Positions 1 to 64,000 of a stretch of DNA of 64,000 bases are shown here, in pieces. Position 1 is the first letter of the stretch. Every line of letters begins with the position of its first letter. The translations under genes and the position numbers were made by a program. The stretch comes from Haloplanus aerogenes (lineage in GTDB: Archaea > Halobacteriota > Halobacteria > Halobacteriales > Haloferacaceae): NCBI RefSeq assembly GCF_003856835.1, contig NZ_CP034145.1:2604001-2668000 (forward strand), read 5' to 3'. A model generated the notes under the pieces. That model saw only the letters and a list, made by a program, of their open reading frames with translations, was not told the DNA's origin and did no database searches.

Positions 1-656
1 TTGGCGTACTTGATGATCTCGGCCTCGCGGAGGCCGGTCTCGACGACGGGCACGTCGTCGTCGTCGTCGAGGAGGGGTGCGTACACTGATTCGAGCGCCT
101 CGCGGGCGCGATCGTCGTCGTCCGTCCCGAAGACGAGTTTGTCGGGGTCAGTGAAGTCGGACACGGCGCTGCCCTCACGCAGGAACTCGGGATTGACTGC
201 GAGGCCGAAGTCGACGCCGATCCGGCCGCCGGATTCGAGTTCGAGCGCCGGCCCGATCACGTTCTCGGTCGTGCCGGGGACGACCGTACTCTTGACGACG
301 ACGGTGGGGTAGCCCTCGATGTCCGCGAGGACGCCACCGAGCGCCTCGGCGCCGGCTTCGATGGTCGACGTGTCGATGCTCCCGTCGTCGTTCGAGGGGG
401 TGGGGAGCGCGAGAAAGATCACCTCGGGACGGAAGTCGACGAGGTCCTCGTACTCGGTCGTCGCGAACAGCGATTCGCCGGCGTACCGGCCGAGCAAGTC
501 GTCGAGGTCGGGTTCGGATATCGGCGCCGCGCCGTCGTTCAACTTCGTGACGACCGCCTCGTCGACGTCGACGTTCATCACATCGTGGCCCAGATCGGCG
601 AAACAGGCCGCGATGGTCGTTCCCACGTAGCCGCTTCCGACGATACCGATCTTCAT
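1..656 (-). CDS. aglM: UDP-glucose 6-dehydrogenase AglM, N-terminal part, cut by window edge
   Basis: Oxidises UDP-glucose to UDP-glucuronate with NAD+, the donor for the GlcA residues of haloarchaeal N-glycans. About 218 residues are visible. The N-terminus is a Rossmann fold with GSGYVG at residues 7-12, followed by the family stretches STVVPGTT and NPEFLREGSA, which precede the catalytic centre; the catalytic Cys lies outside the window. The ATG at 656 directly begins the Rossmann strand and is the natural start. It diverges from the nucleotidyltransferase at 766, with about 110 bp of shared promoter region. Clustering with glmS and other Agl genes supports the AglM assignment over a UDP-ManNAc dehydrogenase, but that alternative is not excluded on a partial sequence. 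Confidence 0.85.
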   Translation of the reverse strand, partial: MKIGIVGSGYVGTTIAACFADLGHDVMNVDVDEAVVTKLNDGAAPISEPDLDDLLGRYAGESLFATTEYEDLVDFRPEVIFLALPTPSNDDGSIDTSTIEAGAEALGGVLADIEGYPTVVVKSTVVPGTTENVIGPALELESGGRIGVDFGLAVNPEFLREGSAVSDFTDPDKLVFGTDDDDRAREALESVYAPLLDDDDDVPVVETGLREAEIIKYA

Positions 657-735
657 CGTGTACGGATGGCGAGGCCGGCACAAAGAGGGTTCGGATGCCC
701 ACTCGGCCGAGACGGTGGCCGAATCCCCACGAGGG

Positions 736-743
736 CTTATTAG
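736..743 (+). promoter_or_regulatory. TATA-like box for the 766 gene
   Basis: CTTATTAG is an AT-rich island in GC-rich flanks, centred about 26 nt before the ATG at 766. This is the spacing expected for an archaeal TATA box serving a leaderless mRNA. It is inferred from spacing and composition only. Confidence 0.5.
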
Positions 744-765
744 TAGTCATTCCGAATACAGGTTC

Positions 766-1959
766 ATGCAACTCGACTCCGCGGTCGTTCTCGCGGCCGG
801 TGAGGGGACACGTCTCCGGCCGCTGACGAAACACCGGCCGAAGCCGTTGCTCCCCGCCGCGAACCGCCCGATTCTGGCGTACGTCCTCGACGCGTTGATC
901 GACGCCGGAATCGACGACCTCCACCTCGTCGTCGGCTATCAGCGCGACCGGGTGCAGGATCACGTCGGACCGACCTACCGCGGCCGCACCGTCACCTACC
1001 ACGTGCAGGAGAAGCAACTCGGCACCGGTCACGCGGTGTTGCAGGCCCGCGACGCCATCGACGCGGACTTCCTCGTCGTCAACGGCGACGAGGTGGTGAC
1101 GGCGGCGATGGTGGAGGCGGTGATGGACGCCCACTCCAGAACCGACGCGGCGACGCTCGGCATCGTCGAGAGCGACCGCGCGGCGGAGTACGGCGCCGTC
1201 CGTCTCGACGGCGACCGGATCGTCGAACTCGTCGAGCGGCCACAAGACGACACCTACCGCCTGCTGAACGCCGGCATCTACGCCTGCGGCCCCTCGCTCC
1301 TCGCCGACATCGAGTCCACGGAACGCCGGGCGGGCGAACTCCACCTGACCGACGCCATCGCGGATCAGATCAGGGGGGGCAACGCCGTCCGTGGCGTCCG
1401 GATCGAGGGGCTGTGGTCCACCGCGACCTACCCGTGGGACCTGCTGACCGTGGCGCGCGACCTGCTGGCGATCGGCCACGTCGACGAACCCGAACGCTCG
1501 CGGGGCGTCTACGTCGACGAGACGGCGAGCGTCCACGACGACGCCACCCTCCGCCCGCCGGTCGTCGTCGGCCCGGACGCGGTGATCGGCCCCGGCGCCG
1601 TCGTCGGCCCGGACACCGCGCTGGGGCGGAACACGACCGTCGACGCCGGCGCCGTCGTCGAGGGGTCGGTCCTCGACATCGACAGTCGCGTCGGGTCGAA
1701 CGCGACGGTCGTCGACGCCGTCACCGGGCAGGGCGTGACCGTCGGCCCCGGCGCGACCGTCCCCGGCGGCGACGCCGACGTGCGCGTCGGCACGACGATC
1801 CACGAGAACCGCCGACTCGGCTGTGTCGCCGCCGATCGTGCCGAAATCGGCGGCGGCGCCACCGTCGCCCCGGGGACGCTCATCGGCCCCGACGCGAGCG
1901 TGGGCACCGGCGCACACGCGAGCGACATCGTCCCCGGGAGCACGGAGGTGCGGCGATGA
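766..1959 (+). CDS. Sugar-1-phosphate nucleotidyltransferase with C-terminal left-handed beta-helix (GlmU-like)
   Basis: Predicted to join a sugar-1-phosphate to UTP or dTTP to give an NDP-sugar. At 397 aa it has the nucleotidyltransferase signature LAAGEGTRLRPLT at residues 9-21, a following RPKPLLP, and a metal-binding NGDE near residue 105. From about residue 245 hexapeptide repeats (GPDAVIGPGAVVGPD type) form a left-handed beta-helix. The helix lacks the SYVGDS/NFGAGT acetyltransferase stretch seen in the paralogue at 3881-5065, so nucleotidyl transfer is the safer activity. The ATG at 766 is chosen because the frame starts there with the signature and because CTTATTAG at 736-743 lies about 26 nt upstream, fitting a leaderless transcript. 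It leads into glmS. Confidence 0.85.
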   Translation: MQLDSAVVLAAGEGTRLRPLTKHRPKPLLPAANRPILAYVLDALIDAGIDDLHLVVGYQRDRVQDHVGPTYRGRTVTYHVQEKQLGTGHAVLQARDAIDADFLVVNGDEVVTAAMVEAVMDAHSRTDAATLGIVESDRAAEYGAVRLDGDRIVELVERPQDDTYRLLNAGIYACGPSLLADIESTERRAGELHLTDAIADQIRGGNAVRGVRIEGLWSTATYPWDLLTVARDLLAIGHVDEPERSRGVYVDETASVHDDATLRPPVVVGPDAVIGPGAVVGPDTALGRNTTVDAGAVVEGSVLDIDSRVGSNATVVDAVTGQGVTVGPGATVPGGDADVRVGTTIHENRRLGCVAADRAEIGGGATVAPGTLIGPDASVGTGAHASDIVPGSTEVRR

Positions 1960-1994
1960 CGCGACCACCGACGGTAGCGAGGAGGTGCCGCTGA
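1956..1994 (+). other. 12-codon mini-ORF bridging the nucleotidyltransferase and glmS
   Basis: A 12-codon frame starts in an ATGA overlap with the stop of the preceding gene (TGA 1957-1959). It ends with a TGA at 1992-1994 that overlaps the glmS ATG in the string TGATG. The glmS ribosome-binding site GGAGGTG (1981-1987) lies inside it. It may only be a spacer, or it may pass terminating ribosomes to glmS. No homology is claimed for the peptide. Confidence 0.3.
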
Positions 1995-3802
1995 TGTGTG
2001 GCATCATCGGCTACGTCGGCGACGACGACGAGACGCTCTCGGTCCTGCTCGACGGCCTCTCGAATCTGGAGTACCGCGGCTACGACTCCGCCGGCGTCGC
2101 CGTCGGCGGCGACGGCCTCCGCGTCGAGAAGCGAGCGGGACAACTCGACGCGCTGGAGACGGCACTCGACGGGGACGGCGGCGCGTTCGCCGGTCCCGTC
2201 GGCATCGCGCACACCCGCTGGAGCACGCACGGCCCGCCGACGGACGCGAACGCCCACCCACACACCGACGCGTCGGGGCGGGTCGCCGTCGTCCACAACG
2301 GCATCATCGAGAACTACCGCGACCTCCGTGACGAACTCGAAGCCGACGGCGTGACGTTCGCCTCCGAGACGGACACCGAAGTCGTCCCGCACCTGGTGGC
2401 GCAGGAACTCCGACGTGGCCGCGACCCCGAAGCAGCGGTGCGGGCGACGACGGATCGGCTCGAGGGGAGTTACGCCCTCGCCGTCGTCGTTGCGGGGACA
2501 GACGCGCTGTTCGCCGTGCGCCACGACTCCCCCCTCGTCCTCGGCGTGGGCGACGGCGAGTGCTTCGTCGCCAGCGACGTGCCCGCCTTCCTCGAACGCA
2601 CCCGCGACGTGGTGTATCTCGACGACGACGAGTTCGTCCGCCTCGACGCCGAAGGGTGGACGGTGACGGACGCCGAGGGTTCGGTGGTCGACAAAGACGT
2701 ACGCACCGTCGAGTGGGAAGCCGAACAGACCGGCAAGAGCGGGTACGACCACTACATGCTCAAGGAGATTCACGAGCAGCCCCTCTCGCTCCGCCAGTGT
2801 CTCAGCGGCCGGATCGACGAACTCGACGGCCGGATCACGGTCGAGGAACTCGACGACCTGAGCGACCACGAGACGGTGCAGTTCGTCGCCTGCGGCACCT
2901 CCTACCACGCCGCACTCTACGGCGCGCAACTCCTGCGGGCGGCCGGCGTCGCCGCCAACGCCTACTACGCCCACGAGTACGCCACGTCGCCGGCGCCCGT
3001 CTCCACGGCGGACCTCGTGGTCGGCGTGACCCAGAGCGGCGAGACGGCGGACACGCTGAGCGCGCTCCGGGAGGCCAGCCGGCGGGGTGCCGAGACGCTC
3101 GCGCTCACGAACGTCGTCGGCAGCACCGCCGCCCGCGAGGCGGATCACGTCCTCTACATCCGCGCCGGCCCGGAGATCGGCGTCGCCGCGACCAAGACGT
3201 TCTCCTCGCAACTGATCGGCGTCAACCTGCTCACGTCCCATCTCACCGACCGCGGAGTGAAACGGCGGCGTGACTTCGTCGACGACCTGCGGGGGATCGC
3301 CAACGACGTGCAGGCCGTCCTCGACGAGTCCGAGGCGGCCGCCGTCGTGGAGGAGTTCGTCGACAGCGACGCCTTCTTCTTCCTCGGTCGGGGGCTTGAC
3401 TACCCCGTCGCACTGGAGGGGGCGCTGAAGTTCAAGGAGATCACGTACGAACACGCGGAGGGGTTCGCAGCCGGCGAGTTGAAACACGGTCCGCTAGCGC
3501 TCGTCACCGCGAACACGCCAATCTTCGCCGTCATCACGGGCGAGGGCGAGGCGGCGAGAAAGACCATCGGCAACGTAAAAGAGGTGGAGGCGCGGGACGC
3601 GCCGGTCGTGGTGGTGACCGACGGCGTCGCGGAGGCGGGCCGGTACGCCGATCACGTCCTCGAAATCCCGACGACCGACGAACGGCTGGCGCCCCTGCTC
3701 GCGAACGTCCAGCTCCAGCTCGTCGCCTACCACATGGCCGCACACCTCGACCGGGAAATCGACAAGCCGCGGAATCTGGCCAAGAGCGTGACGGTGGAGT
3801 AG
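1994..3802 (+). CDS. glmS: Glutamine--fructose-6-phosphate aminotransferase (isomerizing)
   Basis: Makes glucosamine-6-phosphate from fructose-6-phosphate and glutamine, the first step to UDP-GlcNAc. The 602-aa length matches the family (about 600). The mature N-terminus is MCGIIGYVG with the nucleophile Cys2. The glutamine amidotransferase domain spans about 2-215. Two SIS sugar-isomerase domains follow, with CGTSYHAA and TQSGETADTL in the first. The C-terminus DKPRNLAKSVTVE is the standard family ending. The ATG at 1994 is fixed by the required Cys2, and GGAGGTG lies 7 nt upstream. It lies between two GlmU-type genes, so glucosamine-6-P formation and UDP-GlcNAc synthesis are clustered here. 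Confidence 0.97.
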   Translation: MCGIIGYVGDDDETLSVLLDGLSNLEYRGYDSAGVAVGGDGLRVEKRAGQLDALETALDGDGGAFAGPVGIAHTRWSTHGPPTDANAHPHTDASGRVAVVHNGIIENYRDLRDELEADGVTFASETDTEVVPHLVAQELRRGRDPEAAVRATTDRLEGSYALAVVVAGTDALFAVRHDSPLVLGVGDGECFVASDVPAFLERTRDVVYLDDDEFVRLDAEGWTVTDAEGSVVDKDVRTVEWEAEQTGKSGYDHYMLKEIHEQPLSLRQCLSGRIDELDGRITVEELDDLSDHETVQFVACGTSYHAALYGAQLLRAAGVAANAYYAHEYATSPAPVSTADLVVGVTQSGETADTLSALREASRRGAETLALTNVVGSTAAREADHVLYIRAGPEIGVAATKTFSSQLIGVNLLTSHLTDRGVKRRRDFVDDLRGIANDVQAVLDESEAAAVVEEFVDSDAFFFLGRGLDYPVALEGALKFKEITYEHAEGFAAGELKHGPLALVTANTPIFAVITGEGEAARKTIGNVKEVEARDAPVVVVTDGVAEAGRYADHVLEIPTTDERLAPLLANVQLQLVAYHMAAHLDREIDKPRNLAKSVTVE

Positions 3803-3880
3803 GGGCGGGAAACTCTCGACGGGGCCGGGACTCACGATACGGGCACAATCCCTTTGTCGGCCCTCGTTCTCTCCACGCCC

Positions 3881-5065
3881 ATGCAGACCGTCGTCCTCGC
3901 GGCCGGGGAAGGAACGCGCATGCGTCCGCTCACCGACCGCCGTCCGAAACCCACCCTGCCCGTCGCGGATCGGACTCTCGTCGAACACGTCGTCGACGGC
4001 GCCGTCGACGCCGGCGCGAACCGTGTCGTCGTCGTCGTGGGCTACGCGGCCGACGCCGTCCGCGACGCCCTCGGTGACCGGGACGTGGCGTTCGCCGTTC
4101 AGGAGCGCCAGCGCGGCACGGCCGACGCCGTTCGCGCCGCTCGCGACGAACTCGACGACGCCCCCTTCGCCGTCCTGAACGGTGACGTGCTCTACGACCG
4201 CGACTCGCTGTCCCGCCTGTACGACGCCGGCCCCGCGGTGGGCGCGTACCGCGTCGACGACCCCGAAAACTACGGTGTGCTGGAGCTAGAGGACGACCGC
4301 GTGCGGGGTGTGATCGAGAAGCCCGCGAATCCGACCTCGAACCTCGTCAACGCCGGCGCGTACGTCTTTCCCGCGGTGGCCCGCGACTGGCTCGACGTGG
4401 CCGAGAGCGACCGCGGCGAGTACGAACTCACGGACGTGCTGACGCGCGCCTGCGAGACGGGTGAGGTGCGAGCGGTGCCCGTGGACCGCTGGCTCGACGT
4501 GGGACGGCCGTGGGAACTCCTCGCCGCCAACGAGTGGAAACTCGGTGATCTGGAGCGCCGGATCGCCGGCGACGTGCATCCCGACGCCGACCTCCGCGGG
4601 GCGGTCGTGGTCGAGGACGGGGCGACGGTGGACGCCGGCGTCGTGATCGAAGGCCCGGCGCTCGTCCGGTCGGGTGCGAGCGTCGGGCCGAACGCCTACG
4701 TTCGGGGCGCGACGCTGATCGGTGCGGGCGCGAAAGTCGGCCACGCAGTCGAGATCAAAAACAGTGTACTGATGGCGGGTGCGACGGTCGGCCACCTCTC
4801 CTACGTCGGTGACAGCGTGCTGGGACGCGACGTGAACTTCGGTGCCGGCACGACCGTCGCCAATCTCCGCCACGACGACGGCGACGTGATCGTCCGGGTG
4901 AAAGGCGATCCCACCTCGACGGGACGCCGCAAGTTCGGCGTCGTCTGCGGCGACGACGCAAAGACGGGCATCGACACGGCGCTGAACGCGGGCGTCGTCC
5001 TCGGGACCGAGGCACGGACGACACCGGGCGAGACGGTGACGCGGGATCGCGGCCGGTCGCCCTGA
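3881..5065 (+). CDS. glmU: Bifunctional UDP-GlcNAc pyrophosphorylase / glucosamine-1-P N-acetyltransferase (archaeal GlmU type)
   Basis: Predicted to acetylate glucosamine-1-P and uridylylate it to UDP-GlcNAc. At 394 aa it begins with LAAGEGTRMRPLT and RPKPTLP in the nucleotidyltransferase domain (about 1-230), followed by a left-handed beta-helix. The helix contains the acetyltransferase-type stretch GHLSYVGDSVLG, NFGAGTTVANLRHD and STGRRKFGVVCGDDAKTG near residues 305-365. This resembles Sulfolobus-type bifunctional enzymes and is absent from the paralogue at 766-1959. The ATG at 3881 is the first in frame next to the signature. UDP-GlcNAc is the precursor expected for the nonulosonic acid genes at 22.5-26.7 kb. 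Confidence 0.85.
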   Translation: MQTVVLAAGEGTRMRPLTDRRPKPTLPVADRTLVEHVVDGAVDAGANRVVVVVGYAADAVRDALGDRDVAFAVQERQRGTADAVRAARDELDDAPFAVLNGDVLYDRDSLSRLYDAGPAVGAYRVDDPENYGVLELEDDRVRGVIEKPANPTSNLVNAGAYVFPAVARDWLDVAESDRGEYELTDVLTRACETGEVRAVPVDRWLDVGRPWELLAANEWKLGDLERRIAGDVHPDADLRGAVVVEDGATVDAGVVIEGPALVRSGASVGPNAYVRGATLIGAGAKVGHAVEIKNSVLMAGATVGHLSYVGDSVLGRDVNFGAGTTVANLRHDDGDVIVRVKGDPTSTGRRKFGVVCGDDAKTGIDTALNAGVVLGTEARTTPGETVTRDRGRSP

Positions 5066-5127
5066 CTCCGGACGAACGTTTTTGATAGTCGACCGATAAC
5101 TCGGCGTGAGAGCCGACACGTCAGCGC

Positions 5128-5676
5128 ATGGCACAGTACGAACCGTTCGAGGAGGGGGTCGAGGCCCGGGGGAGAGTCATCATCGCCATCGAGGAGGGAC
5201 TCTCGCGGTTCCGCGAGACGTACCGGACACGGGTGCAGGCGGTGCTGTCCGAGAAAGATATCGACGATCCCAATCCGGACGACTGGTACGCGCAGACGGC
5301 CGAACTCGGCGTACTGGAGATGATCGCCGAGGAACTGGAGCCACACCTGCTGGATCGACTGGGCGAGCAGATTCCGGCGGTCGCCAAGTGGCCCGAAGGC
5401 GTCTCGGGCGTCGCGGACGGCCTGCGCTCCATCGACGACGCCTATCACCGCAATCACCGCGGCGGCGACATCGGTCACTACCACTTCGAGAAGATCGAGG
5501 ACGGCCGCGGTCGAGTCGTCTGTCGGAACCCCTACCCCTGTCCGTTCGACCGCGGCCTGATCCGGGCGGTGGCGAAACGGTACTCGCCGGTCGAGTCCTT
5601 CGTCTTCGTCGAGGAGCGTGGCGAGACCTGTCGGCGCGAGGGCGGGGAGCGGTGTACGTACGTGGTTCACTGGTAA
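5128..5676 (+). CDS. V4R/HNOB-like haloarchaeal protein
   Basis: A 182-aa soluble protein. The N-terminal half is helical and acidic. The C-terminal half has the pattern NPYPCPFDRGLI, then a Cys (GETCRREGG) and a final RCTYVVHW. This Cys-containing C-terminal layout resembles the V4R/heme-NO-binding-like fold used in small-molecule sensing. The family assignment is by pattern only, and no ligand can be named. It begins about 60 nt after glmU on the same strand and converges with the oxidoreductase at 5686. Confidence 0.6.
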   Translation: MAQYEPFEEGVEARGRVIIAIEEGLSRFRETYRTRVQAVLSEKDIDDPNPDDWYAQTAELGVLEMIAEELEPHLLDRLGEQIPAVAKWPEGVSGVADGLRSIDDAYHRNHRGGDIGHYHFEKIEDGRGRVVCRNPYPCPFDRGLIRAVAKRYSPVESFVFVEERGETCRREGGERCTYVVHW

Positions 5677-5685
5677 ACGCGTCGG

Positions 5686-6888
5686 CTACCGCCCGTCCGC
5701 CGGCGCGTCGACGCCGAATTCGTCGAGTAGCCCGTCGAGTTCGGCGGGGTCGTCCGCGCCGGGAAGCGGCCGCTCCGCCGTCCGACAGGCCGCCGAGACG
5801 CCCAGTCGATCACACACCCGGTCGGCCGTCGCCTCGGCCATCCGCCGGTAGGTGGTGAGTTTGCCGCCGACGATGGTGTAGAGGCCGGCCGCACCCTCGT
5901 CGCGGTGGCCGAGCAGGGCGAAGTCACGCGAGATAGCGCGGGCATCGCCTCGCGCCGCTTCGTCCGGCGCGTAGAGCGGGCGGACGCCCCAGTAGGTACG
6001 CCGGACCGGGGCGTCGACGCCGGGACACATCGCCGCACACTCCGCGACCGTTCGCTCGACTTCCGCATCCGTCCGCTCGAAGTCGTCCGGATCGCCGACG
6101 GCGACGCTCGTGGTTCCGAGGACCGCCTCGTCGGCGCGTGGAACGACGATGTCGCCGTCCGCGGGCGGGCGACACCGGTTCAACACGGCGTCGACGCCGG
6201 GGTTCGGAACGGCGACCATCACGCCGCGGGTGGGGCGCATGGGCACCGAGACGCCGGCGAGCGCGGCACACTCCTCGGCCCACGGACCGGTGGCGTTGAC
6301 GACGGTGTCGGCACGGATCGTCGCGTCGAGGCGCCCGCCCACGTCGACTCGGTCGATCTCGCCGCCGTCGACGTGGATGTCCTCGACCGGCGCGTGGGTG
6401 TGGAGCGTCGCGCCCGCGTCCCGGGCCGCGTGGGCGTTGGCGACGACCAGTCGTGCCGGGGAGACGACGGCGTCGGGGACGGCGAGAGCGCGCTCGACCG
6501 CCGGACTCGCCTCGGGCACGCGCTCACGGAACGCGGCGCCCGAGAGCGTCTCGACGGCCATCCCCAGTTCCTCGCAGGCCGTCCGCTTGCGCTCGAAGTA
6601 GTCCGGGTCGTCGCCGTCGAGGTGGAGGAAGTAGCCGCCCGTCTCCTCGATGCAAGCGGGGGCGATGTCGCGGAGAATCCGGTTCTCGGCGAGACAGGCC
6701 GCGGCGTCGTCGGAGTCGGTCTCGGCGTACCGAGCGCCGCTGTGGAGAACGCCGTGCGAGCGGCCGGTGGTGCCCGCGGCGAGGGCGCCGCGTTCGACGA
6801 GCGTCGTGTCGACGCCGCGGAGCGCGAGGTCACGGGCGACGCCGACGCCGGTCGCGCCGCCGCCGATCACGAGGGCGGTCGTCCGCAT
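5686..6888 (-). CDS. GlpA-like FAD-dependent oxidoreductase
   Basis: A 400-aa flavoprotein of the glycerol-3-phosphate dehydrogenase/D-amino-acid oxidase (DAO) family. The FAD-binding motif GGGATGVGVARD is at residues 9-20, followed by GRSHGVLHSGARY, which is characteristic of the GlpA/GlpD group. NATGPWAEECA and a late GGKLTTYRRMAE also match GlpA. Canonical anaerobic GlpA is longer because of a C-terminal [2Fe-2S]/BFD domain, which is missing here. Glycerol-3-P is therefore only the most likely substrate, and a related 2-hydroxyacid or polyol phosphate is possible. It has its own start at 6888, back to back with the phosphatase at 6996. Confidence 0.75.
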   Translation of the reverse strand: MRTTALVIGGGATGVGVARDLALRGVDTTLVERGALAAGTTGRSHGVLHSGARYAETDSDDAAACLAENRILRDIAPACIEETGGYFLHLDGDDPDYFERKRTACEELGMAVETLSGAAFRERVPEASPAVERALAVPDAVVSPARLVVANAHAARDAGATLHTHAPVEDIHVDGGEIDRVDVGGRLDATIRADTVVNATGPWAEECAALAGVSVPMRPTRGVMVAVPNPGVDAVLNRCRPPADGDIVVPRADEAVLGTTSVAVGDPDDFERTDAEVERTVAECAAMCPGVDAPVRRTYWGVRPLYAPDEAARGDARAISRDFALLGHRDEGAAGLYTIVGGKLTTYRRMAEATADRVCDRLGVSAACRTAERPLPGADDPAELDGLLDEFGVDAPADGR

Positions 6889-6995
6889 AGCTCCGAGTGT
6901 GCGAGCGGGTCACTTCACGGCGTCGGTTGCGGGGACGGGTGTGACGCTCGTCCCGTGACGCGGCGTTTATCACGCCCGACCCGCTGGATCGGGGT

Positions 6996-7661
6996 ATGGT
7001 GCCGCCGCTCGTGCTCGACATCGACGGAACGCTGACCACGCCGACGGGCGGGATCGACCCCCGTGCCTTCGAGGCGTTGCCGGCGTGGGACGCCCCCATC
7101 GTCCTCGCGACGGGCAAGGCGTTTCCCTATCCGGTCGCGCTCTGTCACTTTCTCCAGATTCCCGAGCAGGTGATCGCGGAACACGGCGGCGTCGTCTACG
7201 CCGACGACGAGGTGCGGGTGACGGTCGACTCCGAGCGGCCGTGGCAGGCGGCGGAGGCGTTCGTCGACCGCGGCGGCGACCTCGGGTGGGGCGCCGCGGA
7301 TACGGTCAACCGCTGGCGGGAGACGGAGGTGGCGGTCAACCTCGACGCCGACGAGGCGCTCCTCCGCGCCGTCGCCGAGGAGTTCGACCTCGACGTGGTC
7401 GATACGGGTTACGCCTACCACCTCGTGACGCCGGGCGTCGCGAAGGGTGACGGGCTCCGGTCAGTGGCGACGGCGCTCGGCCTCGACCCCGCCGACTTCG
7501 TCGCCGTCGGAGACAGCGAGAACGACGTGTCGACGTTCGAGGCGGCCGGCGAATCCTTCGCCGTCGCGAACGCGGACGACCGGGCGCGTGCCGCCGCCGA
7601 CCACGTCACCGACGGGGCGCATATGGACGGCACGCTGGAGGTCCTCGCGGCGCTACAGTGA
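6996..7661 (+). CDS. Phosphoglycolate phosphatase, archaeal HAD type
   Basis: A 221-aa HAD-superfamily phosphatase that hydrolyses 2-phosphoglycolate. Motif I is DIDGTLT at residues 8-14 with the nucleophile and acid/base Asp pair. Motif II is the Thr in VLATGK, and motif IV is GDSENDVSTF. The GVAKGDGL lysine before motif IV fits motif III. The cap domain is of the small archaeal type. The ATG at 6996 sits about 27 nt after TTTATCA (6966-6972), a likely TATA box for a leaderless message. The stop overlaps the GTG start of the HPP gene, so the two are probably translated together. Confidence 0.88.
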   Translation: MVPPLVLDIDGTLTTPTGGIDPRAFEALPAWDAPIVLATGKAFPYPVALCHFLQIPEQVIAEHGGVVYADDEVRVTVDSERPWQAAEAFVDRGGDLGWGAADTVNRWRETEVAVNLDADEALLRAVAEEFDLDVVDTGYAYHLVTPGVAKGDGLRSVATALGLDPADFVAVGDSENDVSTFEAAGESFAVANADDRARAAADHVTDGAHMDGTLEVLAALQ

Positions 7662-8173
7662 TCAGTCGCCACCGCCTCGGGACGAGCTGCTACGCGGGCG
7701 TCCTGTTTACCGTCCTCGGCGCCGTCGCGTGGCTCAGCGGCCAGCCGTTCGTCTTCCCGAGTCTCGGCCCCTCGGCATTCCTGCTCGCCTTCGAGCGGCG
7801 GGGCGACCGAAGTCGGCTGTTTCGCGTCGTCGCCAGCCACGCCATCGGCGGCGTCGCCGGCCTCCTCGCGTACACCGCACTCGGCGCGGGCGCGACGCTC
7901 ACCGCGACGCCGCCGGGGTCGGCCGCCGGCCTCCACCTCGTCGCCAGCGGCATCTGTTCCATCGTCCTCACCAGTTGGGGGATGATCGCCACCGACACGA
8001 ACCACGCGCCGGCGTGTGCGACGACGCTCATCGTCTCGCTCGGCCTGCTGTCGACGCCGATGCAGGTGGCCACTATCGTCGTGAGCGTCGTCGTCCTCGT
8101 CGTCGTCCACGGCGCCGTCGTCGCGGGATTCGAACGCGTCGTCGGGGACACTCACCCGCGCTACGCGGACTAA
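7658..8173 (+). CDS. HPP family membrane protein
   Basis: A 171-aa membrane protein of the HPP family with about four hydrophobic segments: near residues 10-30, 48-68, 75-100 and 118-145. It has the family-like FPSLGPSAFLLAF near residue 32. Some bacterial HPP proteins are linked to nitrite or anion transport, but no function can be assigned here. The start is GTG at 7658 inside the last codons of the phosphatase gene. Its TAA stop overlaps the convergent cutA stop in the string CTAA at 8170-8173. Confidence 0.75.
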   Translation: MISRHRLGTSCYAGVLFTVLGAVAWLSGQPFVFPSLGPSAFLLAFERRGDRSRLFRVVASHAIGGVAGLLAYTALGAGATLTATPPGSAAGLHLVASGICSIVLTSWGMIATDTNHAPACATTLIVSLGLLSTPMQVATIVVSVVVLVVVHGAVVAGFERVVGDTHPRYAD

Positions 8174-8508
8174 TCCGAGACGGCGTCCGCACACCACGCC
8201 GCGAACGGGTCGTGGGCGTCCGCGGCGTCGATCCGTTCGATACAGGGCACCCCGTGGGGATGCCACTCGACGATTCGGTCGGTCAGATCCGCGTAGCGCT
8301 CGGCCGTCGTCTTCGCCAGCAGAATCGACTCCGCGCCCTCGTGAACGGCGCCGTCCCAGCGGTAGGTAGAGGTGCAGTCGACGACGTTGACGCAGGCGGC
8401 GAGTCGCGCGTCGACGAGGCGGCGCGCGAGGTCGGCCGCGGCGTCGCGGGGAGCGGTAACGTAGGCCGTCACCGGCGCGTCCGCGTCGGCGCTTGCGTCG
8501 TCGGTCAT
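8170..8508 (-). CDS. cutA: CutA family divalent-cation tolerance protein
   Basis: A 112-aa cytosolic protein of the trimeric CutA1 family. It shows the typical order VTAYVTAPRDAAADLAR, LAACVNV, STYRWDGAVHE, ILLAKTT and HPHGVPCIERID. The ATG at 8508 is chosen because the family begins a few residues before VTAYVTAP and upstream codons read as arginine-rich noise. CutA proteins have been linked to copper tolerance in bacteria, but the archaeal role is unclear. It lies 7 nt after the HEWD gene on the same strand and is probably co-transcribed with it. Confidence 0.9.
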   Translation of the reverse strand: MTDDASADADAPVTAYVTAPRDAAADLARRLVDARLAACVNVVDCTSTYRWDGAVHEGAESILLAKTTAERYADLTDRIVEWHPHGVPCIERIDAADAHDPFAAWCADAVSD

Positions 8509-8515
8509 CGCTCGG

Positions 8516-8725
8516 CTACGCGTCGGCGTCGGCCGCGTCCCCGTCCATCTCGATGGGGACGAACGTACCGTTGATGTCCCACTCGTGGATGCAGTACACG
8601 TTGCCGGCGATTCGCTCGCCGTCGTCGCGCGCGACGCGCCAGGTGCTCGTCGCGTCGTTCCAGACCTCCTTCCGCCCGCAGTCCTCACACTGCCGGGCGG
8701 TCGGCTTCCTGATAGTGACGCCCAT
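8516..8725 (-). CDS. HEWD family small zinc-ribbon-like protein
   Basis: A 69-aa haloarchaeal protein with the eponymous HEWDINGTFVP segment, one CxxC pair (CEDCGRK) near residue 13 and a further Cys in VYCIHEWD. The start is taken as the ATG at 8725 (MGVTIRKPTA), because it puts the metal-binding pair near the N-terminus as in the small family. The function is unknown. It shares an operon with cutA, which hints at metal handling by context only. Confidence 0.75.
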   Translation of the reverse strand: MGVTIRKPTARQCEDCGRKEVWNDATSTWRVARDDGERIAGNVYCIHEWDINGTFVPIEMDGDAADADA

Positions 8726-8807
8726 GACTGGGAATAGCACCGGGTGGGGATTTAACGTTGTCTCAAGCGCGCGAGCCACTTATCACGGCTCGCCGGCACA
8801 TCTCGGT

Positions 8808-9371
8808 ATGGGCTTTCACACGTTCGACAGCGACCGGGCGGACGCCTTGGAAGACGCCGCCGAGCGGTATCGCTACTGCTCCCGCGAGGAACTCCACGGC
8901 CTCGTCGCGCCCCACGCGGAGATGCACCTCGCCGACATCGGGAGCGGCACCGGCTTCTACACCGACGATCTCGCCCCCCATGCCGGGACCGTCTACGCCG
9001 TCGACGTGCAGGCGACCATGCACGACCACTACCGCGAGAAAGGGGTGCCCGACAACGTCGAACTCGTCGAGGCCGACGCCACGGACCTCCCGTTCGCGGC
9101 GGACGAACTCGATACGGTCGTCTCGACGATGACGTTCCACGAGTTCGCGGACGAGGCGGCGTTGCGGGAGGTGGCCCGCGTCCTCCGCCCCGGCGGCCGA
9201 CTCGTCACCGTCGACTGGGACCGCGACGGCGCCGGGGACGCCGGCCCGCCACGCGACGAGACGTACGGCCTCGACGACGCCGTATCCCTCCAGACCGACG
9301 CGGGCTTCGTCGTCGAACGCGCGGAACGCCGTCCGGAGACGTTCGTGACGGTGGGACGGCTCGACGAGTGA
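8808..9371 (+). CDS. Class I SAM-dependent methyltransferase
   Basis: A 187-aa methyltransferase of the UbiE/Methyltransf_11 group. Motif I is LADIGSGTGFYTDDLA near residues 43-58, the acidic loop at the end of strand 2 is YAVDVQ, and the post-motif segment is VLRPGGRLVTVDWDRDG. The substrate is not predictable. The ATG at 8808 begins just before the fold. The last 51 nt are partly repeated downstream (9383-9488), so the gene end has been duplicated. Confidence 0.85.
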   Translation: MGFHTFDSDRADALEDAAERYRYCSREELHGLVAPHAEMHLADIGSGTGFYTDDLAPHAGTVYAVDVQATMHDHYREKGVPDNVELVEADATDLPFAADELDTVVSTMTFHEFADEAALREVARVLRPGGRLVTVDWDRDGAGDAGPPRDETYGLDDAVSLQTDAGFVVERAERRPETFVTVGRLDE

Positions 9372-9488
9372 TCGCCGTTCGTGCGGAACGCCGCCCGGAG
9401 ACGTTCACGAGAGCGATGCTCTCGTGAGCCGACCAGAACGCGAAGCGTTCTGGTGCGGTTCGTGACGGTTGGGCGGCTCGACGGCTGA
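9321..9488. repeat. Imperfect duplication of the methyltransferase 3' end, second copy interrupted
   Basis: The segment 9321-9371 (end of the methyltransferase gene) recurs as 9383-9406 plus 9462-9488. The first blocks match at 23 of 24 positions and the second blocks at 23 of 27, counted by eye. The second copy is split by an inserted element at 9407-9461, and even its terminal TGA is retained. This is a partial tandem duplication followed by an insertion. Confidence 0.8.
9407..9457. mobile_element. 51-bp double-hairpin insertion with a 4-bp flanking repeat
   Basis: The insertion splits the duplicated gene tail. It is flanked by GTTC at 9403-9406 and again at 9458-9461, while the undisturbed copy has a single GTTC (9341-9344). 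It contains two near-perfect stem-loops: 9405-9427 (10-bp stem, 3-nt loop GAT) and 9432-9454 (10-bp stem ACCAGAACGC, loop GAA). This layout resembles a small palindromic mobile repeat. It has no coding capacity. Confidence 0.6.
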
Positions 9489-9552
9489 ACAGGGTCACGC
9501 CGGTACGGATCCAGAAAGACCATATTCGAGGGTCGGTTCTACGGTACGTAGC

Positions 9553-10476
9553 ATGGGCCTGGCTGACGGACTCTATCGCCGCATCCGGTCAGACGGCGTC
9601 GTCGGAGGGGTGAAGCGAGCGGTTGTCGACGGTGTGAACATCTACTCCGGGAAAGCTGGTCGACATATCAACTACGGCCAGCGACCACTCGACGAGGAGT
9701 GGGATATTCTCGTCTTACTCGACGCGTGTCGCTACGATCTGTTCACGGAGTTCGCACCGACACACGCGGTGCAGGAGCGATTCGAATCGGTCGACAGCGT
9801 GTATTCGTGTGCCAGTACGAGCAAGGAGTGGATGCGGAAAGTGTACGAGGAGGCAGAAGCCGAGACGTTGCAGGACATCCACCTCGTGAGCGCGAACGGT
9901 TGGGAGCCGAAGGAGGTCGACCTCTCGAAGTTCGGGGCGGTGACGCCGGTCTGGGAACACACGGATTTCGATATCGGGACCATCCGCCCACAGAAGGTGA
10001 CGGATGCTGCCGTCCACGCCGGTCGTTCGTCGGACTGTGAGCGGTTCATCGTCCACTACATGCAACCACACGCCCCGTTCATTCACTGTGCGGGGAAATA
10101 CGACAGTGTCAACGATCACCCCGGTCAGGGACGGAGTCAGAACGTGTGGGAAGGCCTCAAAGAAGGCAAATACGACAGGACAGAGGTGTGGAACGACTAC
10201 GGGACGAATCTCCTATCGGTACTCGATCACGTCGAGACGCTCGCGGAGAACATGTCCGGCCGGATGGTCGTCTCCGCCGATCACGGCAACGCACTCGGGG
10301 AGTGGGGCATCTACGGCCACCCGGGCTACGTCCCACTGCCAGCACTGAAACGCGTTCCGTGGGCGACTATCGACGCGTCCGACGAACACACCTACGAACC
10401 GGACGATCCGCTCGAACCCGGGCTAGCCGAGTCCGATGTCGACGAGCATCTCCGGGCGCTCGGCTACAAGATGTGA
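9553..10476 (+). CDS. Sulfatase/alkaline-phosphatase superfamily-like protein
   Basis: A 307-aa cytosolic protein. ILVLLDACRYDLF near residues 52-64 matches the first metal-binding strand of the sulfatase/phosphatase superfamily. VVSADHGNALGEWG near residue 239 matches the second metal site, and HYMQPHAPFIH sits between them. The classic CxPxR nucleophile is absent. It ends in DEHLRALGYKM, the same LxxLGY tail found in the two sulfatase-like proteins at 35-38 kb. The ATG at 9553 (MGLADGLYRR) is chosen over an upstream frame that runs through the repeat. It is the first gene of the glycan island, and its substrate is unknown. Confidence 0.7.
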   Translation: MGLADGLYRRIRSDGVVGGVKRAVVDGVNIYSGKAGRHINYGQRPLDEEWDILVLLDACRYDLFTEFAPTHAVQERFESVDSVYSCASTSKEWMRKVYEEAEAETLQDIHLVSANGWEPKEVDLSKFGAVTPVWEHTDFDIGTIRPQKVTDAAVHAGRSSDCERFIVHYMQPHAPFIHCAGKYDSVNDHPGQGRSQNVWEGLKEGKYDRTEVWNDYGTNLLSVLDHVETLAENMSGRMVVSADHGNALGEWGIYGHPGYVPLPALKRVPWATIDASDEHTYEPDDPLEPGLAESDVDEHLRALGYKM

Positions 10477-10564
10477 CGACAGGGCCGACGATCGTAGACC
10501 GAGCCACTCGATTTTGCGGCACCGAAACAGTCATCTATATGAACATTGTACGCACGTCACGAGT

Positions 10565-10714
10565 ATGCGTCACAATCTCATAGATCCGTACAGTCCGGAG
10601 GGTGGGTACTACGAGTGCCGGTCCTGTGCGCACCGTGAGGCGAGCGACGAACGGGTGACCGCCTGTCCGGAGTGTGGGTCGGACGTGCGGAACCTCGCCG
10701 TCCCGCGGGAGTAA
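10565..10714 (+). CDS. Small rubrerythrin-like zinc-ribbon protein
   Basis: A 49-aa protein with two metal-binding knuckles, CRSCAHRE and CPECGSDVRN, that together form a rubredoxin/zinc-ribbon-like unit. This is typical of the short haloarchaeal proteins annotated as rubrerythrin-like domain. The ATG at 10565 gives MRHNLIDPYSPEGGYYEC, the usual N-terminus of the group. It converges with the DUF368 gene two bases downstream. The function is unknown. Confidence 0.75.
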   Translation: MRHNLIDPYSPEGGYYECRSCAHREASDERVTACPECGSDVRNLAVPRE

Positions 10715-10716
10715 CG

Positions 10717-11664
10717 CTACACCGACGAGATGGCGATACTGTCGGTGTAGTACTCGAGGAGGGCGACGGCGACGGCACCGACGACGGCCGCGAGTCCGAA
10801 CGCCAGGAGTGCGTCGCCCGTCCACCCGGCAGCCAGATTCTCGCCCGCTTTCACTACCGGGGCACGTAGCGCACCCACGACCAGACTCACGAGGAAGGAG
10901 AGCGTCGCGTAGCGATACCGGACGAGCGCCCAGCGGACGGCGTGGGCGACGGTAAAGAGGCCGATCACGGCGCCGACGAGGAAGGCGATCACGGTCGTCG
11001 CCGGATCGAGGAGCGTCTCGGCCGAGCCGCCGACGAGGAGGCCGACGAGGCCGTCGACGAAGGCGGTCAGCCGGGCGACGAGGAACTGGTACTGCCCGAG
11101 GATGACGAGGATGAGCGATCCCGAGATGCCGGGGAGGACCATCGCGCTGATGGCGACGGCGCCGACGCCGACGGTGACGAGCGGCGAGGAGGGCAGGGCG
11201 GCGGCGGCGCGGCCGGCCGAGAGGTAGGCGAGGAGGAAGCCGGCGACGGCGGCGCCGACACGGCCCGGCGTGTCGAGCGACGCCTGCCGCGCGAGGACGA
11301 CGGCCGACGCGGCGATGAGGCCGAAGAAGAATCCGAACGTGGCGACGGGTTCCGAGGCGAGCGCGACGTGGAGGATGCGCGTCACGACGAGGACGGCGGT
11401 GAGGATGCCGGTCCCGAGCGCGAGGAGGAAGGGACCGTCGACGGCGAAGAAGGCCTCGCGGGCGTCGTCGCAGTGTCCCGGAACCGGTGCGGCGAGCACC
11501 TGCACGATCCGCTCCGGCGTGACCGCGGTGATGGCGCCGATGAGGCGCTCGTAGATGCCGGTGATGAGCGCGATAGTGCCGCCAGAGACGCCGGGGACGG
11601 CGTCGGCGGCACCCATACAGACGCCTTTCAGGTAGACGACGAGCAGGGAGCGGAGGGCACGCAT
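10717..11664 (-). CDS. DUF368 (PopT-type) membrane protein, candidate polyprenyl-phosphate translocase
   Basis: A 315-aa polytopic membrane protein with about eight hydrophobic helices. The N-terminal KGVCMGAADAVPGVSGGT (residues 14-31) followed by GIYERLIGAI is the DUF368 hallmark. Bacterial DUF368 (PopT) proteins have been reported to return undecaprenyl phosphate across the membrane. The gene begins only 6 nt after aglB stops and on the same strand. By context it could recycle dolichyl phosphate released by AglB, which is an inference. The family call is strong and the substrate is not proven. Confidence 0.85.
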   Translation of the reverse strand: MRALRSLLVVYLKGVCMGAADAVPGVSGGTIALITGIYERLIGAITAVTPERIVQVLAAPVPGHCDDAREAFFAVDGPFLLALGTGILTAVLVVTRILHVALASEPVATFGFFFGLIAASAVVLARQASLDTPGRVGAAVAGFLLAYLSAGRAAAALPSSPLVTVGVGAVAISAMVLPGISGSLILVILGQYQFLVARLTAFVDGLVGLLVGGSAETLLDPATTVIAFLVGAVIGLFTVAHAVRWALVRYRYATLSFLVSLVVGALRAPVVKAGENLAAGWTGDALLAFGLAAVVGAVAVALLEYYTDSIAISSV

Positions 11665-11670
11665 GCGGAG

Positions 11671-14600
11671 TTAGTTACGGGCGACTGCCGCGGCGGGGGC
11701 GCGAACGGCCGCCGTACCGTCGGCGACGGTCGCCCCCGACGAGGCGTCGTCGGTCGGCGTGGAGTCGGTTGTCGCGGAGTCCGTCGTGGGCTGGACCGGC
11801 TGGAGCGACTCCGACTGGTTACCACCACCGAGGGTCAGGTTCTGGAAGGGGTTGGTCCGGTTCAGCTCCACCTCGCGCTCGCCGGAGCTGTCGCCGTTGA
11901 CCCGCCCCTCCTGAATCTGGATCTCGCCGCGGTACTGCACGAGCGTGTCGTTCTGGACGGCGAGCGCCGACTCGACGACGTAGGGGCCGGTCGCCCGAAC
12001 GGCCACGTTCGTGTAGCCGTTCGACGGGCCGTACTCGTCGTACCCCGTCGTCGAGTAGGGGAGCGTCATCGTCAGTTCGCCGTCCTCGGTGGTTCGGGCC
12101 TCCTGCGTGTACGTGAACGTCTCGCCGGTCTCCGGAACCCGCATCGGCACGCGAGCGCGCACCGACGTGTTCGGCGGCAGGTCGTCGGCGGTGATGGTCG
12201 CGCCGGGCACCTTCTCGAAGGTCTTCACCCACGAGGGCTCGTAGAGGGTCTGACTCGACGGCGGCAGACCCGTGGCCGCGAAGGTTCGCCGCGCCGAGAC
12301 GCGGTACTGCGAGGACTGATTGGCCGACGCCTCGCTCACCTTCACGAGCCGGTAATGTTCGAGCGCGGAGACCCGTTCGGCGGGGAACTGACCGATGCCA
12401 CCGATCTGTGACGTGCTGTCGTTGGCGACGTACGCCCGCGCCGCGGACAGGTTGTCGAACTGCCGGACCATCCGGCCGTCCTGCGGGCCGGCGCGGATGG
12501 TGATCGTCTGCCCGCTCTGGGTCTGGGCCTGCCGGCGCTCCCAGTCGACGACGACCGGTTCCGGGGTCATCGCGCTCCCGTGGTAGGCGTACAGCCGCAC
12601 CATCAGGCTCTCGTAGTAGCGCTGGTTTCGGAGCAGGAAGTTCGTCCGGAGGTTGCTGGTGTACACCGGATTGTAGAAGTCGGACTGCGTGACGTTCGCC
12701 CGGTCGTAGAAGACGGTCGGCGCGGCGAACTTCGCCCGCGGGTTGACCATCTGCCAGTCGACCATCACGTACCGTGTGCCCGCAGCCTCTTGGTCACGCT
12801 CACCGAGGGCGTTCTGGGCCGCGGACTCGTTGGGTGCGAGCAGGAAGTTCGCGGCGTCGGTCGACCCCTGCTGGAACGGGTTGGCGTTCGGAATACGGTG
12901 GCCACGCACCGTGATCCAGTGCCCGTAGTCCCACCACGACTGGACGCCGTAGGCACCGGCCGGGTAGTCGTAGTCCTGTGTCTGCTGGTACGTGCCGTAG
13001 TACTCCATCTCCTCCCCCGCGCCGCCGAGCGTGCCCGGCGCAGGCGTGTTCGACTCCATCCACTGGAGCGAGCCGTCCCACTCGGTGACCGCACCGGGCC
13101 CGGTCGACTCCGCGGACTCCCACGCCGTGTTACTCTGGTCGAAGGAGGGGTTGCCGCTGTTGCGGACGCTCATCGGGACGAGCAACACCGGCGTCACGAT
13201 CAGCATGGCGGCGGCGAGGACGGCGAGCACCTGATACCCCTGTAGGTCGCGGACGGCTTCGATCGAGGCTCGATCCAAGTCGAGGTAGGCCAACACCTGC
13301 CCGAGCAGGTAGGCGTTGGCGATGGCGACGACCGGCGCGAGGTAGTAGTGGAACCGGATCTGTGTGAACGCCGCCATCGTCACGAACGCCGCCCACACCA
13401 CGAACAGGAGTTTCTCCGCGTCGTAGTTGGTCTGGAGGACGGCGCCGAACAGGATGGCCGCGACCAACACGATGCCGATAATCTCCGAGACCACGCCGAA
13501 GGCGTCACCGATGGCTCGGAACGGTCCGGGCACGAGGAACAGGAAACCGAGGAGCGCGAGGCTCCCGACAGCGTAGCCGATCCGTTCGGTCTCGCCGTCA
13601 CGCACCAGCGGTTTCGCGAGCATCCAGATGACGGCCGCCACGCCGGTAAAGAGCGTGAAGCCGTAATCGGAGAGGATGCGACCCGTGGCCGTCGTCAGGT
13701 TCTGCTGGAGGCTGGACGGCGAGAGGTAGGGCTGGGCCTCCGAAATCGTCCGCAGGCCGGCGGTGGCGCTGAATCCGACGAAGCTGAACACGTTCGACTG
13801 AATCGTCCCGAACAGCGACGGGAGAGCCACGGCGATGGCGCCGAGACCGACGAGAATCAGGCCGACGACGGCGACGGGATACAGCGAGCGGTCGAAATCC
13901 TGTCCGTCGAACAGCCGGGCGAGCCACGCCATGAACGCCGCGCCGGCGGCGACGGCGAGGGCGAGGACGGGCTGGAGGAGCGAGAAGTCGGTTGGCCCGA
14001 AGCTCATCGTGTCGAGCTGGAACAGCATGAGGAGGGCCGTGACGACCATCGAGACGACGCCGACGAAGGCGATGGGTTCGGGCGAGCCGCCGGTGACGTA
14101 GTCGCTGGAGAGCTGATAGACGAGGTAGACGCCGAAGATGCCGACGAGCAGGACGCCCGGCGGCCACACCCACATGTAGAGGGCGACCGCGACGCCGGCA
14201 ACCCCGCTCCACAGCAGGGGATCACGGAGCGCGTCGATATCCCGGTCGAGGACGAGCTCCCACACCGGCGTCTCCCGCCGCGCGACCGCCAGCGCGACCA
14301 TCAGGGCGAAGATAGCGATCACCTGGAAGAGCGGCTCGGCGATGTTGTGGTCGGCGAAGCCGACGAGGCCGCGCTGGAGGAACTGCCCCGGGAGGAGCAG
14401 GAGGACGACGGCACCGAAGAGGCCGGCGACGCGTCCGGCGAGGCGCTTGCCCACAGCGTACACCGGCACCGCGACGAGGGCGCCGAACACCGCCGGGGCA
14501 ACCAGCAGCGTCTTCGCGACGGTGGTCGAGGAGGGACTGCCGAGGCCGACGACGAGCGCCGCCGTCGCGACCAGTTGGTCGTACAGCGTGCCGAACTGCC

Positions 14601-14865
14601 CGGCGTTCGTGCCGTACGGGAAGTTCGTCCACGGATCGTACGGCATCGTGAACGGCCAGTGTCGCACCGTGTACTCGACCTGTCGGAGGTGATACCAGGC
14701 GTCGTTGCCGGAGAAGTACACCATCCCGTTCTGGACGAAGTTGTCGTACGCCTGCAGACGGATGGCGAGCATCGCGGCAACGACGAGCACGAGCGCGGGG
14801 ACGTGATACCAGTCGAAAAAGAGGTCTACGACCGACGAGGACCCCTGACTCTGATCGTCGCTCAT
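11671..14865 (-). CDS. aglB: Dolichyl-phosphooligosaccharide--protein glycotransferase AglB
   Basis: The oligosaccharyltransferase that moves the lipid-linked glycan to Asn in S-layer and other surface proteins. At 1064 aa, about 13 membrane helices occupy roughly residues 20-560. A large extracellular domain follows, with the STT3 hallmark WWDYG at residues 644-648 and a long beta-rich tail ending in Thr/Ala-rich sequence. An early DLFFDWYHVPALV and GNDAWYHLRQVEY carry the first external-loop acidic residues expected for metal binding. The start at 14865 is supported by GGTTTATG about 28 nt upstream on the same strand. It is in an operon with DUF368 and divergent from aglG, which shares its control region. 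Confidence 0.97.
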   Translation of the reverse strand: MSDDQSQGSSSVVDLFFDWYHVPALVLVVAAMLAIRLQAYDNFVQNGMVYFSGNDAWYHLRQVEYTVRHWPFTMPYDPWTNFPYGTNAGQFGTLYDQLVATAALVVGLGSPSSTTVAKTLLVAPAVFGALVAVPVYAVGKRLAGRVAGLFGAVVLLLLPGQFLQRGLVGFADHNIAEPLFQVIAIFALMVALAVARRETPVWELVLDRDIDALRDPLLWSGVAGVAVALYMWVWPPGVLLVGIFGVYLVYQLSSDYVTGGSPEPIAFVGVVSMVVTALLMLFQLDTMSFGPTDFSLLQPVLALAVAAGAAFMAWLARLFDGQDFDRSLYPVAVVGLILVGLGAIAVALPSLFGTIQSNVFSFVGFSATAGLRTISEAQPYLSPSSLQQNLTTATGRILSDYGFTLFTGVAAVIWMLAKPLVRDGETERIGYAVGSLALLGFLFLVPGPFRAIGDAFGVVSEIIGIVLVAAILFGAVLQTNYDAEKLLFVVWAAFVTMAAFTQIRFHYYLAPVVAIANAYLLGQVLAYLDLDRASIEAVRDLQGYQVLAVLAAAMLIVTPVLLVPMSVRNSGNPSFDQSNTAWESAESTGPGAVTEWDGSLQWMESNTPAPGTLGGAGEEMEYYGTYQQTQDYDYPAGAYGVQSWWDYGHWITVRGHRIPNANPFQQGSTDAANFLLAPNESAAQNALGERDQEAAGTRYVMVDWQMVNPRAKFAAPTVFYDRANVTQSDFYNPVYTSNLRTNFLLRNQRYYESLMVRLYAYHGSAMTPEPVVVDWERRQAQTQSGQTITIRAGPQDGRMVRQFDNLSAARAYVANDSTSQIGGIGQFPAERVSALEHYRLVKVSEASANQSSQYRVSARRTFAATGLPPSSQTLYEPSWVKTFEKVPGATITADDLPPNTSVRARVPMRVPETGETFTYTQEARTTEDGELTMTLPYSTTGYDEYGPSNGYTNVAVRATGPYVVESALAVQNDTLVQYRGEIQIQEGRVNGDSSGEREVELNRTNPFQNLTLGGGNQSESLQPVQPTTDSATTDSTPTDDASSGATVADGTAAVRAPAAAVARN

Positions 14866-14890
14866 TGGCCGAACGGACTGGGATTATGGG

Positions 14891-14898
14891 CATAAACC
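14891..14898 (-). promoter_or_regulatory. TATA-like box for aglB
   Basis: GGTTTATG (reverse strand) is centred about 29 nt upstream of the aglB ATG at 14865, in an otherwise GC-rich region. It implies a leaderless or very short-leader mRNA for aglB-DUF368. Confidence 0.5.
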
Positions 14899-14957
14899 TT
14901 GTTATCTATCGATGGCCGGAACGGCTTTCCGGGCCGCGACGACGCCCAACGAAAACG

Positions 14958-14966
14958 CTTATTCGC
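14958..14966 (+). promoter_or_regulatory. TATA-like box for aglG
   Basis: GCTTATTCG is centred about 27 nt before the ATG at 14989. With the aglB box on the other strand it makes a compact divergent promoter of about 120 bp. Confidence 0.45.
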
Positions 14967-14988
14967 GCCTCGGCGGAAGGTCGGAGCC

Positions 14989-15939
14989 ATGCAGGTGTCG
15001 GTCGTCGTCTGTACGTACGCGATGGAACGATACGAGGCCTTCTCCGAAACCGTCGAGAGCGTCCTCGCCCAGACGTACGACCCGATGGAAGTCGTCCTCG
15101 TCGTCGACGGCAACGACGCCGTTTACGAGCGGGTACAGGAGGATTTCTGTCACATCGACCGCGTCGTCTGCCACAACAACGACGAGAACCGCGGCATCTC
15201 CTACAGCAGAACGAAAGGCGCCGAACTCGCCAGCGGCGACGTGGTGGCGATGATCGACGACGACGCCGTCGCCCACGCGGACTGGATCGAGAATCTGGTC
15301 GCGGTGTACGAGACGACGGACGCCGTCGCCGTCGGCGGCGACGTGCGCCCCGACTGGCAGACGGAGCGACCAACGTTCTTCCCCGAAGAGTTCTACTGGC
15401 TCGTTGGCTGCGTCGAACCCGGCTTCGCCGACGACGGCGAGGAGATTCGCAACGGCTACGGCTCGAACATCTCCTTTCGCCGCGACGCCTTCCTAGAGGC
15501 CGGCGGCTACGACACCCACACCGGCCGCCGCGGCGACAAACACATCCAGGCCCACGAGGCGCCGGTCTGCATCCGTATCCGCGAACAGACGGGCAAAGGC
15601 GTCATCTACACCGACGACGCCGTCGTCGATCACAAACTGTTCGACTACCGCGGCGACTTCGGCTGGCTCGTCGCTCGCTCGTTCTGGCAGGGGTATTCGA
15701 AGCGCGTGATGGCCCTACTCTACCCCGACGAGGACGGCGACGAGACGGACTACCTCCGATTTCTCTTTCTCGACCGAGTGCCGCGCCGGCTGAAAGGATG
15801 TGTGACCGCACCCTCTGTGGCTGCGGTCCTGCAGGTTCTGGCCATCGTCGTCTTCACCGGCGCCGTGGGGCTTGGCTATCTCTACGCACTCCTGACGCCA
15901 GGACTACTGGAGAAAGTGCAGACTGTCGAGGATCAGTAA
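14989..15939 (+). CDS. aglG: Family 2 glycosyltransferase, AglG-type glucuronosyltransferase
   Basis: A 316-aa GT-A enzyme. It starts MQVSVVVCTYAMERYEAF and has VVDGN near residue 42 and the metal-binding AMIDDDA near residue 85. ISFRRDAFLEAGGYD follows, and there is one C-terminal membrane segment at about residues 280-305. In Haloferax volcanii AglG adds glucuronic acid to Dol-P-glucose, and the near-identical N-terminal pattern plus divergence from aglB make AglG (or its paralogue AglI) the best call. The ATG at 14989 follows a TATA-like box with leaderless spacing. Its last bases overlap the 3' end of the broken vapC. Confidence 0.8.
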   Translation: MQVSVVVCTYAMERYEAFSETVESVLAQTYDPMEVVLVVDGNDAVYERVQEDFCHIDRVVCHNNDENRGISYSRTKGAELASGDVVAMIDDDAVAHADWIENLVAVYETTDAVAVGGDVRPDWQTERPTFFPEEFYWLVGCVEPGFADDGEEIRNGYGSNISFRRDAFLEAGGYDTHTGRRGDKHIQAHEAPVCIRIREQTGKGVIYTDDAVVDHKLFDYRGDFGWLVARSFWQGYSKRVMALLYPDEDGDETDYLRFLFLDRVPRRLKGCVTAPSVAAVLQVLAIVVFTGAVGLGYLYALLTPGLLEKVQTVEDQ

Positions 15940-16321
15940 GTCCGAACCCGGAGGTCCGGCACCGACTCGAATCGGAATCGCTGGTGACGAGTTTCTGTCC
16001 GTGTTCGAGAGCGGTTGCGGCAATCACGCAGTCGTTGAATCCGAGTGGTGACCCCGACTCCATCAGTTCCGCCTGAAGCCGACCCGCACGGCGAGCACAC
16101 CCTCGACCGAACTCCAGCCACAGCAACGATTCGAGGAGTTCCTCGGTTCGACGGTACTCCTGAACCGAGCCCAGATTCGCCCCGATCCAGAGTTCTGCCG
16201 CGGTGACGGGAGCCACCGCGTGTCGCTCGGCTCGCTCGTCGAGATCGGTCATCACCGCTCTGGCCCCCTCATCGCCGTCGAGAACGTCGATCAGGAACGA
16301 CGTGTCGAGACAGGCCCTCAG
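15933..16321 (-). pseudogene. vapC: VapC-type PIN toxin, frameshifted and without a normal start codon
   Basis: PIN-domain ribonuclease toxin. The frame gives ACLDTSFLIDVLDG, VTAAELWIGA, GFNDCVIAAT and LVTSDSD, so all four acidic active-site positions are present. After LVTSDSD the frame shifts: the run reads GATTCG where GATTTCGAG would continue into the expected ending FESVPDLRVRTY and a TGA at 15935-15933. One missing T explains it. The place where an ATGA overlap with vapB is expected reads CTGA (16321-16318), so the start is CTG; the next in-frame ATG would delete the first catalytic Asp. Decay or a sequencing error are both possible, and translation without the shift would continue to 15854. 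Confidence 0.7.
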
Positions 16322-16542
16322 TCGTAGAGTCGGTCGAGTCGGTCGGCGTTCCGCTCGCGCCCCGCCTCGATGGCCGCTCGCGCTCGGTCTGTCGTCTCGG
16401 CGTTCCACGCACCCCAGAACTCCGACAGCCGTCGACGCCCCAGTAGCCGGTCGATGGCCTCACCGAAGCTCTCGTCTGGACGGCGTTCCTCCCGCAGTTT
16501 CTCGTACACGTCCTCGGGGATCGAGATGTTCTTGCTCCCCAT
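16318..16542 (-). CDS. vapB: VapB-type antitoxin (UPF0330 family)
   Basis: A 74-aa antitoxin. The N-terminal MGSKNISIPEDVYEKL is the ribbon-helix-helix-like DNA-binding start typical of haloarchaeal UPF0330 antitoxins. The C-terminal half (DRLLGRRRLSEFWGAW and beyond) is the helical toxin-wrapping part. Its stop overlaps the presumed vapC start by 4 nt. The antitoxin itself looks intact although the toxin downstream is damaged. Autorepression of the pair is expected from the family. Confidence 0.8.
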   Translation of the reverse strand: MGSKNISIPEDVYEKLREERRPDESFGEAIDRLLGRRRLSEFWGAWNAETTDRARAAIEAGRERNADRLDRLYD

Positions 16543-16602
16543 ACCTACCTGTGTGTGCTATGTGTGTAAAAATGTAGCCGCGCCGACCATCGTACTCGTC
16601 TG

Positions 16603-17526
16603 CTACAGCGACGGCGGCCCGTCCATCTCGGCGCCCGTCTCGGTAGGCGACAGCAGTTCCCGTGCGTACCCGCTCGCCCGCGCCGCCGTCATCGCCGTCC
16701 CGAGCGCCCCGAACGCGAGGCGGTCGGAGAGAGGGAGGTCCGGCGCGTCGGTGTCCAGCGGTTCGTGTCGTGGCGGGATCGGCGGCTCTCCGTACCGCTC
16801 CGGGTAGTACCGCTGGAGCTGGCAGTGGCCCCGGCCGACCCGGACGTTCTTGTCGTACAGGGATCGAAACGAGTCGCGGACGGGATGGGTGGCGACGGCG
16901 TCGGCGCAGTAGCCCAACTCGTAGCCCGCGGCGTCGACACGGTTGCCGAACTCCATGTCGCCGCCCGAAAGCAGGCGCGGGTCGAACAGGCCCACGTCCT
17001 CGAACACCTCGCGGCGGACGAGAAGCGAGCAGGTGGGGGCGTAGCGGTGGCGCTCGACGTACTGCTCGATGGGAAAGCCGGTGTGGGCGTTGTAGCGGGC
17101 GGTGAGGGTGCGGTCGCCTTCGATGGAGAGGTCGACGTGGCAGCCGAGGTAGTCGCAGTCGTCCAATCGCGCGAGCGCGCGGTCGAAGTAGTCCTCGGCG
17201 ACCGTCACGTCCGCATCGACGAAGGCGAGCACGTCGGCGTCGTCGCTGGCGCGGATGCCCGCGTTCCGGGCGGCGTAGGAGGACTGGATCGCAGTCTCGG
17301 AGCGAAGCCGGACGTCGACGTGCGTCGGCTCGAACGCCTCGACGACGCGCCGGGTGTCGTCGGTGGAGGCGTTGTCGACGACGGTGACGGTCATGGGGCG
17401 TCCGGCCGCATCGAGGGAGCGAAGGGTCCGTGTGATCCCGTCCGGGTCGTTGTAGACGGGGACGACGACGGCGAGGGTCGCCTCCGATGGGGCGTCTTCG
17501 GGTTCGGATGGCGTCGTCTGGTCCAT
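16603..17526 (-). CDS. Family 2 glycosyltransferase
   Basis: A 307-aa GT-A glycosyltransferase. LAVVVPVYNDPDGITRTL near residue 18 and VVDNASTDDT near residue 50 form the nucleotide site. LAFVDADVTV carries the metal-binding DxD and LSGGDMEFGNRV the catalytic acidic region. No membrane segment is obvious, so it is probably cytosolic or peripheral. The ATG at 17526 (MDQTTPSEPED) is preferred, and a start at 17568 would only add 14 residues. It diverges from the GT61 gene. The sugar is not predictable. Confidence 0.85.
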   Translation of the reverse strand: MDQTTPSEPEDAPSEATLAVVVPVYNDPDGITRTLRSLDAAGRPMTVTVVDNASTDDTRRVVEAFEPTHVDVRLRSETAIQSSYAARNAGIRASDDADVLAFVDADVTVAEDYFDRALARLDDCDYLGCHVDLSIEGDRTLTARYNAHTGFPIEQYVERHRYAPTCSLLVRREVFEDVGLFDPRLLSGGDMEFGNRVDAAGYELGYCADAVATHPVRDSFRSLYDKNVRVGRGHCQLQRYYPERYGEPPIPPRHEPLDTDAPDLPLSDRLAFGALGTAMTAARASGYARELLSPTETGAEMDGPPSL

Positions 17527-17654
17527 CAGTCGGAACTCGCTCCTCGATTCCGGCGAGACACTTATCACGTTGCTGGTCGACGGGCACGCCGGATTCCGTG
17601 CCTCGATGCCCGTCTCGGTGGACTTAAACGCCTCCTGGCGGCTACGTCACTACG

Positions 17655-18860
17655 ATGGAACTCGGGAACGTCCCCGGTCGTGCGTACCGGAAGTTGCGGG
17701 CCGACGGCCCGGCCGCCCTCGCCCACGAGGGGCGGGAACTGCTCGTCACCGACCTCTGCTATCACTCGCTGTGGTACGACCGCTTTCTCCATGACCGACT
17801 CGACGTTCTCGACCGGGGCGAACTGCGATCCATGCCGACGACGCACACGTACGACCGGTTCGACGGATCGATCCGGTACAAAGGCCCGGGTTCGGTGCGA
17901 CATCTGGACAACCCGGCGCGCTACGAACCCGGCGACCGATTCGTCGCCGACCTGCCGAACGCGACGATACTCGGTCCGGCGGGGCCGGGGCTGACGGCGG
18001 ACGGGCGCATCGTCGGCGACACCGTCGGCATCCCGGCGCTGGTGCGGCGGCGAGCGGGTGCCGGCGTCGCCAAATCGATGGCGTCGAACGGGCCCGTGCG
18101 GACGATGCGCGCACTCCGCGGCGACGCCACGCCGGACGAGCGGTTCGGGACCGTCGCGCTCGCCGTCCCGACGTGGGGAAACTACTACCACTGGACCGTG
18201 GAGTGCCTGATCCGCATTCGACTGCTCGAACGCTACGGCGCGGAGACAGGAGAGTATCCGACGCTTGTAGTCCCCGCCGACCGTGCCTCGTGGATGGACG
18301 AATCGCTCGCAATGGCGGACTACGCCGGTCCGGTCGAGGGGTGGGACGGCGGTATCGCCCACGCCGACCGACTGCTCGTCCCCACCTTTCCCGACCCCAT
18401 CCCCACCGAATGTCGGTGGCTCCACGACCGAATGCGGAAGGCAGCCGGGGTGATCGGTGAGGATGACGGCGACGGCGCCGACGAACGAATCTACGTCTCC
18501 CGGGCCGACGCGACGGTCCGTCGTGTCTCGAACTGGTCGGCCGTCCGTCGGGTACTTGGGGAGTTCGGAATCGAGCCGTACACACTGAGCGACCTGAACG
18601 TCAGGGAACAGATCACCCTGTTCTCCCGGGCCGAACTCGTCGTCGGCCCGCACGGTGCGGGGTTGACGAACGTCGTCTACGGCGACAACCTCGGAGTCGT
18701 CGAACTGTTCGGCTCGAAGCAGATGGCCACGTTCGACCGTCTCGCCGAACTGCTGGGGTATCGGTATACGGCCGTCCAGTGCCAGTCAGACGGTCTGGAC
18801 GTGCGTGTCGATCCGGAACAGTTGCGCACTACGATCCGGGAGACGCTCGCCGCGCGGTGA
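17655..18860 (+). CDS. GT61-type (DUF563) glycosyltransferase
   Basis: A 401-aa protein. The central NYYHWTVECLIRIRLLE (about residue 176) and the late PHGAGLTNVVY (about residue 333) are the two signature segments of the GT61/DUF563 family, which includes beta-1,2-xylosyltransferases and O-GlcNAc-type enzymes. Because a UDP-glucuronate decarboxylase of the UDP-xylose type lies at 19814-20758, a xylose or related pentose donor is plausible, but this is inference. The ATG at 17655 starts right after an AT-containing segment and no earlier in-frame start fits better. Confidence 0.82.
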   Translation: MELGNVPGRAYRKLRADGPAALAHEGRELLVTDLCYHSLWYDRFLHDRLDVLDRGELRSMPTTHTYDRFDGSIRYKGPGSVRHLDNPARYEPGDRFVADLPNATILGPAGPGLTADGRIVGDTVGIPALVRRRAGAGVAKSMASNGPVRTMRALRGDATPDERFGTVALAVPTWGNYYHWTVECLIRIRLLERYGAETGEYPTLVVPADRASWMDESLAMADYAGPVEGWDGGIAHADRLLVPTFPDPIPTECRWLHDRMRKAAGVIGEDDGDGADERIYVSRADATVRRVSNWSAVRRVLGEFGIEPYTLSDLNVREQITLFSRAELVVGPHGAGLTNVVYGDNLGVVELFGSKQMATFDRLAELLGYRYTAVQCQSDGLDVRVDPEQLRTTIRETLAAR

Positions 18861-18866
18861 GGGCGG

Positions 18867-19814
18867 TCACGCGATAGCGTCGAACAGCGTCTGCAGCCGT
18901 CTCACGTACCCGTGGTCCTCCCGGACGCGCTCGGTGTAGGTCCGGAACGTCTCCAGCGTGCCGTCCGGATCGGATAGAATCTCGTCCACGAAGTCTGCCG
19001 TCTCCTCGGCGTTCGACACCTGATACGGATACTCGAAGCCGAGGACGTCGTCGATGGTGGGATGTTCGGGGATGATCAACGGCGTCCCCGATGCCAGCGA
19101 CTCGAACACCCGACTGTTCACGACGCCCCACCGTCGCTGCCCCTCCTTCGTCAGTCCGAAGGTGACCAGCCGCGTGTTGTACCAGAGGTTGAGTTCGTCG
19201 ATGGTGGTGAAGTGATCGACCCACTCGAAGTCCTCCCGGTCGGCGTACGGCCCCATCAACATCGCCACCTTCTCGTCGTTCTTGTGGTTTTTCGACCCCG
19301 CGTAGCCCATCCCCGACCGCTCGACTCCAAGGGGTTCGTAGCCGTAGACACCGATGGGGAAATAGAGGGTGTCGTAGCCGGCCTGTCGCGCTTCCTCCTG
19401 GATGCGCTCCGATCCACAGAGGAGCAGGTCGAACTCCACGTCTGCGCAGGACTCCAGCACGTCGTCGAGGAATCGCTCCGGCGTGTCGTCCATGGGGCCG
19501 AACGAGTACCACCAGAAGACCGTCGTCTCACCCGCCTCGATGTCGCTGAGGGGCATGAAGCCGCCGGCGGAGAGGGAGACGATTCCTGCCTCCGGGTCGC
19601 CGTACTCGCGGAGGTACGCCCCGAACGCGGCGGCCATCTGACGGGCCATCATCACGTCGCCCAGCCCGTAGGCGTGGACGTTCAGCGTCGTCCGCGGGGC
19701 ACAACACTGGATCGTCGTGTGCGAATCCTTGCCCAGAACCTCGCGCTCGATGGCCCGCTTCCGCTTCCGAAGCCGCAGTTGGGTCGCGGCGTCGATACCC
19801 GGAAAGATTCGCAT
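18867..19814 (-). CDS. CgeB-like glycosyltransferase family protein
   Basis: A 315-aa protein with a GT-B-like C-terminal half. NSRVFESLASGTPLIIPEHP (about residues 226-245) and the following FEYPYQVSNAEETADFVDEI match the CgeB/Glyco_trans_1_2 pattern, in which the acidic E binds the nucleotide sugar. The N-terminal half is variable. The ATG at 19814 overlaps the stop of the upstream decarboxylase gene (ATGA), so the two are translationally coupled. Donor and acceptor are unknown. Confidence 0.75.
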   Translation of the reverse strand: MRIFPGIDAATQLRLRKRKRAIEREVLGKDSHTTIQCCAPRTTLNVHAYGLGDVMMARQMAAAFGAYLREYGDPEAGIVSLSAGGFMPLSDIEAGETTVFWWYSFGPMDDTPERFLDDVLESCADVEFDLLLCGSERIQEEARQAGYDTLYFPIGVYGYEPLGVERSGMGYAGSKNHKNDEKVAMLMGPYADREDFEWVDHFTTIDELNLWYNTRLVTFGLTKEGQRRWGVVNSRVFESLASGTPLIIPEHPTIDDVLGFEYPYQVSNAEETADFVDEILSDPDGTLETFRTYTERVREDHGYVRRLQTLFDAIA

Positions 19815-20758
19815 CAGTCGAGTCGCTCCTCGTAGTACGAGAGCGTCTTCGCGAGGCCGTCGCGGTAGGGGATCGTCGGCTCCCATCCGAGTTGCTCTCG
19901 GGCCTTCGAGATGTCCGGCTTTCGACGCATGGGGTCGTCCTCCGGCAGCGGTTCGTAGGCGATGCCGCTCTCGGTGGCACACATGTCGAGAATCGTCTCG
20001 GCCAGCGTCTCGATGGTGATTTCGTTCTCCCGGCCGAGGTTGAACACCGACCCTTTCGTCCCCTCACTGTTCATGAGCGTGACGAGGCCGTCGACGAGGT
20101 CGTTCACGTAACAGAAACTCCGGGTCTGCGTGCCGTCGCCGTAGATGGTCAGGTCCTCGCCGCCGAGCGCCTGCCGGATGAACGTTGGGACGACGCGGCC
20201 GTCGTCCGGGCGCATCCGCGGGCCGTAGGTGTTGAAAATGCGCGCCGTCCGCACGTCCACGTCGTACTTCCGCTCGTAGGCGACGGTCAGCGTCTCGCCG
20301 AAGCGCTTCGATTCGTCGTAACAGCCGCGCGGCCCACGGATGTTGACGTTCCCGGTGTACGTCTCGGGCTGGGGGTGGACCTCCGGGTCGCCGTACACTT
20401 CACTCGTACTCGCGAAGACCATCTTCGCGTCGTAGTCCCGGGCGAAATCCAGCAGGTGGCGCGTCCCCTCCGTGTTCGTGAGCGCGATGCGGACGGGGAA
20501 TTCGGTGAAGTCGGCGGGCGAGGCTCGGGAGGCGAGGTGAAACACCTCGTCCGTGGGCGGAAACTCCGGATTACTTCGGATGTCCCGTTCCATGAGCTGG
20601 AATTCATCGTCGTCGAGCAGATGGCGAATGTTCGACCGGCGGCCGCTTCCGAGGTTGTCGACACAGATCACCTGGTAGCCGTCCGACAGGAGTCGCTCAC
20701 ACAGATGACTGCCAAGGAAGCCGGCGCCACCGGCGACGAGGGCGGACCGTTGAGCCAT
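19814..20758 (-). CDS. UDP-glucuronate decarboxylase (UDP-xylose synthase type), extended SDR
   Basis: A 314-aa extended short-chain dehydrogenase. The NAD-binding motif [14 protein letters not shown] is at residues 10-23, the catalytic Ser region is STSEVYGDP, and the YxxxK motif is in [15 protein letters not shown]. The [11 protein letters not shown] segment is characteristic of UDP-glucuronate decarboxylases that make UDP-xylose. The expected substrate UDP-GlcA would come from AglM at the left edge. It forms an overlapping pair with the CgeB-like transferase. Related dTDP-glucose dehydratases are less likely because of the GPRGCYD signature. Confidence 0.82.
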
Positions 20759-20789
20759 GGCTACGCTGTGCGAGACGGCACAAGTTAGT

Positions 20790-22400
20790 CTATTGGATTC
20801 GATGGCGACAGGATGGAGCGATCACCTCATCTCCAGCGAGAATCTGTTCTACGATGGCGTCGTAGGGTTGGCTCCCAGGCTCGAGATCAGCGTGTTCGAC
20901 GACGTTCGCCGACCGGCCACCGGGATCGGTGTCCTGGATCGAGAAATCGAGATGTTTGCAGGCGAAAAAGAAGTGGGCGTAGCGTTCGGCGCGGCGCTGT
21001 TTTTCGTCCGACAGCTCCAGTTCGTCGAGACGACCGAGGAGATTCCGATACGCCGGTTTGGAGTCCGAATCGTACGTGAAGCCGAATCCCAGATAGTGGG
21101 GATAGCCGGCGGTGACGACCGGCTTCCCCTCGAAAGCCATCTCAAGGCCGACCGTGGAGTTGAAGACGATGCCCACATCGAGCGTCTCGATCAGAGCGTA
21201 GGTATCGACATCCGTGTCGGGTAGTAGATGCGTGACGTTGTCCGGCAGTTGGTCGTACGTGTCCTGTAACCAACCCGAGACGCTCTCCCGTGTACCGAAT
21301 TTGGCCTCGGCGGGATGGGTCTTGATCACGGCGTGGATGTCCGATTGTCCACCGAGTTCGGAAATCGTATCGGATAACCACTCGTACACGTCGTCGTACA
21401 CCGCACCCTCGGGAATCAGCGATGCGTCCCAAAGGAGGTTCGTGAACACGCCGACGAGGGTGTCGGCATCGGGGTCGAGTGACTGGTTGGTTCCTGAGGA
21501 GTACCGCTGTCGGACGATACGCCCGGATTTTCGCCCCTCCATTACCGTCTCGATAGTCGCCCGTTCGTCGTCGGAGAGCGGCATCTCGAGAGCCGCCTCG
21601 ACCACATCGGGATTGGTAAACTGTGGCATCGGCGACCGATTGTCTCCCCGTCCGAACATGATCGTAGCGTCGAAGTAGCCGTTCATCTGGCTGTAGCAGC
21701 CGATACCGGCCTGCCGGCCGGCGGCAATCGGGACCGCCCCCTGTAGATAGTAGGGTTCGTTGACAACGATCAGTTCGGGGTCAACCGTCTCAGCAAGTGC
21801 GTAGATGGCATCGGTGAGAACCATCGCATCGAGGAGGAAGTCCGTGTAAGCCGACCTTGCGTTCGGGTCCGACAGATCGAGCGTGTATCGCTTCAAATAT
21901 TTCTTGACCGACGTTGTCGCGATTCTCGACACTGGTACACCGCGATACGTTGCTGACTCGATGTCATTCGGAAGCGACGGTTCCCGATACTCTGCCGGGA
22001 GCGCGTCACTGACCGAGACGGTATCGAGGCCGAACATCGACGAGACGCGCTTGGCCCGAAACCGGCACAGCTCCGTCGTCGTGCTTGGATGTGGGGAGTC
22101 GACTGTCAGTTCCGGGCTCGAACGGAGATCGTCGTCGTCGTAGAGAATCAGCGGTCGATGCCCCCGCGTTCGGAACGCGTGCCCGAGGGCGCCGAATCGA
22201 TAGCAGAGCGTCGAGTAGCCAGGAATAAGCGGGAAGAGAACAGTTCCTGCGGAGTCGTTCTCAAGGGAGTAGGATGCAATGCTGTCGTCGACGCCGATAC
22301 CGATCCCCGGCGCTTCGGCGACCCGGTCGTGCGCGGCGAGGGCGACCTGTCCGAGGCCGAATCTCGAGAGAGCCGCCAACACGCCGTGTTTCAACTCCAT
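20790..22400 (-). CDS. KpsC/KpsS-like capsule-type glycosyltransferase, candidate nonulosonate transferase
   Basis: A 536-aa cytosolic protein. Its second half shows [13 protein letters not shown] and [19 protein letters not shown] followed by [17 protein letters not shown]. This pattern is shared by capsule synthesis proteins KpsC/KpsS (Kdo transferases) and CDP-glycerol transferase-like GT-B folds. It is transcribed away from pseG, starting 110 bp from it. Because KpsC/S use CMP-activated ulosonic acids and the next genes make a CMP-nonulosonic acid, it is a good candidate for the matching transferase. That is inference from family and neighbours. Codon use looks slightly more AT-rich than housekeeping genes here. 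Confidence 0.65.
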
Positions 22401-22509
22401 ATGATGATCGGACGACGGTCAGCCGACATTAGTCTTGTGTGATGAGTGACGGCGATACTGCCTGGGCAGCGAGCAGGTCTATACGTCTCGGCTCACTACG
22501 TCGGTCTGG

Positions 22510-23517
22510 ATGCACGTAGCGCTTCGAGCAGACGGGGGCAGCGACATCGGAATGGGCCATCTCGTTCGCGTCGCGACGCTCGCGACGGCGATGACCGACC
22601 GCGGTCACGACGCGATGCTACTCACCGAGACGCCCGAGGCGGCAGCGGCCGTGTCACCCGCGTCGCTTCCCATCGACACCGACATCGACGCCGCGCTGAA
22701 GACGACGGCGTTCGACGCACTGATCGTGGACTTGCCGGCCGAGTCGCGAAGCCCAACAGTCGAACTTGCGTCGCTCGACCTGTACGAACGGCTCGCGGCC
22801 CGTGTTCCGGCGCTCGTCGTAATCGAAGACTACGTCGACCGGACGGTCCACGCCGACCTGCTGATCAACGGCCACATCTACGCTCATCGAGCCGGATATC
22901 GGTGGACGGGTACGGAGCCGAAGTGGTTGCTCGGCGGTAACTACGTGATCCTGGACGAGGAGATACGGACCCTCGCTGCACGGACGCCACCGTGGCGTGA
23001 CCCACCCGAGCGCTGTCTCGTCTCGATGGGTGGCTCCGACGTAGCGTCCGTCACGCCGACGGCGATGCGTGCGTTCGGTGGCCGGAGCGTTTCGGTCGAC
23101 GTCATCGTCGGGCCGGGGTTCGACGAGGCAACTCGGGAGACCATCGAGGAGGCCGCCAAGGCGGTCGATTGCCAGTTCACCCTCCACGAGGATCCGGAGG
23201 ACCTCGCGACTCTGATGTTCGACGCCGACATCGCCGTCTCTGCGCTCGGTCTCATGACGTACGAATTTCTCGCGCTCGGGACGCCGATAGTCGGCGCCGT
23301 GACCGCCCCGGACCAGCGCCCGAAGGCACGTGCGTTGCGCGACGACGACGCCGGTGTCGTCGTTGACGACCTCGAGGCGTCGTCGTTTCGTGACGCCCTC
23401 GATTCGTTGCTGTTGGACGCGGATCGGCGGCGAACCGTTCGGGACCGAGGCCGAGAACTCGTCGACCCCGACGGAGTCAAACGGATCGTCGACACGATAG
23501 CGGACCTACCGGACTAG
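22510..23517 (+). CDS. pseG: UDP-2,4-diacetamido-2,4,6-trideoxy-beta-L-altropyranose hydrolase (PseG/SpsG)
   Basis: A 335-aa GT-B-like hydrolase that removes UDP from the activated dideoxy sugar before condensation to the nonulosonic acid. The N-terminus MHVALRADGGSDIGMGHLVR carries the RADGG and catalytic GMGH motifs (residues 6-10 and 14-17). VSMGGSD near residue 173 and SALGLMTYEFLALGTP near residue 246 complete the family pattern. A PseG-type enzyme argues for the pseudaminic rather than the legionaminic branch. Its stop and that of pseF share CTAG at 23514-23517. Confidence 0.88.
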   Translation: MHVALRADGGSDIGMGHLVRVATLATAMTDRGHDAMLLTETPEAAAAVSPASLPIDTDIDAALKTTAFDALIVDLPAESRSPTVELASLDLYERLAARVPALVVIEDYVDRTVHADLLINGHIYAHRAGYRWTGTEPKWLLGGNYVILDEEIRTLAARTPPWRDPPERCLVSMGGSDVASVTPTAMRAFGGRSVSVDVIVGPGFDEATRETIEEAAKAVDCQFTLHEDPEDLATLMFDADIAVSALGLMTYEFLALGTPIVGAVTAPDQRPKARALRDDDAGVVVDDLEASSFRDALDSLLLDADRRRTVRDRGRELVDPDGVKRIVDTIADLPD

Positions 23518-24269
23518 CCCGAGTCGGTCGCCGCGCGTTGTTCGACGTGCTCGTTGATCGACGCCAGTTCGTGGCTGTCGATGTAGTCGACAGCGTCGCG
23601 GAGTGCGATGATTCCCTCGAAGTCGAGTTCGTCGTACACGCGGCGGAAGAGTTCGTAGTCCGCGGCCTCGTCTAGCGTCAGTCGAAGGCCCGGCCGATCC
23701 ACCAGCGTGTCGTCGTCGAACACGTTCGCGGACGTAACCGTCTCGAGGTCGAACTCGGACGAGTGTTCGCGGTAGTAGACGGTGACGTGTTCTCGCTGGT
23801 GCGGTTGGTCGGCACGGTCGGCGACCTGCTCGAAACTCCGAGCCGAGAACGCCTCCACGTCGAGGCCGCGGGGGAACGTCCGCGGCTCCATAGTGTAGAC
23901 GTAGTCGGCGTCGGTCGCCCATAGCCGTTCGACGACGGCGTCGACGACGGCGGGCGAAAGGAGGGGCGTATCCCCACAGATTCGGACGATATCGTCGGCA
24001 CCGGCGTCGACGGCCGCGTCGTAGATGCGGGCGAGGACATCCTGCTCGCTCCCACGGAAAGTGGTGACACTGAGGTCGTGGAGTGTCGTCTTGAGGACAT
24101 CGTCCGACGGATGTTCGGAGATGGCGACGACGAGTTCGTCGAGCGTCTCGGCACGCTGAACACGGCGGACGACGTGTTCGACCACGGGGCGACAGGCGAG
24201 CGGATACATCATCTTACCGGGCAGACGCGACGATCCCATCCGCGCCTGCAAGACACCGACAGTCGTCAT
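23514..24269 (-). CDS. pseF: CMP-nonulosonic acid cytidylyltransferase (PseF/SpsF type)
   Basis: A 251-aa nucleotidyltransferase that activates the sialic-acid-like sugar with CTP. It shows VGVLQARMGSSRLPGKMM at residues 4-21 (the CTP-binding QARMGSSRLPGK motif), IRICGDTPLLSP with the metal-binding Asp, and TFPRGLDVEAF. The ATG at 24269 is preferred over a GTG at 24278. A GGAG element and an AT-rich box around 24297 fit it. Its 3' end is fully convergent with pseG. Confidence 0.85.
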   Translation of the reverse strand: MTTVGVLQARMGSSRLPGKMMYPLACRPVVEHVVRRVQRAETLDELVVAISEHPSDDVLKTTLHDLSVTTFRGSEQDVLARIYDAAVDAGADDIVRICGDTPLLSPAVVDAVVERLWATDADYVYTMEPRTFPRGLDVEAFSARSFEQVADRADQPHQREHVTVYYREHSSEFDLETVTSANVFDDDTLVDRPGLRLTLDEAADYELFRRVYDELDFEGIIALRDAVDYIDSHELASINEHVEQRAATDSG

Positions 24270-24402
24270 ATCCGCCACTCCTCGCGCCCGCGACTTATGT
24301 TAGTCGGTGACGAATCGGGTCATCCGAATCGCCGTAACTGTTTCTCGTCCGTCGCCGACCACGGGGGTGGCGACGGCCGGAACTGACGTACAACAGTCCG
24401 TA

Positions 24403-25434
24403 TCAGTCGCGGAGTTTCTCCCACGTCAGCGGCTCGCCGGCGTCGAGGGCCGTCGCCGTCGTCCGACCGATAACATCATCGTAGAACGACGGGTCCAGTC
24501 CCCGCTCCCGCTGACCAGGTCGTCGAACCGCGATATCCGTTGTGTCGAGTGTCGTGTCCGCGGGCACGTCCCGAACGACGTGAATCCCGCGTTTCGCGAC
24601 CGACACCACGTCCTGTTCTACGTCCAAAACTCGCTTTTCGGGCGAGCCAAGCGCCTGTTCCGTCTTCCGGATGGCATCGACCATCGCTTCGAGTTCGTCC
24701 GGTTCGAGCGCGAAGCTGTGATCCGGCCCCTCCATCGAGTTGTCGAGCGTGAAGTGTTTCTCGACGATAGTGGCACCGAGCGAGACGGCTACGGTGGGAG
24801 CAGTGGTCGGGTCGAGGGTATGATCCGACAGCCCGGCGAGACAGTCGAACTCCTCACGGAGCGTCTCGACGACGCGAACGTTGCTTCGATCCAGCGGTGC
24901 GGGATACGCAGCAACACACTGGAGGAGAACGTATTCGGACACGTTCGCGTCGTCGAGTGTCTCGACGGCCGTCGCGATGTCAGTGAATTCGTGGCCACCC
25001 GTCGAGAGCACGAGGGGCACGTCGAACTCGCCCAGCGACCGCAGGAAGGGAAGATTCGACATCGACATCGAGGCAATCTTGAACGCGGGAACGTGCTCCG
25101 CGAGTTCCGCGGCCGACTGTTCGTCGAATGGTGTCGAGAGGAACTGGACGCCGCTTTCACGGCAGTAATCGGCAAGAATCGGAATCCAGTCGTACGGCAT
25201 CTCCAGCGACTCGAACTGTTCGAGCAGGTCGTCGGACTCCTCGTCCTGCTCGGCGTACATGCTGTCGACCCGAAAGGTTTGGAATTTCACGGCATCGGCA
25301 CCGGCGTCGGCCGCAGCGTCGACAAGCGACTTCGCAGTTTCGAAGTCGCCGTTGTGATTCGACCCCGCCTCCGCGATGACGAACGTCTCGTGGCCGGGGC
25401 CGATCGGACGGTCCCCAATGTCGAAAGTCTCCAT
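24403..25434 (-). CDS. pseI: Nonulosonic acid synthase (PseI/NeuB/SpsE family)
   Basis: A 343-aa enzyme that condenses a dideoxy-diacetamido hexose with phosphoenolpyruvate. The TIM-barrel part shows FVIAEAGSNHNGDFETAKS (about residues 18-36), KFQTF, FLSTPFDE, KIASMSM, STGGHEF and EKHFTLD. A C-terminal antifreeze-like SAF domain follows (about 285-343, AKRGIHVVRDV). Order and length match PseI/NeuB closely. Specificity is taken from the adjacent pseG. It is divergent from pseC and upstream of pseF on the same strand, with a 133-bp gap. Confidence 0.9.
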   Translation of the reverse strand: METFDIGDRPIGPGHETFVIAEAGSNHNGDFETAKSLVDAAADAGADAVKFQTFRVDSMYAEQDEESDDLLEQFESLEMPYDWIPILADYCRESGVQFLSTPFDEQSAAELAEHVPAFKIASMSMSNLPFLRSLGEFDVPLVLSTGGHEFTDIATAVETLDDANVSEYVLLQCVAAYPAPLDRSNVRVVETLREEFDCLAGLSDHTLDPTTAPTVAVSLGATIVEKHFTLDNSMEGPDHSFALEPDELEAMVDAIRKTEQALGSPEKRVLDVEQDVVSVAKRGIHVVRDVPADTTLDTTDIAVRRPGQRERGLDPSFYDDVIGRTTATALDAGEPLTWEKLRD

Positions 25435-25521
25435 GGCCGCACATCGAGTGGGCGGATTAAAGGCGTTCCGTGCGGGCGTTCACGTCCAAATCCACTTATA
25501 TCCCCGCGACGTGCCAGCGGT

Positions 25522-26697
25522 ATGGAACAACTGGCTCGTGACGGCGGCGACGCCGTCCGTCCGGACGGCATCGCGCTGTCGAAGCCGGTGGTCGGCGACG
25601 AAGAGATCGACCGCGTGGGCGACGTACTCCGGTCGGGGTGGGTCACGACCGGCGACGAGACGGAGGCGTTCGAAGCGGCGATTGCGGATCGTCTCGGAAC
25701 CGATCACGCCATCGGGACGACCAACTGTTCGAGCGCACTGGAGATCACCTACCGGGCGCTGGAACTCGACGGGGACGTACTCACAACGCCGATGACGTTC
25801 GCGACGACCGTCTCCGGCCTCGTTCGCGCGGGGGCGAATCCCATTCTCTGTGACGTGCGTGCCGATACCTTCACGCTGGACATCGAGTCGGTGAAGGAGG
25901 CGATTACGCCCCAGACGACAGCCATCGTCCCGGTCCACTTCGCGGGGCAGGGCGTCGAGATGGATGCGATCCTCGATCTCGCAGCCGATCACGATCTGAC
26001 CGTCGTCGAGGACGCTGCCCACGGTCTGGGTGCGTCGTACGAGGGGACGCCACTCGGGACACTCGGCGATGTCGGCTGTTTCTCCTTCCACGCGACCAAG
26101 TCGATCACGACAGGTGAAGGAGGGATGCTCGTGACCGCCGACGAGGCGGTCGCGGAACTAACCCGACGGCTCCGGTTGGCCGGCGTCGACAAGGACGCCA
26201 CCGCACGAAGCGACGGGGAGGCCCCGAACTGGGCGTACGACGTGACGGCCGTCGCCGGGAAATGCAACATGAACGACGTGCGGGCGGCAATCGGGATCGA
26301 ACAGCTCTCGAAACTCGACGACTTCGTCGCCGCCAGATGCACTGTCGCGGCCGCGCTGGACGATGGACTGACCGACGTGCCGGGGGTGACGCCGTTGACC
26401 GTCCGCGACCCGAGCGAACACGCCCGCCACCTGTACCCGGTTCTGCTTGACGAGGAAACGCTCGGCGTGGATCGTCGGACCTTCGAAACGGCGCTGAACG
26501 CGGAGGGCATCGCCACCGGCGTTTACTACATCCCGATCCACCATCACTCGGCGTTTGACGACATCGACCGGATGGACCTCTCGACGACCGAGGACGTGGC
26601 GAGTCGGACGCTCTGTCTTCCGATCCACCCGGGGATGGACAAGAGAGACGCAGCGGACGTGATCCGAGCGGTCGAGAAGGTCGTCGACCTGCTCTAG
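25522..26697 (+). CDS. pseC: DegT/DnrJ/EryC1 family sugar aminotransferase (PseC-like)
   Basis: A 391-aa PLP enzyme predicted to aminate the C4-keto sugar. WVTTGDETEAFE, the TTNCSSALEI phosphate-binding segment, VVEDAAHGLGASY with the PLP-pyridine Asp, and SFHATKSITTGEGGML with the Schiff-base Lys are all present. Next to pseI/pseF/pseG the expected substrate is the UDP-4-keto-L-AltNAc of the pseudaminic route. It is also the only DegT gene in the window, so it could instead serve the ArnA-like enzymes at 28-30 kb (ArnB role). CTTATAT at 25495-25501 lies about 24 nt before the ATG. Its stop shares CTAG with the convergent dehydrogenase. Confidence 0.82.
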   Translation: MEQLARDGGDAVRPDGIALSKPVVGDEEIDRVGDVLRSGWVTTGDETEAFEAAIADRLGTDHAIGTTNCSSALEITYRALELDGDVLTTPMTFATTVSGLVRAGANPILCDVRADTFTLDIESVKEAITPQTTAIVPVHFAGQGVEMDAILDLAADHDLTVVEDAAHGLGASYEGTPLGTLGDVGCFSFHATKSITTGEGGMLVTADEAVAELTRRLRLAGVDKDATARSDGEAPNWAYDVTAVAGKCNMNDVRAAIGIEQLSKLDDFVAARCTVAAALDDGLTDVPGVTPLTVRDPSEHARHLYPVLLDEETLGVDRRTFETALNAEGIATGVYYIPIHHHSAFDDIDRMDLSTTEDVASRTLCLPIHPGMDKRDAADVIRAVEKVVDLL

Positions 26698-27968
26698 AGG
26701 AGGCGGACGTTGTCGGCGTCGATGCCGTCGGTCGCGTTTCGGGTGTCGAACACGAGCGACGCGTGTTCGACGACGAACTCCATGTCGTACTCGGAGTGAT
26801 CGGTGACGACGAGTACGCAGTCGGCATCGGCCAGGCGCTCGGCGGTGAGAGGTTCGGACGTGTACGTGCCGTTGTCCGGCGTCTCGAATACCTCGACGTA
26901 CGGATCGTGGTAGGAGACGGTTGCGTTACGCTGTTCGAGTTGGTCGATGATGTCGATGGCAGGGGAGTTGCGCACGTCGGGCACGTCGGGCTTGTAGGCG
27001 ACACCGAGAATGAGAATGTCCGCGTTCGGGAGTGGTACGCGACGCTCGTTGAGGTGTTCGGTCGTCCGCAAGACGATATACTCGGACATCTCGCGATTCG
27101 TCGAATCCGCCAGATCGATCAGCGGCGTGTTCAGCCCATCTTGCCGGGCCTTCCAGGAGAGATACAGCGGGTCGACGGGAATGCAGTGCCCGCCCAGTCC
27201 CGGACCGGGATAGAACGGCATGAAACCGTACGGTTTCGTCTTCGCCGCGTCGATGATGCGCCAGAAGTTGATGTCGAAGTTGTTCGCAACTTTGACCAGT
27301 TCGTTCACCAGCGCGATGTTGACGTTACGGAACGTGTTCTCGAGAATCTTCGCCATTTCGGCCTCGGTGGCGGAGTCGACGCGGACGAGCGACTCGAATA
27401 CGTCACCGTACAGCGCTTCGACGTTGTCAGCGCACTGCTCGGTGACGCCGCCGACCACCTTCGGAATCTCGGTGAGGTGGTAGTCCTCGTTCCCCGGATC
27501 GACGCGCTCGGGCGAACTCGCCAAAAAGATGTCTTCGCCGACGATGAATCCGTGTGTCTCGAACACTTCGGCGATCACGTCCTCCGTCGCGGTCGGATAG
27601 ACCGTACTCTCGATGATGATCGTACACTCCGGCCCGACGCGTTCTGCGAGGCTCTCGGCGGCAGCGAGCACGTACGAGATGTCCGGCTGTCCGGATTTCT
27701 GGAGCGGCGTTGGGACACAGATGGCGACGTGTGAGACGTCGTCCAGTTCGTCGTAGGTCGCGTGGGCTTCGAACCCGGCGTCGCGGAGCGTCGCGATATC
27801 GGCGTCCGGAATGTCACTGATGTACGACTCGCCCTGCTCAAGTTGTGCGACGCGCTCTTCATCCACGTCGATGCCGACCACGTCGACGCCAGCGTCGGCA
27901 AACGAGATGGCGAGTCGAAGTCCGACTTCACCGAGACCAACGACACAGAGGGACCGCTCGGAGTTCAT
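26694..27968 (-). CDS. Nucleotide-sugar 6-dehydrogenase (UDP-GlcNAc/UDP-ManNAc dehydrogenase family)
   Basis: A 424-aa NAD-dependent dehydrogenase that oxidises the C6 alcohol of a UDP-sugar twice. The Rossmann motif is GLGEVGLRLA at residues 11-20. SSPERVDPGN, KILENTFRNVNIALVNE and the catalytic PGPGLGGHCIPVDPLY (Cys) follow, then the C-terminal VLGVAYKPDVPDVRNSP and DPYV. The VDPLYLSWKAR ending of the catalytic loop resembles WbpA/WecC-type enzymes acting on N-acetylated sugars rather than AglM. The product would be a uronic acid such as GlcNAcA or ManNAcA for the outer glycan. Confidence 0.85.
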   Translation of the reverse strand: MNSERSLCVVGLGEVGLRLAISFADAGVDVVGIDVDEERVAQLEQGESYISDIPDADIATLRDAGFEAHATYDELDDVSHVAICVPTPLQKSGQPDISYVLAAAESLAERVGPECTIIIESTVYPTATEDVIAEVFETHGFIVGEDIFLASSPERVDPGNEDYHLTEIPKVVGGVTEQCADNVEALYGDVFESLVRVDSATEAEMAKILENTFRNVNIALVNELVKVANNFDINFWRIIDAAKTKPYGFMPFYPGPGLGGHCIPVDPLYLSWKARQDGLNTPLIDLADSTNREMSEYIVLRTTEHLNERRVPLPNADILILGVAYKPDVPDVRNSPAIDIIDQLEQRNATVSYHDPYVEVFETPDNGTYTSEPLTAERLADADCVLVVTDHSEYDMEFVVEHASLVFDTRNATDGIDADNVRLL

Positions 27969-28115
27969 TACTCACCGCTCCGAAGCCCAGCGTGAAATAC
28001 GAACTGTTTCGAGTCGTGTGTCGAGTGGGTTGCGGCGTGGTGGAACCCGAGAGTGCTGCACACCGAACAGTAAGCCTTTATCCGCGGTGTGTGGAACGTG
28101 CGGGTGATCGAAACA

Positions 28116-29102
28116 ATGGGCGAGCACATTCTAGTCACGGGCGCATCCGGATTCGTCGGCCAGCACCTCGTGCGCCGACTGGTAGCCGACGGTCACGACG
28201 TGACCGCCGTCGACATTCGGAATCAGCCGCCGGAGTCGTTCGCGGAATACGTCGGTGACGAGGTAGACTACTATCACGGAAGCGTCATCCATGAGGACTT
28301 CGTGGAGAACGTCCTGTTTCCGACGCCGAACACGTACGACCGCATTTTCCACCTCGCGGCAGTCGTCGGCGTCGACAACTACATCGAGACGACGGAACCG
28401 CTCTACCCCTACGAAGTCAACTTCAACGGGACGAAGTACCTGCTCGAACAGATTCACGGGTCGCGGACTAGGTTCGTCTACACGAGTACGAGCGAAGTGT
28501 ACGGGAAGAATCCCGAGGTGCCGTGGGCCGAAGACGACAATCAAGTTCTCGGACCGCCGACCACGCCACGCTGGAGTTACGCGGTGTCGAAGAGTCTCTG
28601 TGAGCACATGATCCACCAGTTCAGCGAGGTGGACCTCGGCGCCTCGTCGGCCGTCGTCCGCCCGTTCAACCTCTACGGTCCGTATCAGCGCCCCGACTTC
28701 GTCATCCCCAAGTTCATCGAGATGGTGCTCGACGGCGAGGCGCCGACAGTCTACGACGACGGGACACAGAGTCGCTGTTTCACCTACATCGACGACTTCG
28801 TCGAGGGCATCGTCAGAGCATCCGAGGCGGAGCACGACGGCAGTGCGGTCTACAACCTCGGTGGGACGGACGAGATTCAGATCAAGGAACTGGCGAACCG
28901 CATCATCGACATCGCCGACGAAGACGTTGACGAACCGCGGTTCGTCAGCCGCGAGCAGGCGACCGGCCGCGACTTCGACGACATCGAGACCCGCATCCCC
29001 GACGTGTCTCGTGCGAAGCGGGAACTAGACTGGGAAGCAACGACGCCGCTGACGGAAGGGATCGAAGAGACGATCGAGTGGATGCGCGAGACGGAGTCGT
29101 AA
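28116..29102 (+). CDS. Extended SDR resembling the ArnA UDP-glucuronate decarboxylase domain
   Basis: A 328-aa NAD-dependent epimerase/dehydratase-family enzyme. GASGFVGQHLVRRL at residues 8-21 binds NAD. The Ser region is TSTSEVYGKNPEVPWAED, followed by GPPTTPRWSYAVSKSLCE with Tyr and Lys. The PRWxYxVSK context and the late DDGTQSRCFTYIDDFVEGI are close to the C-terminal decarboxylase half of bacterial ArnA, which makes UDP-4-keto-pentose. The ATG at 28116 is preferred over a GTG at 28089 because TTTATCC (28077-28083) would place transcription start between them. It converges with a formyltransferase, the other ArnA half, 21 nt away. Confidence 0.75.
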   Translation: MGEHILVTGASGFVGQHLVRRLVADGHDVTAVDIRNQPPESFAEYVGDEVDYYHGSVIHEDFVENVLFPTPNTYDRIFHLAAVVGVDNYIETTEPLYPYEVNFNGTKYLLEQIHGSRTRFVYTSTSEVYGKNPEVPWAEDDNQVLGPPTTPRWSYAVSKSLCEHMIHQFSEVDLGASSAVVRPFNLYGPYQRPDFVIPKFIEMVLDGEAPTVYDDGTQSRCFTYIDDFVEGIVRASEAEHDGSAVYNLGGTDEIQIKELANRIIDIADEDVDEPRFVSREQATGRDFDDIETRIPDVSRAKRELDWEATTPLTEGIEETIEWMRETES

Positions 29103-29123
29103 CGCTGGCCGAGACACGGCCAT

Positions 29124-30395
29124 TCAGTGGACGAACACCTTCAGATATCGACCGTCGACGACGCTCCCGTCCGTCGCGAACTCGATGGCGAGCGTGTGGC
29201 TGCCAGGGTCGGTCGGGTCGTACGTAATCAGACATGACTCCCACCCCGTCGTCGACACGCGGTCGCCGAAGATCCGGTCTCCATCCAGAGTCACCATCAC
29301 GTCGACCGCGCGGTCGGCACCGCCGGATCCGACGACGGCACGGATGGTTCCCGTCTCTCCGACGGCGAGATTGGTCGCACTGGTGAAGTCAGTGCCTCCG
29401 TCACGGTCGCGAATGCCGGTGTACCGCCACGACGGGGGTGCGTGGTGGCGACCGAATGTGTCGCCGACGGCGACGCCGAATCGGTCGGTGAAGGCATCCG
29501 CCCACATCCGCGGCCGGTCGCGGGGCTGGACGCGTTCCACGCGGAGGACGCCCTCGGCCGTCGCAACGTCGATTCCGTCGCCGGGGTGGACGGCGACGAC
29601 CGTGCCGGGATCGGCGCCGACCGACTGGGTCGCCACGGCGCGTGCGGTCCAGATAGTCAGCCTTCTGCCGTCGACAAAGGTGTACGCCCCCGGATACGGG
29701 TCCGTCTGGGCGCGAACCCAGTCGCTGAGGGCGACGGCCGAGCGTGTCCAGTCGACGAGTCCGTCCTGTGGCTGTCGGCGGGGCCGATACGTAGCGTCGG
29801 CCACCGACTGCGGTGTCGGATCGAGAGTTCCGTCCTCGAAGTCGGTCCGAACGGAGTCGAGTGCGTCACAGGCCGCGACGGCGAGCTTGTCGAGGATGGT
29901 CTGTACGTCGTCACGTTCCTCGACGACGACGGACTCCCGGACGACGATATCGCCGCCATCGACGGCAGGCACGTACCGAAACAGACAGATCGGCACGCGG
30001 TCGTCGCCGTGAATGAGGCTCCAGTTGATCGGTGCCCCGCCACGACCACGGGGCAGGTCGCTCGAATGGAATCCGAGGAATGCCTGGGTAGGAATCTTCA
30101 GGACTGACTCGTCGATGACCTGATGCCATCCAGGACAGATGCAGTACGCTGGGTTCAGTTCTGCCAATCGGTCCCTAACCGACGGGGCGTGAATGTCCGC
30201 AGCTTCGATCAACGCGATGTCGTGGGCGTCGGTTATCGCGTCGAACGGTTCGAAGCCGGCCTGCTTGCGGGCCTGCTCGCCAGTCGTGGCGACAGCACCG
30301 ACAACGTTCCAACCCGTTTCGAGCAGGTGGAGGAGGACGTGGCGGGCGAGCGCGCGGTTCCCGACGAGGACGACCCGTGGACCGTCGGCAGTCAC
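29124..30395 (-). CDS. Sugar formyltransferase (ArnA-N/Fmt-like) with C-terminal beta-sandwich domain
   Basis: A 423-aa protein. The N-terminal 200 residues are a formyltransferase fold with a Rossmann-like start RVVLVGNRALARHVLLH. NPAYCICPGWHQVI and LGFHSSDLPRGRGGAPINWS carry the His-Ser-Asp environment expected for the catalytic Asn/His/Asp centre. A Fmt-like C-domain with YRPRRQPQDGLVDW follows, and from about residue 325 there is an extra beta-rich module ending in GRYLKVFVH. The GTG at 30395 is taken as start because it lies 16 nt after the GNAT gene with a GAGGTGG element just upstream. It probably N-formylates an amino sugar. tRNA formylation is unlikely because archaea use unformylated initiator tRNA. 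Confidence 0.72.
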   Translation of the reverse strand: MTADGPRVVLVGNRALARHVLLHLLETGWNVVGAVATTGEQARKQAGFEPFDAITDAHDIALIEAADIHAPSVRDRLAELNPAYCICPGWHQVIDESVLKIPTQAFLGFHSSDLPRGRGGAPINWSLIHGDDRVPICLFRYVPAVDGGDIVVRESVVVEERDDVQTILDKLAVAACDALDSVRTDFEDGTLDPTPQSVADATYRPRRQPQDGLVDWTRSAVALSDWVRAQTDPYPGAYTFVDGRRLTIWTARAVATQSVGADPGTVVAVHPGDGIDVATAEGVLRVERVQPRDRPRMWADAFTDRFGVAVGDTFGRHHAPPSWRYTGIRDRDGGTDFTSATNLAVGETGTIRAVVGSGGADRAVDVMVTLDGDRIFGDRVSTTGWESCLITYDPTDPGSHTLAIEFATDGSVVDGRYLKVFVH

Positions 30396-30411
30396 GCAAC
30401 CACCTCGGCGA

Positions 30412-30975
30412 TCATTGGCTGTCGCCCACGTACGCGTAGACGTACCAGTCGTCCTCACGATTGGTTCGTTCGAATCCACAGCGTTCGAAGAGCCGCTGGG
30501 ATCGCTCGTTGTTGGCGTGAATCTCGGCCTGCAGATCACGCATCGAGTGGAAACGGGTAGTGAGCCAGTCAAGCAGTCGTGTGGCGAGGCCCTCGCCCCA
30601 CAGAGTCAACTCGGCGATGTAGATGGAGACGAAATCCGACGCGTCGACGGCGACGACGCCAATACGCCGACCGTCGTAGCTGGCGACGTAGTCGCGGCGG
30701 GTGGGGGGACGACTCTCGAACCAGTCGACGTGATCCGCCCACTGGATCGGACCGTCCTGTTCGGCGAAATGCTCGTAAATAACGGGGTTGTTTCGCCACG
30801 CGAGGACGAGTTCCAGATCCGCCCGTTGTATCGGGCCGACGGTCAAGCTGGCGGCGTCAGTCGACGGTTCGGCCAACTCGTAACACGCCGGGCACACGGG
30901 CGACGACGCCCCGTCGAGCGATAACAGTTCGTCCGGTGAGAACGTACCGGAACAGAACGCACACGAACTGGACAT
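30412..30975 (-). CDS. GNAT acetyltransferase (PseH/SpsD-like) with N-terminal zinc ribbon
   Basis: A 187-aa protein. Residues 5-32 hold CAFC and a second CPAC pair, a zinc-ribbon-like unit. From about residue 45 the GNAT domain runs from LTVGPIQRADLELVLAWRN, the PseH/RimJ-like start, to RLFERCGFERTNRED, with YIAELTLWGEGLATRLLDWL forming the acetyl-CoA site. PseH acetylates the 4-amino group of the pseudaminic acid precursor, the step this locus needs. The ATG at 30975 (MSSSCAFC) is chosen over one three codons upstream. The zinc ribbon is an unusual addition to the family. Confidence 0.75.
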   Translation of the reverse strand: MSSSCAFCSGTFSPDELLSLDGASSPVCPACYELAEPSTDAASLTVGPIQRADLELVLAWRNNPVIYEHFAEQDGPIQWADHVDWFESRPPTRRDYVASYDGRRIGVVAVDASDFVSIYIAELTLWGEGLATRLLDWLTTRFHSMRDLQAEIHANNERSQRLFERCGFERTNREDDWYVYAYVGDSQ

Positions 30976-31006
30976 GCGCCCCATTTTCAGTTGAGGCTTA
31001 AGAACG

Positions 31007-31690
31007 TTAGCGTCGCTCCCGGAGCAGTTCGAACGCCTCGGCGGCGGTCATTCCGCTCTTGTGCCCCCAGAGACGGGCGTTCCCTTCGAGGGCGTCCACG
31101 GATCGAGGATGTGGCGGGTCACGCACCTCGTCGGCGTACGCCTCCATCGCCGCCACCTTCGTCTCCAGCGTATCGCCGATGTCGACGAACGTGGTCGGCT
31201 GGAACACTGCATCGACCGAGGGAACGCTCCACTCGGTGGCGGAAAGGGTTTCGAACGCTAGGATTTCGTCAACAGGCGAGTCGGACAGTGGCCGGGCGGC
31301 GGTCATCGTCGCCCGGCACGTGCGCTCGTGGTCGACGTTCAAGTCACCGTAGTGGTGCGTGTACAGCGTGACGGGATCGTGCCGGTCGAGGGCCGTCTCG
31401 ACGCGTTGGGTCAACTCGAGGAGCGGAAGCGAATCGAAGGCGTTGTCCGGGAAGTCGTCGAACGTAATCGAGTCGACGCCCAGCGTTTCGGCCGCCGAGC
31501 GCGCCCGGTCGCGCCGGCGTTCGATCTCTGCCTCGGCGGCCGGCGTTCGCTCGTCGTATCGTGAGGTCACGCCATCGCCGAGAACGAGGATGTGGACATC
31601 GTCGCCAGCGGCGGCGTGTCGGGCGAGGGTCCCGCCAGCGCCGATGGTTTCGTCGTCGGGATGGGCAACCACAGCGAGAACCGTCGACAT
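31007..31690 (-). CDS. PIG-L family (LmbE-like) deacetylase
   Basis: A 227-aa zinc-dependent deacetylase. VVAHPDDETIGAGGTLARH at residues 7-25 has the AHPDDE metal and base motif, and YTHHYGDLNVDHERTC holds the second metal His pair. Family members remove acetyl from GlcNAc-linked substrates or other amide groups. Next to a formyltransferase and an acetyltransferase it could deacylate a sugar amine in the same pathway, but substrate assignment is open. It lies 31 nt upstream of the GNAT gene on the same strand. Confidence 0.82.
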   Translation of the reverse strand: MSTVLAVVAHPDDETIGAGGTLARHAAAGDDVHILVLGDGVTSRYDERTPAAEAEIERRRDRARSAAETLGVDSITFDDFPDNAFDSLPLLELTQRVETALDRHDPVTLYTHHYGDLNVDHERTCRATMTAARPLSDSPVDEILAFETLSATEWSVPSVDAVFQPTTFVDIGDTLETKVAAMEAYADEVRDPPHPRSVDALEGNARLWGHKSGMTAAEAFELLRERR

Positions 31691-31829
31691 GGGCGGTAGT
31701 TGTGTCTCTAGGAATTAAATGTAGCAGGTGGCGTGGTTCGACATCAAGCGCGGTAATTTACACGAAGTCTTAATACCTTCCCTGAGATTATTCCGCCCGA
31801 AGCGGAGCAATCACGAACATATCGATCCG

Positions 31830-32702
31830 ATGAAACAATTAACACGGCGGGCTCTACTGGCAACGAGACGGGCGTACGGCGACCGGATAAGACGAACGAT
31901 GGAGCGGCTAGGTCTTCAACAGCACGTCACGGGTCTCTACGACCGGCTCGACCGTGCGACACAGCCCGACACGTACACGAAAGAGTTTCAGGGAGTCGAG
32001 GCCACCTTCCATACGGCGACGCGGCTCCAGTACCGACGGGCGACATCGATCAAAACGGAGTTGATGTCGTCGTTGTTCGACGAAATACGGCCTGACGACG
32101 TCTTCTACGATATCGGTGCGAACGTCGGTAGCGTCTCCTGTCTGGTCGGACAGACACTCTCGACCGGAGAAATCATTTCATTCGAACCCCTGCCGGTCAA
32201 CGCCGACGCGCTCCGGGCAAATCTGGAACTGAACGACATCTCAGGAATGGTCCTCGAGTACGCGCTCTCGGACGAGAACGGAGAGATCGAATTCCGAGTT
32301 CCGGTGGACGAGGTGGAGGCCGGATCATCGAACGCCATCGCGCCAGAGAACGAAGCCTCCAGATTTTGGGAGGAGCGCCAAGAGCGCGTCATGGTCAAAA
32401 CACGACGAGGTGACGAACTGATCGAAGAAGACGACCTTCCAATCCCGAACGTCGTCAAATTCGACATCGAAGGTGCAGAGTTGAAAGCGATTCAGGGGCT
32501 CAAGGAGACGCTGTCCCATCCGGAGTGCCGGACCGTCATCTGCGAAGTCCACGCGTACTTGTTGGAGGATTTCGGCGGCTCGGCCAACGAACTGGAAGCC
32601 GAGTTGCAGGAGTGCGGTTTCGAACTAGAGCGGTTCGACGAACGGAAATACGAAAAGCGGGGTGAGTCAGTCCACCTCTACCGGCTGAAGGCAACGAAAT
32701 AA
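31830..32702 (+). CDS. FkbM family methyltransferase
   Basis: A 290-aa protein with the FkbM SAM domain. VFYDIGANVGSVSCLVGQ (about residue 91) is motif I, IISFEPLPVNADALRANLEL follows, and VKFDIEGAELKAIQGL (about residue 210) is the family signature. FkbM enzymes usually O-methylate sugars or polyketides, so a glycan methylation is likely. The ATG at 31830 is chosen because TCTTAATACC (31768-31777) would start transcription near 31800. Third-position composition is more AT-rich than in the housekeeping genes. It lies 3 nt before the PhyH gene. Confidence 0.85.
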   Translation: MKQLTRRALLATRRAYGDRIRRTMERLGLQQHVTGLYDRLDRATQPDTYTKEFQGVEATFHTATRLQYRRATSIKTELMSSLFDEIRPDDVFYDIGANVGSVSCLVGQTLSTGEIISFEPLPVNADALRANLELNDISGMVLEYALSDENGEIEFRVPVDEVEAGSSNAIAPENEASRFWEERQERVMVKTRRGDELIEEDDLPIPNVVKFDIEGAELKAIQGLKETLSHPECRTVICEVHAYLLEDFGGSANELEAELQECGFELERFDERKYEKRGESVHLYRLKATK

Positions 32703-32705
32703 ACA

Positions 32706-33650
32706 ATGCTCTCGACAGCACAGAAAGTCGTCAACGACCCTATGAGCGTCGTCCGCTTCGCGCGAACCATGACCAAGCGTGCCGATTACCGCCTCGGGCG
32801 CGACGTGTTCGGCCACTCGAACAAACTATCGAGTTCACTCGCTGGCAACCTCGCGATCAAGCGAGCGCAGCTATCGGGGTCAAACGGCCAGTCGTCGATC
32901 CAGTCGGAAGCACGGAGGCTCCGAGAGGCAGGGATCGCCGAACTCGGGCAACCGTACGATCAGTCGACGATCAGCGAAATAAAGTCTCGATTCGACGAAA
33001 TTATCGGCGAAAAATCGTACACGTACACTCGGGGCGCGAACGGCACCGACTACTCGTTCGGTATCGACAGTACGACGTTCGATCTCGCCGAGGAGTTTCC
33101 GGCAGTGGCGAACGTCGTCACATCGGACATCCTTGAGGTTCTCCACGGCTACTACGGCACGTGGACCAAGCCTATTCGCGTCAACATGTGGCGAAACCAC
33201 CACGTTCCTCCCGAAGTCGTCGAGTCGTCGGAGGTGTTCTCCAACTACTGGCACACCGATCCCCACACCACGGATCACGTCAAACTGTTCGTCTACTTGA
33301 CCGACGTCGACGAGAATAACGGGCCGTTCCACGCGGTGTCGACGGCCGACTCGCTCAGCATCACGAATGACTACAAGCGGAGTCGTGACGGCGTCCCGAA
33401 CGGACGGGTGCGAGCCGAAGCGAGAGAGATTCACAAGTTTACCGGGCCGGCCGGAAGCGCCGCGCTCTGTAACACGAACACGAACCTCCATCGGGCCGGC
33501 ATCCCGGCCGAGGGAAACCACCGCGACCTGCTCCAAGTCGTGTTCGCTCCTTCGTCGGAACCCCTTGGCGACGATTGGATCGAAGACCGAGAAAGCTACG
33601 CATTCGAGGGAAGCGACCACGACGGGCTTCGGAGATTGTTCCGCTATTGA
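32706..33650 (+). CDS. Phytanoyl-CoA dioxygenase (PhyH)-like Fe(II)/2-oxoglutarate oxygenase
   Basis: A 314-aa protein. The iron ligands appear as HTD in NYWHTDPHTTDHVKLFVYL (about residues 180-198) and a distal His in NLHRAGIPAEGNHRDLLQV, with a following Arg for 2-oxoglutarate. DVDENNGPFHAVSTA is the conserved strand before the distal site. Such enzymes hydroxylate or epimerise small molecules, including sugars. Pairing with FkbM (3-nt gap) suggests hydroxylation and methylation of the same glycan residue, which is inference. Confidence 0.78.
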   Translation: MLSTAQKVVNDPMSVVRFARTMTKRADYRLGRDVFGHSNKLSSSLAGNLAIKRAQLSGSNGQSSIQSEARRLREAGIAELGQPYDQSTISEIKSRFDEIIGEKSYTYTRGANGTDYSFGIDSTTFDLAEEFPAVANVVTSDILEVLHGYYGTWTKPIRVNMWRNHHVPPEVVESSEVFSNYWHTDPHTTDHVKLFVYLTDVDENNGPFHAVSTADSLSITNDYKRSRDGVPNGRVRAEAREIHKFTGPAGSAALCNTNTNLHRAGIPAEGNHRDLLQVVFAPSSEPLGDDWIEDRESYAFEGSDHDGLRRLFRY

Positions 33651-33703
33651 CGGCGCGACCGCCACTCACCGAAGCGTCCCGCGATACCGTTCGCGGAGCC
33701 CGG

Positions 33704-35146
33704 TCAGTAGATCACCGCTACGAGTTTTGCCGGCAGGTTGTCTCGGATCGTGGAGCGGAACTCCGCCGAGATACCGAACAGCACCGCGAAATACGCGCCT
33801 GCACCGAGACAGACCAGCAGGAGGACGAGCGCAAAGTTGTGCTGGAGGAGTTTGTAGGTCTCCTCGATCCAGAGGCCACCGTACGCGACGGCCCCACACA
33901 CCGCCGCGGCGACGACCTGTTTTCCGATCGTACGGTAGGGAAAGTCGAAGTCGATCAGCCGCATGACGTACTGGTACGCGAGTAACGTCCCGATGCCGGC
34001 CGAGAGGGCGGTGGCGACCGCGGCGCCGACCCATCCGTAGAGATACACGAGCCCCAGATTCAACAGCGTGTTCGTGCCGATGAAGGCTGCATTGACGTTG
34101 AACGTGAGGTCGGGGCGGTCGATGGCACCGAGCGTCGTGATGAGTTGTTTCTGGTATGAGCGGAGCAACACGGCTGCGACGAGCAGTGTCAACACCGTCT
34201 CACCGACGGTGAATTCGGTGCCGTAGATGCGGAGGATTCGGGAACCGAGAATGACCGTCCCGACGAGACCGGGAATGAGTATCAGGCCGGCGTAACGCAG
34301 AGAGTCTTCGAGAATCGGCGCGGCGGCCTGGTTCGCGGCGTCGGCAGTAGTGTTGCTGATCTCGGGGAACGTCGCGCTACTGATCGAGGTGCCGAACGTG
34401 AGCAGGAAGGTGCTGATCGTCCACGCGACGGAGTAGACACCGATGAGGTCGGAGGTGACGAACAGGCCCAACACCGCGACGTCGACCCAGCCGAACGTCC
34501 GCCGTTCGACCGAGCCGAGCCACGCGAACTTGGCGTACGAGAACAGTTCGGCGAAATGATGTCGGGCGGGAAGCCGGAGCGACGGACGGGCGAGCCAGAC
34601 ACCCACAGCCCCGATGAGTGCGTAGCCAACCGCGTGACCGGCGAGCATTCCGGTCAGCCCAAGGCCGAGAAACACCAGTCCGATCTGCGTGAGGCTCCGG
34701 ACCGTCATCCGGACCGGCGTCAGCACGCCCTGCACGTGGACGAGATGACTGCCGGCGAGCGTCGCTCCGCTCATCGAATTCAGGAGCGTGGCGAACAGGA
34801 TGAGGACGACGAACCCGGTCACTGGCTCTCCGATGTACATCGCCACCGGGTTACGGAGGAGATACAGGACCAGCGACAGCACCGCGAACATTCCGATCAT
34901 CAAACACAGGCCGGCAGTGAAGAACTCGGCCTGATCCTCGCCCTCGCTCATCCGCTTTCGAATGGCGGCGGTGACACCCACTTTCCCGCCGATCCCGACC
35001 CACGCCACCACCGCGAGCACCAGCGAGTAGGTGCCGAGAACGCCAGCACCGAGTTCGCGGGCGAAGTAGAGCGTCGCGACGAAACCCGCGATCGACCCGG
35101 CGATCTTCGAGACGAAGACTATCAGCGAGGTTTGGCCGATTCTCAT
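33704..35146 (-). CDS. Polysaccharide/oligosaccharide flippase, Wzx type
   Basis: A 480-aa MOP-superfamily transporter with about 14 membrane helices. The N-terminus MRIGQTSLIVFVSKIAG followed by FVATLYFARELG and GTYSLV is typical for Wzx-like polysaccharide exporters. The helix-rich C-terminal part matches the polysaccharide-biosynthesis C domain. It probably moves the lipid-linked glycan built by the island to the outer face for AglB; AglR has been proposed for this role in Haloferax. It is the last gene of a minus-strand run after two sulfatase-like genes. Confidence 0.85.
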   Translation of the reverse strand: MRIGQTSLIVFVSKIAGSIAGFVATLYFARELGAGVLGTYSLVLAVVAWVGIGGKVGVTAAIRKRMSEGEDQAEFFTAGLCLMIGMFAVLSLVLYLLRNPVAMYIGEPVTGFVVLILFATLLNSMSGATLAGSHLVHVQGVLTPVRMTVRSLTQIGLVFLGLGLTGMLAGHAVGYALIGAVGVWLARPSLRLPARHHFAELFSYAKFAWLGSVERRTFGWVDVAVLGLFVTSDLIGVYSVAWTISTFLLTFGTSISSATFPEISNTTADAANQAAAPILEDSLRYAGLILIPGLVGTVILGSRILRIYGTEFTVGETVLTLLVAAVLLRSYQKQLITTLGAIDRPDLTFNVNAAFIGTNTLLNLGLVYLYGWVGAAVATALSAGIGTLLAYQYVMRLIDFDFPYRTIGKQVVAAAVCGAVAYGGLWIEETYKLLQHNFALVLLLVCLGAGAYFAVLFGISAEFRSTIRDNLPAKLVAVIY

Positions 35147-35209
35147 TGGTGTCGCTGCCTCCCGCTCGGTCGGACAGGGTGGCGAATCGTTCGGATCACG
35201 GCGTCCGGG

Positions 35210-36718
35210 CTACACGTACCCCAAGTCCCGCAACTGTTGTTCCACGTCGCCGGACAGATCGCTCTCTACGTCACCTTGGACTGCCGGGAACCGCGATACT
35301 GCGTCCTCACAGGCGGCGCGCAGGTCGGCGGGGGCGGCCGCCACGTCTGCCGGGTCCGACCCCCGATACGCGTCCACTTCGCCCCGCGAGTCCGCGACGA
35401 CCTTCCACTCCCCGTCGAACCCCATCACAGTGTGCGTCAGCGACTCCCGTTCGACGAACCAGTCCTCGAAATGGTCGTAGTTCCGCATCGACTCCTCGTG
35501 GTAGGGGTTCGCCGGAAGTTCGAAGAACACGGGGTCGTCGTCGAAGTAGTCGGCCCACATGGCGCCGCCGGCGTCGACGAACGTACCCAAGTCGCCTGTG
35601 AGCAGATCGTAGAGCGCGCGGAGCGACACCCGATCCTCGACGGTTCGGGCCTCGATGTCTGGGTGTGCCACGATCAGCGGCACCGTCCAGAGGTGTTCGT
35701 TCAGGGCGTCCAGATGGCCCATGCTCCGCTCGCCGCGCAGGTCGGTCTCGCCCAGGCCCTCGCCGTGGTCGGACGTGATGACGACGACCGTCTCGTCGCG
35801 GATGCCTGCGTCTTCGAGCGCTCGGAGCAGGTGGGCGATCTGTTCGTCGACGCTCCGAACCTCGGCGCGGTAAGCGGCACGCACGAGTTCGACGGCTTCC
35901 TCGTCGACCTCGCCGGCGAAGAAAGCGTTCCGGAACTGCCGAGCGTTCGAGAAGTTCGGCGACATGGTTCGCAGGTCGTCGAGGGTCCACCGGCCGTCCG
36001 TCACCGCCCGGAAATGCGCTTCGGGCGGTTCGTAGGGGTAGTGGGGGTCCATGTAGTTCGCGAACGCGAACAGCGGGGCGTCGCGGTCGGCGGTCCGCGC
36101 GAACTCGTCGGCGAGGAGGTCGGTCGACCGGTCCGACGCCCGCGTCAGGAAGCCGTAGGAGTCGGTGTCGACGAACGGGAGGTGGTCGCTGTATGCGTAC
36201 CGCCGGTCGAGTTCGAGCGCGACGGCGCGGGCGAAGTTGTCGAGGCTGGCAAGCGGCCGGTCGTGGGTCGCGGCGTCGACGAGGGTCTGCACGTAGTCCC
36301 GCGGGCGGGGCGTGCGGTCCTCCTGAAGCTCCCGGACGTTCGCGAAGGGATTGAGACCGCACGGATTCAGGGGGCGGCGCGTCTCGTAGAAGCGGTCGAA
36401 GCCGTGGTCGAACCCGTGGGAACTGGAGGCGTAGATGTTGGCGGTGACGCCGACGGTGTCGTAGCCGTCGGCGGTCAGCGATTCGATCAGCGGCAGGTGA
36501 TCGAGGTGGTGTTCGCGATGGTAGTAGCCGTGATCGTGGGGCCACTCGCCGGTGAAAAGCGAGGCGTGCGCCGGAAGCGACCAGTTCGCGGGGGTGACAC
36601 AGGCGTCGAAGGAGAGGTTCTCCTCGGCGAGGGCGTGGATAGTGGGGGCATCGGCCTCGGTGATCGCGTCGAGTCGCAGGCAGTCGAGGACGAGACACAG
36701 GACGTTCGGGTTCCCCAT
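35210..36718 (-). CDS. Sulfatase-like hydrolase or phosphotransferase (copy 1)
   Basis: A 502-aa soluble protein of the sulfatase/alkaline-phosphatase superfamily. LCLVLDCLRLD (residues 7-17) is the first metal strand, and ANWSLPAHASLFTGEWPHDHG (45-65) covers the nucleophile region. VVITSDHGEGLGETD is the second metal site. The nucleophile position is Ser47 in SLPAH, without the CxPxR needed for standard formylglycine, so a phosphoester substrate is as likely as a sulfate. There is no signal peptide. The C-terminus is EQQLRDLGYV. The ATG at 36718 is the last base triplet of a promoter repeat shared with copy 2. Confidence 0.78.
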   Translation of the reverse strand: MGNPNVLCLVLDCLRLDAITEADAPTIHALAEENLSFDACVTPANWSLPAHASLFTGEWPHDHGYYHREHHLDHLPLIESLTADGYDTVGVTANIYASSSHGFDHGFDRFYETRRPLNPCGLNPFANVRELQEDRTPRPRDYVQTLVDAATHDRPLASLDNFARAVALELDRRYAYSDHLPFVDTDSYGFLTRASDRSTDLLADEFARTADRDAPLFAFANYMDPHYPYEPPEAHFRAVTDGRWTLDDLRTMSPNFSNARQFRNAFFAGEVDEEAVELVRAAYRAEVRSVDEQIAHLLRALEDAGIRDETVVVITSDHGEGLGETDLRGERSMGHLDALNEHLWTVPLIVAHPDIEARTVEDRVSLRALYDLLTGDLGTFVDAGGAMWADYFDDDPVFFELPANPYHEESMRNYDHFEDWFVERESLTHTVMGFDGEWKVVADSRGEVDAYRGSDPADVAAAPADLRAACEDAVSRFPAVQGDVESDLSGDVEQQLRDLGYV

Positions 36719-36760
36719 CTCGCCTACACCCACCGCCGTCGGCTTCAAATACGTATCGTT
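36716..36760 (-). promoter_or_regulatory. Duplicated promoter/leader, copy A
   Basis: These 45 bp, including the start codon of the gene at 36718, match 44 of 45 positions of 38218-38262. On the minus strand an AT-rich ACGTATTTGAAG lies about 30 nt before the ATG and is the likely TATA region. It sits entirely between two genes (stop at 36766, start at 36718), so copy 1 has its own promoter. Confidence 0.7.
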
Positions 36761-36765
36761 TGGGA

Positions 36766-38220
36766 CTAGAGATAGCCTAACTCTTTCAGGTGGCTCTGTA
36801 CGTCCGCGTCGAGGTCGCGATTCCCCGCCGCGACGGTCGGATCGGGCTCGATAGCGTCGAACACCTCGCTCGTCACGTCCTCGTCGCGTTCGATCACCTG
36901 CCGTTCGAGCGCATTCGGAATCACCTGCGTCAGCGCGCTGTCGCCCCGCCGGGAGAACTTCCACACCGCGCCGTCGCGCCACTCGTAGACGGCGCGCCAC
37001 GGGCCGGCGTACCGCTCGGGGTTCGGGCAGGCGTCGGGGAGTTCCTCGCTCGGCGACGTGACGCGCTCCGTCGAGACGAGGACGGGGCCGTCGGGGGCGA
37101 ACGAGCGGTCGCCGTCGGTCGCGTCCGCTTCCGCCGCACCCTCACCGTCGACGGCGGCCCGCACCACCGCCGGGAACCGCGTCAGTGTGGCCGGGCGGTC
37201 GACCGTCCGGCCCTCGGTTTGGCCGGGATACTTGACTACCAGCGGGACGTGCGTCACCTCCTCGGAAATTCCCCAGCTATGATCGACGAGTTCGACCGTC
37301 GGCTCCAGTTCGCTCGGCTCGCCGAACCCTTCGCCGTGGTCGCTGGTGACGACGACGAGCGTGTCGTCCAACTCGCCCCGCTCTCTCAGCGCCCCGAGCA
37401 GGCGGTCGACGTGTGCGTCGGCCTGTCGGATCGCGCCGTCGTACAGCGCCTCGAACGCGCGGAGTTTCCAGAGATACTCGCCCGAGAGAAAGGTCGTGGA
37501 GTAGGGACCGCGAGTCTCGCGGTGGAGGCGCTGAAGGTACGATCCGCCCCAGCGGTCGTGTTCGTCGTCCGGGACGTACGGGTAGTGAGCGTCCATCAGG
37601 TTCAGACAGGCCGCCCATGGCCCCGAACGATCGGCGTGCCAGTCGAGGAATTCGGGAACGTACGTCGCCCCGGATTCGTCGACAGCGAAGCGATCCAGCC
37701 GGTCGTAGGCGAGTTCGGCGGCGCCATTTACGAGCGAGCGAATCGGTCGGCCGCTCGTGAGCGACAGGCGGAGGTAGTCGACGTAGGACGTGTCGTTGAT
37801 GTTCTCGACGGTCGAGGGCGAGAGCGCGTCGGGGAAGGGTGCAGACTGGCGTTCTTTCGGCCCGACGACGGTGTCGAACGCGTCGCCGAAGTTCGAGGAG
37901 CGCGTGACGACGGCGTTGGGGGTGAAAAAGCCGGTGTCGTAGCCGCGGTCGGCGAGGTCGGCCCAGACGGTTCGGCCGGGATCGATCTGCGCGCCGTGGC
38001 TCGTCAGGCCGTGGGCCGCGACGTGGGCGCCCGAAAAGATGCTGGCGTGACTGGCGAGGCTGTGGATGCCCGGCGCCCGCGCCTGCCTATACGTAGTCGC
38101 CCGATCCGCGAACGCGTCGAGTCGCGGGGTGGTCTCCCGTCGGTAGCCGTGGAGGCTCGTGTTCCGGGCACGAACGCTGTCGAGGACGACCAACAGGACG
38201 TTCGGATTCGCCGTCGCCAT
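36766..38220 (-). CDS. Sulfatase-like hydrolase or phosphotransferase (copy 2)
   Basis: A 484-aa soluble paralogue of the gene at 35210-36718. LLVVLDSVRARNTSLHGY (residues 9-26) is the first metal strand, and GIHSLASHASIFSG (51-64) is the nucleophile region with Ser54 in SLASH. VVVTSDHGEGFGE follows as the second metal site. As in copy 1 the CxPxR sulfatase motif is missing, and the tail is HLKELGYL. The two share only moderate protein similarity by eye, although their promoters are nearly identical. It is probably cytosolic. A role in editing the glycan or its lipid carrier is inferred from position only. Confidence 0.78.
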   Translation of the reverse strand: MATANPNVLLVVLDSVRARNTSLHGYRRETTPRLDAFADRATTYRQARAPGIHSLASHASIFSGAHVAAHGLTSHGAQIDPGRTVWADLADRGYDTGFFTPNAVVTRSSNFGDAFDTVVGPKERQSAPFPDALSPSTVENINDTSYVDYLRLSLTSGRPIRSLVNGAAELAYDRLDRFAVDESGATYVPEFLDWHADRSGPWAACLNLMDAHYPYVPDDEHDRWGGSYLQRLHRETRGPYSTTFLSGEYLWKLRAFEALYDGAIRQADAHVDRLLGALRERGELDDTLVVVTSDHGEGFGEPSELEPTVELVDHSWGISEEVTHVPLVVKYPGQTEGRTVDRPATLTRFPAVVRAAVDGEGAAEADATDGDRSFAPDGPVLVSTERVTSPSEELPDACPNPERYAGPWRAVYEWRDGAVWKFSRRGDSALTQVIPNALERQVIERDEDVTSEVFDAIEPDPTVAAGNRDLDADVQSHLKELGYL

Positions 38221-38262
38221 CTCGCCTACACCCTCCGCCGTCGGCTTCAAATACGTATCGTT
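38218..38262 (-). promoter_or_regulatory. Duplicated promoter/leader, copy B
   Basis: The second copy of the 45-bp element described at 36716-36760, ending in the start codon of the gene at 38220. There is one mismatch, near the middle. Confidence 0.7.
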
Positions 38263-38362
38263 CCCCGGGTCGGGTGGGACCGTCCGGTCCGGCGAGCGCC
38301 AGTAATCGAACGAGAGAACCGGAGCCGAAAGTATTTGGCTCCGCGGCGGTCACTGCCGAATC

Positions 38363-39130
38363 ATGAAAGCCGTCATCCTCGCCGCCGGCAAGGGCACCCG
38401 TCTCCGCCCGCTGACGGAGGACAAACCGAAGGTGCTCGTCGATGTGGACGACAAACCACTCATCGAGTACGCCTTCGACGCCCTGATCGACATCGGCGTC
38501 GACGAGTTCGTCGTCGTCGTCGGCTACAAGAAAGAACAGCTCATGGAGCGCTACGACGACGCGTACCGCGACGTGCCGATCACGTACGCCCACCAGCGCG
38601 AGCAGTTGGGGCTCGCCCACGCGCTCCTGACGGCGGAGCCGTACATCGACGACGACTTCATGCTCATGCTCGGCGACAACGTCTTCGACGCGAACCTCGG
38701 CGACGTGGTGAACCGACAGGCCGAGGAGCGCGCCGACGCCGCCTTCCTCGTCGAGGAGGTGCCGTGGGACGAGGCGTCCCGGTACGGCGTCTGTGACACC
38801 AACGAGTACGGCGAGATCACACGTGTCGTCGAGAAGCCCGACGATCCGCCCTCCAACCTGGTGATGACCGGGTTCTACACGTTCACGCCGGCCATCTTCC
38901 ACGCCTGCCACCTCGTCCAGCCCTCCGACCGCGGCGAGTACGAACTCCCGGACGCCATCGACCTGCTGATCCAGAGCGGACGCACCATCGACGCCATCCG
39001 GATGGACGGCTGGCGCATCGACGTGGGCTACCCCGAGGACCGCGAGGAGGCCGAACGGCGGATTACGGACAGAGATGGCGGAGTGGAAACAGCCGACGGG
39101 ACGAGTGCTGAAACGGGAACGCAGGGATAA
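38363..39130 (+). CDS. aglF: Glucose-1-phosphate uridylyl/thymidylyltransferase, AglF-like
   Basis: A 255-aa nucleotidyltransferase that forms an NDP-sugar, probably UDP-glucose, for Dol-P-Glc and UDP-GlcA synthesis. LAAGKGTRLRPLT at residues 6-18, then KPKVLVDV, MLGDNVFD for metal binding and VEKPDDPPSN are all present. There is no beta-helix extension, unlike the GlmU-type genes at the left end. The short form and Agl context match AglF, though RfbA-like dTDP-glucose synthesis is a valid alternative. AGTATTT at about 38331-38337 lies about 29 nt upstream of the ATG. Confidence 0.78.
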   Translation: MKAVILAAGKGTRLRPLTEDKPKVLVDVDDKPLIEYAFDALIDIGVDEFVVVVGYKKEQLMERYDDAYRDVPITYAHQREQLGLAHALLTAEPYIDDDFMLMLGDNVFDANLGDVVNRQAEERADAAFLVEEVPWDEASRYGVCDTNEYGEITRVVEKPDDPPSNLVMTGFYTFTPAIFHACHLVQPSDRGEYELPDAIDLLIQSGRTIDAIRMDGWRIDVGYPEDREEAERRITDRDGGVETADGTSAETGTQG

Positions 39131-39183
39131 CTGACTCTGGCAGTATACCAACTATAGAGCAACGTACAGCCCGAAGTGAAGTA

Positions 39184-39204
39184 CCTCGGGGTCAAGCCCC
39201 GAGG
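39184..39204. repeat. Hairpin resembling an IS200/IS605-type end
   Basis: The stem CCTCGGGG / CCCCGAGG (8 bp) has loop TCAAG. Very similar palindromes border IS1341-type (tnpB-only) elements in haloarchaea. No transposase gene is attached, so this is probably a leftover end. Confidence 0.4.
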
Positions 39205-39721
39205 CACTCGCCTTACCCGGTTGTAGACAAGCATTCCAGCACTGTCTCTCGTCAGTGACTGCCGAATTGTGTTCATAATTGGAGAGACAGTCTGAGATGG
39301 CATGATAGAATCTCTAGTGCGTAGAGAACACGTTTAGGAAGATTCCTGATCGAGATCGATCCCGCAAGTTGGTGGAAAGATGGATCACAGATGCAGATAT
39401 GAGGGCGTGATCGGCAGGACGACACCAATCGAGAGATGAAACACCACGAGCATGGCGATCTCCACTGATTAGCGGGGGCACCTGCTCAGATCGCACTCGG
39501 CCAGCGATGTCGCCAACGGTTCATAATCGGATCCAGTCTGCCGATTAGAGATAGGCGCTGTGACAATACTGATCAAATGGGCTGTACGATGGGACTGTCT
39601 CAACCGTCTTCTGAAGGCTGTGAGACTGTATCAGGCGTTTCGCGCCGAATCAGACACGGTACACAGCCCCCCTCACCATCTGCCCGGGTCTGATGGACGA
39701 GTTTGTAGCCTCGCAATGTCC

Positions 39722-40040
39722 GTGACATCCTCCCGCGCCTAAAGGCGCGGGCCTCCCACCCGGTGTTGGCCGGGCAGGTCAATCCTGAACGTTGGGGGTC
39801 TAAGGTTTGCGGGACAGTCAGCCAGTGGCTCTGCCACGAAGCCGTTACTCGTACCCTGTGAAGGGCTTCGAGGTACCTGATTGTTTAACGACTGTCGGCG
39901 TGGTCGGCTTACCTTTTGGTTTCGGCTACGAACCGTGGCAAACACCGAGTCAACTGCCAGTTCCCCACGCACAGTGTGTACTACCGTGGTTTGTGAGTTA
40001 AAATGTCGGATTCATCTGGTGGCTTTAGCCACCAGTATTC
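39722..40040 (-). mobile_element. MITE-like remnant of an IS200/IS605 (IS1341-type) element
   Basis: A segment of about 320 bp is bounded by two strong hairpins. At one side is CCCGCGCC/GGCGCGGG with loop TAAA (39732-39751) inside CCTCCCGCGCC...GGGCCTCCCACC. At the other is CTGGTGGCT/AGCCACCAG with loop TT (40016-40035). These are the two end types of haloarchaeal IS1341-type elements, with the minus strand running from the GGTGGC hairpin to the CCCGCG hairpin. The interior lacks a TnpB frame, so the element would need helper transposase. The identification rests on remembered end patterns. Confidence 0.45.
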
Positions 40041-40325
40041 TCCTTGAATCTCTATAACCATCCAAAACGACGATCGATCTACTTCTTGCGGGCATTCAGA
40101 CCAATTATGAAAAGATAATAACGCGCTCTCGCAGGCCTAGCGAGTGCCTCAACCACAGAGGACGAGTCATTTTCAGTATGAAATTCTCAAAGTAGAATTT
40201 TCCGCTCGTATCTGTCCGAATCAAGCCACGCAGGGATATCGAAGCGTCGCTACCCGCTTGGAAGAAGACCGACGCGACAAGACGGGATAGGAACGACTTT
40301 CCCGCTCCCCCGGCGAGGGGGCTGT

Positions 40326-41231
40326 ATGTCCGGGTCCGACGACGTCTGCGTCCTCGTCCCCACGCTCGACGAGGGGGAGACCATCGGCGACGTGGTCCGT
40401 GACTTCCGCGACGCGGGCTTCGCGGACGTGCTCGTCGTCGACGGGGGGTCGACGGACGACACCCAGGCCGTCGCCCGCGAGGCGGGCGCGCGTGTCGTCG
40501 AACAGACGGGCACCGGAAAGGGGCAGGCGGTCCGGGAGGCGGTGAGAGAACACGTCGACGCCGCGTACGTCCTCATGCTCGACGGCGACGGCACGTATCA
40601 CGCCGACGACGCCGAGGCGATGCTCGAACCCCTCCGCACCGGTGAGGCGGCGCACGTCATCGGTGATCGCTTCGCCGACATGCGATCCGGCGCGATGACG
40701 TTTCTCAACCGGGTCGGCAACCGCCTCATCAACGCCGCCTTCGGCGTCATTCACCACGAGTCGTTCGGCGACATCCTCTCGGGCTACCGGGCGTTTACCC
40801 GCGAGTCGTTCGACCGGATGCATCTCACGGCCGACGGCTTCGGCATCGAGACGGAGATGGCCGTCGAGTGTGCCAAACGCGACATTCCGACGACGGTCGT
40901 TCCCATCACCTACTACCCCCGGCCCGCGGGGTCGAACACGAACCTCCACCCCATCCGCGACGGCGGGATCATCTTCCTCGAACTCTACCGGCGGGCGAAG
41001 ACCAACAACCCCCTCTTCTACTTCGGGAGTCTGGGCACGGTGTCGACGGCGACGGGCTTTCTGGTCGCCCTCTACGTCGGCGTCGAGTGGGTGACCCAGC
41101 GCGTCTCCCACGAAGTGCTCGCCGTCGTCGCCGCGTTCGCCATCCTCGTCGGCGTCCAACTGCTGATGTTCGGCATGCTCGCGGATCTGATCCTCTCTCT
41201 GCACCGTGAGCAGTTGCGGGAGCGGGAGTGA
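40326..41231 (+). CDS. aglJ: Dolichyl-phosphate hexose synthase AglJ
   Basis: A 301-aa GT2 enzyme that charges dolichyl phosphate with the first hexose of the N-glycan. It starts CVLVPTLDEGETIGDVV and has VVDGGSTDDT near residue 40. YVLMLDGDGTYHADDAE carries the DGDG metal site and FGDILSGYRAFTRESFD the catalytic loop. Two C-terminal membrane helices follow (about 240-260 and 268-290). Length and layout match H. volcanii AglJ (about 300 aa). It lies at the right border of the island, just after the IS debris. Confidence 0.9.
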   Translation: MSGSDDVCVLVPTLDEGETIGDVVRDFRDAGFADVLVVDGGSTDDTQAVAREAGARVVEQTGTGKGQAVREAVREHVDAAYVLMLDGDGTYHADDAEAMLEPLRTGEAAHVIGDRFADMRSGAMTFLNRVGNRLINAAFGVIHHESFGDILSGYRAFTRESFDRMHLTADGFGIETEMAVECAKRDIPTTVVPITYYPRPAGSNTNLHPIRDGGIIFLELYRRAKTNNPLFYFGSLGTVSTATGFLVALYVGVEWVTQRVSHEVLAVVAAFAILVGVQLLMFGMLADLILSLHREQLRERE

Positions 41232-41333
41232 GACAACCCGGTAAGGTGTCCATACTGCCACTTAACCCGGATTAAGCGAGCTGACTCGGCTTTCACGTCG
41301 ACGCGATTGATTACGTGGCGCGGTGTAGTGAGC

Positions 41334-41666
41334 ATGCCGTCCACCATGGAACCGCACACGCTCCTGATGGTCGGCTTCGTGGTACTCGCCGGCGCGGTGT
41401 TCGTGACGGCGCGTGTTGGTGCAGCCGCCGTCGGCGTACTCCCCGCTTCGGGTGCCGGTGGCGCGGACGAACGCGATACGGAGCCGGACACCGCAAACGA
41501 GACCGACGAGGGGATATCGGCCGCCCGCGACGACATCGAATGGGGGGCGTCGCGGATTACGGCCGACGACCGCGAGCGAATGCGGAAACACCTGGAGAAA
41601 GACCCCCTCCATCGGAGTCCGGACGACCTCCTGCCGTCGGACGCCGACGACGACGACGGGTCGTGA
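41334..41666 (+). CDS. Small single-pass membrane protein, function unknown
   Basis: A 110-aa protein with one N-terminal hydrophobic segment (TLLMVGFVVLAGAVFVTARV, about residues 8-27). A very acidic, probably disordered tail follows with RERMRKHLEKDPLHRSPDDL. An alternative start is the ATG at 41346. No family is recognised. It stands alone between aglJ and the MFS gene. Confidence 0.6.
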   Translation: MPSTMEPHTLLMVGFVVLAGAVFVTARVGAAAVGVLPASGAGGADERDTEPDTANETDEGISAARDDIEWGASRITADDRERMRKHLEKDPLHRSPDDLLPSDADDDDGS

Positions 41667-41761
41667 CCGGCGAGTCCCCGTATTTTCACGCGACGTAGCC
41701 CACGCTGGCGGCGACCGGTTGCTCCGAACGTTGATTACGGTGCCGGCCCACGCCCCGAGCG

Positions 41762-42997
41762 ATGCCGGACTCCGACGAGACGACGGGCGTGCCGTGGCGC
41801 TCCCCACGACTGTATCTCCTCGTCGCGATGGCGGCAGTGGCACCGCTCGACGTGAACATCATCGGGCCGGCGCTCCCGGCCATCGCGGACGCCTTCGACG
41901 TGTCGAGCGCGCGCAGCGGCCTCGTCATCACCGCCTTCGCCGCGCCGGGGGCGTTCCTCGCGCCCATCGTGGGGATGTACGCCGACCGCTTCGGCCGCCG
42001 ACGAATCGTCGTTCCCTGTCTCCTCATCTACGGCGTCGCCGGTGTGGCCGTGACGCTCGTGACCGAACTGTGGATGGTCCTCGTCCTCCGGGCGGTGCAA
42101 GGGAGCGTCGGCGGGAGCATCCTCGCCTCGCTGTCGCTCGCGCTCGTCGGCGACTACTACGACGGCCCGCGGCGCAACGCAGTGATGGGCGTCGTCAGCG
42201 CGAGCATCTCCTTCAGTGCCGCCGCTGGGCCGGTCCTCGGGGGCGTCCTCGCCGCGCGCTCGTGGGATGCGCCCTTCTACCTCTACGGGTCGAGCGTCGT
42301 CGTCGCGGGGCTGGTGTACTACTACCTCGACGCGCCGGCGGTGGAGGCGGAGGGAACATCGAGCGATGGCCGCGACGGCTCGTACATCCGGGCCGCCATC
42401 GCCTCGCTCCCCACCCGTCAGGCACTCGTCGTCTACGGCGCGACGCTCGCGGGCTTCACCCTCTTTTTCGGCGGCGTCCTCACCGCCGTCCCCTTCCTGC
42501 TGGAGGAGACGTACGGGCTGGAGTCGGGTCGGGTCGGCGCCCTCGTGACGGGGGCGATGATGGTCGCCGCGGTGGTCGCAGTGTTCAACGGCCGGTTCGC
42601 GCGCTACCTGTCGAACCTCGGCATGGTCACCATCGGCTTCGGCTTCTACGCTCTCGGCCTCGTCGGCGTGTGGGCCGCCGGGTCCGCGACGGGTGTCCTC
42701 CTCGCCCTCGGCGTCTTCGGCATCGGCCACGGCCTCCTGCTTCCCTCCGTCGCGTCGGCGCTGTCGGCGCTCGCCGGCCCCGAGTTCCGCGGCGGCGTCA
42801 TGAGCCTGCGGACGAGCGTCATCCTCGGGGCACAGGCCATCGGCCCGCCGCTGTTCACCCTGCCGGCGACGCGACTGGATGTGGGCTACGAACTGCCGCT
42901 GGCCGTCGCTGGCGTGGGTGCGGCGCTGTTCGCCGTCGGCCTGTTCGCCGCCGCTGGCGGGCGGACGGGACTCGTCGTCGGGGCAGCGGAGTCGTAG
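41762..42997 (+). CDS. MFS transporter
   Basis: A 411-aa transporter with about 12 membrane helices. The loop 2-3 signature appears as GMYADRFGRRRI (about residues 77-88), and APLDVNIIGPALPAI in helix 1 is typical of drug:H+ antiporter-type members. The substrate is unknown; multidrug export is the usual annotation. It is the single gene upstream of purD. Confidence 0.85.
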   Translation: MPDSDETTGVPWRSPRLYLLVAMAAVAPLDVNIIGPALPAIADAFDVSSARSGLVITAFAAPGAFLAPIVGMYADRFGRRRIVVPCLLIYGVAGVAVTLVTELWMVLVLRAVQGSVGGSILASLSLALVGDYYDGPRRNAVMGVVSASISFSAAAGPVLGGVLAARSWDAPFYLYGSSVVVAGLVYYYLDAPAVEAEGTSSDGRDGSYIRAAIASLPTRQALVVYGATLAGFTLFFGGVLTAVPFLLEETYGLESGRVGALVTGAMMVAAVVAVFNGRFARYLSNLGMVTIGFGFYALGLVGVWAAGSATGVLLALGVFGIGHGLLLPSVASALSALAGPEFRGGVMSLRTSVILGAQAIGPPLFTLPATRLDVGYELPLAVAGVGAALFAVGLFAAAGGRTGLVVGAAES

Positions 42998-43058
42998 CGG
43001 AGAGCGGAAGGGGAGCAAAAGGGCAACGTTTAGGCCGATTCCGTGGGGTGCATCGACC

Positions 43059-44363
43059 ATGTCAGAGACAGTGCTCCTCGTCGGCGGCGGCGGACGAGAA
43101 CACGCCATCGCCCGCGCCGTCGCGCCGGACTGTGACCTCTACGCCTGCGCGAGCAACCGCAACCCGGGCATCGCGGCGCTGGCCGAGGAGATGCGGGCCA
43201 TCGACGAACGGGAGGCGGAGGAAATCGTCGCCTTCGCGGACGACGTGGACGCGACGCTCGCGGTGATCGGCCCCGAGTCGGCGCTCGCGGCGGGAGTCGC
43301 GGACGCTCTCGACGACGCCGGCGTCTACACCTTCGGCCCCGGTGCCGACGAGGCCCGCATCGAGACGGACAAGGCCTATCAACGGCGGTTCATGGAATCG
43401 GAGGGGATTCCGGGCTGTCCCGACTTCGAGACGTTCGACGACATGGACGCCGCCTGCGACTACATCGACGCCTACGACGGCGACCTGGCGGTCAAGCCCG
43501 CCGGCCTGACGGGCGGGAAGGGCGTCCGCGTCACGGGGGACCAGGTGACGAAGGAAGAGGCCAAAGCGTACCTCCGCGAGTCCGACTACGAGCGAGTCGT
43601 CCTCGAAGAACGCCTCGTCGGCGAGGAGTTCACCGTGCAGGCGTTCGTCGCCAACGGGGACGTACGGACGACCCCCGCCGTCCAAGACCACAAGCGCGCC
43701 TACGAGGGCGACGAAGGGCCGAACACAGGAGGGATGGGAAGTTACAGCGATGCCGATCCGACGCTGCCGTTCATGGACGCGTCGGATTACGCGGAGGCGG
43801 TCGACGTACTGGAGGCCACCGTCGACGCCCTCCCCGACTACAAGGGCATCCTCTACGGCCAGTTCATGCTCACCGCCGAGGGCGTCCGGGTGGTGGAGTT
43901 CAACGCCCGCTTCGGCGACCCCGAGGCGATGAACACGCTGCCGGTCCTCGAGACACCCTTCCTCGACGTGCTGACGGCGGCGCGCGACGGCGACCCGCTT
44001 CCCGACCTCTCCTTCGCCCCGCGGGCGACCGTCTGCAAGTACGCGGTGCCGGCGGGCTACCCGACCGAACCCGAATCCGGCGCGCTGATCGAGGTGGACG
44101 AGGAGAGCGTGGCGGCCGCCGCCGAGGGCGACGGGGACGCCCTCCTCTTCTACGCCAGCGTCGACGCTCGCGAGGACGGCCTCTACACCACCACCTCGCG
44201 AGCGTTCGCGGTTGTCGGCATCGCGGCGACGATCACGGACGCGGAGGCCATCGCGGAGGATGCCCTCGCTGCTGCGGGCGACGGTCTGCGGATCCGACAC
44301 GACATCGGCAAACCCGACCTGGTCCAGCAACGGATCGACCACGTCGAGCGCCTGCGCGAGTAA
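43059..44363 (+). CDS. purD: Phosphoribosylamine--glycine ligase
   Basis: The second step of purine synthesis: ATP-dependent joining of glycine to phosphoribosylamine. At 434 aa the order is VLLVGGGGREHAIARAV at the N-terminus and an ATP-grasp core with VKPAGLTGGKGVRV, LEERLVGEEFTVQAF, NTGGMGSY and EFNARFGDPEAM, followed by the C-terminal lid. All are standard PurD motifs. The ATG at 43059 precedes the first strand directly. Confidence 0.97.
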   Translation: MSETVLLVGGGGREHAIARAVAPDCDLYACASNRNPGIAALAEEMRAIDEREAEEIVAFADDVDATLAVIGPESALAAGVADALDDAGVYTFGPGADEARIETDKAYQRRFMESEGIPGCPDFETFDDMDAACDYIDAYDGDLAVKPAGLTGGKGVRVTGDQVTKEEAKAYLRESDYERVVLEERLVGEEFTVQAFVANGDVRTTPAVQDHKRAYEGDEGPNTGGMGSYSDADPTLPFMDASDYAEAVDVLEATVDALPDYKGILYGQFMLTAEGVRVVEFNARFGDPEAMNTLPVLETPFLDVLTAARDGDPLPDLSFAPRATVCKYAVPAGYPTEPESGALIEVDEESVAAAAEGDGDALLFYASVDAREDGLYTTTSRAFAVVGIAATITDAEAIAEDALAAAGDGLRIRHDIGKPDLVQQRIDHVERLRE

Positions 44364-44404
44364 CGGGTCGAGGAACGCATGACAGGCGTGTGACGGGCCA
44401 TAAA

Positions 44405-44414
44405 CCTTTATTTC
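44405..44414 (+). promoter_or_regulatory. TATA-like box for dacZ
   Basis: CCTTTATTTC is centred about 28 nt before the dacZ ATG at 44437, implying a leaderless dacZ-mscS transcript. Confidence 0.5.
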
Positions 44415-44436
44415 GCCGCGTCTCGTCCGTCCGCTA

Positions 44437-45252
44437 ATGGCGACGTTACGCGATTCTCTCGGTGACCTCGTGGACGACGTCGACGGACTGTTCCTGTTTG
44501 CCCCGTCGGCGGCGTTCTACGAGCGGTTCGCGGACGTGGACGTAGACCTGGTGGTGATCGCCGACGAGAACGGCGTGGGCGCGGACGCCTTCGTCGAACT
44601 CCCACTCGATTTCGACAACGTCCGCGACCGGATCAAGTTCGGCGTTGAGGGCGCGATGGAAAACGACTTCGCCGCCGAGGGCGACACCGTCGCCTGCACC
44701 GTCGCGATGTTCGGTGACGACATCGACGCCGACTCGCTGGTCCGGGTGCGCGTCGACGAGTCGATGCGCTCCGGCATCTACGACCTCTTCACCGACTCCC
44801 GGGCCGAACCCGGCGTCATCCGCGACGTGTTCGAAGTCGCCATCGACCTCGGGAAGAAAGGACAGAAGGGCAAGCCGGTGGGCGCCCTGTTCGTCGTCGG
44901 CGACGCGGGCAAGGTGATGAACAAGTCCCGGCCGCTCAGCTACAACCCCTTCGAGAAGAGCCACGTCCACGTCGGCGACCCCATCGTGAACGTGATGCTG
45001 AAGGAGTTCTCGCGGCTGGACGGCGCGTTCGTCGTCTCAGACTCGGGGAAAATCGTCTCCGCGTACCGCTACCTCGAACCCTCGGCCGAGGGCGTCGACA
45101 TTCCCAAAGGACTGGGCGCGCGCCACATGGCCGGCGGCGCGATCACGCGGGACACGAACGCCATCGCCATCGTCCTCTCCGAATCCGACGGAATGGTCCG
45201 GGCGTTCAAGGGCGGCGATCTAATTTTGGAGATCGATCCGGAGGAGTACTGA
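44437..45252 (+). CDS. dacZ: Diadenylate cyclase DacZ (c-di-AMP synthase)
   Basis: A 271-aa cytosolic protein that makes cyclic di-AMP from two ATP. The C-terminal DisA_N domain has RLDGAFVVSDSGKIV with the catalytic DGA at residues 195-197 and GARHMAGGAITRDTNA, the archaeal form of the RHR motif, near 228. The N-terminal half (about 1-110) is the archaeal accessory domain. In Haloferax volcanii dacZ is essential and sits upstream of a mechanosensitive channel gene, as here. A gap of one nucleotide separates it from that gene. Confidence 0.93.
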   Translation: MATLRDSLGDLVDDVDGLFLFAPSAAFYERFADVDVDLVVIADENGVGADAFVELPLDFDNVRDRIKFGVEGAMENDFAAEGDTVACTVAMFGDDIDADSLVRVRVDESMRSGIYDLFTDSRAEPGVIRDVFEVAIDLGKKGQKGKPVGALFVVGDAGKVMNKSRPLSYNPFEKSHVHVGDPIVNVMLKEFSRLDGAFVVSDSGKIVSAYRYLEPSAEGVDIPKGLGARHMAGGAITRDTNAIAIVLSESDGMVRAFKGGDLILEIDPEEY

Positions 45253-45253
45253 A

Positions 45254-46036
45254 ATGCAGGGCGGCACGATCCGCGAACTCGTCGAGACCGTGCCGATCCG
45301 GTTCTGGCTCGCCTTCGCGACCCTCTTTTTCGGCCTCATTCTCGGGTGGCTGACGCGCATCCTCGCCCGGCGGGTCCTCGAGCGGATCGGTGTCCCCGGC
45401 GCCATCGAGGGGACGGCCTTCGAGCGCACCGCCCGCGAGTTCGGCACCTCGACGGTCGACATCCTCGCCGCTATCGCGGGCTATTTCGTGTTCGGACTGG
45501 CCGTCTTCGCCGCCGTCGCCGTCGCCGAAATCCAGTACGTCGCGCAGTTCTGGAACGCCGTCGCCGGCTTCCTGCCACAGCTCTTTTTCGCCGTCATCGT
45601 CCTCATCGTCGGCGTCCTGCTCGGCGACAAGGTGGAACTGGTCGTCTCCGAGCGCTTCCGCGGCGTGAAGATTCCACAGATCGGCGTCCTTCCCCTGATG
45701 GCGAAATACAGCGTGTTCTATCTGGCCGCGCTGATCGCCCTCGGACAGGTAGGCGTCGCCACGGACGCACTGATCGTCCTGCTCGCCGCCTACGTCTTCG
45801 CCATCGTCTTCCTCGGTGGCATCGCCTTCCGCCAGCTGCTCTCCGCGGGCGCCGTCGGTACCTACCTCCTGCTCAACCAGCCCTACACCATCGGCGACGA
45901 GATTCGCGTCGGCGACGTGCGCGGCATCGTACAGGAGATGGACCTGTTCGTCACGCACGTCGAAACCGACGGCGAGGAGTACGTCTTCCCGAACAGCAAG
46001 GTGTTCGCGGACGGCTTCGTGCGGATTCGGTCGTGA
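45254..46036 (+). CDS. MscS-type mechanosensitive ion channel, short form
   Basis: A 260-aa membrane protein with about five hydrophobic segments and a short beta domain at the end. The pore-proximal part FRQLLSAGAVGTYLLLNQPYTIGDEIRV and the beta domain GIVQEMDLFVTHVETDGEEYVFPNSKVFA match MscS. The usual C-terminal alpha/beta vestibule is missing. Coupling with dacZ suggests that channel and c-di-AMP act together in osmotic control, in line with the conserved haloarchaeal pairing. Confidence 0.87.
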   Translation: MQGGTIRELVETVPIRFWLAFATLFFGLILGWLTRILARRVLERIGVPGAIEGTAFERTAREFGTSTVDILAAIAGYFVFGLAVFAAVAVAEIQYVAQFWNAVAGFLPQLFFAVIVLIVGVLLGDKVELVVSERFRGVKIPQIGVLPLMAKYSVFYLAALIALGQVGVATDALIVLLAAYVFAIVFLGGIAFRQLLSAGAVGTYLLLNQPYTIGDEIRVGDVRGIVQEMDLFVTHVETDGEEYVFPNSKVFADGFVRIRS

Positions 46037-46072
46037 CGGGACGGCGATTCGATCCGCGTGGGGTCGCGGCGG

Positions 46073-46981
46073 TCAGTCGCCCGCCGTCGAACGATGGCTG
46101 TTGTTTCGCACCGACAGGACGACACTGCCCGCGTTCGTCCGCACGGAGCGGTTCGTCGACCCGAAGATGAACTGGCGGAGGCGCCCCTTGGTCGGGGCGC
46201 CGATGATCGTGAGCCCGTAGTAGCGGGACTGCTCGATGATCGCGTCCGCGACGTCGTCGGCCTCTAGAATCCACGTCGTCGTCGTTTCGAGACGGCCGAT
46301 GCGGTGATAGACATCGTCGACGAGTTCCGTCGCTGCGTCGCGTCGCCGCGTGGACACGTCTTCGTCCACGACGTGCAGAATGTCGACCCACGCGTCACAG
46401 TCGGCCGCGACGGCCTGGGCGAGGTCGGCGGCGAATCCCGAGTGTGGACCGCCAGCGACCGGCAACAGGATCGACGGCACCTGCTCGTATCCGGGCTGGC
46501 CGTTCACGACGACGACATCGCAGTCGGCATGCACCGCGATGCGCTCGACGACCCCCTTGCGGAGGCGGGGACTGCGGGACCGACTCGGCAGCACGAGCGT
46601 GTCGACATCGTTCGCACGAACGGTCCGGAGAACGCCCGTGACCACGTTCCGGGTGTGGAGGAAGTCGCCGTCGAGTTGTGGCGTCGAATCGGCTGCTTGG
46701 TCGAACACCCAGTTCAGAAGCGCGTCGTCCGTCGCGTCGCTGGCCGCGCCGCCGAGCGTCCTCGGTGTCTGTTCGGGGACGGTGACGGGGTTGATCACGG
46801 AGAGCGCGGCGCCGGTCGCCCGCGCGAGCGTCGTGGCGATCTTGAGCTGGTCGGTGAGGGCCGGCACCTCGGCCGTGAGGAGCGGAACCAGGATGTGGTT
46901 GCCGTCGAAGCGCCCCGCGATACCGGGGATGCCCTCGGGTGCGTCGTCGCCCAGGAACTCCCCCAACGACGTGAGGCTCAT
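46073..46981 (-). CDS. Tandem universal stress protein (UspA) domains
   Basis: A 302-aa cytosolic protein with two Usp domains, about 25-165 and 168-295. Domain 1 begins NHILVPLLTAEVPALTDQL, and domain 2 begins SILLPVAGGPHSGFAADLA and ends IGAPTKGRLRQFIFGSTNRSV, near the Gx2Gx9G(S/T) ATP-binding loop. A stress-linked or transport-linked regulatory role is usual for the family. It converges with the MscS gene. Confidence 0.82.
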   Translation of the reverse strand: MSLTSLGEFLGDDAPEGIPGIAGRFDGNHILVPLLTAEVPALTDQLKIATTLARATGAALSVINPVTVPEQTPRTLGGAASDATDDALLNWVFDQAADSTPQLDGDFLHTRNVVTGVLRTVRANDVDTLVLPSRSRSPRLRKGVVERIAVHADCDVVVVNGQPGYEQVPSILLPVAGGPHSGFAADLAQAVAADCDAWVDILHVVDEDVSTRRRDAATELVDDVYHRIGRLETTTTWILEADDVADAIIEQSRYYGLTIIGAPTKGRLRQFIFGSTNRSVRTNAGSVVLSVRNNSHRSTAGD

Positions 46982-47050
46982 GCACGGTGTGACGGTCCCT
47001 GTTCACAAAAAACCGGAAGATGATCGCGGTCATACCCCGGCAGGCGGGCG

Positions 47051-47590
47051 TCAATCGTCGTCCTCGACTGCGCCCACGCCCCCCTCGACCGGCGTCGCCG
47101 GCACCCCTACCACCGTCGTCCCCGGCGGCACGTCCTCGGTCACCAGCGAGTTGGCTGCCACCTTCGCGTCGGCGCCGATTTCGACGCCGGGGAGGACGAC
47201 TGCGCCCGCGCCGATCAGCGCACGCTCTCCGATCACTACCTCCCCCGTCCGGTACTCCTCGGTCAGGAACTCGTGACAGAGGAGCGTCGCGTCGTAGCCG
47301 ACGATGGCGTCGGCGTGGATCGTGATGAGTTCGGGCCAGAACACGTCCGGCGTCGCTTCGAGACCGAACGCGACGCCGGGGCCGACGGTCGCGCCGAGGC
47401 GACGGAGGAGCCAGTTTTTTGCCCGCAGGCTGGGCGAGACGCGGATCAGCCAGACCGCGAGGTAGTTCACGACGATCCGGAGGGGGTGTTTGGCGTCCGT
47501 CCAGTGCCACAGGGAGTTGCGCGGGCCGGCGGTTGGATGACGGTCGAGGGCGTCGTGTCGGCGGCCATCCTCCGAGTCCGAGTCGGTCAC
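47051..47590 (-). CDS. Hexapeptide-repeat acyltransferase (maltose/galactoside acetyltransferase-like)
   Basis: A 179-aa left-handed beta-helix acyltransferase. The repeats GATVGPGVAFG, IVGYDATLLCHEF, RALIGAGAVVLPGVEIG, DAKVAANSLV and VPPGTTVVGVPATPVEG are typical, with a probable catalytic His in LLCHEF. The start is set at the GTG 47590, and a longer ATG start at 47644 adds an arginine-rich stretch that looks non-coding. The acceptor could be a sugar or another alcohol. Confidence 0.78.
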   Translation of the reverse strand: MTDSDSEDGRRHDALDRHPTAGPRNSLWHWTDAKHPLRIVVNYLAVWLIRVSPSLRAKNWLLRRLGATVGPGVAFGLEATPDVFWPELITIHADAIVGYDATLLCHEFLTEEYRTGEVVIGERALIGAGAVVLPGVEIGADAKVAANSLVTEDVPPGTTVVGVPATPVEGGVGAVEDDD

Positions 47591-47640
47591 GGTCGCCCTA
47601 CGCGAGCGGTCGTCTTGAAATGCCCTGCCGGCGGCAGAGG

Positions 47641-47811
47641 TCACGCCCGCAGGCCGGCCAGCAGGTACGCCGCCGGGAACGAGGCGGCGAGGGCGCCGAC
47701 GGCGACGACGATGCGGGCGTAGATATTCGGTGGCGCGAGCGCGACGGCGACGGCGGTGGGGACGGCCGCGATGACGAGCGCCCAGAGGATGCGTTCGGAC
47801 GACACGCTCAC
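47641..47811 (-). CDS. Small two-helix membrane protein downstream of elp3
   Basis: A 56-aa protein that is almost entirely hydrophobic, with two predicted helices: ILWALVIAAVPTAVAVAL and IVVAVGALAASFPAAYLLAG. The GTG start at 47811 overlaps the elp3 stop (GTGA), so it is translationally coupled to elp3. A GTG two codons later is an alternative. No known family is recognised, and the clean frame and coupling make it a credible gene. Confidence 0.6.
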   Translation of the reverse strand: MSVSSERILWALVIAAVPTAVAVALAPPNIYARIVVAVGALAASFPAAYLLAGLRA

Positions 47812-49466
47812 TCCAGTCGCTTCGAGACGTACGGGCCGTCCTGGAAGTACCCGAGTTTCTCGCGGTAGTACTGCCGGACGCCGATGCCGCTGATGACGCT
47901 CACCTTGTCGTAGCCCGCCTCGGCGGCGAGGTCCTCCGCGCGTTCGAGGAGGCGGCGGCCGTAGCCCCGGTGTTGCCAGTCGGCGTCCGTCTCGTCACGG
48001 ATTCCGACCTCGCTCCCGTAGACGTGGAGTTCGCGCACCAGCGCGGCGTTCGCCAGTTCGCGGCGCACGGGGTCGTTCGGGAAGCGCAGGCGGCAGAAGC
48101 CGATCAGCAGGTCGGCCACGGGGTCCTCGAAACTGATGAAATGTTCCGTCCCGCCGCCGGCCTCGTAGGTGAGCACGTCGAGTTCGATCCGGTCGGGGTC
48201 CGGGTCGGCGTCGTTGTGTCCCACCTCGCGGGCGCGGATGTCCCGCGGCGTGATGCCCATCTCCTCGGCACGCTGGGTCGCTAGCTGCCGCAAGTTGGAC
48301 TTCCAGACCCCGGCGTCGATGTGGTCGGCGGGGATGTCCCGCTGGACGCGCTGGAGGCGGGTGTACTTCGGGATGACGTCCATCACTTCCGCGACGAGTT
48401 CGGCGGCCTCCTCGTTGTCGAGGGGTTCGAAGTCGTCACGGCGCCACATGTCGTAGGTGCGGGTGCCGCGGACGACGAGCGTCGGATAGATCTTCAGGTA
48501 GTCCGGCCGCCAGCGCGGATCTTCGAACAACTGGCGGAAGTCCTCCAGACACATCTCGTAGGTCATGCCGGGCTGGCCGGGCATCATGTGGAAGCCGACC
48601 TTGAACGCGGCGTCACGGAGGCGACGGTTGGCGTCGATGGAGGCCTGCACACCGTGACCGCGGTGCATCTCGCGGTTGATCCGCTCGTAGGTGGTCTGGA
48701 CGCCCACCTCGACTTTCGTGCCGCCGAGGTTCAACATCCGGTCGATCTGTTCCGGGCCGCACCAGTCGGGCTTGGTCTCGAACGTGGTGCCGACGTTGCG
48801 CACGTCGGCCGTCTCGTTCTCGGCGATCACGTCCTCCAGATACCGGAACTCGGGGTCCTCTTCCGCGAAGCTCCGTCCCTCCGCCGGGTTCGGCGTCGCG
48901 TCCGTGTCGTAGTCGTTGAGTGCCTCCAGCGCCCGCTTGACGAACCACTCCTGATAGTCGTGGCTCCGGGCGGTCATCGTCCCGCCCATCAGAATGAGTT
49001 CCACCTTGTCGACCGGGTGGCCGATGTGGCGGAGCTGTTCGAGGCGAAGGGTCACCTGCCCGTACGGGTCGTAATCGTTCTGCTCGCCGCGGGCCGCCGC
49101 GGGTTCGTGGCCCGTATAGCTCTGGGCGCTCCCGAACTCCGAAGCGGGGCCGCCGGGACAGTAGAGGCACTTCCCGTGCGGGCACATGTGCGGCGAGGTC
49201 ATGATGGCGACGGGGGAGACGCCCGAGGCGGTGCGGACGGGCTTGCGCTGGACGACCGCCTGCACCTCGTCGCGGCGCTCGTCCGGGGCGTGGTGGAGGA
49301 TGTCGGCGTTTTTCGGCACCTTCGCCGCCGAGTGTTCGGAACAGGCGTCGAGTTTGGCCGATTCGAGACCGTCGCGGTCGAGGTCGTCGTCGAGGATGCG
49401 CTCGACCAGATCCTCGCAGACGCGCTCAAACGCGTCGCTCTCGCTGGCGTCGGCGTCCGTGCTCAC
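47808..49466 (-). CDS. elp3: tRNA uridine(34) modification enzyme Elp3
   Basis: A 552-aa radical-SAM/acetyltransferase fusion that installs the carboxymethyl-type group on U34 of tRNA. The radical-SAM cluster is CPHGKCLYCPGG (CxxxxCxxC, about residue 98). GGTKVEVGVQTTYERIN and HMMPGQPGMTYEMCLEDF are Elp3 core motifs. The C-terminal GNAT part has WQHRGYGRRLLERAEDLA and YYREKLGYFQDGPYVSK. The length equals archaeal Elp3, and the ATG at 49466 is the only reasonable start. Confidence 0.96.
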   Translation of the reverse strand: MSTDADASESDAFERVCEDLVERILDDDLDRDGLESAKLDACSEHSAAKVPKNADILHHAPDERRDEVQAVVQRKPVRTASGVSPVAIMTSPHMCPHGKCLYCPGGPASEFGSAQSYTGHEPAAARGEQNDYDPYGQVTLRLEQLRHIGHPVDKVELILMGGTMTARSHDYQEWFVKRALEALNDYDTDATPNPAEGRSFAEEDPEFRYLEDVIAENETADVRNVGTTFETKPDWCGPEQIDRMLNLGGTKVEVGVQTTYERINREMHRGHGVQASIDANRRLRDAAFKVGFHMMPGQPGMTYEMCLEDFRQLFEDPRWRPDYLKIYPTLVVRGTRTYDMWRRDDFEPLDNEEAAELVAEVMDVIPKYTRLQRVQRDIPADHIDAGVWKSNLRQLATQRAEEMGITPRDIRAREVGHNDADPDPDRIELDVLTYEAGGGTEHFISFEDPVADLLIGFCRLRFPNDPVRRELANAALVRELHVYGSEVGIRDETDADWQHRGYGRRLLERAEDLAAEAGYDKVSVISGIGVRQYYREKLGYFQDGPYVSKRLE

Positions 49467-49532
49467 GATCCGGCCCTCCGGCTTGTCATCGTCTGCGTGT
49501 CGTCGGGTCGTGGGGTTAAGGATGTCGCTCGC

Positions 49533-50588
49533 TCACGCCACCACCTTCGAGACGCGGAGCCGATAGAGCTGGCCGTCGTACCGGACGTACGCCGTTCGGC
49601 CCGACGGCGAGTGGTCGTATATCCACGTCTCGGCGGCCCGGTAACGCGGCGGCGCCGTCTCGGTTCCCTCCCACGAGACGCGTTCGCCCGAAAGCGCCGC
49701 GAAGACGACACTGGCCGCCGGATCCGGGACGCTCCCGTTCGTCCGCACGACCGGCGTCACCAGCGAGTCGCGGCGCGTGTCGACGAACGCCGCCGCCGAG
49801 TCGGCGACCTGCCGGAGACTGTACTCGACGCGATATCTGACGGCCGGCTGGCCGCGTCGCTCGCCTTCGATCCGAAAGAGGTCGCCGTCGTATCTGACGT
49901 AGTGAGGGTCGCCGTCGGTCAGGACGGAGTCGGACGGGGCCGCGTCGGCGGGGAACACCCACGTGTACCCCGCGCTGACGACGCCGCTGTCACGCGCTCG
50001 TGGCGGCGGCAAGGCGTACGTAAAGACGCGCCGGTCGACCGAGGAGAGGGCAGAGAGGTTCACGGCTTCGCGGTCAGCGCGGGCGTACGCCTCGCGCCCC
50101 TCACGGATCGGGCCGTGGAGACGCATCTCGTAGGCCGGCCCCTCGTGGCGACCGACCACCCGCTTCGCCATCTCGGAGTACGTCCCGTTCGAACGGACGA
50201 CGGTCCCGTTCTCGAACGGGCCGGGCGTCGCTTCCGGGGTCGGGTCGTCGATGGCGACCCGGACCGCGCGCCCGTCGGCGAACAGGTCACGGGTGAAGGA
50301 CGCCGCCCGCCACGCCACGTCGGCTTCGACCTCCGCCGGCGAACGAGCCACCTCGCGGGCCATCGTGGCGTCGGTGATGGGCGTGGCCTCGTACTCGTAG
50401 GCCCGGTAGTGACTGACGTACGTCGTCGGGGGTGGGGTCGGCGTCGTGTCGGCGTGTGTCGTGATCGTTCCGGGGTCGTCGGTGGCCGTCGGCGTTGCCG
50501 TCTCCGACGGAGTCCCGGCACAGCCGGCGACGAGGACGAGGAGGGCCACCAGGAGGGCGGTATGACGGAGCACGTCACGGCGACACAC
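49533..50588 (-). CDS. Haloarchaeal lipoprotein of unknown function
   Basis: A 351-aa secreted protein. Residues 9-22 are hydrophobic and end in the lipobox LVAGC (Cys23), followed by the Thr/Pro-rich linker common in haloarchaeal surface lipoproteins. The mature part contains two similar beta segments, HYVRYDGDLFRI and AYVRYDGQLYRL, suggesting an internal repeat. No enzyme motif is visible. It is transcribed after the RecJ-like gene on the same strand. Confidence 0.7.
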   Translation of the reverse strand: MCRRDVLRHTALLVALLVLVAGCAGTPSETATPTATDDPGTITTHADTTPTPPPTTYVSHYRAYEYEATPITDATMAREVARSPAEVEADVAWRAASFTRDLFADGRAVRVAIDDPTPEATPGPFENGTVVRSNGTYSEMAKRVVGRHEGPAYEMRLHGPIREGREAYARADREAVNLSALSSVDRRVFTYALPPPRARDSGVVSAGYTWVFPADAAPSDSVLTDGDPHYVRYDGDLFRIEGERRGQPAVRYRVEYSLRQVADSAAAFVDTRRDSLVTPVVRTNGSVPDPAASVVFAALSGERVSWEGTETAPPRYRAAETWIYDHSPSGRTAYVRYDGQLYRLRVSKVVA

Positions 50589-50615
50589 GGCCGAGGAGAA
50601 TGTGTTTTGTGGACG

Positions 50616-52667
50616 TTACAGCCGTTCGGCGGCCGCGGCGACGACGGCGTCGACGGCGGCGTCGCGGCGACCGGAGAGGAACTCGATGCGGCCGTCGCGG
50701 ATGCTCGCAGCGGTGATGCCGGCGTCACCGACGCGTTCGGCGGCGTCACTGGCGACACCGCGCACGTCGAGGTCACCGGCCGCACGGAGGTAACACTCGT
50801 CGGTGCCGACGCCGACGATCAGGTCGGCGTCGCGGCGGCGGTGGAGTTCGTCGAGCAGGAGGCCCGTCGGCGGGAAGTCGAAGCGGTGGGTGTAGGCGTC
50901 GGTGTCGAGCACCTCGACCGTCAGGCCGTCCTCGTCGCGGGCGTCGATGTTGGCCGTCGCCGTGTCGACTTCGGCGTCGAGTTTCTGGCGGAACTGCTCG
51001 CTGACGTGCCCGGCGAGGCCGCCGGCGTCGTCGTCGAACAGGAGGTCGGTGATGAGTTCGCGCTTGTCCTCGTAGGACTGGTAGTACGCCTCCAGCGCGA
51101 TGGCTTCGCGGAGTTCGCGCGTGCGGTCGGCGTCGTAGCCCGCGTCGGCCGCGAGGTCGACGTACGCCTCCGGGGCGTCGCCCCAGTAGGAGACGGCGGG
51201 GAGGTGTGCGAGGTCGTCGCTGACCTCGGGGTCGACCGTGGCGGCGAGCGTGGCCGCGAGCGTCCCCGTCGAGAGGTCGGTGGCGTCGGCGCCGGCGAGG
51301 CCGGGGTTGACGATGGCGTCGCAGTCCTCGGCCACCGCGGCGTCGGCCACCTCGGCGTCGATGACGACGCGGCGAGCGCCGTAGATGCCGAGCAGTCCGA
51401 GCCCGTCACTGGATTCGACCGTACTGCCCGTGCCGACGAGGAGGACGAGTGGCAGTTTCTCGTCGTGACGGTCGCGGTCCTGGAGCATCCGCGTCACGTC
51501 GTTGGTCGCGTCGTCCATGTCGTAGACCGACTCCTCGAGCGGTCGACGCGTGAAGTAGTGGTACTCGGCGTCGGCGGCGGCGTGCTCCTCGCGGATCAGC
51601 GGGAGGACGGCGCGCTCGATGGCCGCGCCGGCGACGTAGCCGTCGGCGGTCGCGGCGTGGCGGACGACCACGGGCCGCGATTCGAGGACGGCCCGTCGGA
51701 TCGTCTCCGCGGCGTCGACGAGGTCGTCGGCCACGGCGCCGATGGCGTCGTGATCGACGAGCGCCGTCACGGAGTCGGGGCGGGCCTCGGCGGTCAGCGC
51801 GTCGGCCAGTCGGCGTTCGACGGCCGCGGCCTCGTCGTCCTCCAGAATGGTGAGCGATTCGGTCTCGACCTGCAGTTCGTCGTAGCGGCGTTCGACCTCG
51901 CCGTCCAGTCGGACGACGCTGCCGACTTCGACGTCGGGGTAGGCGCGGACGCCCGCCTCGACGAAGGCCGCACAGTCGACGACGCCGGAGGCGTCGCGGA
52001 GTTCGAACACCGTCGGGCCGCTGGTCTGGCGGACACCGACGATCTCGCCTTCCAGACGAACGGTGTCGCCGACGCAGTCGTCGAGCGCGTCGATATCGAC
52101 GCGTTCGCGGTCGGCAGTCGGTTCGGCTTCGTCGGCCCGGGACTCGGTCGTCTCCGTGTCCGTTTCCGTCTGCGGTTCGGTCTCCGATTCGGCCGCGCTC
52201 TCGCCACCGCGGGTCAGCGATTCGGCGTCGCCGTTCGTCGCCTCCTCGCTGTGGTCCGGGGTCGGCGTCTGTCGCACGGGACCGGACGATTCGCTCTCGT
52301 CGGCGTCGTCCGAATCGGACTCGATGGACTCGCCGTCGGCGTCGCCCTCGGGGTCGTGAATCTGTGCGCCGCGGAACTCGTCGCCGGACTGTCGTTTCGA
52401 CCACGCGAGGTCGACGTTGCCGTTGTCGCGGACGTTTTTCACCTGGACGAACACGGTGTCTCCGGGTTCCCAGTCGAGACTTTCGAGGCGACGGTCGAGT
52501 TCGCTCCGGTGGAGCAGCCCCGTCACGCCGGGGGAGAGGTCGACGAACACGCCGAAGTCGGCGAAGCCGTCGACCGTCCCCTTGTAGTATCGGCCCGAGA
52601 CCAGTTGGTCCGGTCGGGAACCGCGGAAATCAAACCAGACGTCTTCTTCGTGGGTGATCCAATCCAT
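50616..52667 (-). CDS. RecJ/Cdc45-like DHH-fold protein with S1 and OB domains, catalytic motifs degraded
   Basis: A 683-aa protein. An S1 domain (about residues 22-90, SGRYYKGTVDGFADFGVFVD) is followed by an acidic linker, an OB-fold (about 200-280, TVRLEGEIVGVRQTSGPTVF) and a DHH-type phosphoesterase fold (about 310-683). The expected HxDxDG reads RHAATADG, motif II reads VGTGST without its Asp, and the DHH triad reads VVIDAEVADA. These losses argue against nuclease activity and for a structural, Cdc45-like role. Haloarchaea carry several RecJ paralogues, some of which act with GINS at the replication fork. Which one this is cannot be told here. Confidence 0.8.
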   Translation of the reverse strand: MDWITHEEDVWFDFRGSRPDQLVSGRYYKGTVDGFADFGVFVDLSPGVTGLLHRSELDRRLESLDWEPGDTVFVQVKNVRDNGNVDLAWSKRQSGDEFRGAQIHDPEGDADGESIESDSDDADESESSGPVRQTPTPDHSEEATNGDAESLTRGGESAAESETEPQTETDTETTESRADEAEPTADRERVDIDALDDCVGDTVRLEGEIVGVRQTSGPTVFELRDASGVVDCAAFVEAGVRAYPDVEVGSVVRLDGEVERRYDELQVETESLTILEDDEAAAVERRLADALTAEARPDSVTALVDHDAIGAVADDLVDAAETIRRAVLESRPVVVRHAATADGYVAGAAIERAVLPLIREEHAAADAEYHYFTRRPLEESVYDMDDATNDVTRMLQDRDRHDEKLPLVLLVGTGSTVESSDGLGLLGIYGARRVVIDAEVADAAVAEDCDAIVNPGLAGADATDLSTGTLAATLAATVDPEVSDDLAHLPAVSYWGDAPEAYVDLAADAGYDADRTRELREAIALEAYYQSYEDKRELITDLLFDDDAGGLAGHVSEQFRQKLDAEVDTATANIDARDEDGLTVEVLDTDAYTHRFDFPPTGLLLDELHRRRDADLIVGVGTDECYLRAAGDLDVRGVASDAAERVGDAGITAASIRDGRIEFLSGRRDAAVDAVVAAAAERL

Positions 52668-52777
52668 TGATCGAATCGAACAGGCCCACCCTAAAACGAT
52701 TGTCGAAACTCCTCCACCGCCGACACGCCGACAGCGGCCGCTCGCCCTGTATCAGTGTCGGTGAGCACCGTCCCGGC

Positions 52778-53371
52778 TCAGATGATGTACCAGACCCGCA
52801 GGAGCGTGACGAACGCGTCGAAGCCGCCGAAGCCGACGCCGAAGAGGATGGCGGCGGGCAACGCGGCGGCGAGGGCGGCCCGGCCGGTCGTCGTCTCGTG
52901 GACGGTCGAGAGGCCGACGACGAGCAACGCGAACGCGTACAGACAGCAGGAGACACGAAGGCCGGCGTTCGGCACCGCGGCCAGCGGACACGGCGCGGCG
53001 GCGTAGGCGATCACCTGCACCGTCTCGCTGACGCCCGCCCGGTCGCGAACGGCGGCCATCAGACACAGCGTCTGGAGCGCCGCGAGGAGGTGGAGGACGG
53101 CCGGCGCGACCAGGAGGGCGACGAGCAACACGACCACCGCGGCCCGGAGCGGGCCGGACGCGGGGAAGCGAAGCGGGTCGAACAGGGCGAGAAGGAGGGC
53201 GTAGCTGACGGCCATCACGACCGCGAAGACGAGACCCGGCGCCTGATCGCCCGGAGCGACGCCGTTCTCGAAGAACCGGCGCGGGCGGATCAGCACCTCG
53301 ATCCACGCGCGGGCGATGCCGCGCGGTCCGCGGTCCCGGCCACCGCGGGGGTTCTCGACCCACGTCGTCAC
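52778..53371 (-). CDS. Yip1 family membrane protein
   Basis: A 197-aa protein with five hydrophobic segments between about residues 45 and 195. The N-terminal WVENPRGGRDRGPRGIARAW and VLIRPRRFFENGVAPGDQ are the typical haloarchaeal Yip1-domain start. The GTG at 53371 (M)TTWVENP is preferred over an ATG nine codons upstream, which has no family support. The role is unknown; Yip1-like proteins may help membrane organisation. Confidence 0.78.
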   Translation of the reverse strand: MTTWVENPRGGRDRGPRGIARAWIEVLIRPRRFFENGVAPGDQAPGLVFAVVMAVSYALLLALFDPLRFPASGPLRAAVVVLLVALLVAPAVLHLLAALQTLCLMAAVRDRAGVSETVQVIAYAAAPCPLAAVPNAGLRVSCCLYAFALLVVGLSTVHETTTGRAALAAALPAAILFGVGFGGFDAFVTLLRVWYII

Positions 53372-53425
53372 GAACGATTCTGGGACGCCGGCCGGCAAAG
53401 GGATTCTGGTCCGGTCCGATCCGGT

Positions 53426-53992
53426 CTACCCACCCACGTTCTGGTCGCTCTCGAACGTCGCGGGGTCGGGTTCGATATTGGCGTACTCGACGACGCGGCG
53501 GCCGAGCGTGGCGACCCGAGCGTCGAGGCGGTCGTCAACCAGCGAGTCGTCGTCGAACGCCGACGACGCGTGCGGGATGGCCGCCTGATGGGGGAGCACC
53601 CACGCGTCGAGGGCGCGACAGACCGAGCGCAGGTGTTCGAGCGCGGTAATGGGAAAGGCGCCGCCGGCGACGCCCAGCAAGCCGACGGTCTTGCCCTCGA
53701 ACTCGTCGAACCCACAGTGATCGAGGGCGTTCTTCAGGACCCCGGAGTAGGAGCCGTGGTACATGGGCGTCCCGAGCAACACGGCGTCGGCTTCACGGAC
53801 CCGTCGGGTGAAGGCCGCGCTGTCGCCCTGATCGTCCACGTCGGGGTTCAGTGGCGGCAGGTCGAACGATCGAAGGTCGAGGAGATCGGTCTCGGCGCCG
53901 GCGTCCGCGGCGGCGTCGAGAGCGCGCCGGAGCGCGAGTCGCGTGTAACTGTGTGCCCGGAGGCTGCCCGAAATGGCGACGACGGTTACCAT
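53426..53992 (-). CDS. NADPH-dependent FMN reductase family protein
   Basis: A 188-aa flavodoxin-like enzyme. VAISGSLRAHSYTRLALRRA at residues 5-24 is the FMN-phosphate loop, and LGTPMYHGSYSGVLKNALDH (about 73-92) is the signature of the SsuE/ChrR group. It probably reduces FMN or quinones at NADPH cost. It lies just after the PhaB-type reductase gene on the same strand, with a 28-bp gap. Confidence 0.87.
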   Translation of the reverse strand: MVTVVAISGSLRAHSYTRLALRRALDAAADAGAETDLLDLRSFDLPPLNPDVDDQGDSAAFTRRVREADAVLLGTPMYHGSYSGVLKNALDHCGFDEFEGKTVGLLGVAGGAFPITALEHLRSVCRALDAWVLPHQAAIPHASSAFDDDSLVDDRLDARVATLGRRVVEYANIEPDPATFESDQNVGG

Positions 53993-54020
53993 GCGTGCTG
54001 TCCGATGATCGACCCCGCCC

Positions 54021-54803
54021 TCACCACTCCAGCCCGCCGTTGACGCCGAGGACCTGTCCGGTCATGTAGCTGGCGTGGTCGCTGGCGAGGAAGCGGACTA
54101 TTCCGACGATATCCTCGGGGTCGGCGAAGCGGTCGAGCGGGATCTTGGCCCGGATCTTGTCCTGAACGCGTTCGGGCACCTTCTCCAGCATGTCCGTCTT
54201 GACGAACCCCGGGGCGACGCAGTTGGCGGTGGAACCGGAGGCGGCGAGTTCGAGCGCGAGCGTCCGCGTGAACGCGAACATCCCGCCTTTCGAGGTGGCG
54301 TAGTTGGCCTGCCCGTAGTTGCCTTGCTGGCCGACCACGCTGGAGATGTTGATGAGACGGCCGTGGTCGGCGTCGCGGATGTCGTCGAAAAACGCCTTGG
54401 TGCAGTTGAACGTGCCGCCGAGGTTGACGTCGATGACCGTCTGCCAGTCCTCGTAGGTCATCTCCTCGAACTTGCGGTCGATGGTGATGCCGGCGTTGTT
54501 GACCAGTACGTCCACCGCACCGAGTTCGTCGTGAATCTCGGTCGCCATCCGTTCGACCTCGTCCGGTTTCGCCACGTCGGCCTGCGCACACATCGCCGTC
54601 TCGCCGTTCGCCTCGATGATCTCCTCGACCTCGCGGGCCGCCTCGTCGGAACTCCGGTAGTTCACGACCACGTCCGCGCCACAGCGCGCGAATTCGAGCG
54701 CGATAGAGCGACCGATGCCACGCGAGGATCCCGTGACGAGGCAGGTTCGGTCGGCGAGCGGACGCGGATTCAGTGGTTCCAGCCGAGTGGTCGTTTCGGA
54801 CAT
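54021..54803 (-). CDS. 3-oxoacyl/acetoacetyl-CoA reductase (PhaB-type SDR)
   Basis: A 260-aa short-chain dehydrogenase. TCLVTGSSRGIGRSIALEFA near residue 20 binds NAD(P), NNAG is intact, and the catalytic Ser/Tyr/Lys lie in INISSVVGQQGNYGQANYATSKGG. The N-terminal extension before the Rossmann strand resembles haloarchaeal PhaB used in polyhydroxyalkanoate synthesis, but a FabG-like role is possible. The ATG at 54803 is preferred; one at 54824 adds seven residues. Confidence 0.82.
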   Translation of the reverse strand: MSETTTRLEPLNPRPLADRTCLVTGSSRGIGRSIALEFARCGADVVVNYRSSDEAAREVEEIIEANGETAMCAQADVAKPDEVERMATEIHDELGAVDVLVNNAGITIDRKFEEMTYEDWQTVIDVNLGGTFNCTKAFFDDIRDADHGRLINISSVVGQQGNYGQANYATSKGGMFAFTRTLALELAASGSTANCVAPGFVKTDMLEKVPERVQDKIRAKIPLDRFADPEDIVGIVRFLASDHASYMTGQVLGVNGGLEW

Positions 54804-54976
54804 ACACCTACCAATGCGTGTCACCGATTGTTAATTATTCGCGCCCTATGGCCGAGTCGGCGGCGTGGCCGGGCGATAGGTTTTATTGTGGTGGGTGGTA
54901 ACATGGTGCCACCTTTACGCCGGGAAGCGACTCGTGATCAACCGCAGGTGGGGACAGAGGTGCCGCGACCGCAACC

Positions 54977-55726
54977 ATGACTGACCGAATCGATCTGGAC
55001 GACATCGACACGGACGACGGCGAACCGGACGACGAACCGAACCGGGGCGACTGGTTCTGGCAGGGTGAAGGCGACCCTGCCGACGAACCGGACGACTCCT
55101 TTGGGACACAGCGTGCACGAGAGACGATCAGTGACGAGACCGCAAGCAGCGATGACGGGGGCGGTCACGCCGCGACGCCACGCGTCCCCCGACAGGGCGA
55201 CGACAAACCCGTCGGCATCCCCGTCGAGGGCGGTGGCGCGGGGAGTTCGCCCGCCAGTGATCGGGCGGCCGTGGAGGGAGGCGTCCCGGACGACGGCACG
55301 GCCGACGCGGACGGGACGACCACACAGCACGACGCGACGGGCGCGGCCCCCCACGGCGAGGACGCCGACGACATGACGATGGCGCTGACGTACAAGGCGG
55401 CCAAACGGCTCGCGTATCCGGCGTCGGCGTTCGCCGACGCGGAGTCGTGGGCGGACTGGGTCGGCATCGTCGGCCACGTAGACACACCGGTCATCAATCG
55501 GTTTCAGCGGCAGAACGGCGTCGACGCCGACTTCTTCAGCGGCACGGGTACCGGCCCGGGCGAGCGCCTCGCCGAGGTCGGTCCGCGGTCCATGTTCTAC
55601 GCGAAGCGGATGGTCGTCGTCGGCATCGCAGGCGAGGACGAACGCGTCGCCGCCGAGGCCGACTGGGAGTTCGTCCCGCTCTCGGAGGCCGCGGAGAAGG
55701 CCGACTGGGAGCTGAACGAGGAGTAA
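54977..55726 (+). CDS. Acidic haloarchaeal protein of unknown function
   Basis: A 249-aa protein. The first 130 residues are Asp/Gly-rich and look disordered. The conserved part starts near MTMALTYKAAKRLAYPASAFADA and includes VGIVGHVDTPVINRFQRQNG and a final VPLSEAAEKADWELNEE. No catalytic motif is evident. TTTTATTG at 54882-54889 may be its TATA box, giving a leader of about 65 nt. A group of four small genes follows on the same strand. Confidence 0.65.
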   Translation: MTDRIDLDDIDTDDGEPDDEPNRGDWFWQGEGDPADEPDDSFGTQRARETISDETASSDDGGGHAATPRVPRQGDDKPVGIPVEGGGAGSSPASDRAAVEGGVPDDGTADADGTTTQHDATGAAPHGEDADDMTMALTYKAAKRLAYPASAFADAESWADWVGIVGHVDTPVINRFQRQNGVDADFFSGTGTGPGERLAEVGPRSMFYAKRMVVVGIAGEDERVAAEADWEFVPLSEAAEKADWELNEE

Positions 55727-55765
55727 ATTTTTATGACAAACCCGCCAAGTATGTGTTGAGCTACC

Positions 55766-56014
55766 ATGGGTGTTAGAACCGCGTTCACACAGGCACGAAT
55801 CGTCACACTCGGCGTCTTTTTCGCCGCCATCTGGCTCGTACTGACGATCCTACAGGTGTACGGCCGGATGGGACCGCTGTCGAGCGGTGGCGTCGGGCAG
55901 ACGCCGATTTCGGGGCTCCTCGGCATCTTCGTGATGGGTGGAGTGCTGGCGCTCCTGCTCGTGCTCTACGGCGAATTGGGTGAGGAAGAACCGGCACCCG
56001 AACCGTGGGAGTGA
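55766..56014 (+). CDS. Small two-helix membrane protein
   Basis: An 82-aa protein with two membrane segments (ARIVTLGVFFAAIWLVLTIL and LLGIFVMGGVLALLLVLYGE) and a short acidic C-terminus. This type is often conserved in haloarchaea without known function. It lies 39 nt after the acidic protein gene and 3 nt before the zinc-ribbon gene. Confidence 0.6.
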   Translation: MGVRTAFTQARIVTLGVFFAAIWLVLTILQVYGRMGPLSSGGVGQTPISGLLGIFVMGGVLALLLVLYGELGEEEPAPEPWE

Positions 56015-56017
56015 GCG

Positions 56018-56158
56018 ATGCAGTACGAGTGTAGCGAGTGCGGGCACTTCACTCGCCTCGGGCTCGTCGACAGCGAAGCCGTCGTCCAGACCTGTCCGGC
56101 CTGCGGGGAGTCCGCGCGGTTCGAACCGGCGTTCCAAGGGGAAGGGGTCTCCTTCTGA
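56018..56158 (+). CDS. Small double-CxxC zinc-ribbon protein
   Basis: A 46-aa protein with MQYECSECGHFTRLG and VQTCPACGESARF, two knuckles that make one zinc ribbon. Its TGA at 56156-56158 overlaps the next gene's apparent CTG start. It is typical of small haloarchaeal zinc-finger proteins; several of these have regulatory roles, but none can be assigned here. Confidence 0.65.
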   Translation: MQYECSECGHFTRLGLVDSEAVVQTCPACGESARFEPAFQGEGVSF

Positions 56159-56496
56159 GCCTCACAATCGACCTGACGGAGCGGTTCGTCGCCGCCGCGG
56201 ACGAGTGGGCCGAAGCCCGGCTGGAGGAGCGGGAAACCGCCCTCGAGACGAAAGCCGAACAGGCCCTGCTGGAGATCGAGTATCTCGTCTCCGGCCGGAC
56301 GGAGGTGTCGTTCGACGTGGACGCCGAGGCCGGTCGGATCGACTACGCTCCGAGCGACGAACTCTCGCGGCTCCTGTCCGCGCAGGCCGACGACACCGGT
56401 CTCGACGAAGCGACCATCCTCCGACTCCACGTCGACCTCTTCGTCGGCGCCTTCCCCGGCGACGACGACCGGCCGCCGAACGCGCCGCCGGTCTGA
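56155..56496 (+). CDS. Acidic helical protein with apparent CTG start
   Basis: A 113-aa protein: LTIDLTERFVAAADEWAEA, then a helical Glu/Ala-rich part and VLRLHVDLFVGAF-like end sequence (ILRLHVDLFVGAFPGDDD). No ATG, GTG or TTG in frame precedes the conserved-looking start. Upstream codons in this frame lie inside the zinc-ribbon gene and read as arginine-rich noise. The best start is CTG at 56155, overlapping the preceding stop as CTGA. The function is unknown. Confidence 0.5.
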   Translation: MSLTIDLTERFVAAADEWAEARLEERETALETKAEQALLEIEYLVSGRTEVSFDVDAEAGRIDYAPSDELSRLLSAQADDTGLDEATILRLHVDLFVGAFPGDDDRPPNAPPV

Positions 56497-56568
56497 GCGG
56501 CGGGCGACGAGCCATCCCGTCAGATCGGCGAAGGATTTAGTAGCCACGACGTGAAACCGTGATAGTGC

Positions 56569-56751
56569 ATGACAAAGAAGGACCTCGACTGGCGCCCGAA
56601 GACGGGTAGTGGGACGTACAGGGGCAAAGAAGTCTGGGAGTACAACATCGCTCCGCACGAACTCAACGAGGGCGAAATCGACGGCGAGATCCGTGCCGAG
56701 GACATCAGCGGCTCCGACGATCTGGACTCGGTCATCGAAGACGTAGAGTAA
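56569..56751 (+). CDS. Small acidic haloarchaeal protein
   Basis: A 60-aa protein, MTKKDLDWRPKTGSGTYRG at the start and a strongly acidic C-terminal half. The codon pattern and charge fit a real haloarchaeal gene. No family or motif is recognised. It converges with the Tat lipoprotein gene 8 nt downstream. Confidence 0.55.
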   Translation: MTKKDLDWRPKTGSGTYRGKEVWEYNIAPHELNEGEIDGEIRAEDISGSDDLDSVIEDVE

Positions 56752-56758
56752 TCAGTTT

Positions 56759-57991
56759 TCAGTACAGCGGGAACGCGCGCTTGTCACGGGGCGGCACGTA
56801 GAAGTTCGCCCGCGACTGCACGTCGATGAAGTTGAGGATGCCGTTGTTCTCCCGGTCGGTGATCGCCGGACTATCGTCGCGCACGTACCAGCCGTTCATG
56901 GCGCGACGGGTCGCCCGGAAGTGCTGGAGTCGCTGCTGGAAGGAGAGGAAGTGAACTCCGGCGTGGTCGCCGTCGGTCGTGTTGAAGTCGCGGCGGAGGA
57001 TGAGCGGCTTGCCGTCGCGTCGCACCTGCGCGACCTTCTCGTGGTGGCCAACGACATCGAACTCCCTGGCGTGGTCGCGGACGGCGTCGCTGAAGGGGAC
57101 GTTGGACTCGAAGTTCGGGATGTCGGACGGGTCGAACTCCGGTGAGAACATCCGGGCGACGCGGCCGGCGTCGTCCAGTCCCTCCCACCACGTATCGAGA
57201 TTCTGCGTCAGGTGGGCGGCGTGGAGCGTCGTGCCGCCCGCGAACTTGCCGTCCGGGATGGTCACGAAGTCCTCGCTCGCCTGCGTCCCCTGCCGATCCG
57301 AGAAAAAGCCCATGAAGGTGGGGTCGTCCTGCGAGAGGGCGCCGGCGGGGATGCCCTCGACGTCCGCGTGCTGCGCCGGGAGTCCCTCCCCGAGAAAGCC
57401 CGTCCGAACCTCCGCGATGGAGAACACGTCTCCGAGCGAGTGCTCGACCGGTTCGCCGTTCAGCGTCCCGCCGGCCCGCGAACGGAACATGGCGTTCTCG
57501 ATGGCCGTCAACTGGGACGGAACGTCGCTTTCGAGGACCAGGACGGCGTCGAACTCGAGGAGGTCCGGGTTGTCCGTCCGCGAGAGCACCTGCGGTTTCG
57601 AGATGGGGGCCTCGGTCAGTTTGCCGAGTCGACGGAAGTAGGCGGTCCCCCAGCCGAGGACGTGAAAGACCCCCTCCGTACTCCAGTCGTAGGCCGCCTC
57701 GATGGTCCGCATGCCGCGCTCGACGGTTCGGGCGGCCTCGGTCGACGGGTCGACGTCGAGATTCAGAAACAGGAGGCGGCGGTAGCGTGCCTGGAGGTCG
57801 TTCCCGGCGGCGTTCGTGGGCAGGTACTCGGTCTGGGCGAACTGTCGGTTGGGGAGGTCGGCAGCGTGGGGGTTGGGCGGCAGGTCGGTCCCGCTGTCGC
57901 TGGCCGACTCGAGAAACTGCGCGCACCCGGAGAGGCCGATGGCGCCGGCGACCCCTCCGAGACGTGCGAGCGCCGACCGTCGGGATGTCAT
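56759..57991 (-). CDS. Tat-exported lipoprotein, distantly DyP-peroxidase-like
   Basis: A 410-aa secreted protein. The N-terminus MTSRRSALARLGGVAGAIGLSGC combines a twin-arginine motif with a lipobox, so it is probably exported folded and lipid-anchored. The C-terminal VVGHHEKVAQVRRDG, then DGDHAGVHFLSFQQRLQHF, is reminiscent of the heme-peroxidase DyP fold (HAGVHFLSFQ compare GLLFISFQ). A clear GxxDG motif is not seen, so enzymatic activity is uncertain. The ATG at 57991 is set by the Tat motif. It lies next to the respiratory cluster and diverges from three small membrane genes. Confidence 0.65.
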   Translation of the reverse strand: MTSRRSALARLGGVAGAIGLSGCAQFLESASDSGTDLPPNPHAADLPNRQFAQTEYLPTNAAGNDLQARYRRLLFLNLDVDPSTEAARTVERGMRTIEAAYDWSTEGVFHVLGWGTAYFRRLGKLTEAPISKPQVLSRTDNPDLLEFDAVLVLESDVPSQLTAIENAMFRSRAGGTLNGEPVEHSLGDVFSIAEVRTGFLGEGLPAQHADVEGIPAGALSQDDPTFMGFFSDRQGTQASEDFVTIPDGKFAGGTTLHAAHLTQNLDTWWEGLDDAGRVARMFSPEFDPSDIPNFESNVPFSDAVRDHAREFDVVGHHEKVAQVRRDGKPLILRRDFNTTDGDHAGVHFLSFQQRLQHFRATRRAMNGWYVRDDSPAITDRENNGILNFIDVQSRANFYVPPRDKRAFPLY

Positions 57992-58121
57992 CGTCTTGCT
58001 CGTCCGAAGGCTGCGAAGATAATAAGCATCTCGCCAAGCCGGGCGAGCGGCCCTCGACGCACCGAACTGACCAGAGAGTATATGTCCCTGAGCGCCCCAA
58101 TGAGAGACAACGAGGAAACTC

Positions 58122-58271
58122 ATGCACCAGAGCTTCGGGGCCACGTATGGACCGCTCCCGATCCGTCTCGCCGTCCCGTTGTTACTCGTCGGTGCCGTCG
58201 TCGCAGCGTTCGTCGTCTACGATATGTACCGAACGTACGCGCCATCAGCCGACGGTGGAAACGATGGCTGA
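58122..58271 (+). CDS. Small membrane protein 1 of a three-gene overlapping set
   Basis: A 49-aa protein with one membrane helix (LAVPLLLVGAVVAAFVVYDM). It overlaps the next gene by 8 nt (ATGGCTGA, 58264-58271). No family is recognised. The tight overlap argues for translation, and it was found by reading the region upstream of the next gene. Confidence 0.5.
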   Translation: MHQSFGATYGPLPIRLAVPLLLVGAVVAAFVVYDMYRTYAPSADGGNDG

Positions 58272-58572
58272 GGCAGAGTCGAACGAGCGGGAAGCCGTCA
58301 CAGCGGCGGGGGGCGAGTCGGACCCGTCGACGCCCGCTCGCGTGCTCGGATACCTGCAGGGGACGACGTACGTGTTGGGCTCGCTACTCGTGCTAGCGCT
58401 GTTGGCGGTCGGCACCGTCGGAATCATCGCCGAAATCAAGGGGACCTGGCACTGGGCCATCCACCTCGAATCGACGGTCAGCTACATCGGCGTGTTCGTC
58501 GCGGGCGTCCTGCTCCTGTTACTCCCGACGGCAGCACTGTTGCTGATCGGACGGGTGATCGTCGATGAGTGA
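58264..58572 (+). CDS. Small membrane protein 2, two helices
   Basis: A 102-aa protein with an acidic N-terminal 30 residues, then YVLGSLLVLALLAVGTVGII and a second helix (VFVAGVLLLLLPTAALLLI). Between them lies AEIKGTWHWAIHLES. This connecting motif is similar to AEFAKTWRWYFRMEQ in protein 3, so the two are probably paralogues. It overlaps protein 3 by 8 nt (ATGAGTGA). The role is unknown; position suggests a membrane anchor or electron-transfer partner for nearby redox proteins. Confidence 0.6.
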   Translation: MAEAESNEREAVTAAGGESDPSTPARVLGYLQGTTYVLGSLLVLALLAVGTVGIIAEIKGTWHWAIHLESTVSYIGVFVAGVLLLLLPTAALLLIGRVIVDE

Positions 58573-58807
58573 TCTGCCGAGTCCGTCGAGGCTCTTTCGC
58601 GGCCTGACGCTCCTGTCGGTCGGTGGGCTCGTACTCGTCGTTCTCGGCGCCGCGACGGTGGCCATCCTCGCGGAGTTCGCCAAGACGTGGCGGTGGTACT
58701 TCCGGATGGAACAGGCGATGGCGCTGGCGACGCCGGTGACGCTCGTTCTCCTCGGCCTCTCGCTCGTCGGCCTGATCGGGGTCGTCGCCCTCGCCGACCG
58801 AACCTAG
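58565..58807 (+). CDS. Small membrane protein 3, two helices
   Basis: An 80-aa paralogue of protein 2: helix (LTLLSVGGLVLVVLGAATVA), AEFAKTWRWYFRMEQ, then a second helix (VTLVLLGLSLVGLIGVVALA). Its stop shares CTAG (58804-58807) with the convergent TorD gene. No known family is recognised. Confidence 0.6.
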   Translation: MSDLPSPSRLFRGLTLLSVGGLVLVVLGAATVAILAEFAKTWRWYFRMEQAMALATPVTLVLLGLSLVGLIGVVALADRT

Positions 58808-59433
58808 ATCATCTGCGCGACGAGTTCGTCCTCGAACTCGAGGACGCCCTCGTAGATGTACGCGACAGCGACGTACAGCCGACTATCCGTCTCTTGCCGA
58901 AGGTCGGTGGTGAACGGGTCCACCCACGTCAGCGCGTGTTCGTCGAGGAAGACGCGTTCGAAGCCGACCGCCACCTCGGCACCACGGCGTTGCCGGTCGA
59001 TCAGGTTGCGGAGGAAGGCGAGTTCGACGGCGACGAAGTCGTTCTCCTCCGGGTACTCCTCCGGCGGCGCCCAGCCGGCGGCGCTGTAACTCGCCTCCAG
59101 TTCGGCCAGCCCCTCGCCGAGGTAGTCGGCGTCCTCGCGGTAGTACGTCTCGTGGGCGACGACCGGCGGTCGCGGGCCGACGAGGAGCCGCGTGTACTCC
59201 TGTTCGAGTACTTCCTGTACGACGTCGAGGTCGTACTCCTGATGCTCGTCGATGAACGTGCGGAGTTCGTCGAACCCACGGTCGAGGGGTTCGTTCACCT
59301 CGCCCTCGGGGATTCGGATGTCGCCGGAGAGCAGCGTCTCGACGAACTCCTCGTCGGGCACGTCGTGGAGCGCTTCGATGAGGAAGTCGACGAGTTCGAG
59401 ACGCGACTCGTAGAGGGCCTGTTCGTCCATCAT
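58804..59433 (-). CDS. TorD/DmsD family redox-enzyme maturation chaperone
   Basis: A 209-aa all-helical cytosolic protein of the TorD group that protects molybdo/tungsto-enzymes and their Tat signals. VLEQEYTRLLVGPRPPVVAHETYYRED matches the conserved central region (YTRLF..P...P..P.ES.Y in the family), and LAFLRNLIDRQ and FLDEHALTWVDPF the C-terminal EhxH-like part. The first ATG at 59433 overlaps the stop of the HdrA/MvhD-like gene (ATGA). The client is presumably the Tat-exported FdhA at 61751. Confidence 0.85.
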   Translation of the reverse strand: MMDEQALYESRLELVDFLIEALHDVPDEEFVETLLSGDIRIPEGEVNEPLDRGFDELRTFIDEHQEYDLDVVQEVLEQEYTRLLVGPRPPVVAHETYYREDADYLGEGLAELEASYSAAGWAPPEEYPEENDFVAVELAFLRNLIDRQRRGAEVAVGFERVFLDEHALTWVDPFTTDLRQETDSRLYVAVAYIYEGVLEFEDELVAQMI

Positions 59434-61553
59434 CGACCCCCCTCCTCGAAGAGGAGATAGGCACGACAGTCGGCACAGTACTCGAAGATGCTGTGTTCGG
59501 CTTTGGGTGCGACGCCTTCGACCAGTTCACCGACCTCGCCCGCGATGTGTTCGGCGGTGCCTTCGCTGGCGAACGCCTTGCCACAGCGGACGCAGTTTCG
59601 CATCTCGCCCTCGTACACCGTCTCCCAGCGTTCCCCGTCGCGGTTCTCGGGGAGTTTCGAGAGGTCGAGGCCGTCGTGCATGGTGATGGCTATCTCGGGA
59701 CACCCTTCCTCGCAGAGGCCGCAGTTGACGCAGTCCTCGTGGTTGAACTGGAGGTCGGCGTCGTCGGTCCGGCGGATGGCATCGGTCGGACACATCGTCG
59801 AGCAGGTGGGGGTGAGGTTGCAGGCGTCGGACACCTCCATCCAGCCGAAGTCCTTCAGGCCGCGGATCATCTCCCGTGGTGGGTCGACGTGTTCGAGGAC
59901 GGCACGGACGCTCTCCAGCGTCCAGTCGTGGCTGTTGAAGGGCGGGTTCGGCTTGTCGTCTCGAACCGTGCCGGTCGCTTCGTGGTCGCCGGCCGGGACG
60001 GGCGTCGGATCGAGTTCGACGACGAACTGGGAGAGTTCCTCGACGAACGCCTTCGGCTCCTGTGGGTCGGGCGCGAGGAACGTGACGCGTTCGCCGAGGC
60101 CGAGGTCGGTCGTCGCCCGGTCGAGTCGGCGGACGAGTTCCGCCTTCGGATCGGGACCGGAGTGGAGGCAGGAGCCGCCACAGCCGACGATGGCCACGCC
60201 GTCGGCGCCCGCGGCGAGGGCGTGCATGACGTGTGCTTCACCGACCGTGTCGGTGCAGTTGACCCGGACGGGGAGGACGGGCGGGTAGCGCAGGTCGTCG
60301 TCCTCGCGGGCGAGGCGTCCGTAGCGCCGGAGAGCGTCGTCCGCCCGCTCGGAACAGACGAAGGCGACGACTGGCGTCTCGATGCCGTCGTTGCCGCGAA
60401 GCCCGCCGAGGAGACCGTCGTCCTCACCGGGGTCGAGGAGCGTCTCCACCTCGCGCGCGATGCGTTCGTTCGAGGGGTCGCGGAGGGTCGTCGCGCCGGT
60501 CGGACAGGCGCTCGTACACGCGCCGCAGTCCTGACAGGCCACGAGGTCGAACGACACCTCGTCGACGTGCGGCCGGTCGACGGCGCCGTGCGGACAGGCG
60601 TCGACACAGGCGTTACAGCCGGGCTGGCTCGACTCGCCGGCGGCGCACACGTCCATGTCGAGGTCGAGGTGTTTCGGTTTCTCGATGCCGCCGAGGAGGT
60701 CCTCGACGGCCGCGATGGTCGCCCCGTCGACCGGGCCGGTGTAGAGGCCGATCTGGCCGCTCTTTGCCGTGCCGGTCGCCGCGGGGAAGATCACCTGATC
60801 CGCCTCCAGCGTCCGCTCGACGCCGTCGAGGTCGATGGCATCGACCGGACAGCAGTCGGCCCACTCGCCGTCCGGGGCCGCCGGATCGATGTCCACGGGC
60901 GCGCGAGTCACCATCCCGTCCGGCCCCTCGTGGACGCAGTCCATACACGAGATGCAGTCCTCGGTGACCCGGGCGCGGAGTTCGACCTCGAAGTTCCCGT
61001 ACTCGCCGACCACGTCGACGACGCGGCCGCGGGCGAGCGTCACGTCGTCGAGGTCGGCGTCGACGGCGTCGAAATCCTGCCCGTTGGCGATCAGCGTCAC
61101 GTCGGCGGTGTCCGCGAGCGCCGCCGCCGTCTCGGGGTCGCCGACGACGGCGACAGCCTCGCCCGCGTCCCGGGAGACGGTCCGGGATATCGGTTCGTGG
61201 CCGAGACCCGTCCGACGGGCGTTGAGCAGGCGAGCGGTCTTGGCGGTGGCCGCGTCGCGGTCGTGAATCCACGCGGCCCCCTCGCGGTGGTCGACGAAGG
61301 CCGTCGCGTCGGGGTGAAGTCCCCGTTCTATCGCAACCTCCCGAATGGCGTCCTGACACCGCGGTTCGGGCGTGGTCACGAGGAGTTGGTCCAGATCGTA
61401 CTCTTCGATGAGGTGGGCCATGGCCGGGAGGCCATCGTCACAGAGGTGTGAGGAACTCGCAACGACCTCGACGTCTCTGACGCCGTCTCGGACGCCTTCG
61501 AGATCGATGTCGCAAGTGTTTGCACAGGAACACACGAACGCGCCGACGTTCAT
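59430..61553 (-). CDS. Large HdrA/MvhD-like iron-sulfur protein
   Basis: A 707-aa multi-cluster protein. The N-terminal GAFVCSCANTCDIDL resembles the start of heterodisulfide reductase HdrA. The following Rossmann-like part has AVAVVGDPETAAALAD, where the GxGxxG of HdrA is lost. Two ferredoxin-type CxxCxxCxxxC sets (CNACVDACPHG, CQDCGACTSACPTG) lead to an MvhD/FrhD-like module (VVAFVCSERADDAL, LPVRVNCTDTVG, VGCGGSCLHSG). A C-terminal ferredoxin (CVNCGLCEEGCPEI) and a final CADC follow. The start at 61553 is chosen because CTTATACG lies about 27 nt upstream; an ATG at 61574 would lie beside the TATA box. It probably relays electrons for the formate dehydrogenase. Confidence 0.78.
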   Translation of the reverse strand: MNVGAFVCSCANTCDIDLEGVRDGVRDVEVVASSSHLCDDGLPAMAHLIEEYDLDQLLVTTPEPRCQDAIREVAIERGLHPDATAFVDHREGAAWIHDRDAATAKTARLLNARRTGLGHEPISRTVSRDAGEAVAVVGDPETAAALADTADVTLIANGQDFDAVDADLDDVTLARGRVVDVVGEYGNFEVELRARVTEDCISCMDCVHEGPDGMVTRAPVDIDPAAPDGEWADCCPVDAIDLDGVERTLEADQVIFPAATGTAKSGQIGLYTGPVDGATIAAVEDLLGGIEKPKHLDLDMDVCAAGESSQPGCNACVDACPHGAVDRPHVDEVSFDLVACQDCGACTSACPTGATTLRDPSNERIAREVETLLDPGEDDGLLGGLRGNDGIETPVVAFVCSERADDALRRYGRLAREDDDLRYPPVLPVRVNCTDTVGEAHVMHALAAGADGVAIVGCGGSCLHSGPDPKAELVRRLDRATTDLGLGERVTFLAPDPQEPKAFVEELSQFVVELDPTPVPAGDHEATGTVRDDKPNPPFNSHDWTLESVRAVLEHVDPPREMIRGLKDFGWMEVSDACNLTPTCSTMCPTDAIRRTDDADLQFNHEDCVNCGLCEEGCPEIAITMHDGLDLSKLPENRDGERWETVYEGEMRNCVRCGKAFASEGTAEHIAGEVGELVEGVAPKAEHSIFEYCADCRAYLLFEEGGR

Positions 61554-61576
61554 ACCAGTGGTAAATGCTACCATTC

Positions 61577-61584
61577 GTATAAGA
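61577..61584 (-). promoter_or_regulatory. TATA box for the HdrA/MvhD-like gene
   Basis: CTTATACG on the minus strand is centred about 27 nt before the ATG at 61553. It supports a leaderless mRNA and decides against the upstream ATG at 61574. Confidence 0.6.
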
Positions 61585-61646
61585 GTTGCTGCGGGCTAAC
61601 GGATTTCAGTTTCAAATGGGGGAGGGAGGAACGAAAGTCATTGAAA

Positions 61647-61660
61647 TTAGGTCAACCTAA
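61647..61660. promoter_or_regulatory. Operator-like inverted repeat TTAGGT-CA-ACCTAA
   Basis: A perfect 6-bp inverted repeat with a 2-nt spacer, 9 nt upstream of the fdhA TATA box, in the BRE/upstream zone. It has the size and symmetry of a dimeric regulator site. No regulator gene is in view. Confidence 0.5.
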
Positions 61661-61669
61661 ACACATTAA

Positions 61670-61678
61670 TTTATATAA
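61670..61678 (+). promoter_or_regulatory. TATA box for the fdhA-like gene
   Basis: TTTATATAA is the strongest TATA-like sequence in the window, itself inside a short inverted repeat CATTA...TAATG (61664-61680). The expected transcript start near 61700 would give a leader of about 50 nt. Confidence 0.6.
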
Positions 61679-61700
61679 TGTCGGTCCATTTGCCTATTAT

Positions 61701-61729
61701 ATGCGCGTGCGAGCGAATGACACGCGCAT
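61701..61729 (+). promoter_or_regulatory. Stem-loop or operator in the fdhA leader
   Basis: The arms ATGCGCGTG and CACGCGCAT (9 bp, perfect) are separated by 11 nt and lie between the TATA box and the ATG. It could be an RNA hairpin in the 5' leader or a DNA operator. Confidence 0.45.
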
Positions 61730-61750
61730 GTCGAGGGGACAACACACACC

Positions 61751-64000
61751 ATGAGTACAGAACCAGTCTCGATAGACCTTGACAGGCGCTCGTTCATGAA
61801 GGCGAGCGCGTTGGCGGGCGCCGTCGCCCTTGGTGGTGGCGGTGCGGGTCAAGCGCTCGCCCAGACGGGTGAGGCGGAGGTATCGGCTGCTGACACAGAG
61901 GGAGAGCGTACGAAGACGATCTGTAATTACTGTTCTGTCGGTTGTGGGTTCCACGGTGAACGCGTCGGCGACTCCTTCGTCGGCATGGAACCGTGGGAGG
62001 ACCACCCGATAAACCAAGGGTCGCTCTGTTCGAAGGGTGCTGGGATCTACGAGACCGAACACTCGGAGAAACGGGTTCGACACCCGATGGTTCGGGAGAA
62101 CGGCGCTTGGCGAAAGCTGTCGTGGGATTCGGCCTACGACCGGCTGGCGACCGACATTCGTGCGCTGTGGCCGGATTCGAACGTCTCGCCGGATCAGGCC
62201 GTCGACGTAAGTGAGGAGGCCAGCCGCGAGAGCGTCATGCTCCTCGGGAGTGCCCACCACTCCAACGAGGAGTCCTACGCCATCCGAAAGCTCGCGGCGT
62301 TCATGGGCACGAACAACGTCGACCATCAGGCGCGGATCTGTCACTCCACGACGGTCGCGGGCCTCGCGAACACGTGGGGCTATGGGGCGATGACGAACAC
62401 GCTGCAGGACTACCGCAACTACGACCTGCTGGTCGTCATCGGGCAGAACCCGGCGGAGGCCCACCCCATCGCGATGCAGCACATCCTCGAGGGGCAGAAA
62501 CGTGGCGGGACGCTTCTGACGCTCGATCCGCGGTTCACGAAGACCGCGGCCCACGCCGACGAGTTCATGCGGTTCCGGCCCGGGACCGACGTGGCGCTGA
62601 TGATGGGGATCATCAAGGAGCTCCGCGACGAGTACGGGCTGGCGTTGGACCCGGACGCGGACGATACGGGCCAGAACATGCTCACCGACCGCGTCCAGGG
62701 CTGGGAAGACATCGAGGACGACCTCGACAAGTACGACAAGGAGACCGTTTCAGAGATCACGTGGCTCTCGGTCGAAGAGATCGAGCGCCTCGCCGAGCTG
62801 TTCAACGAGAACCGCCCACACATCCAGATCGAGTGGGCGATGGGCGGCACCCAGCACAACAACGGGACCCAGAACATCCGGTCCTACGCCGCCGCGAGCC
62901 TCGCGTCAGGGAGTGCGGCCCGCAGTGGCGGTGGTCTCCAGGTCATGCGTGGCCACGCCAACGTCCAGGGGGCGACCGACCTCGCAGTCGCGAGCCACAT
63001 CCTCCCGGGGTACTACGGGCTGTCACCCGGTGGCTGGTCGTGGTGGGCGGACGTCTGGGACATGAACCCGTACACGAGCGGGTCCACCTCGTTCGCGGAC
63101 ATGTACAACCGATTCGAGGTAATGCCGCCGGATAAGTACGTCCGGGCGACCGACGCGGAGGACCCCGACGAGTTCCCGGGAAGTAGTGGCGAGGGTCAGT
63201 ACGGCCCCAACAATCCGGCGCCGAACTCGATGATGTTCCAGAGCGGGCTGACCGTCGCCCGCTGGTTCGAAGCCGCGCTCGATCAGGAGGATCGGATGCA
63301 GCAGACGCCGATCTACCAGCCCGATCAGGTGAAGATTGCCGTCTTCTGGGGTCACTCCTCGAACTCCATCAGCGAGATGGAGAAGATGAAAGAGGGGATG
63401 CAGAACCTCGACTTGCTCGTGGTCATCGACGTGTTCCCGTCGGTCGCGAGCGTCCTCCCCGACTTCGACGAGGGGCCGCCGGTGATGGTCCTCCCGGCGT
63501 CGAGTCAGTACGAGCACTACCGCTCGCTGACGAACACGCACCGCTCGATCCAGTGGTCGGAGCCGGTGCGTCCCCCGTCCCACAACTCGAAGCCCGACCT
63601 GCAGATCATGCAGGAACTGGCGGACCACCTCGGCTTCGGTGAACACTTCGACTGGGGAACTGGCCCGGAGATTCACAACGGGAAATCGAGCTACGAGAAC
63701 GTCATCCGGGAGTTCAACCTCGGGACGAACACCATCGGATACCGCCAGACCCCGGAACGCCTCCAGCAACACCTCGAGTACGACTACGCGTTCTCCCACG
63801 AGACGCTCCAGGCCTCGGAAGGGTCGCCCGTCGAGGGCGAGTACTGGGGCCTCCCCTGGCCGTGCTGGGGTGAAGGACACCCCGGGACGCCGATCATCTG
63901 GAACGACGACATGAACCCCAACAACGGGGGACAGGACTTCCGGACGCGGTGGGGCGTCCAGGCACCGAGCCCCGAAGAGTGGGAGCAGATGAACACCGAC
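61751..64000 (+). CDS. fdhA: Tat-exported formate dehydrogenase-like molybdopterin oxidoreductase, catalytic subunit, cut by window end
   Basis: The first 750 codons are open through the window end. The Tat motif RRSFMK is at residues 12-17 followed by an Ala-rich helix and AQA cleavage-like site. The [4Fe-4S] motif is Cys58-x2-Cys61-x3-Cys65-x27-Cys93. ARICHSTTVAGLANTWG places Cys197 as the Mo/W ligand where some FDHs have selenocysteine. HANVQGATDLAVASHILPGYYG fits formate dehydrogenase (FdoG-like) rather than nitrate reductase. It oxidises formate (or a related C1 substrate) outside the membrane, with electrons likely reaching the neighbouring iron-sulfur proteins. The ATG at 61751 is set by the Tat signal. 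Confidence 0.88.
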   Translation, partial: MSTEPVSIDLDRRSFMKASALAGAVALGGGGAGQALAQTGEAEVSAADTEGERTKTICNYCSVGCGFHGERVGDSFVGMEPWEDHPINQGSLCSKGAGIYETEHSEKRVRHPMVRENGAWRKLSWDSAYDRLATDIRALWPDSNVSPDQAVDVSEEASRESVMLLGSAHHSNEESYAIRKLAAFMGTNNVDHQARICHSTTVAGLANTWGYGAMTNTLQDYRNYDLLVVIGQNPAEAHPIAMQHILEGQKRGGTLLTLDPRFTKTAAHADEFMRFRPGTDVALMMGIIKELRDEYGLALDPDADDTGQNMLTDRVQGWEDIEDDLDKYDKETVSEITWLSVEEIERLAELFNENRPHIQIEWAMGGTQHNNGTQNIRSYAAASLASGSAARSGGGLQVMRGHANVQGATDLAVASHILPGYYGLSPGGWSWWADVWDMNPYTSGSTSFADMYNRFEVMPPDKYVRATDAEDPDEFPGSSGEGQYGPNNPAPNSMMFQSGLTVARWFEAALDQEDRMQQTPIYQPDQVKIAVFWGHSSNSISEMEKMKEGMQNLDLLVVIDVFPSVASVLPDFDEGPPVMVLPASSQYEHYRSLTNTHRSIQWSEPVRPPSHNSKPDLQIMQELADHLGFGEHFDWGTGPEIHNGKSSYENVIREFNLGTNTIGYRQTPERLQQHLEYDYAFSHETLQASEGSPVEGEYWGLPWPCWGEGHPGTPIIWNDDMNPNNGGQDFRTRWGVQAPSPEEWEQMNTD

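Follow-up and report, generated by a model that had tools for sequence, protein, structure and literature searches.

Two convergent genes in a haloarchaeal glycan island, one encoding an SDR (P1) and the other a formyltransferase (P2), leave only 21 bp between their stop codons and raise the question of which sugar they serve. The preliminary description read them as a split ArnA, composed of a decarboxylase-like and a formyltransferase-like half, with a DegT gene at 25.5 kb, a PIG-L gene at 31 kb, and AglM as the UDP-GlcA supply. In the window, that is, the whole stretch of 64,000 nucleotides analyzed (G000:C1:2604001-2668000, a haloarchaeal chromosome), we found the convergent pair, DegT, and PIG-L at these places, and P1 carries the ArnA-type PRWxYxVSK segment as PRWSYAVSK together with DGTQSRCFTYID. 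Both are genuine coding genes, P1 matching PF01370 with 165.6 bits and P2 matching PF00551 with 57 bits and PF02911 with 80 bits, and both lie within an island adjoining AglB. The features are as follows.

19814-20758, minus strand: P3, UDP-xylose synthase (UXS), the second decarboxylase of the island by homologues and tree.
22510-23517, plus strand: P4, PseG-like UDP-sugar hydrolase.
23514-24278, minus strand: P10, SpsF-type CMP-sugar cytidylyltransferase.
24403-25434, minus strand: P5, NeuB/PseI-family ulosonic acid synthase.
About 25522-26697, plus strand: P6, DegT aminotransferase of the PseC/ArnB clade by tree.
26694-27968, minus strand: P7, nucleotide-sugar 6-dehydrogenase of the HexNAc (Cap5O/WecC) type by scores, motif, and structures.
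28116-29102, plus strand: P1, ATG start, 328 aa, ArnA/UXS-clade SDR, proposed UDP-uronate decarboxylase replacing Pen and Pal, from its clade, residues, and orthologue in genome G349.
28488-28496, plus strand: T-S-E active-site triplet of P1, equivalent to ArnA S433/E434; S126 and E127 are invariant (n = 28 sequences).
28992-28994, plus strand: R293 of P1, equivalent to ArnA R619, in R-x-P-D; R293 and P295 are invariant (n = 28 sequences).
29124-30395, minus strand: P2, GTG start, 423 aa, N-formyltransferase of a G-x-H subfamily with a Formyl_trans_C domain, from Pfam and motif alignment.
29127-29438 (boundary approximate), minus strand: C-terminal extension of P2, ~100 aa, without a Pfam match, kept in four haloarchaeal orthologues.
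30412-30984, minus strand: P8, PseH-like GNAT with an N-terminal CxxC...CxxC stretch, which resembles a zinc ribbon.
31007-31690, minus strand: P9, PIG-L deacetylase, orthologous (57-61%) to the PIG-L adjoining P2 orthologues.

Judged by its NeuB, PseG, SpsF, DegT, and PseH-like GNAT genes, the locus is a predicted nonulosonic-acid biosynthesis cluster in the wide sense, the NeuB/PseG/SpsF/DegT-type matches scoring under the NCBIfam equivalog cut-offs. The preliminary description made no use of the locus-defining NeuB/PseG/SpsF/GNAT genes, and a nonulosonic precursor appeared only among the outcomes that it set against its own proposal. P3 is a bona fide UXS: it is 53 to 56% identical to rhizobial UXS-type proteins among the matches listed, the annotated ones being UDP-glucuronic acid decarboxylases, and it shares a clade with human UXS1 in the tree. 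It was thereby rejected as a Pal or dehydratase serving as the second SDR of the pathway. Two DegT genes, together with a dehydrogenase of the HexNAc type, belong to a second glycan cluster elsewhere in the same genome (G000:C1:936006-942628).

In a maximum-likelihood tree, P1 grouped with UXS, E. coli ArnA, and one U4kpxs (support 100/94), to the exclusion of LegB, RmlB, Gmd, GalE, and Pal. Identification of P1 as LegB was rejected by the AU test (P = 4.6e-5) and by the TIGR04180 model, which gave 130 bits against a cut-off of 475; a grouping with Pal was likewise rejected (AU P = 2.7e-4). Sisterhood of P1 with ArnA/U4kpxs was absent from the best tree, and the constraint to that effect had an AU P of 0.388. 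The motifs of P1 comprise T-S-E, YxxxK, RWxY, RCFT, and FDDIETR293IPD, the last aligned to YQDVEHR619KPS of ArnA. In the alignment, the R-x-P step is absent from LegB, RmlB, Gmd, and Pal, and the T-S-E triplet is also present in LegB. Published work recognized CalS9, AviE2, and EvdS6 as glucuronic acid decarboxylases by an arginine of the R619 type; studies of EvdS6 and hUXS1 have, however, questioned whether this residue takes part in catalysis (PMC10338323). By both sequence and fold (predicted structure, pLDDT 91.6), the best solved relative of P1 was human UXS1, a UDP-glucuronate decarboxylase, with other SDRs close behind. Since P1 lies in the decarboxylase clade and retains the family arginine, the SDR does not group with 4-epimerases or dehydratases, an outcome that the preliminary description had named against itself; the tree and AU tests place it with the decarboxylases, and the decarboxylase-like reading was supported.

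An initial scan of genome contigs with P1 as the sole query found nothing. In a search of 84,980 genomes, a nucleotide-sugar dehydrogenase adjoined 24 of the 28 closest relatives of P1, nearly always directly upstream, and it adjoined all four plasmid relatives. Given this neighborhood, a uronic acid is our best guess for the substrate of P1. Resemblances and gene contexts thus support kinship of P1 with the NDP-uronate decarboxylases.

Acting together, Pen and Pal produce a C5-inverted 4-keto-6-deoxy sugar. Of 30 haloarchaeal genomes possessing a close NeuB, 25 have a Pen/PseB-type SDR and Pal together with a PseC-type DegT near it; the haloarchaeal Pal matches B. thuringiensis Pal (PDB 6bwl) with 342 bits, and the order Pen-like, Pal-like, PseC is the same on a Priestia plasmid (L251). 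The remaining five genomes comprise three with a fusion of a CBS-like part and an SDR and two with P1, namely, the window genome and G349, which comes from a different genus within that family. In the fusions, a third front end, an N-terminal part resembling CBS domains precedes an SDR with the motif STCSVYG (G124, G389, and G348; L280 5567-6487, L281 3709-4614, and L285 8916-9851), and their clusters hold no Pen or Pal. The gene order in G349 is P1 (a 59% orthologue), DegT, NeuB, and GNAT, then PseG and SpsF, with P1 directly upstream of DegT-NeuB-GNAT.

Genome-wide, no Pen was found in the window genome or G349, where the best PF02719 matches were 43.6 and 57 bits, compared with 302 bits in the control G367. 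No Pal-like SDR was present among the SDRs examined in the window genome, and Pal was not found in G349 where it was looked for. With Pen absent genome-wide and no such Pal, the window cluster falls outside the Pen/Pal pathway. Among the window-genome SDRs found with PF01370, only P1 and the UXS P3 possess the T-S-E Glu, and because the others lack it, P1 is the best candidate supplier of a 4-keto sugar to DegT. A search for the LegB family in 195 haloarchaea yielded no true LegB. G367 belongs to the same genus as the window genome and carries the Pen/Pal version at the corresponding site, where the flanks are 93% and 89% alike; the front end has thus been swapped. In two genomes only, a single decarboxylase-clade SDR takes the place of Pen and Pal, and the front end of a nonulosonate cluster can be exchanged at a fixed genomic site between members of one genus.

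P7, the dehydrogenase next to P1, scored 255 bits with the UDP-ManNAc dehydrogenase model versus 193 bits with the AglM model, has Cap5O and a UDP-ManNAcA dehydrogenase as its closest solved structures, and carries the HexNAc-type cysteine motif GPGLGGHCIPVDP. A separate, true AglM (722 bits against a cut-off of 670) straddles the left window edge at about 1-683 on the minus strand, and P7 was rejected as AglM. G349 has a P7 orthologue (57%) within its island, some 20 kb away from P1; because other orthologues adjoin AglB/GT genes or occur where the genome has no P1, P7 is not tied to P1. Many haloarchaea pair a P7-like dehydrogenase with a UXS or an ArnA-like SDR. At L073, L076, and L080, haloarchaeal ArnA-like SDRs (SSEVYGK, RWGY or RWSY, R-x-P-D; about 38% to P1) stand beside P7-like dehydrogenases and form candidate decarboxylase pairs with them.

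P6 fell within the ArnB and PseC clade, tests between the two giving P values of 0.137 and 0.447 in the tree analysis. Its closest solved relative is ArnB; however, a control PseC-type DegT also matched ArnB-named structures first, and these structures were therefore discarded as proof of a pentose substrate for P6. The DegT of G349 is unremarkable within the Pen/Pal-type (PseC-type) clade (64-67%), and the NeuB proteins of the two P1 genomes share one unique site and no set of special residues. With NeuB unchanged and the G349 DegT ordinary, the downstream enzymes give no sign of a changed substrate. Relatives of PseG and NeuB need the C2 acetamido group.

The catalytic-Asn position of ArnA and FMT is Gly in P2 (GFHSSDLP), and His and Asp are kept. 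Four P2 orthologues have the same G-x-H and share the 100-residue C-terminal extension. In G367, G244, and G391, the P2 orthologue has PIG-L, NeuB, DegT, Pal, and a small N-formyltransferase of the canonical kind as its neighbors, together with PseG, SpsF, and Pen where the contig covers them. P1 was not found in these three clusters, nor was a formyltransferase found in the G349 island that holds the P1 orthologue; among the loci compared, P1 and P2 occur together in the window genome only. Thus, P1 and P2 do not travel together. With its Asn-His-Asp triad incomplete and co-inheritance with P1 lacking, P2 was rejected as the formyltransferase half of ArnA, and of the split ArnA originally proposed only the decarboxylase kinship stood. 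The presence of P2 orthologues in Pen/Pal nonulosonate clusters without P1 better supports the outcome that the preliminary description had held against its proposal, namely, a formyltransferase acting on a nonulosonic precursor.

Counted within about 1.5 kb, a deacetylase stands beside the P2-like gene in 24 of 29 haloarchaeal loci (9 PIG-L and 15 polysaccharide deacetylase), making formyltransferase and deacetylase a recurring haloarchaeal pair. The 15 polysaccharide-deacetylase loci (L036, L046, L048-L049, L051-L059, L061, and L062) mostly have no NeuB in the stretch covered. Since P2 travels with deacetylases in nonulosonate clusters, it is most simply regarded as an N-acyl editing enzyme. 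The PIG-L P9 and P2 probably swap acetyl for formyl, as a module separate from ArnA, at an inferred position. Alternatively, the pair might perform an ArnA/ArnD-like cycle of formylation and deformylation; ArnD, a known deformylase, belongs to the polysaccharide-deacetylase family. An N-formylated nonulosonic acid in haloarchaea is not new, as the C9 compound 5-N-formyl-legionaminic acid has been described in Halorubrum sp. PV6 (PMC6137143).

We propose, with a probability of about 0.5, that P1 acts as a decarboxylase that feeds the NeuB pathway in place of Pen and Pal, giving an eight-carbon acid. P1 would oxidize C4 of a UDP-uronic acid and decarboxylate it to a UDP-4-keto-pentose. Its likely substrate is UDP-GlcNAcA supplied by P7, whose 2-acetamido group, used by PseG and NeuB relatives, would be retained; UDP-GlcA from AglM is the alternative. 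P6 would then aminate C4 of the 4-keto-pentose, P8 acylate the amine, P4 take off UDP, P5 add PEP, and P10 make the CMP form, while P9 and P2 would remove acetyl and add formyl as an editing module apart from P1. Because the sugar entering NeuB would lack C6, the predicted end product is eight-carbon, a 5,7-diamino octulosonic acid that is the C8 homologue of pseudaminic/legionaminic acid. Once C6 is removed by a decarboxylase, C5 is no longer a stereocenter, and one SDR would therefore be enough. The general claim, that haloarchaea make an eight-carbon diamino 3-deoxy-ulosonic acid via the nonulosonate pathway on decarboxylated UDP-GlcNAcA, we hold somewhat more tentatively. Keyword searches of open-licence papers found no description of an eight-carbon homologue of such a kind. 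If true, the proposal connects two pathways so far known separately, one decarboxylating a uronate to a 4-keto pentose and the other condensing PEP by means of NeuB, and predicts a new size class of sialic-acid-like sugar on the archaeal surface, with a mass 14 Da (one CH2) below that of a 6-deoxy C9 acid and with formyl adding 28 Da where acetyl adds 42.

The main rival, which we consider rather unlikely, is that P1 has turned into a single UDP-GlcNAc 4,6-dehydratase doing LegB-like work, so that the cluster would yield a regular C9 nonulosonic acid bearing N-formyl and N-acetyl groups. The ordinary PseC-type DegT behind P1 in G349, where P1 replaces Pen and Pal, the NeuB without change in the P1 genomes, the occurrence of the T-S-E triplet in LegB too, and the C9 N-formyl-legionaminic acid known from haloarchaea are all consistent with such a dehydratase, but the tree test and model score speak against LegB, and P1 keeps R-x-P-D, RWxY, and the uronate-dehydrogenase neighborhood of its relatives. 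A further step down in probability is a scheme in which P1 and P7 make a plain, xylose-like pentose donor for the N-glycan while the NeuB genes obtain their 4-keto donor from elsewhere; the frequent pairing of P7-like dehydrogenases with UXS or ArnA-like SDRs and the presence of a true UXS, P3, within the island fit it, whereas the position of P1 directly upstream of DegT-NeuB-GNAT in G349 argues otherwise, as do the lack of Pen and the restriction of the Glu motif otherwise to UXS among the window-genome SDRs found. Improbable, and the weakest of the three, is a split-ArnA route in which P1, DegT, and the formyltransferase yield UDP-4-formamido-4-deoxy-L-arabinose with PIG-L as the deformylase, for although the clade of P1, the nearness of P6 to ArnB (shared by the control PseC-type DegT), the commonness of formyltransferase-deacetylase pairs in haloarchaea, and the family of ArnD would suit it, P2 lacks the catalytic Asn and is not found with P1 except in the window genome, and the orthologues of P1, P2, and PIG-L travel with NeuB.

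At two other loci, deltaproteobacterial and Polyangiaceae (L159, about 9066-10945; L171, about 6903-10942), an ArnA-like formyltransferase lies directly before a P1-like SDR, in L171 also with an ArnB-like DegT; the catalytic NLH is kept, and these look like true split-ArnA candidates. Near AglB in G273 (L271 3772-5894 and 1578-2555), a canonical NLH formyltransferase and a DegT accompany an SDR that is RmlB-type (TDEVYG). This locus was therefore rejected as an archaeal ArnA set and is more probably a 4-amino-4,6-dideoxyhexose formyl cluster, representing an archaeal 4-formamido-4,6-dideoxyhexose route.

Among known systems, the Bacillus Pen/Pal-type CMP-pseudaminic acid operon (Pal PDB 6bwl; Priestia plasmid L251) resembles the window cluster in its PseC-type DegT, PseG, PseH, NeuB/PseI, and SpsF-type genes. 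Canonical haloarchaeal clusters are of this operon type, whereas the window cluster lacks Pen and Pal and has one decarboxylase-clade SDR instead; judging by its genes, it would operate as a Pen/Pal pseudaminic cluster does, but with a front end of the ArnA clade. P1 is like E. coli ArnA (fused) and the split ArnA beside an ArnB-like DegT (L171) in clade, in the S433/E434/Y463/K467/R619 equivalents, and in RWxY; on the other hand, P2 is of another subfamily, has no catalytic Asn, and does not travel with the SDR, and NeuB/PseG/SpsF genes surround the window pair. The N-formyl-legionaminic acid pathway of Halorubrum sp. PV6 (PMC6137143) shares an AglB-linked island, a NeuB-type synthase, a CMP transferase, and a candidate formyltransferase, but it uses LegB/LegC/NeuC-type LegG, compared to the P1 front end and PseG-type hydrolase here.

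The actinomycete NDP-GlcA decarboxylases CalS9/AviE2/EvdS6 belong to the same family as P1, whose closest relatives among bacteria are SDRs of actinobacteria encoded next to a sugar-nucleotide dehydrogenase. Unlike P1 as proposed, these decarboxylases make antibiotic pentoses and no NeuB substrate. Psychrobacter Pcryo_0617 (PDB 8vr2, titled oxidoreductase/decarboxylase; 32% identity) has RWxY and R-x-P-N motifs like those of P1, and the Psychrobacter O-antigen contains triacetamido-L-arabinose according to the literature. From the PDB title and the O-antigen structure, Pcryo_0617 may be a precedent for decarboxylation towards a C4-aminated acetamido-pentose; its product stays a pentose, whereas the P1 route would lead on to an ulosonic acid.
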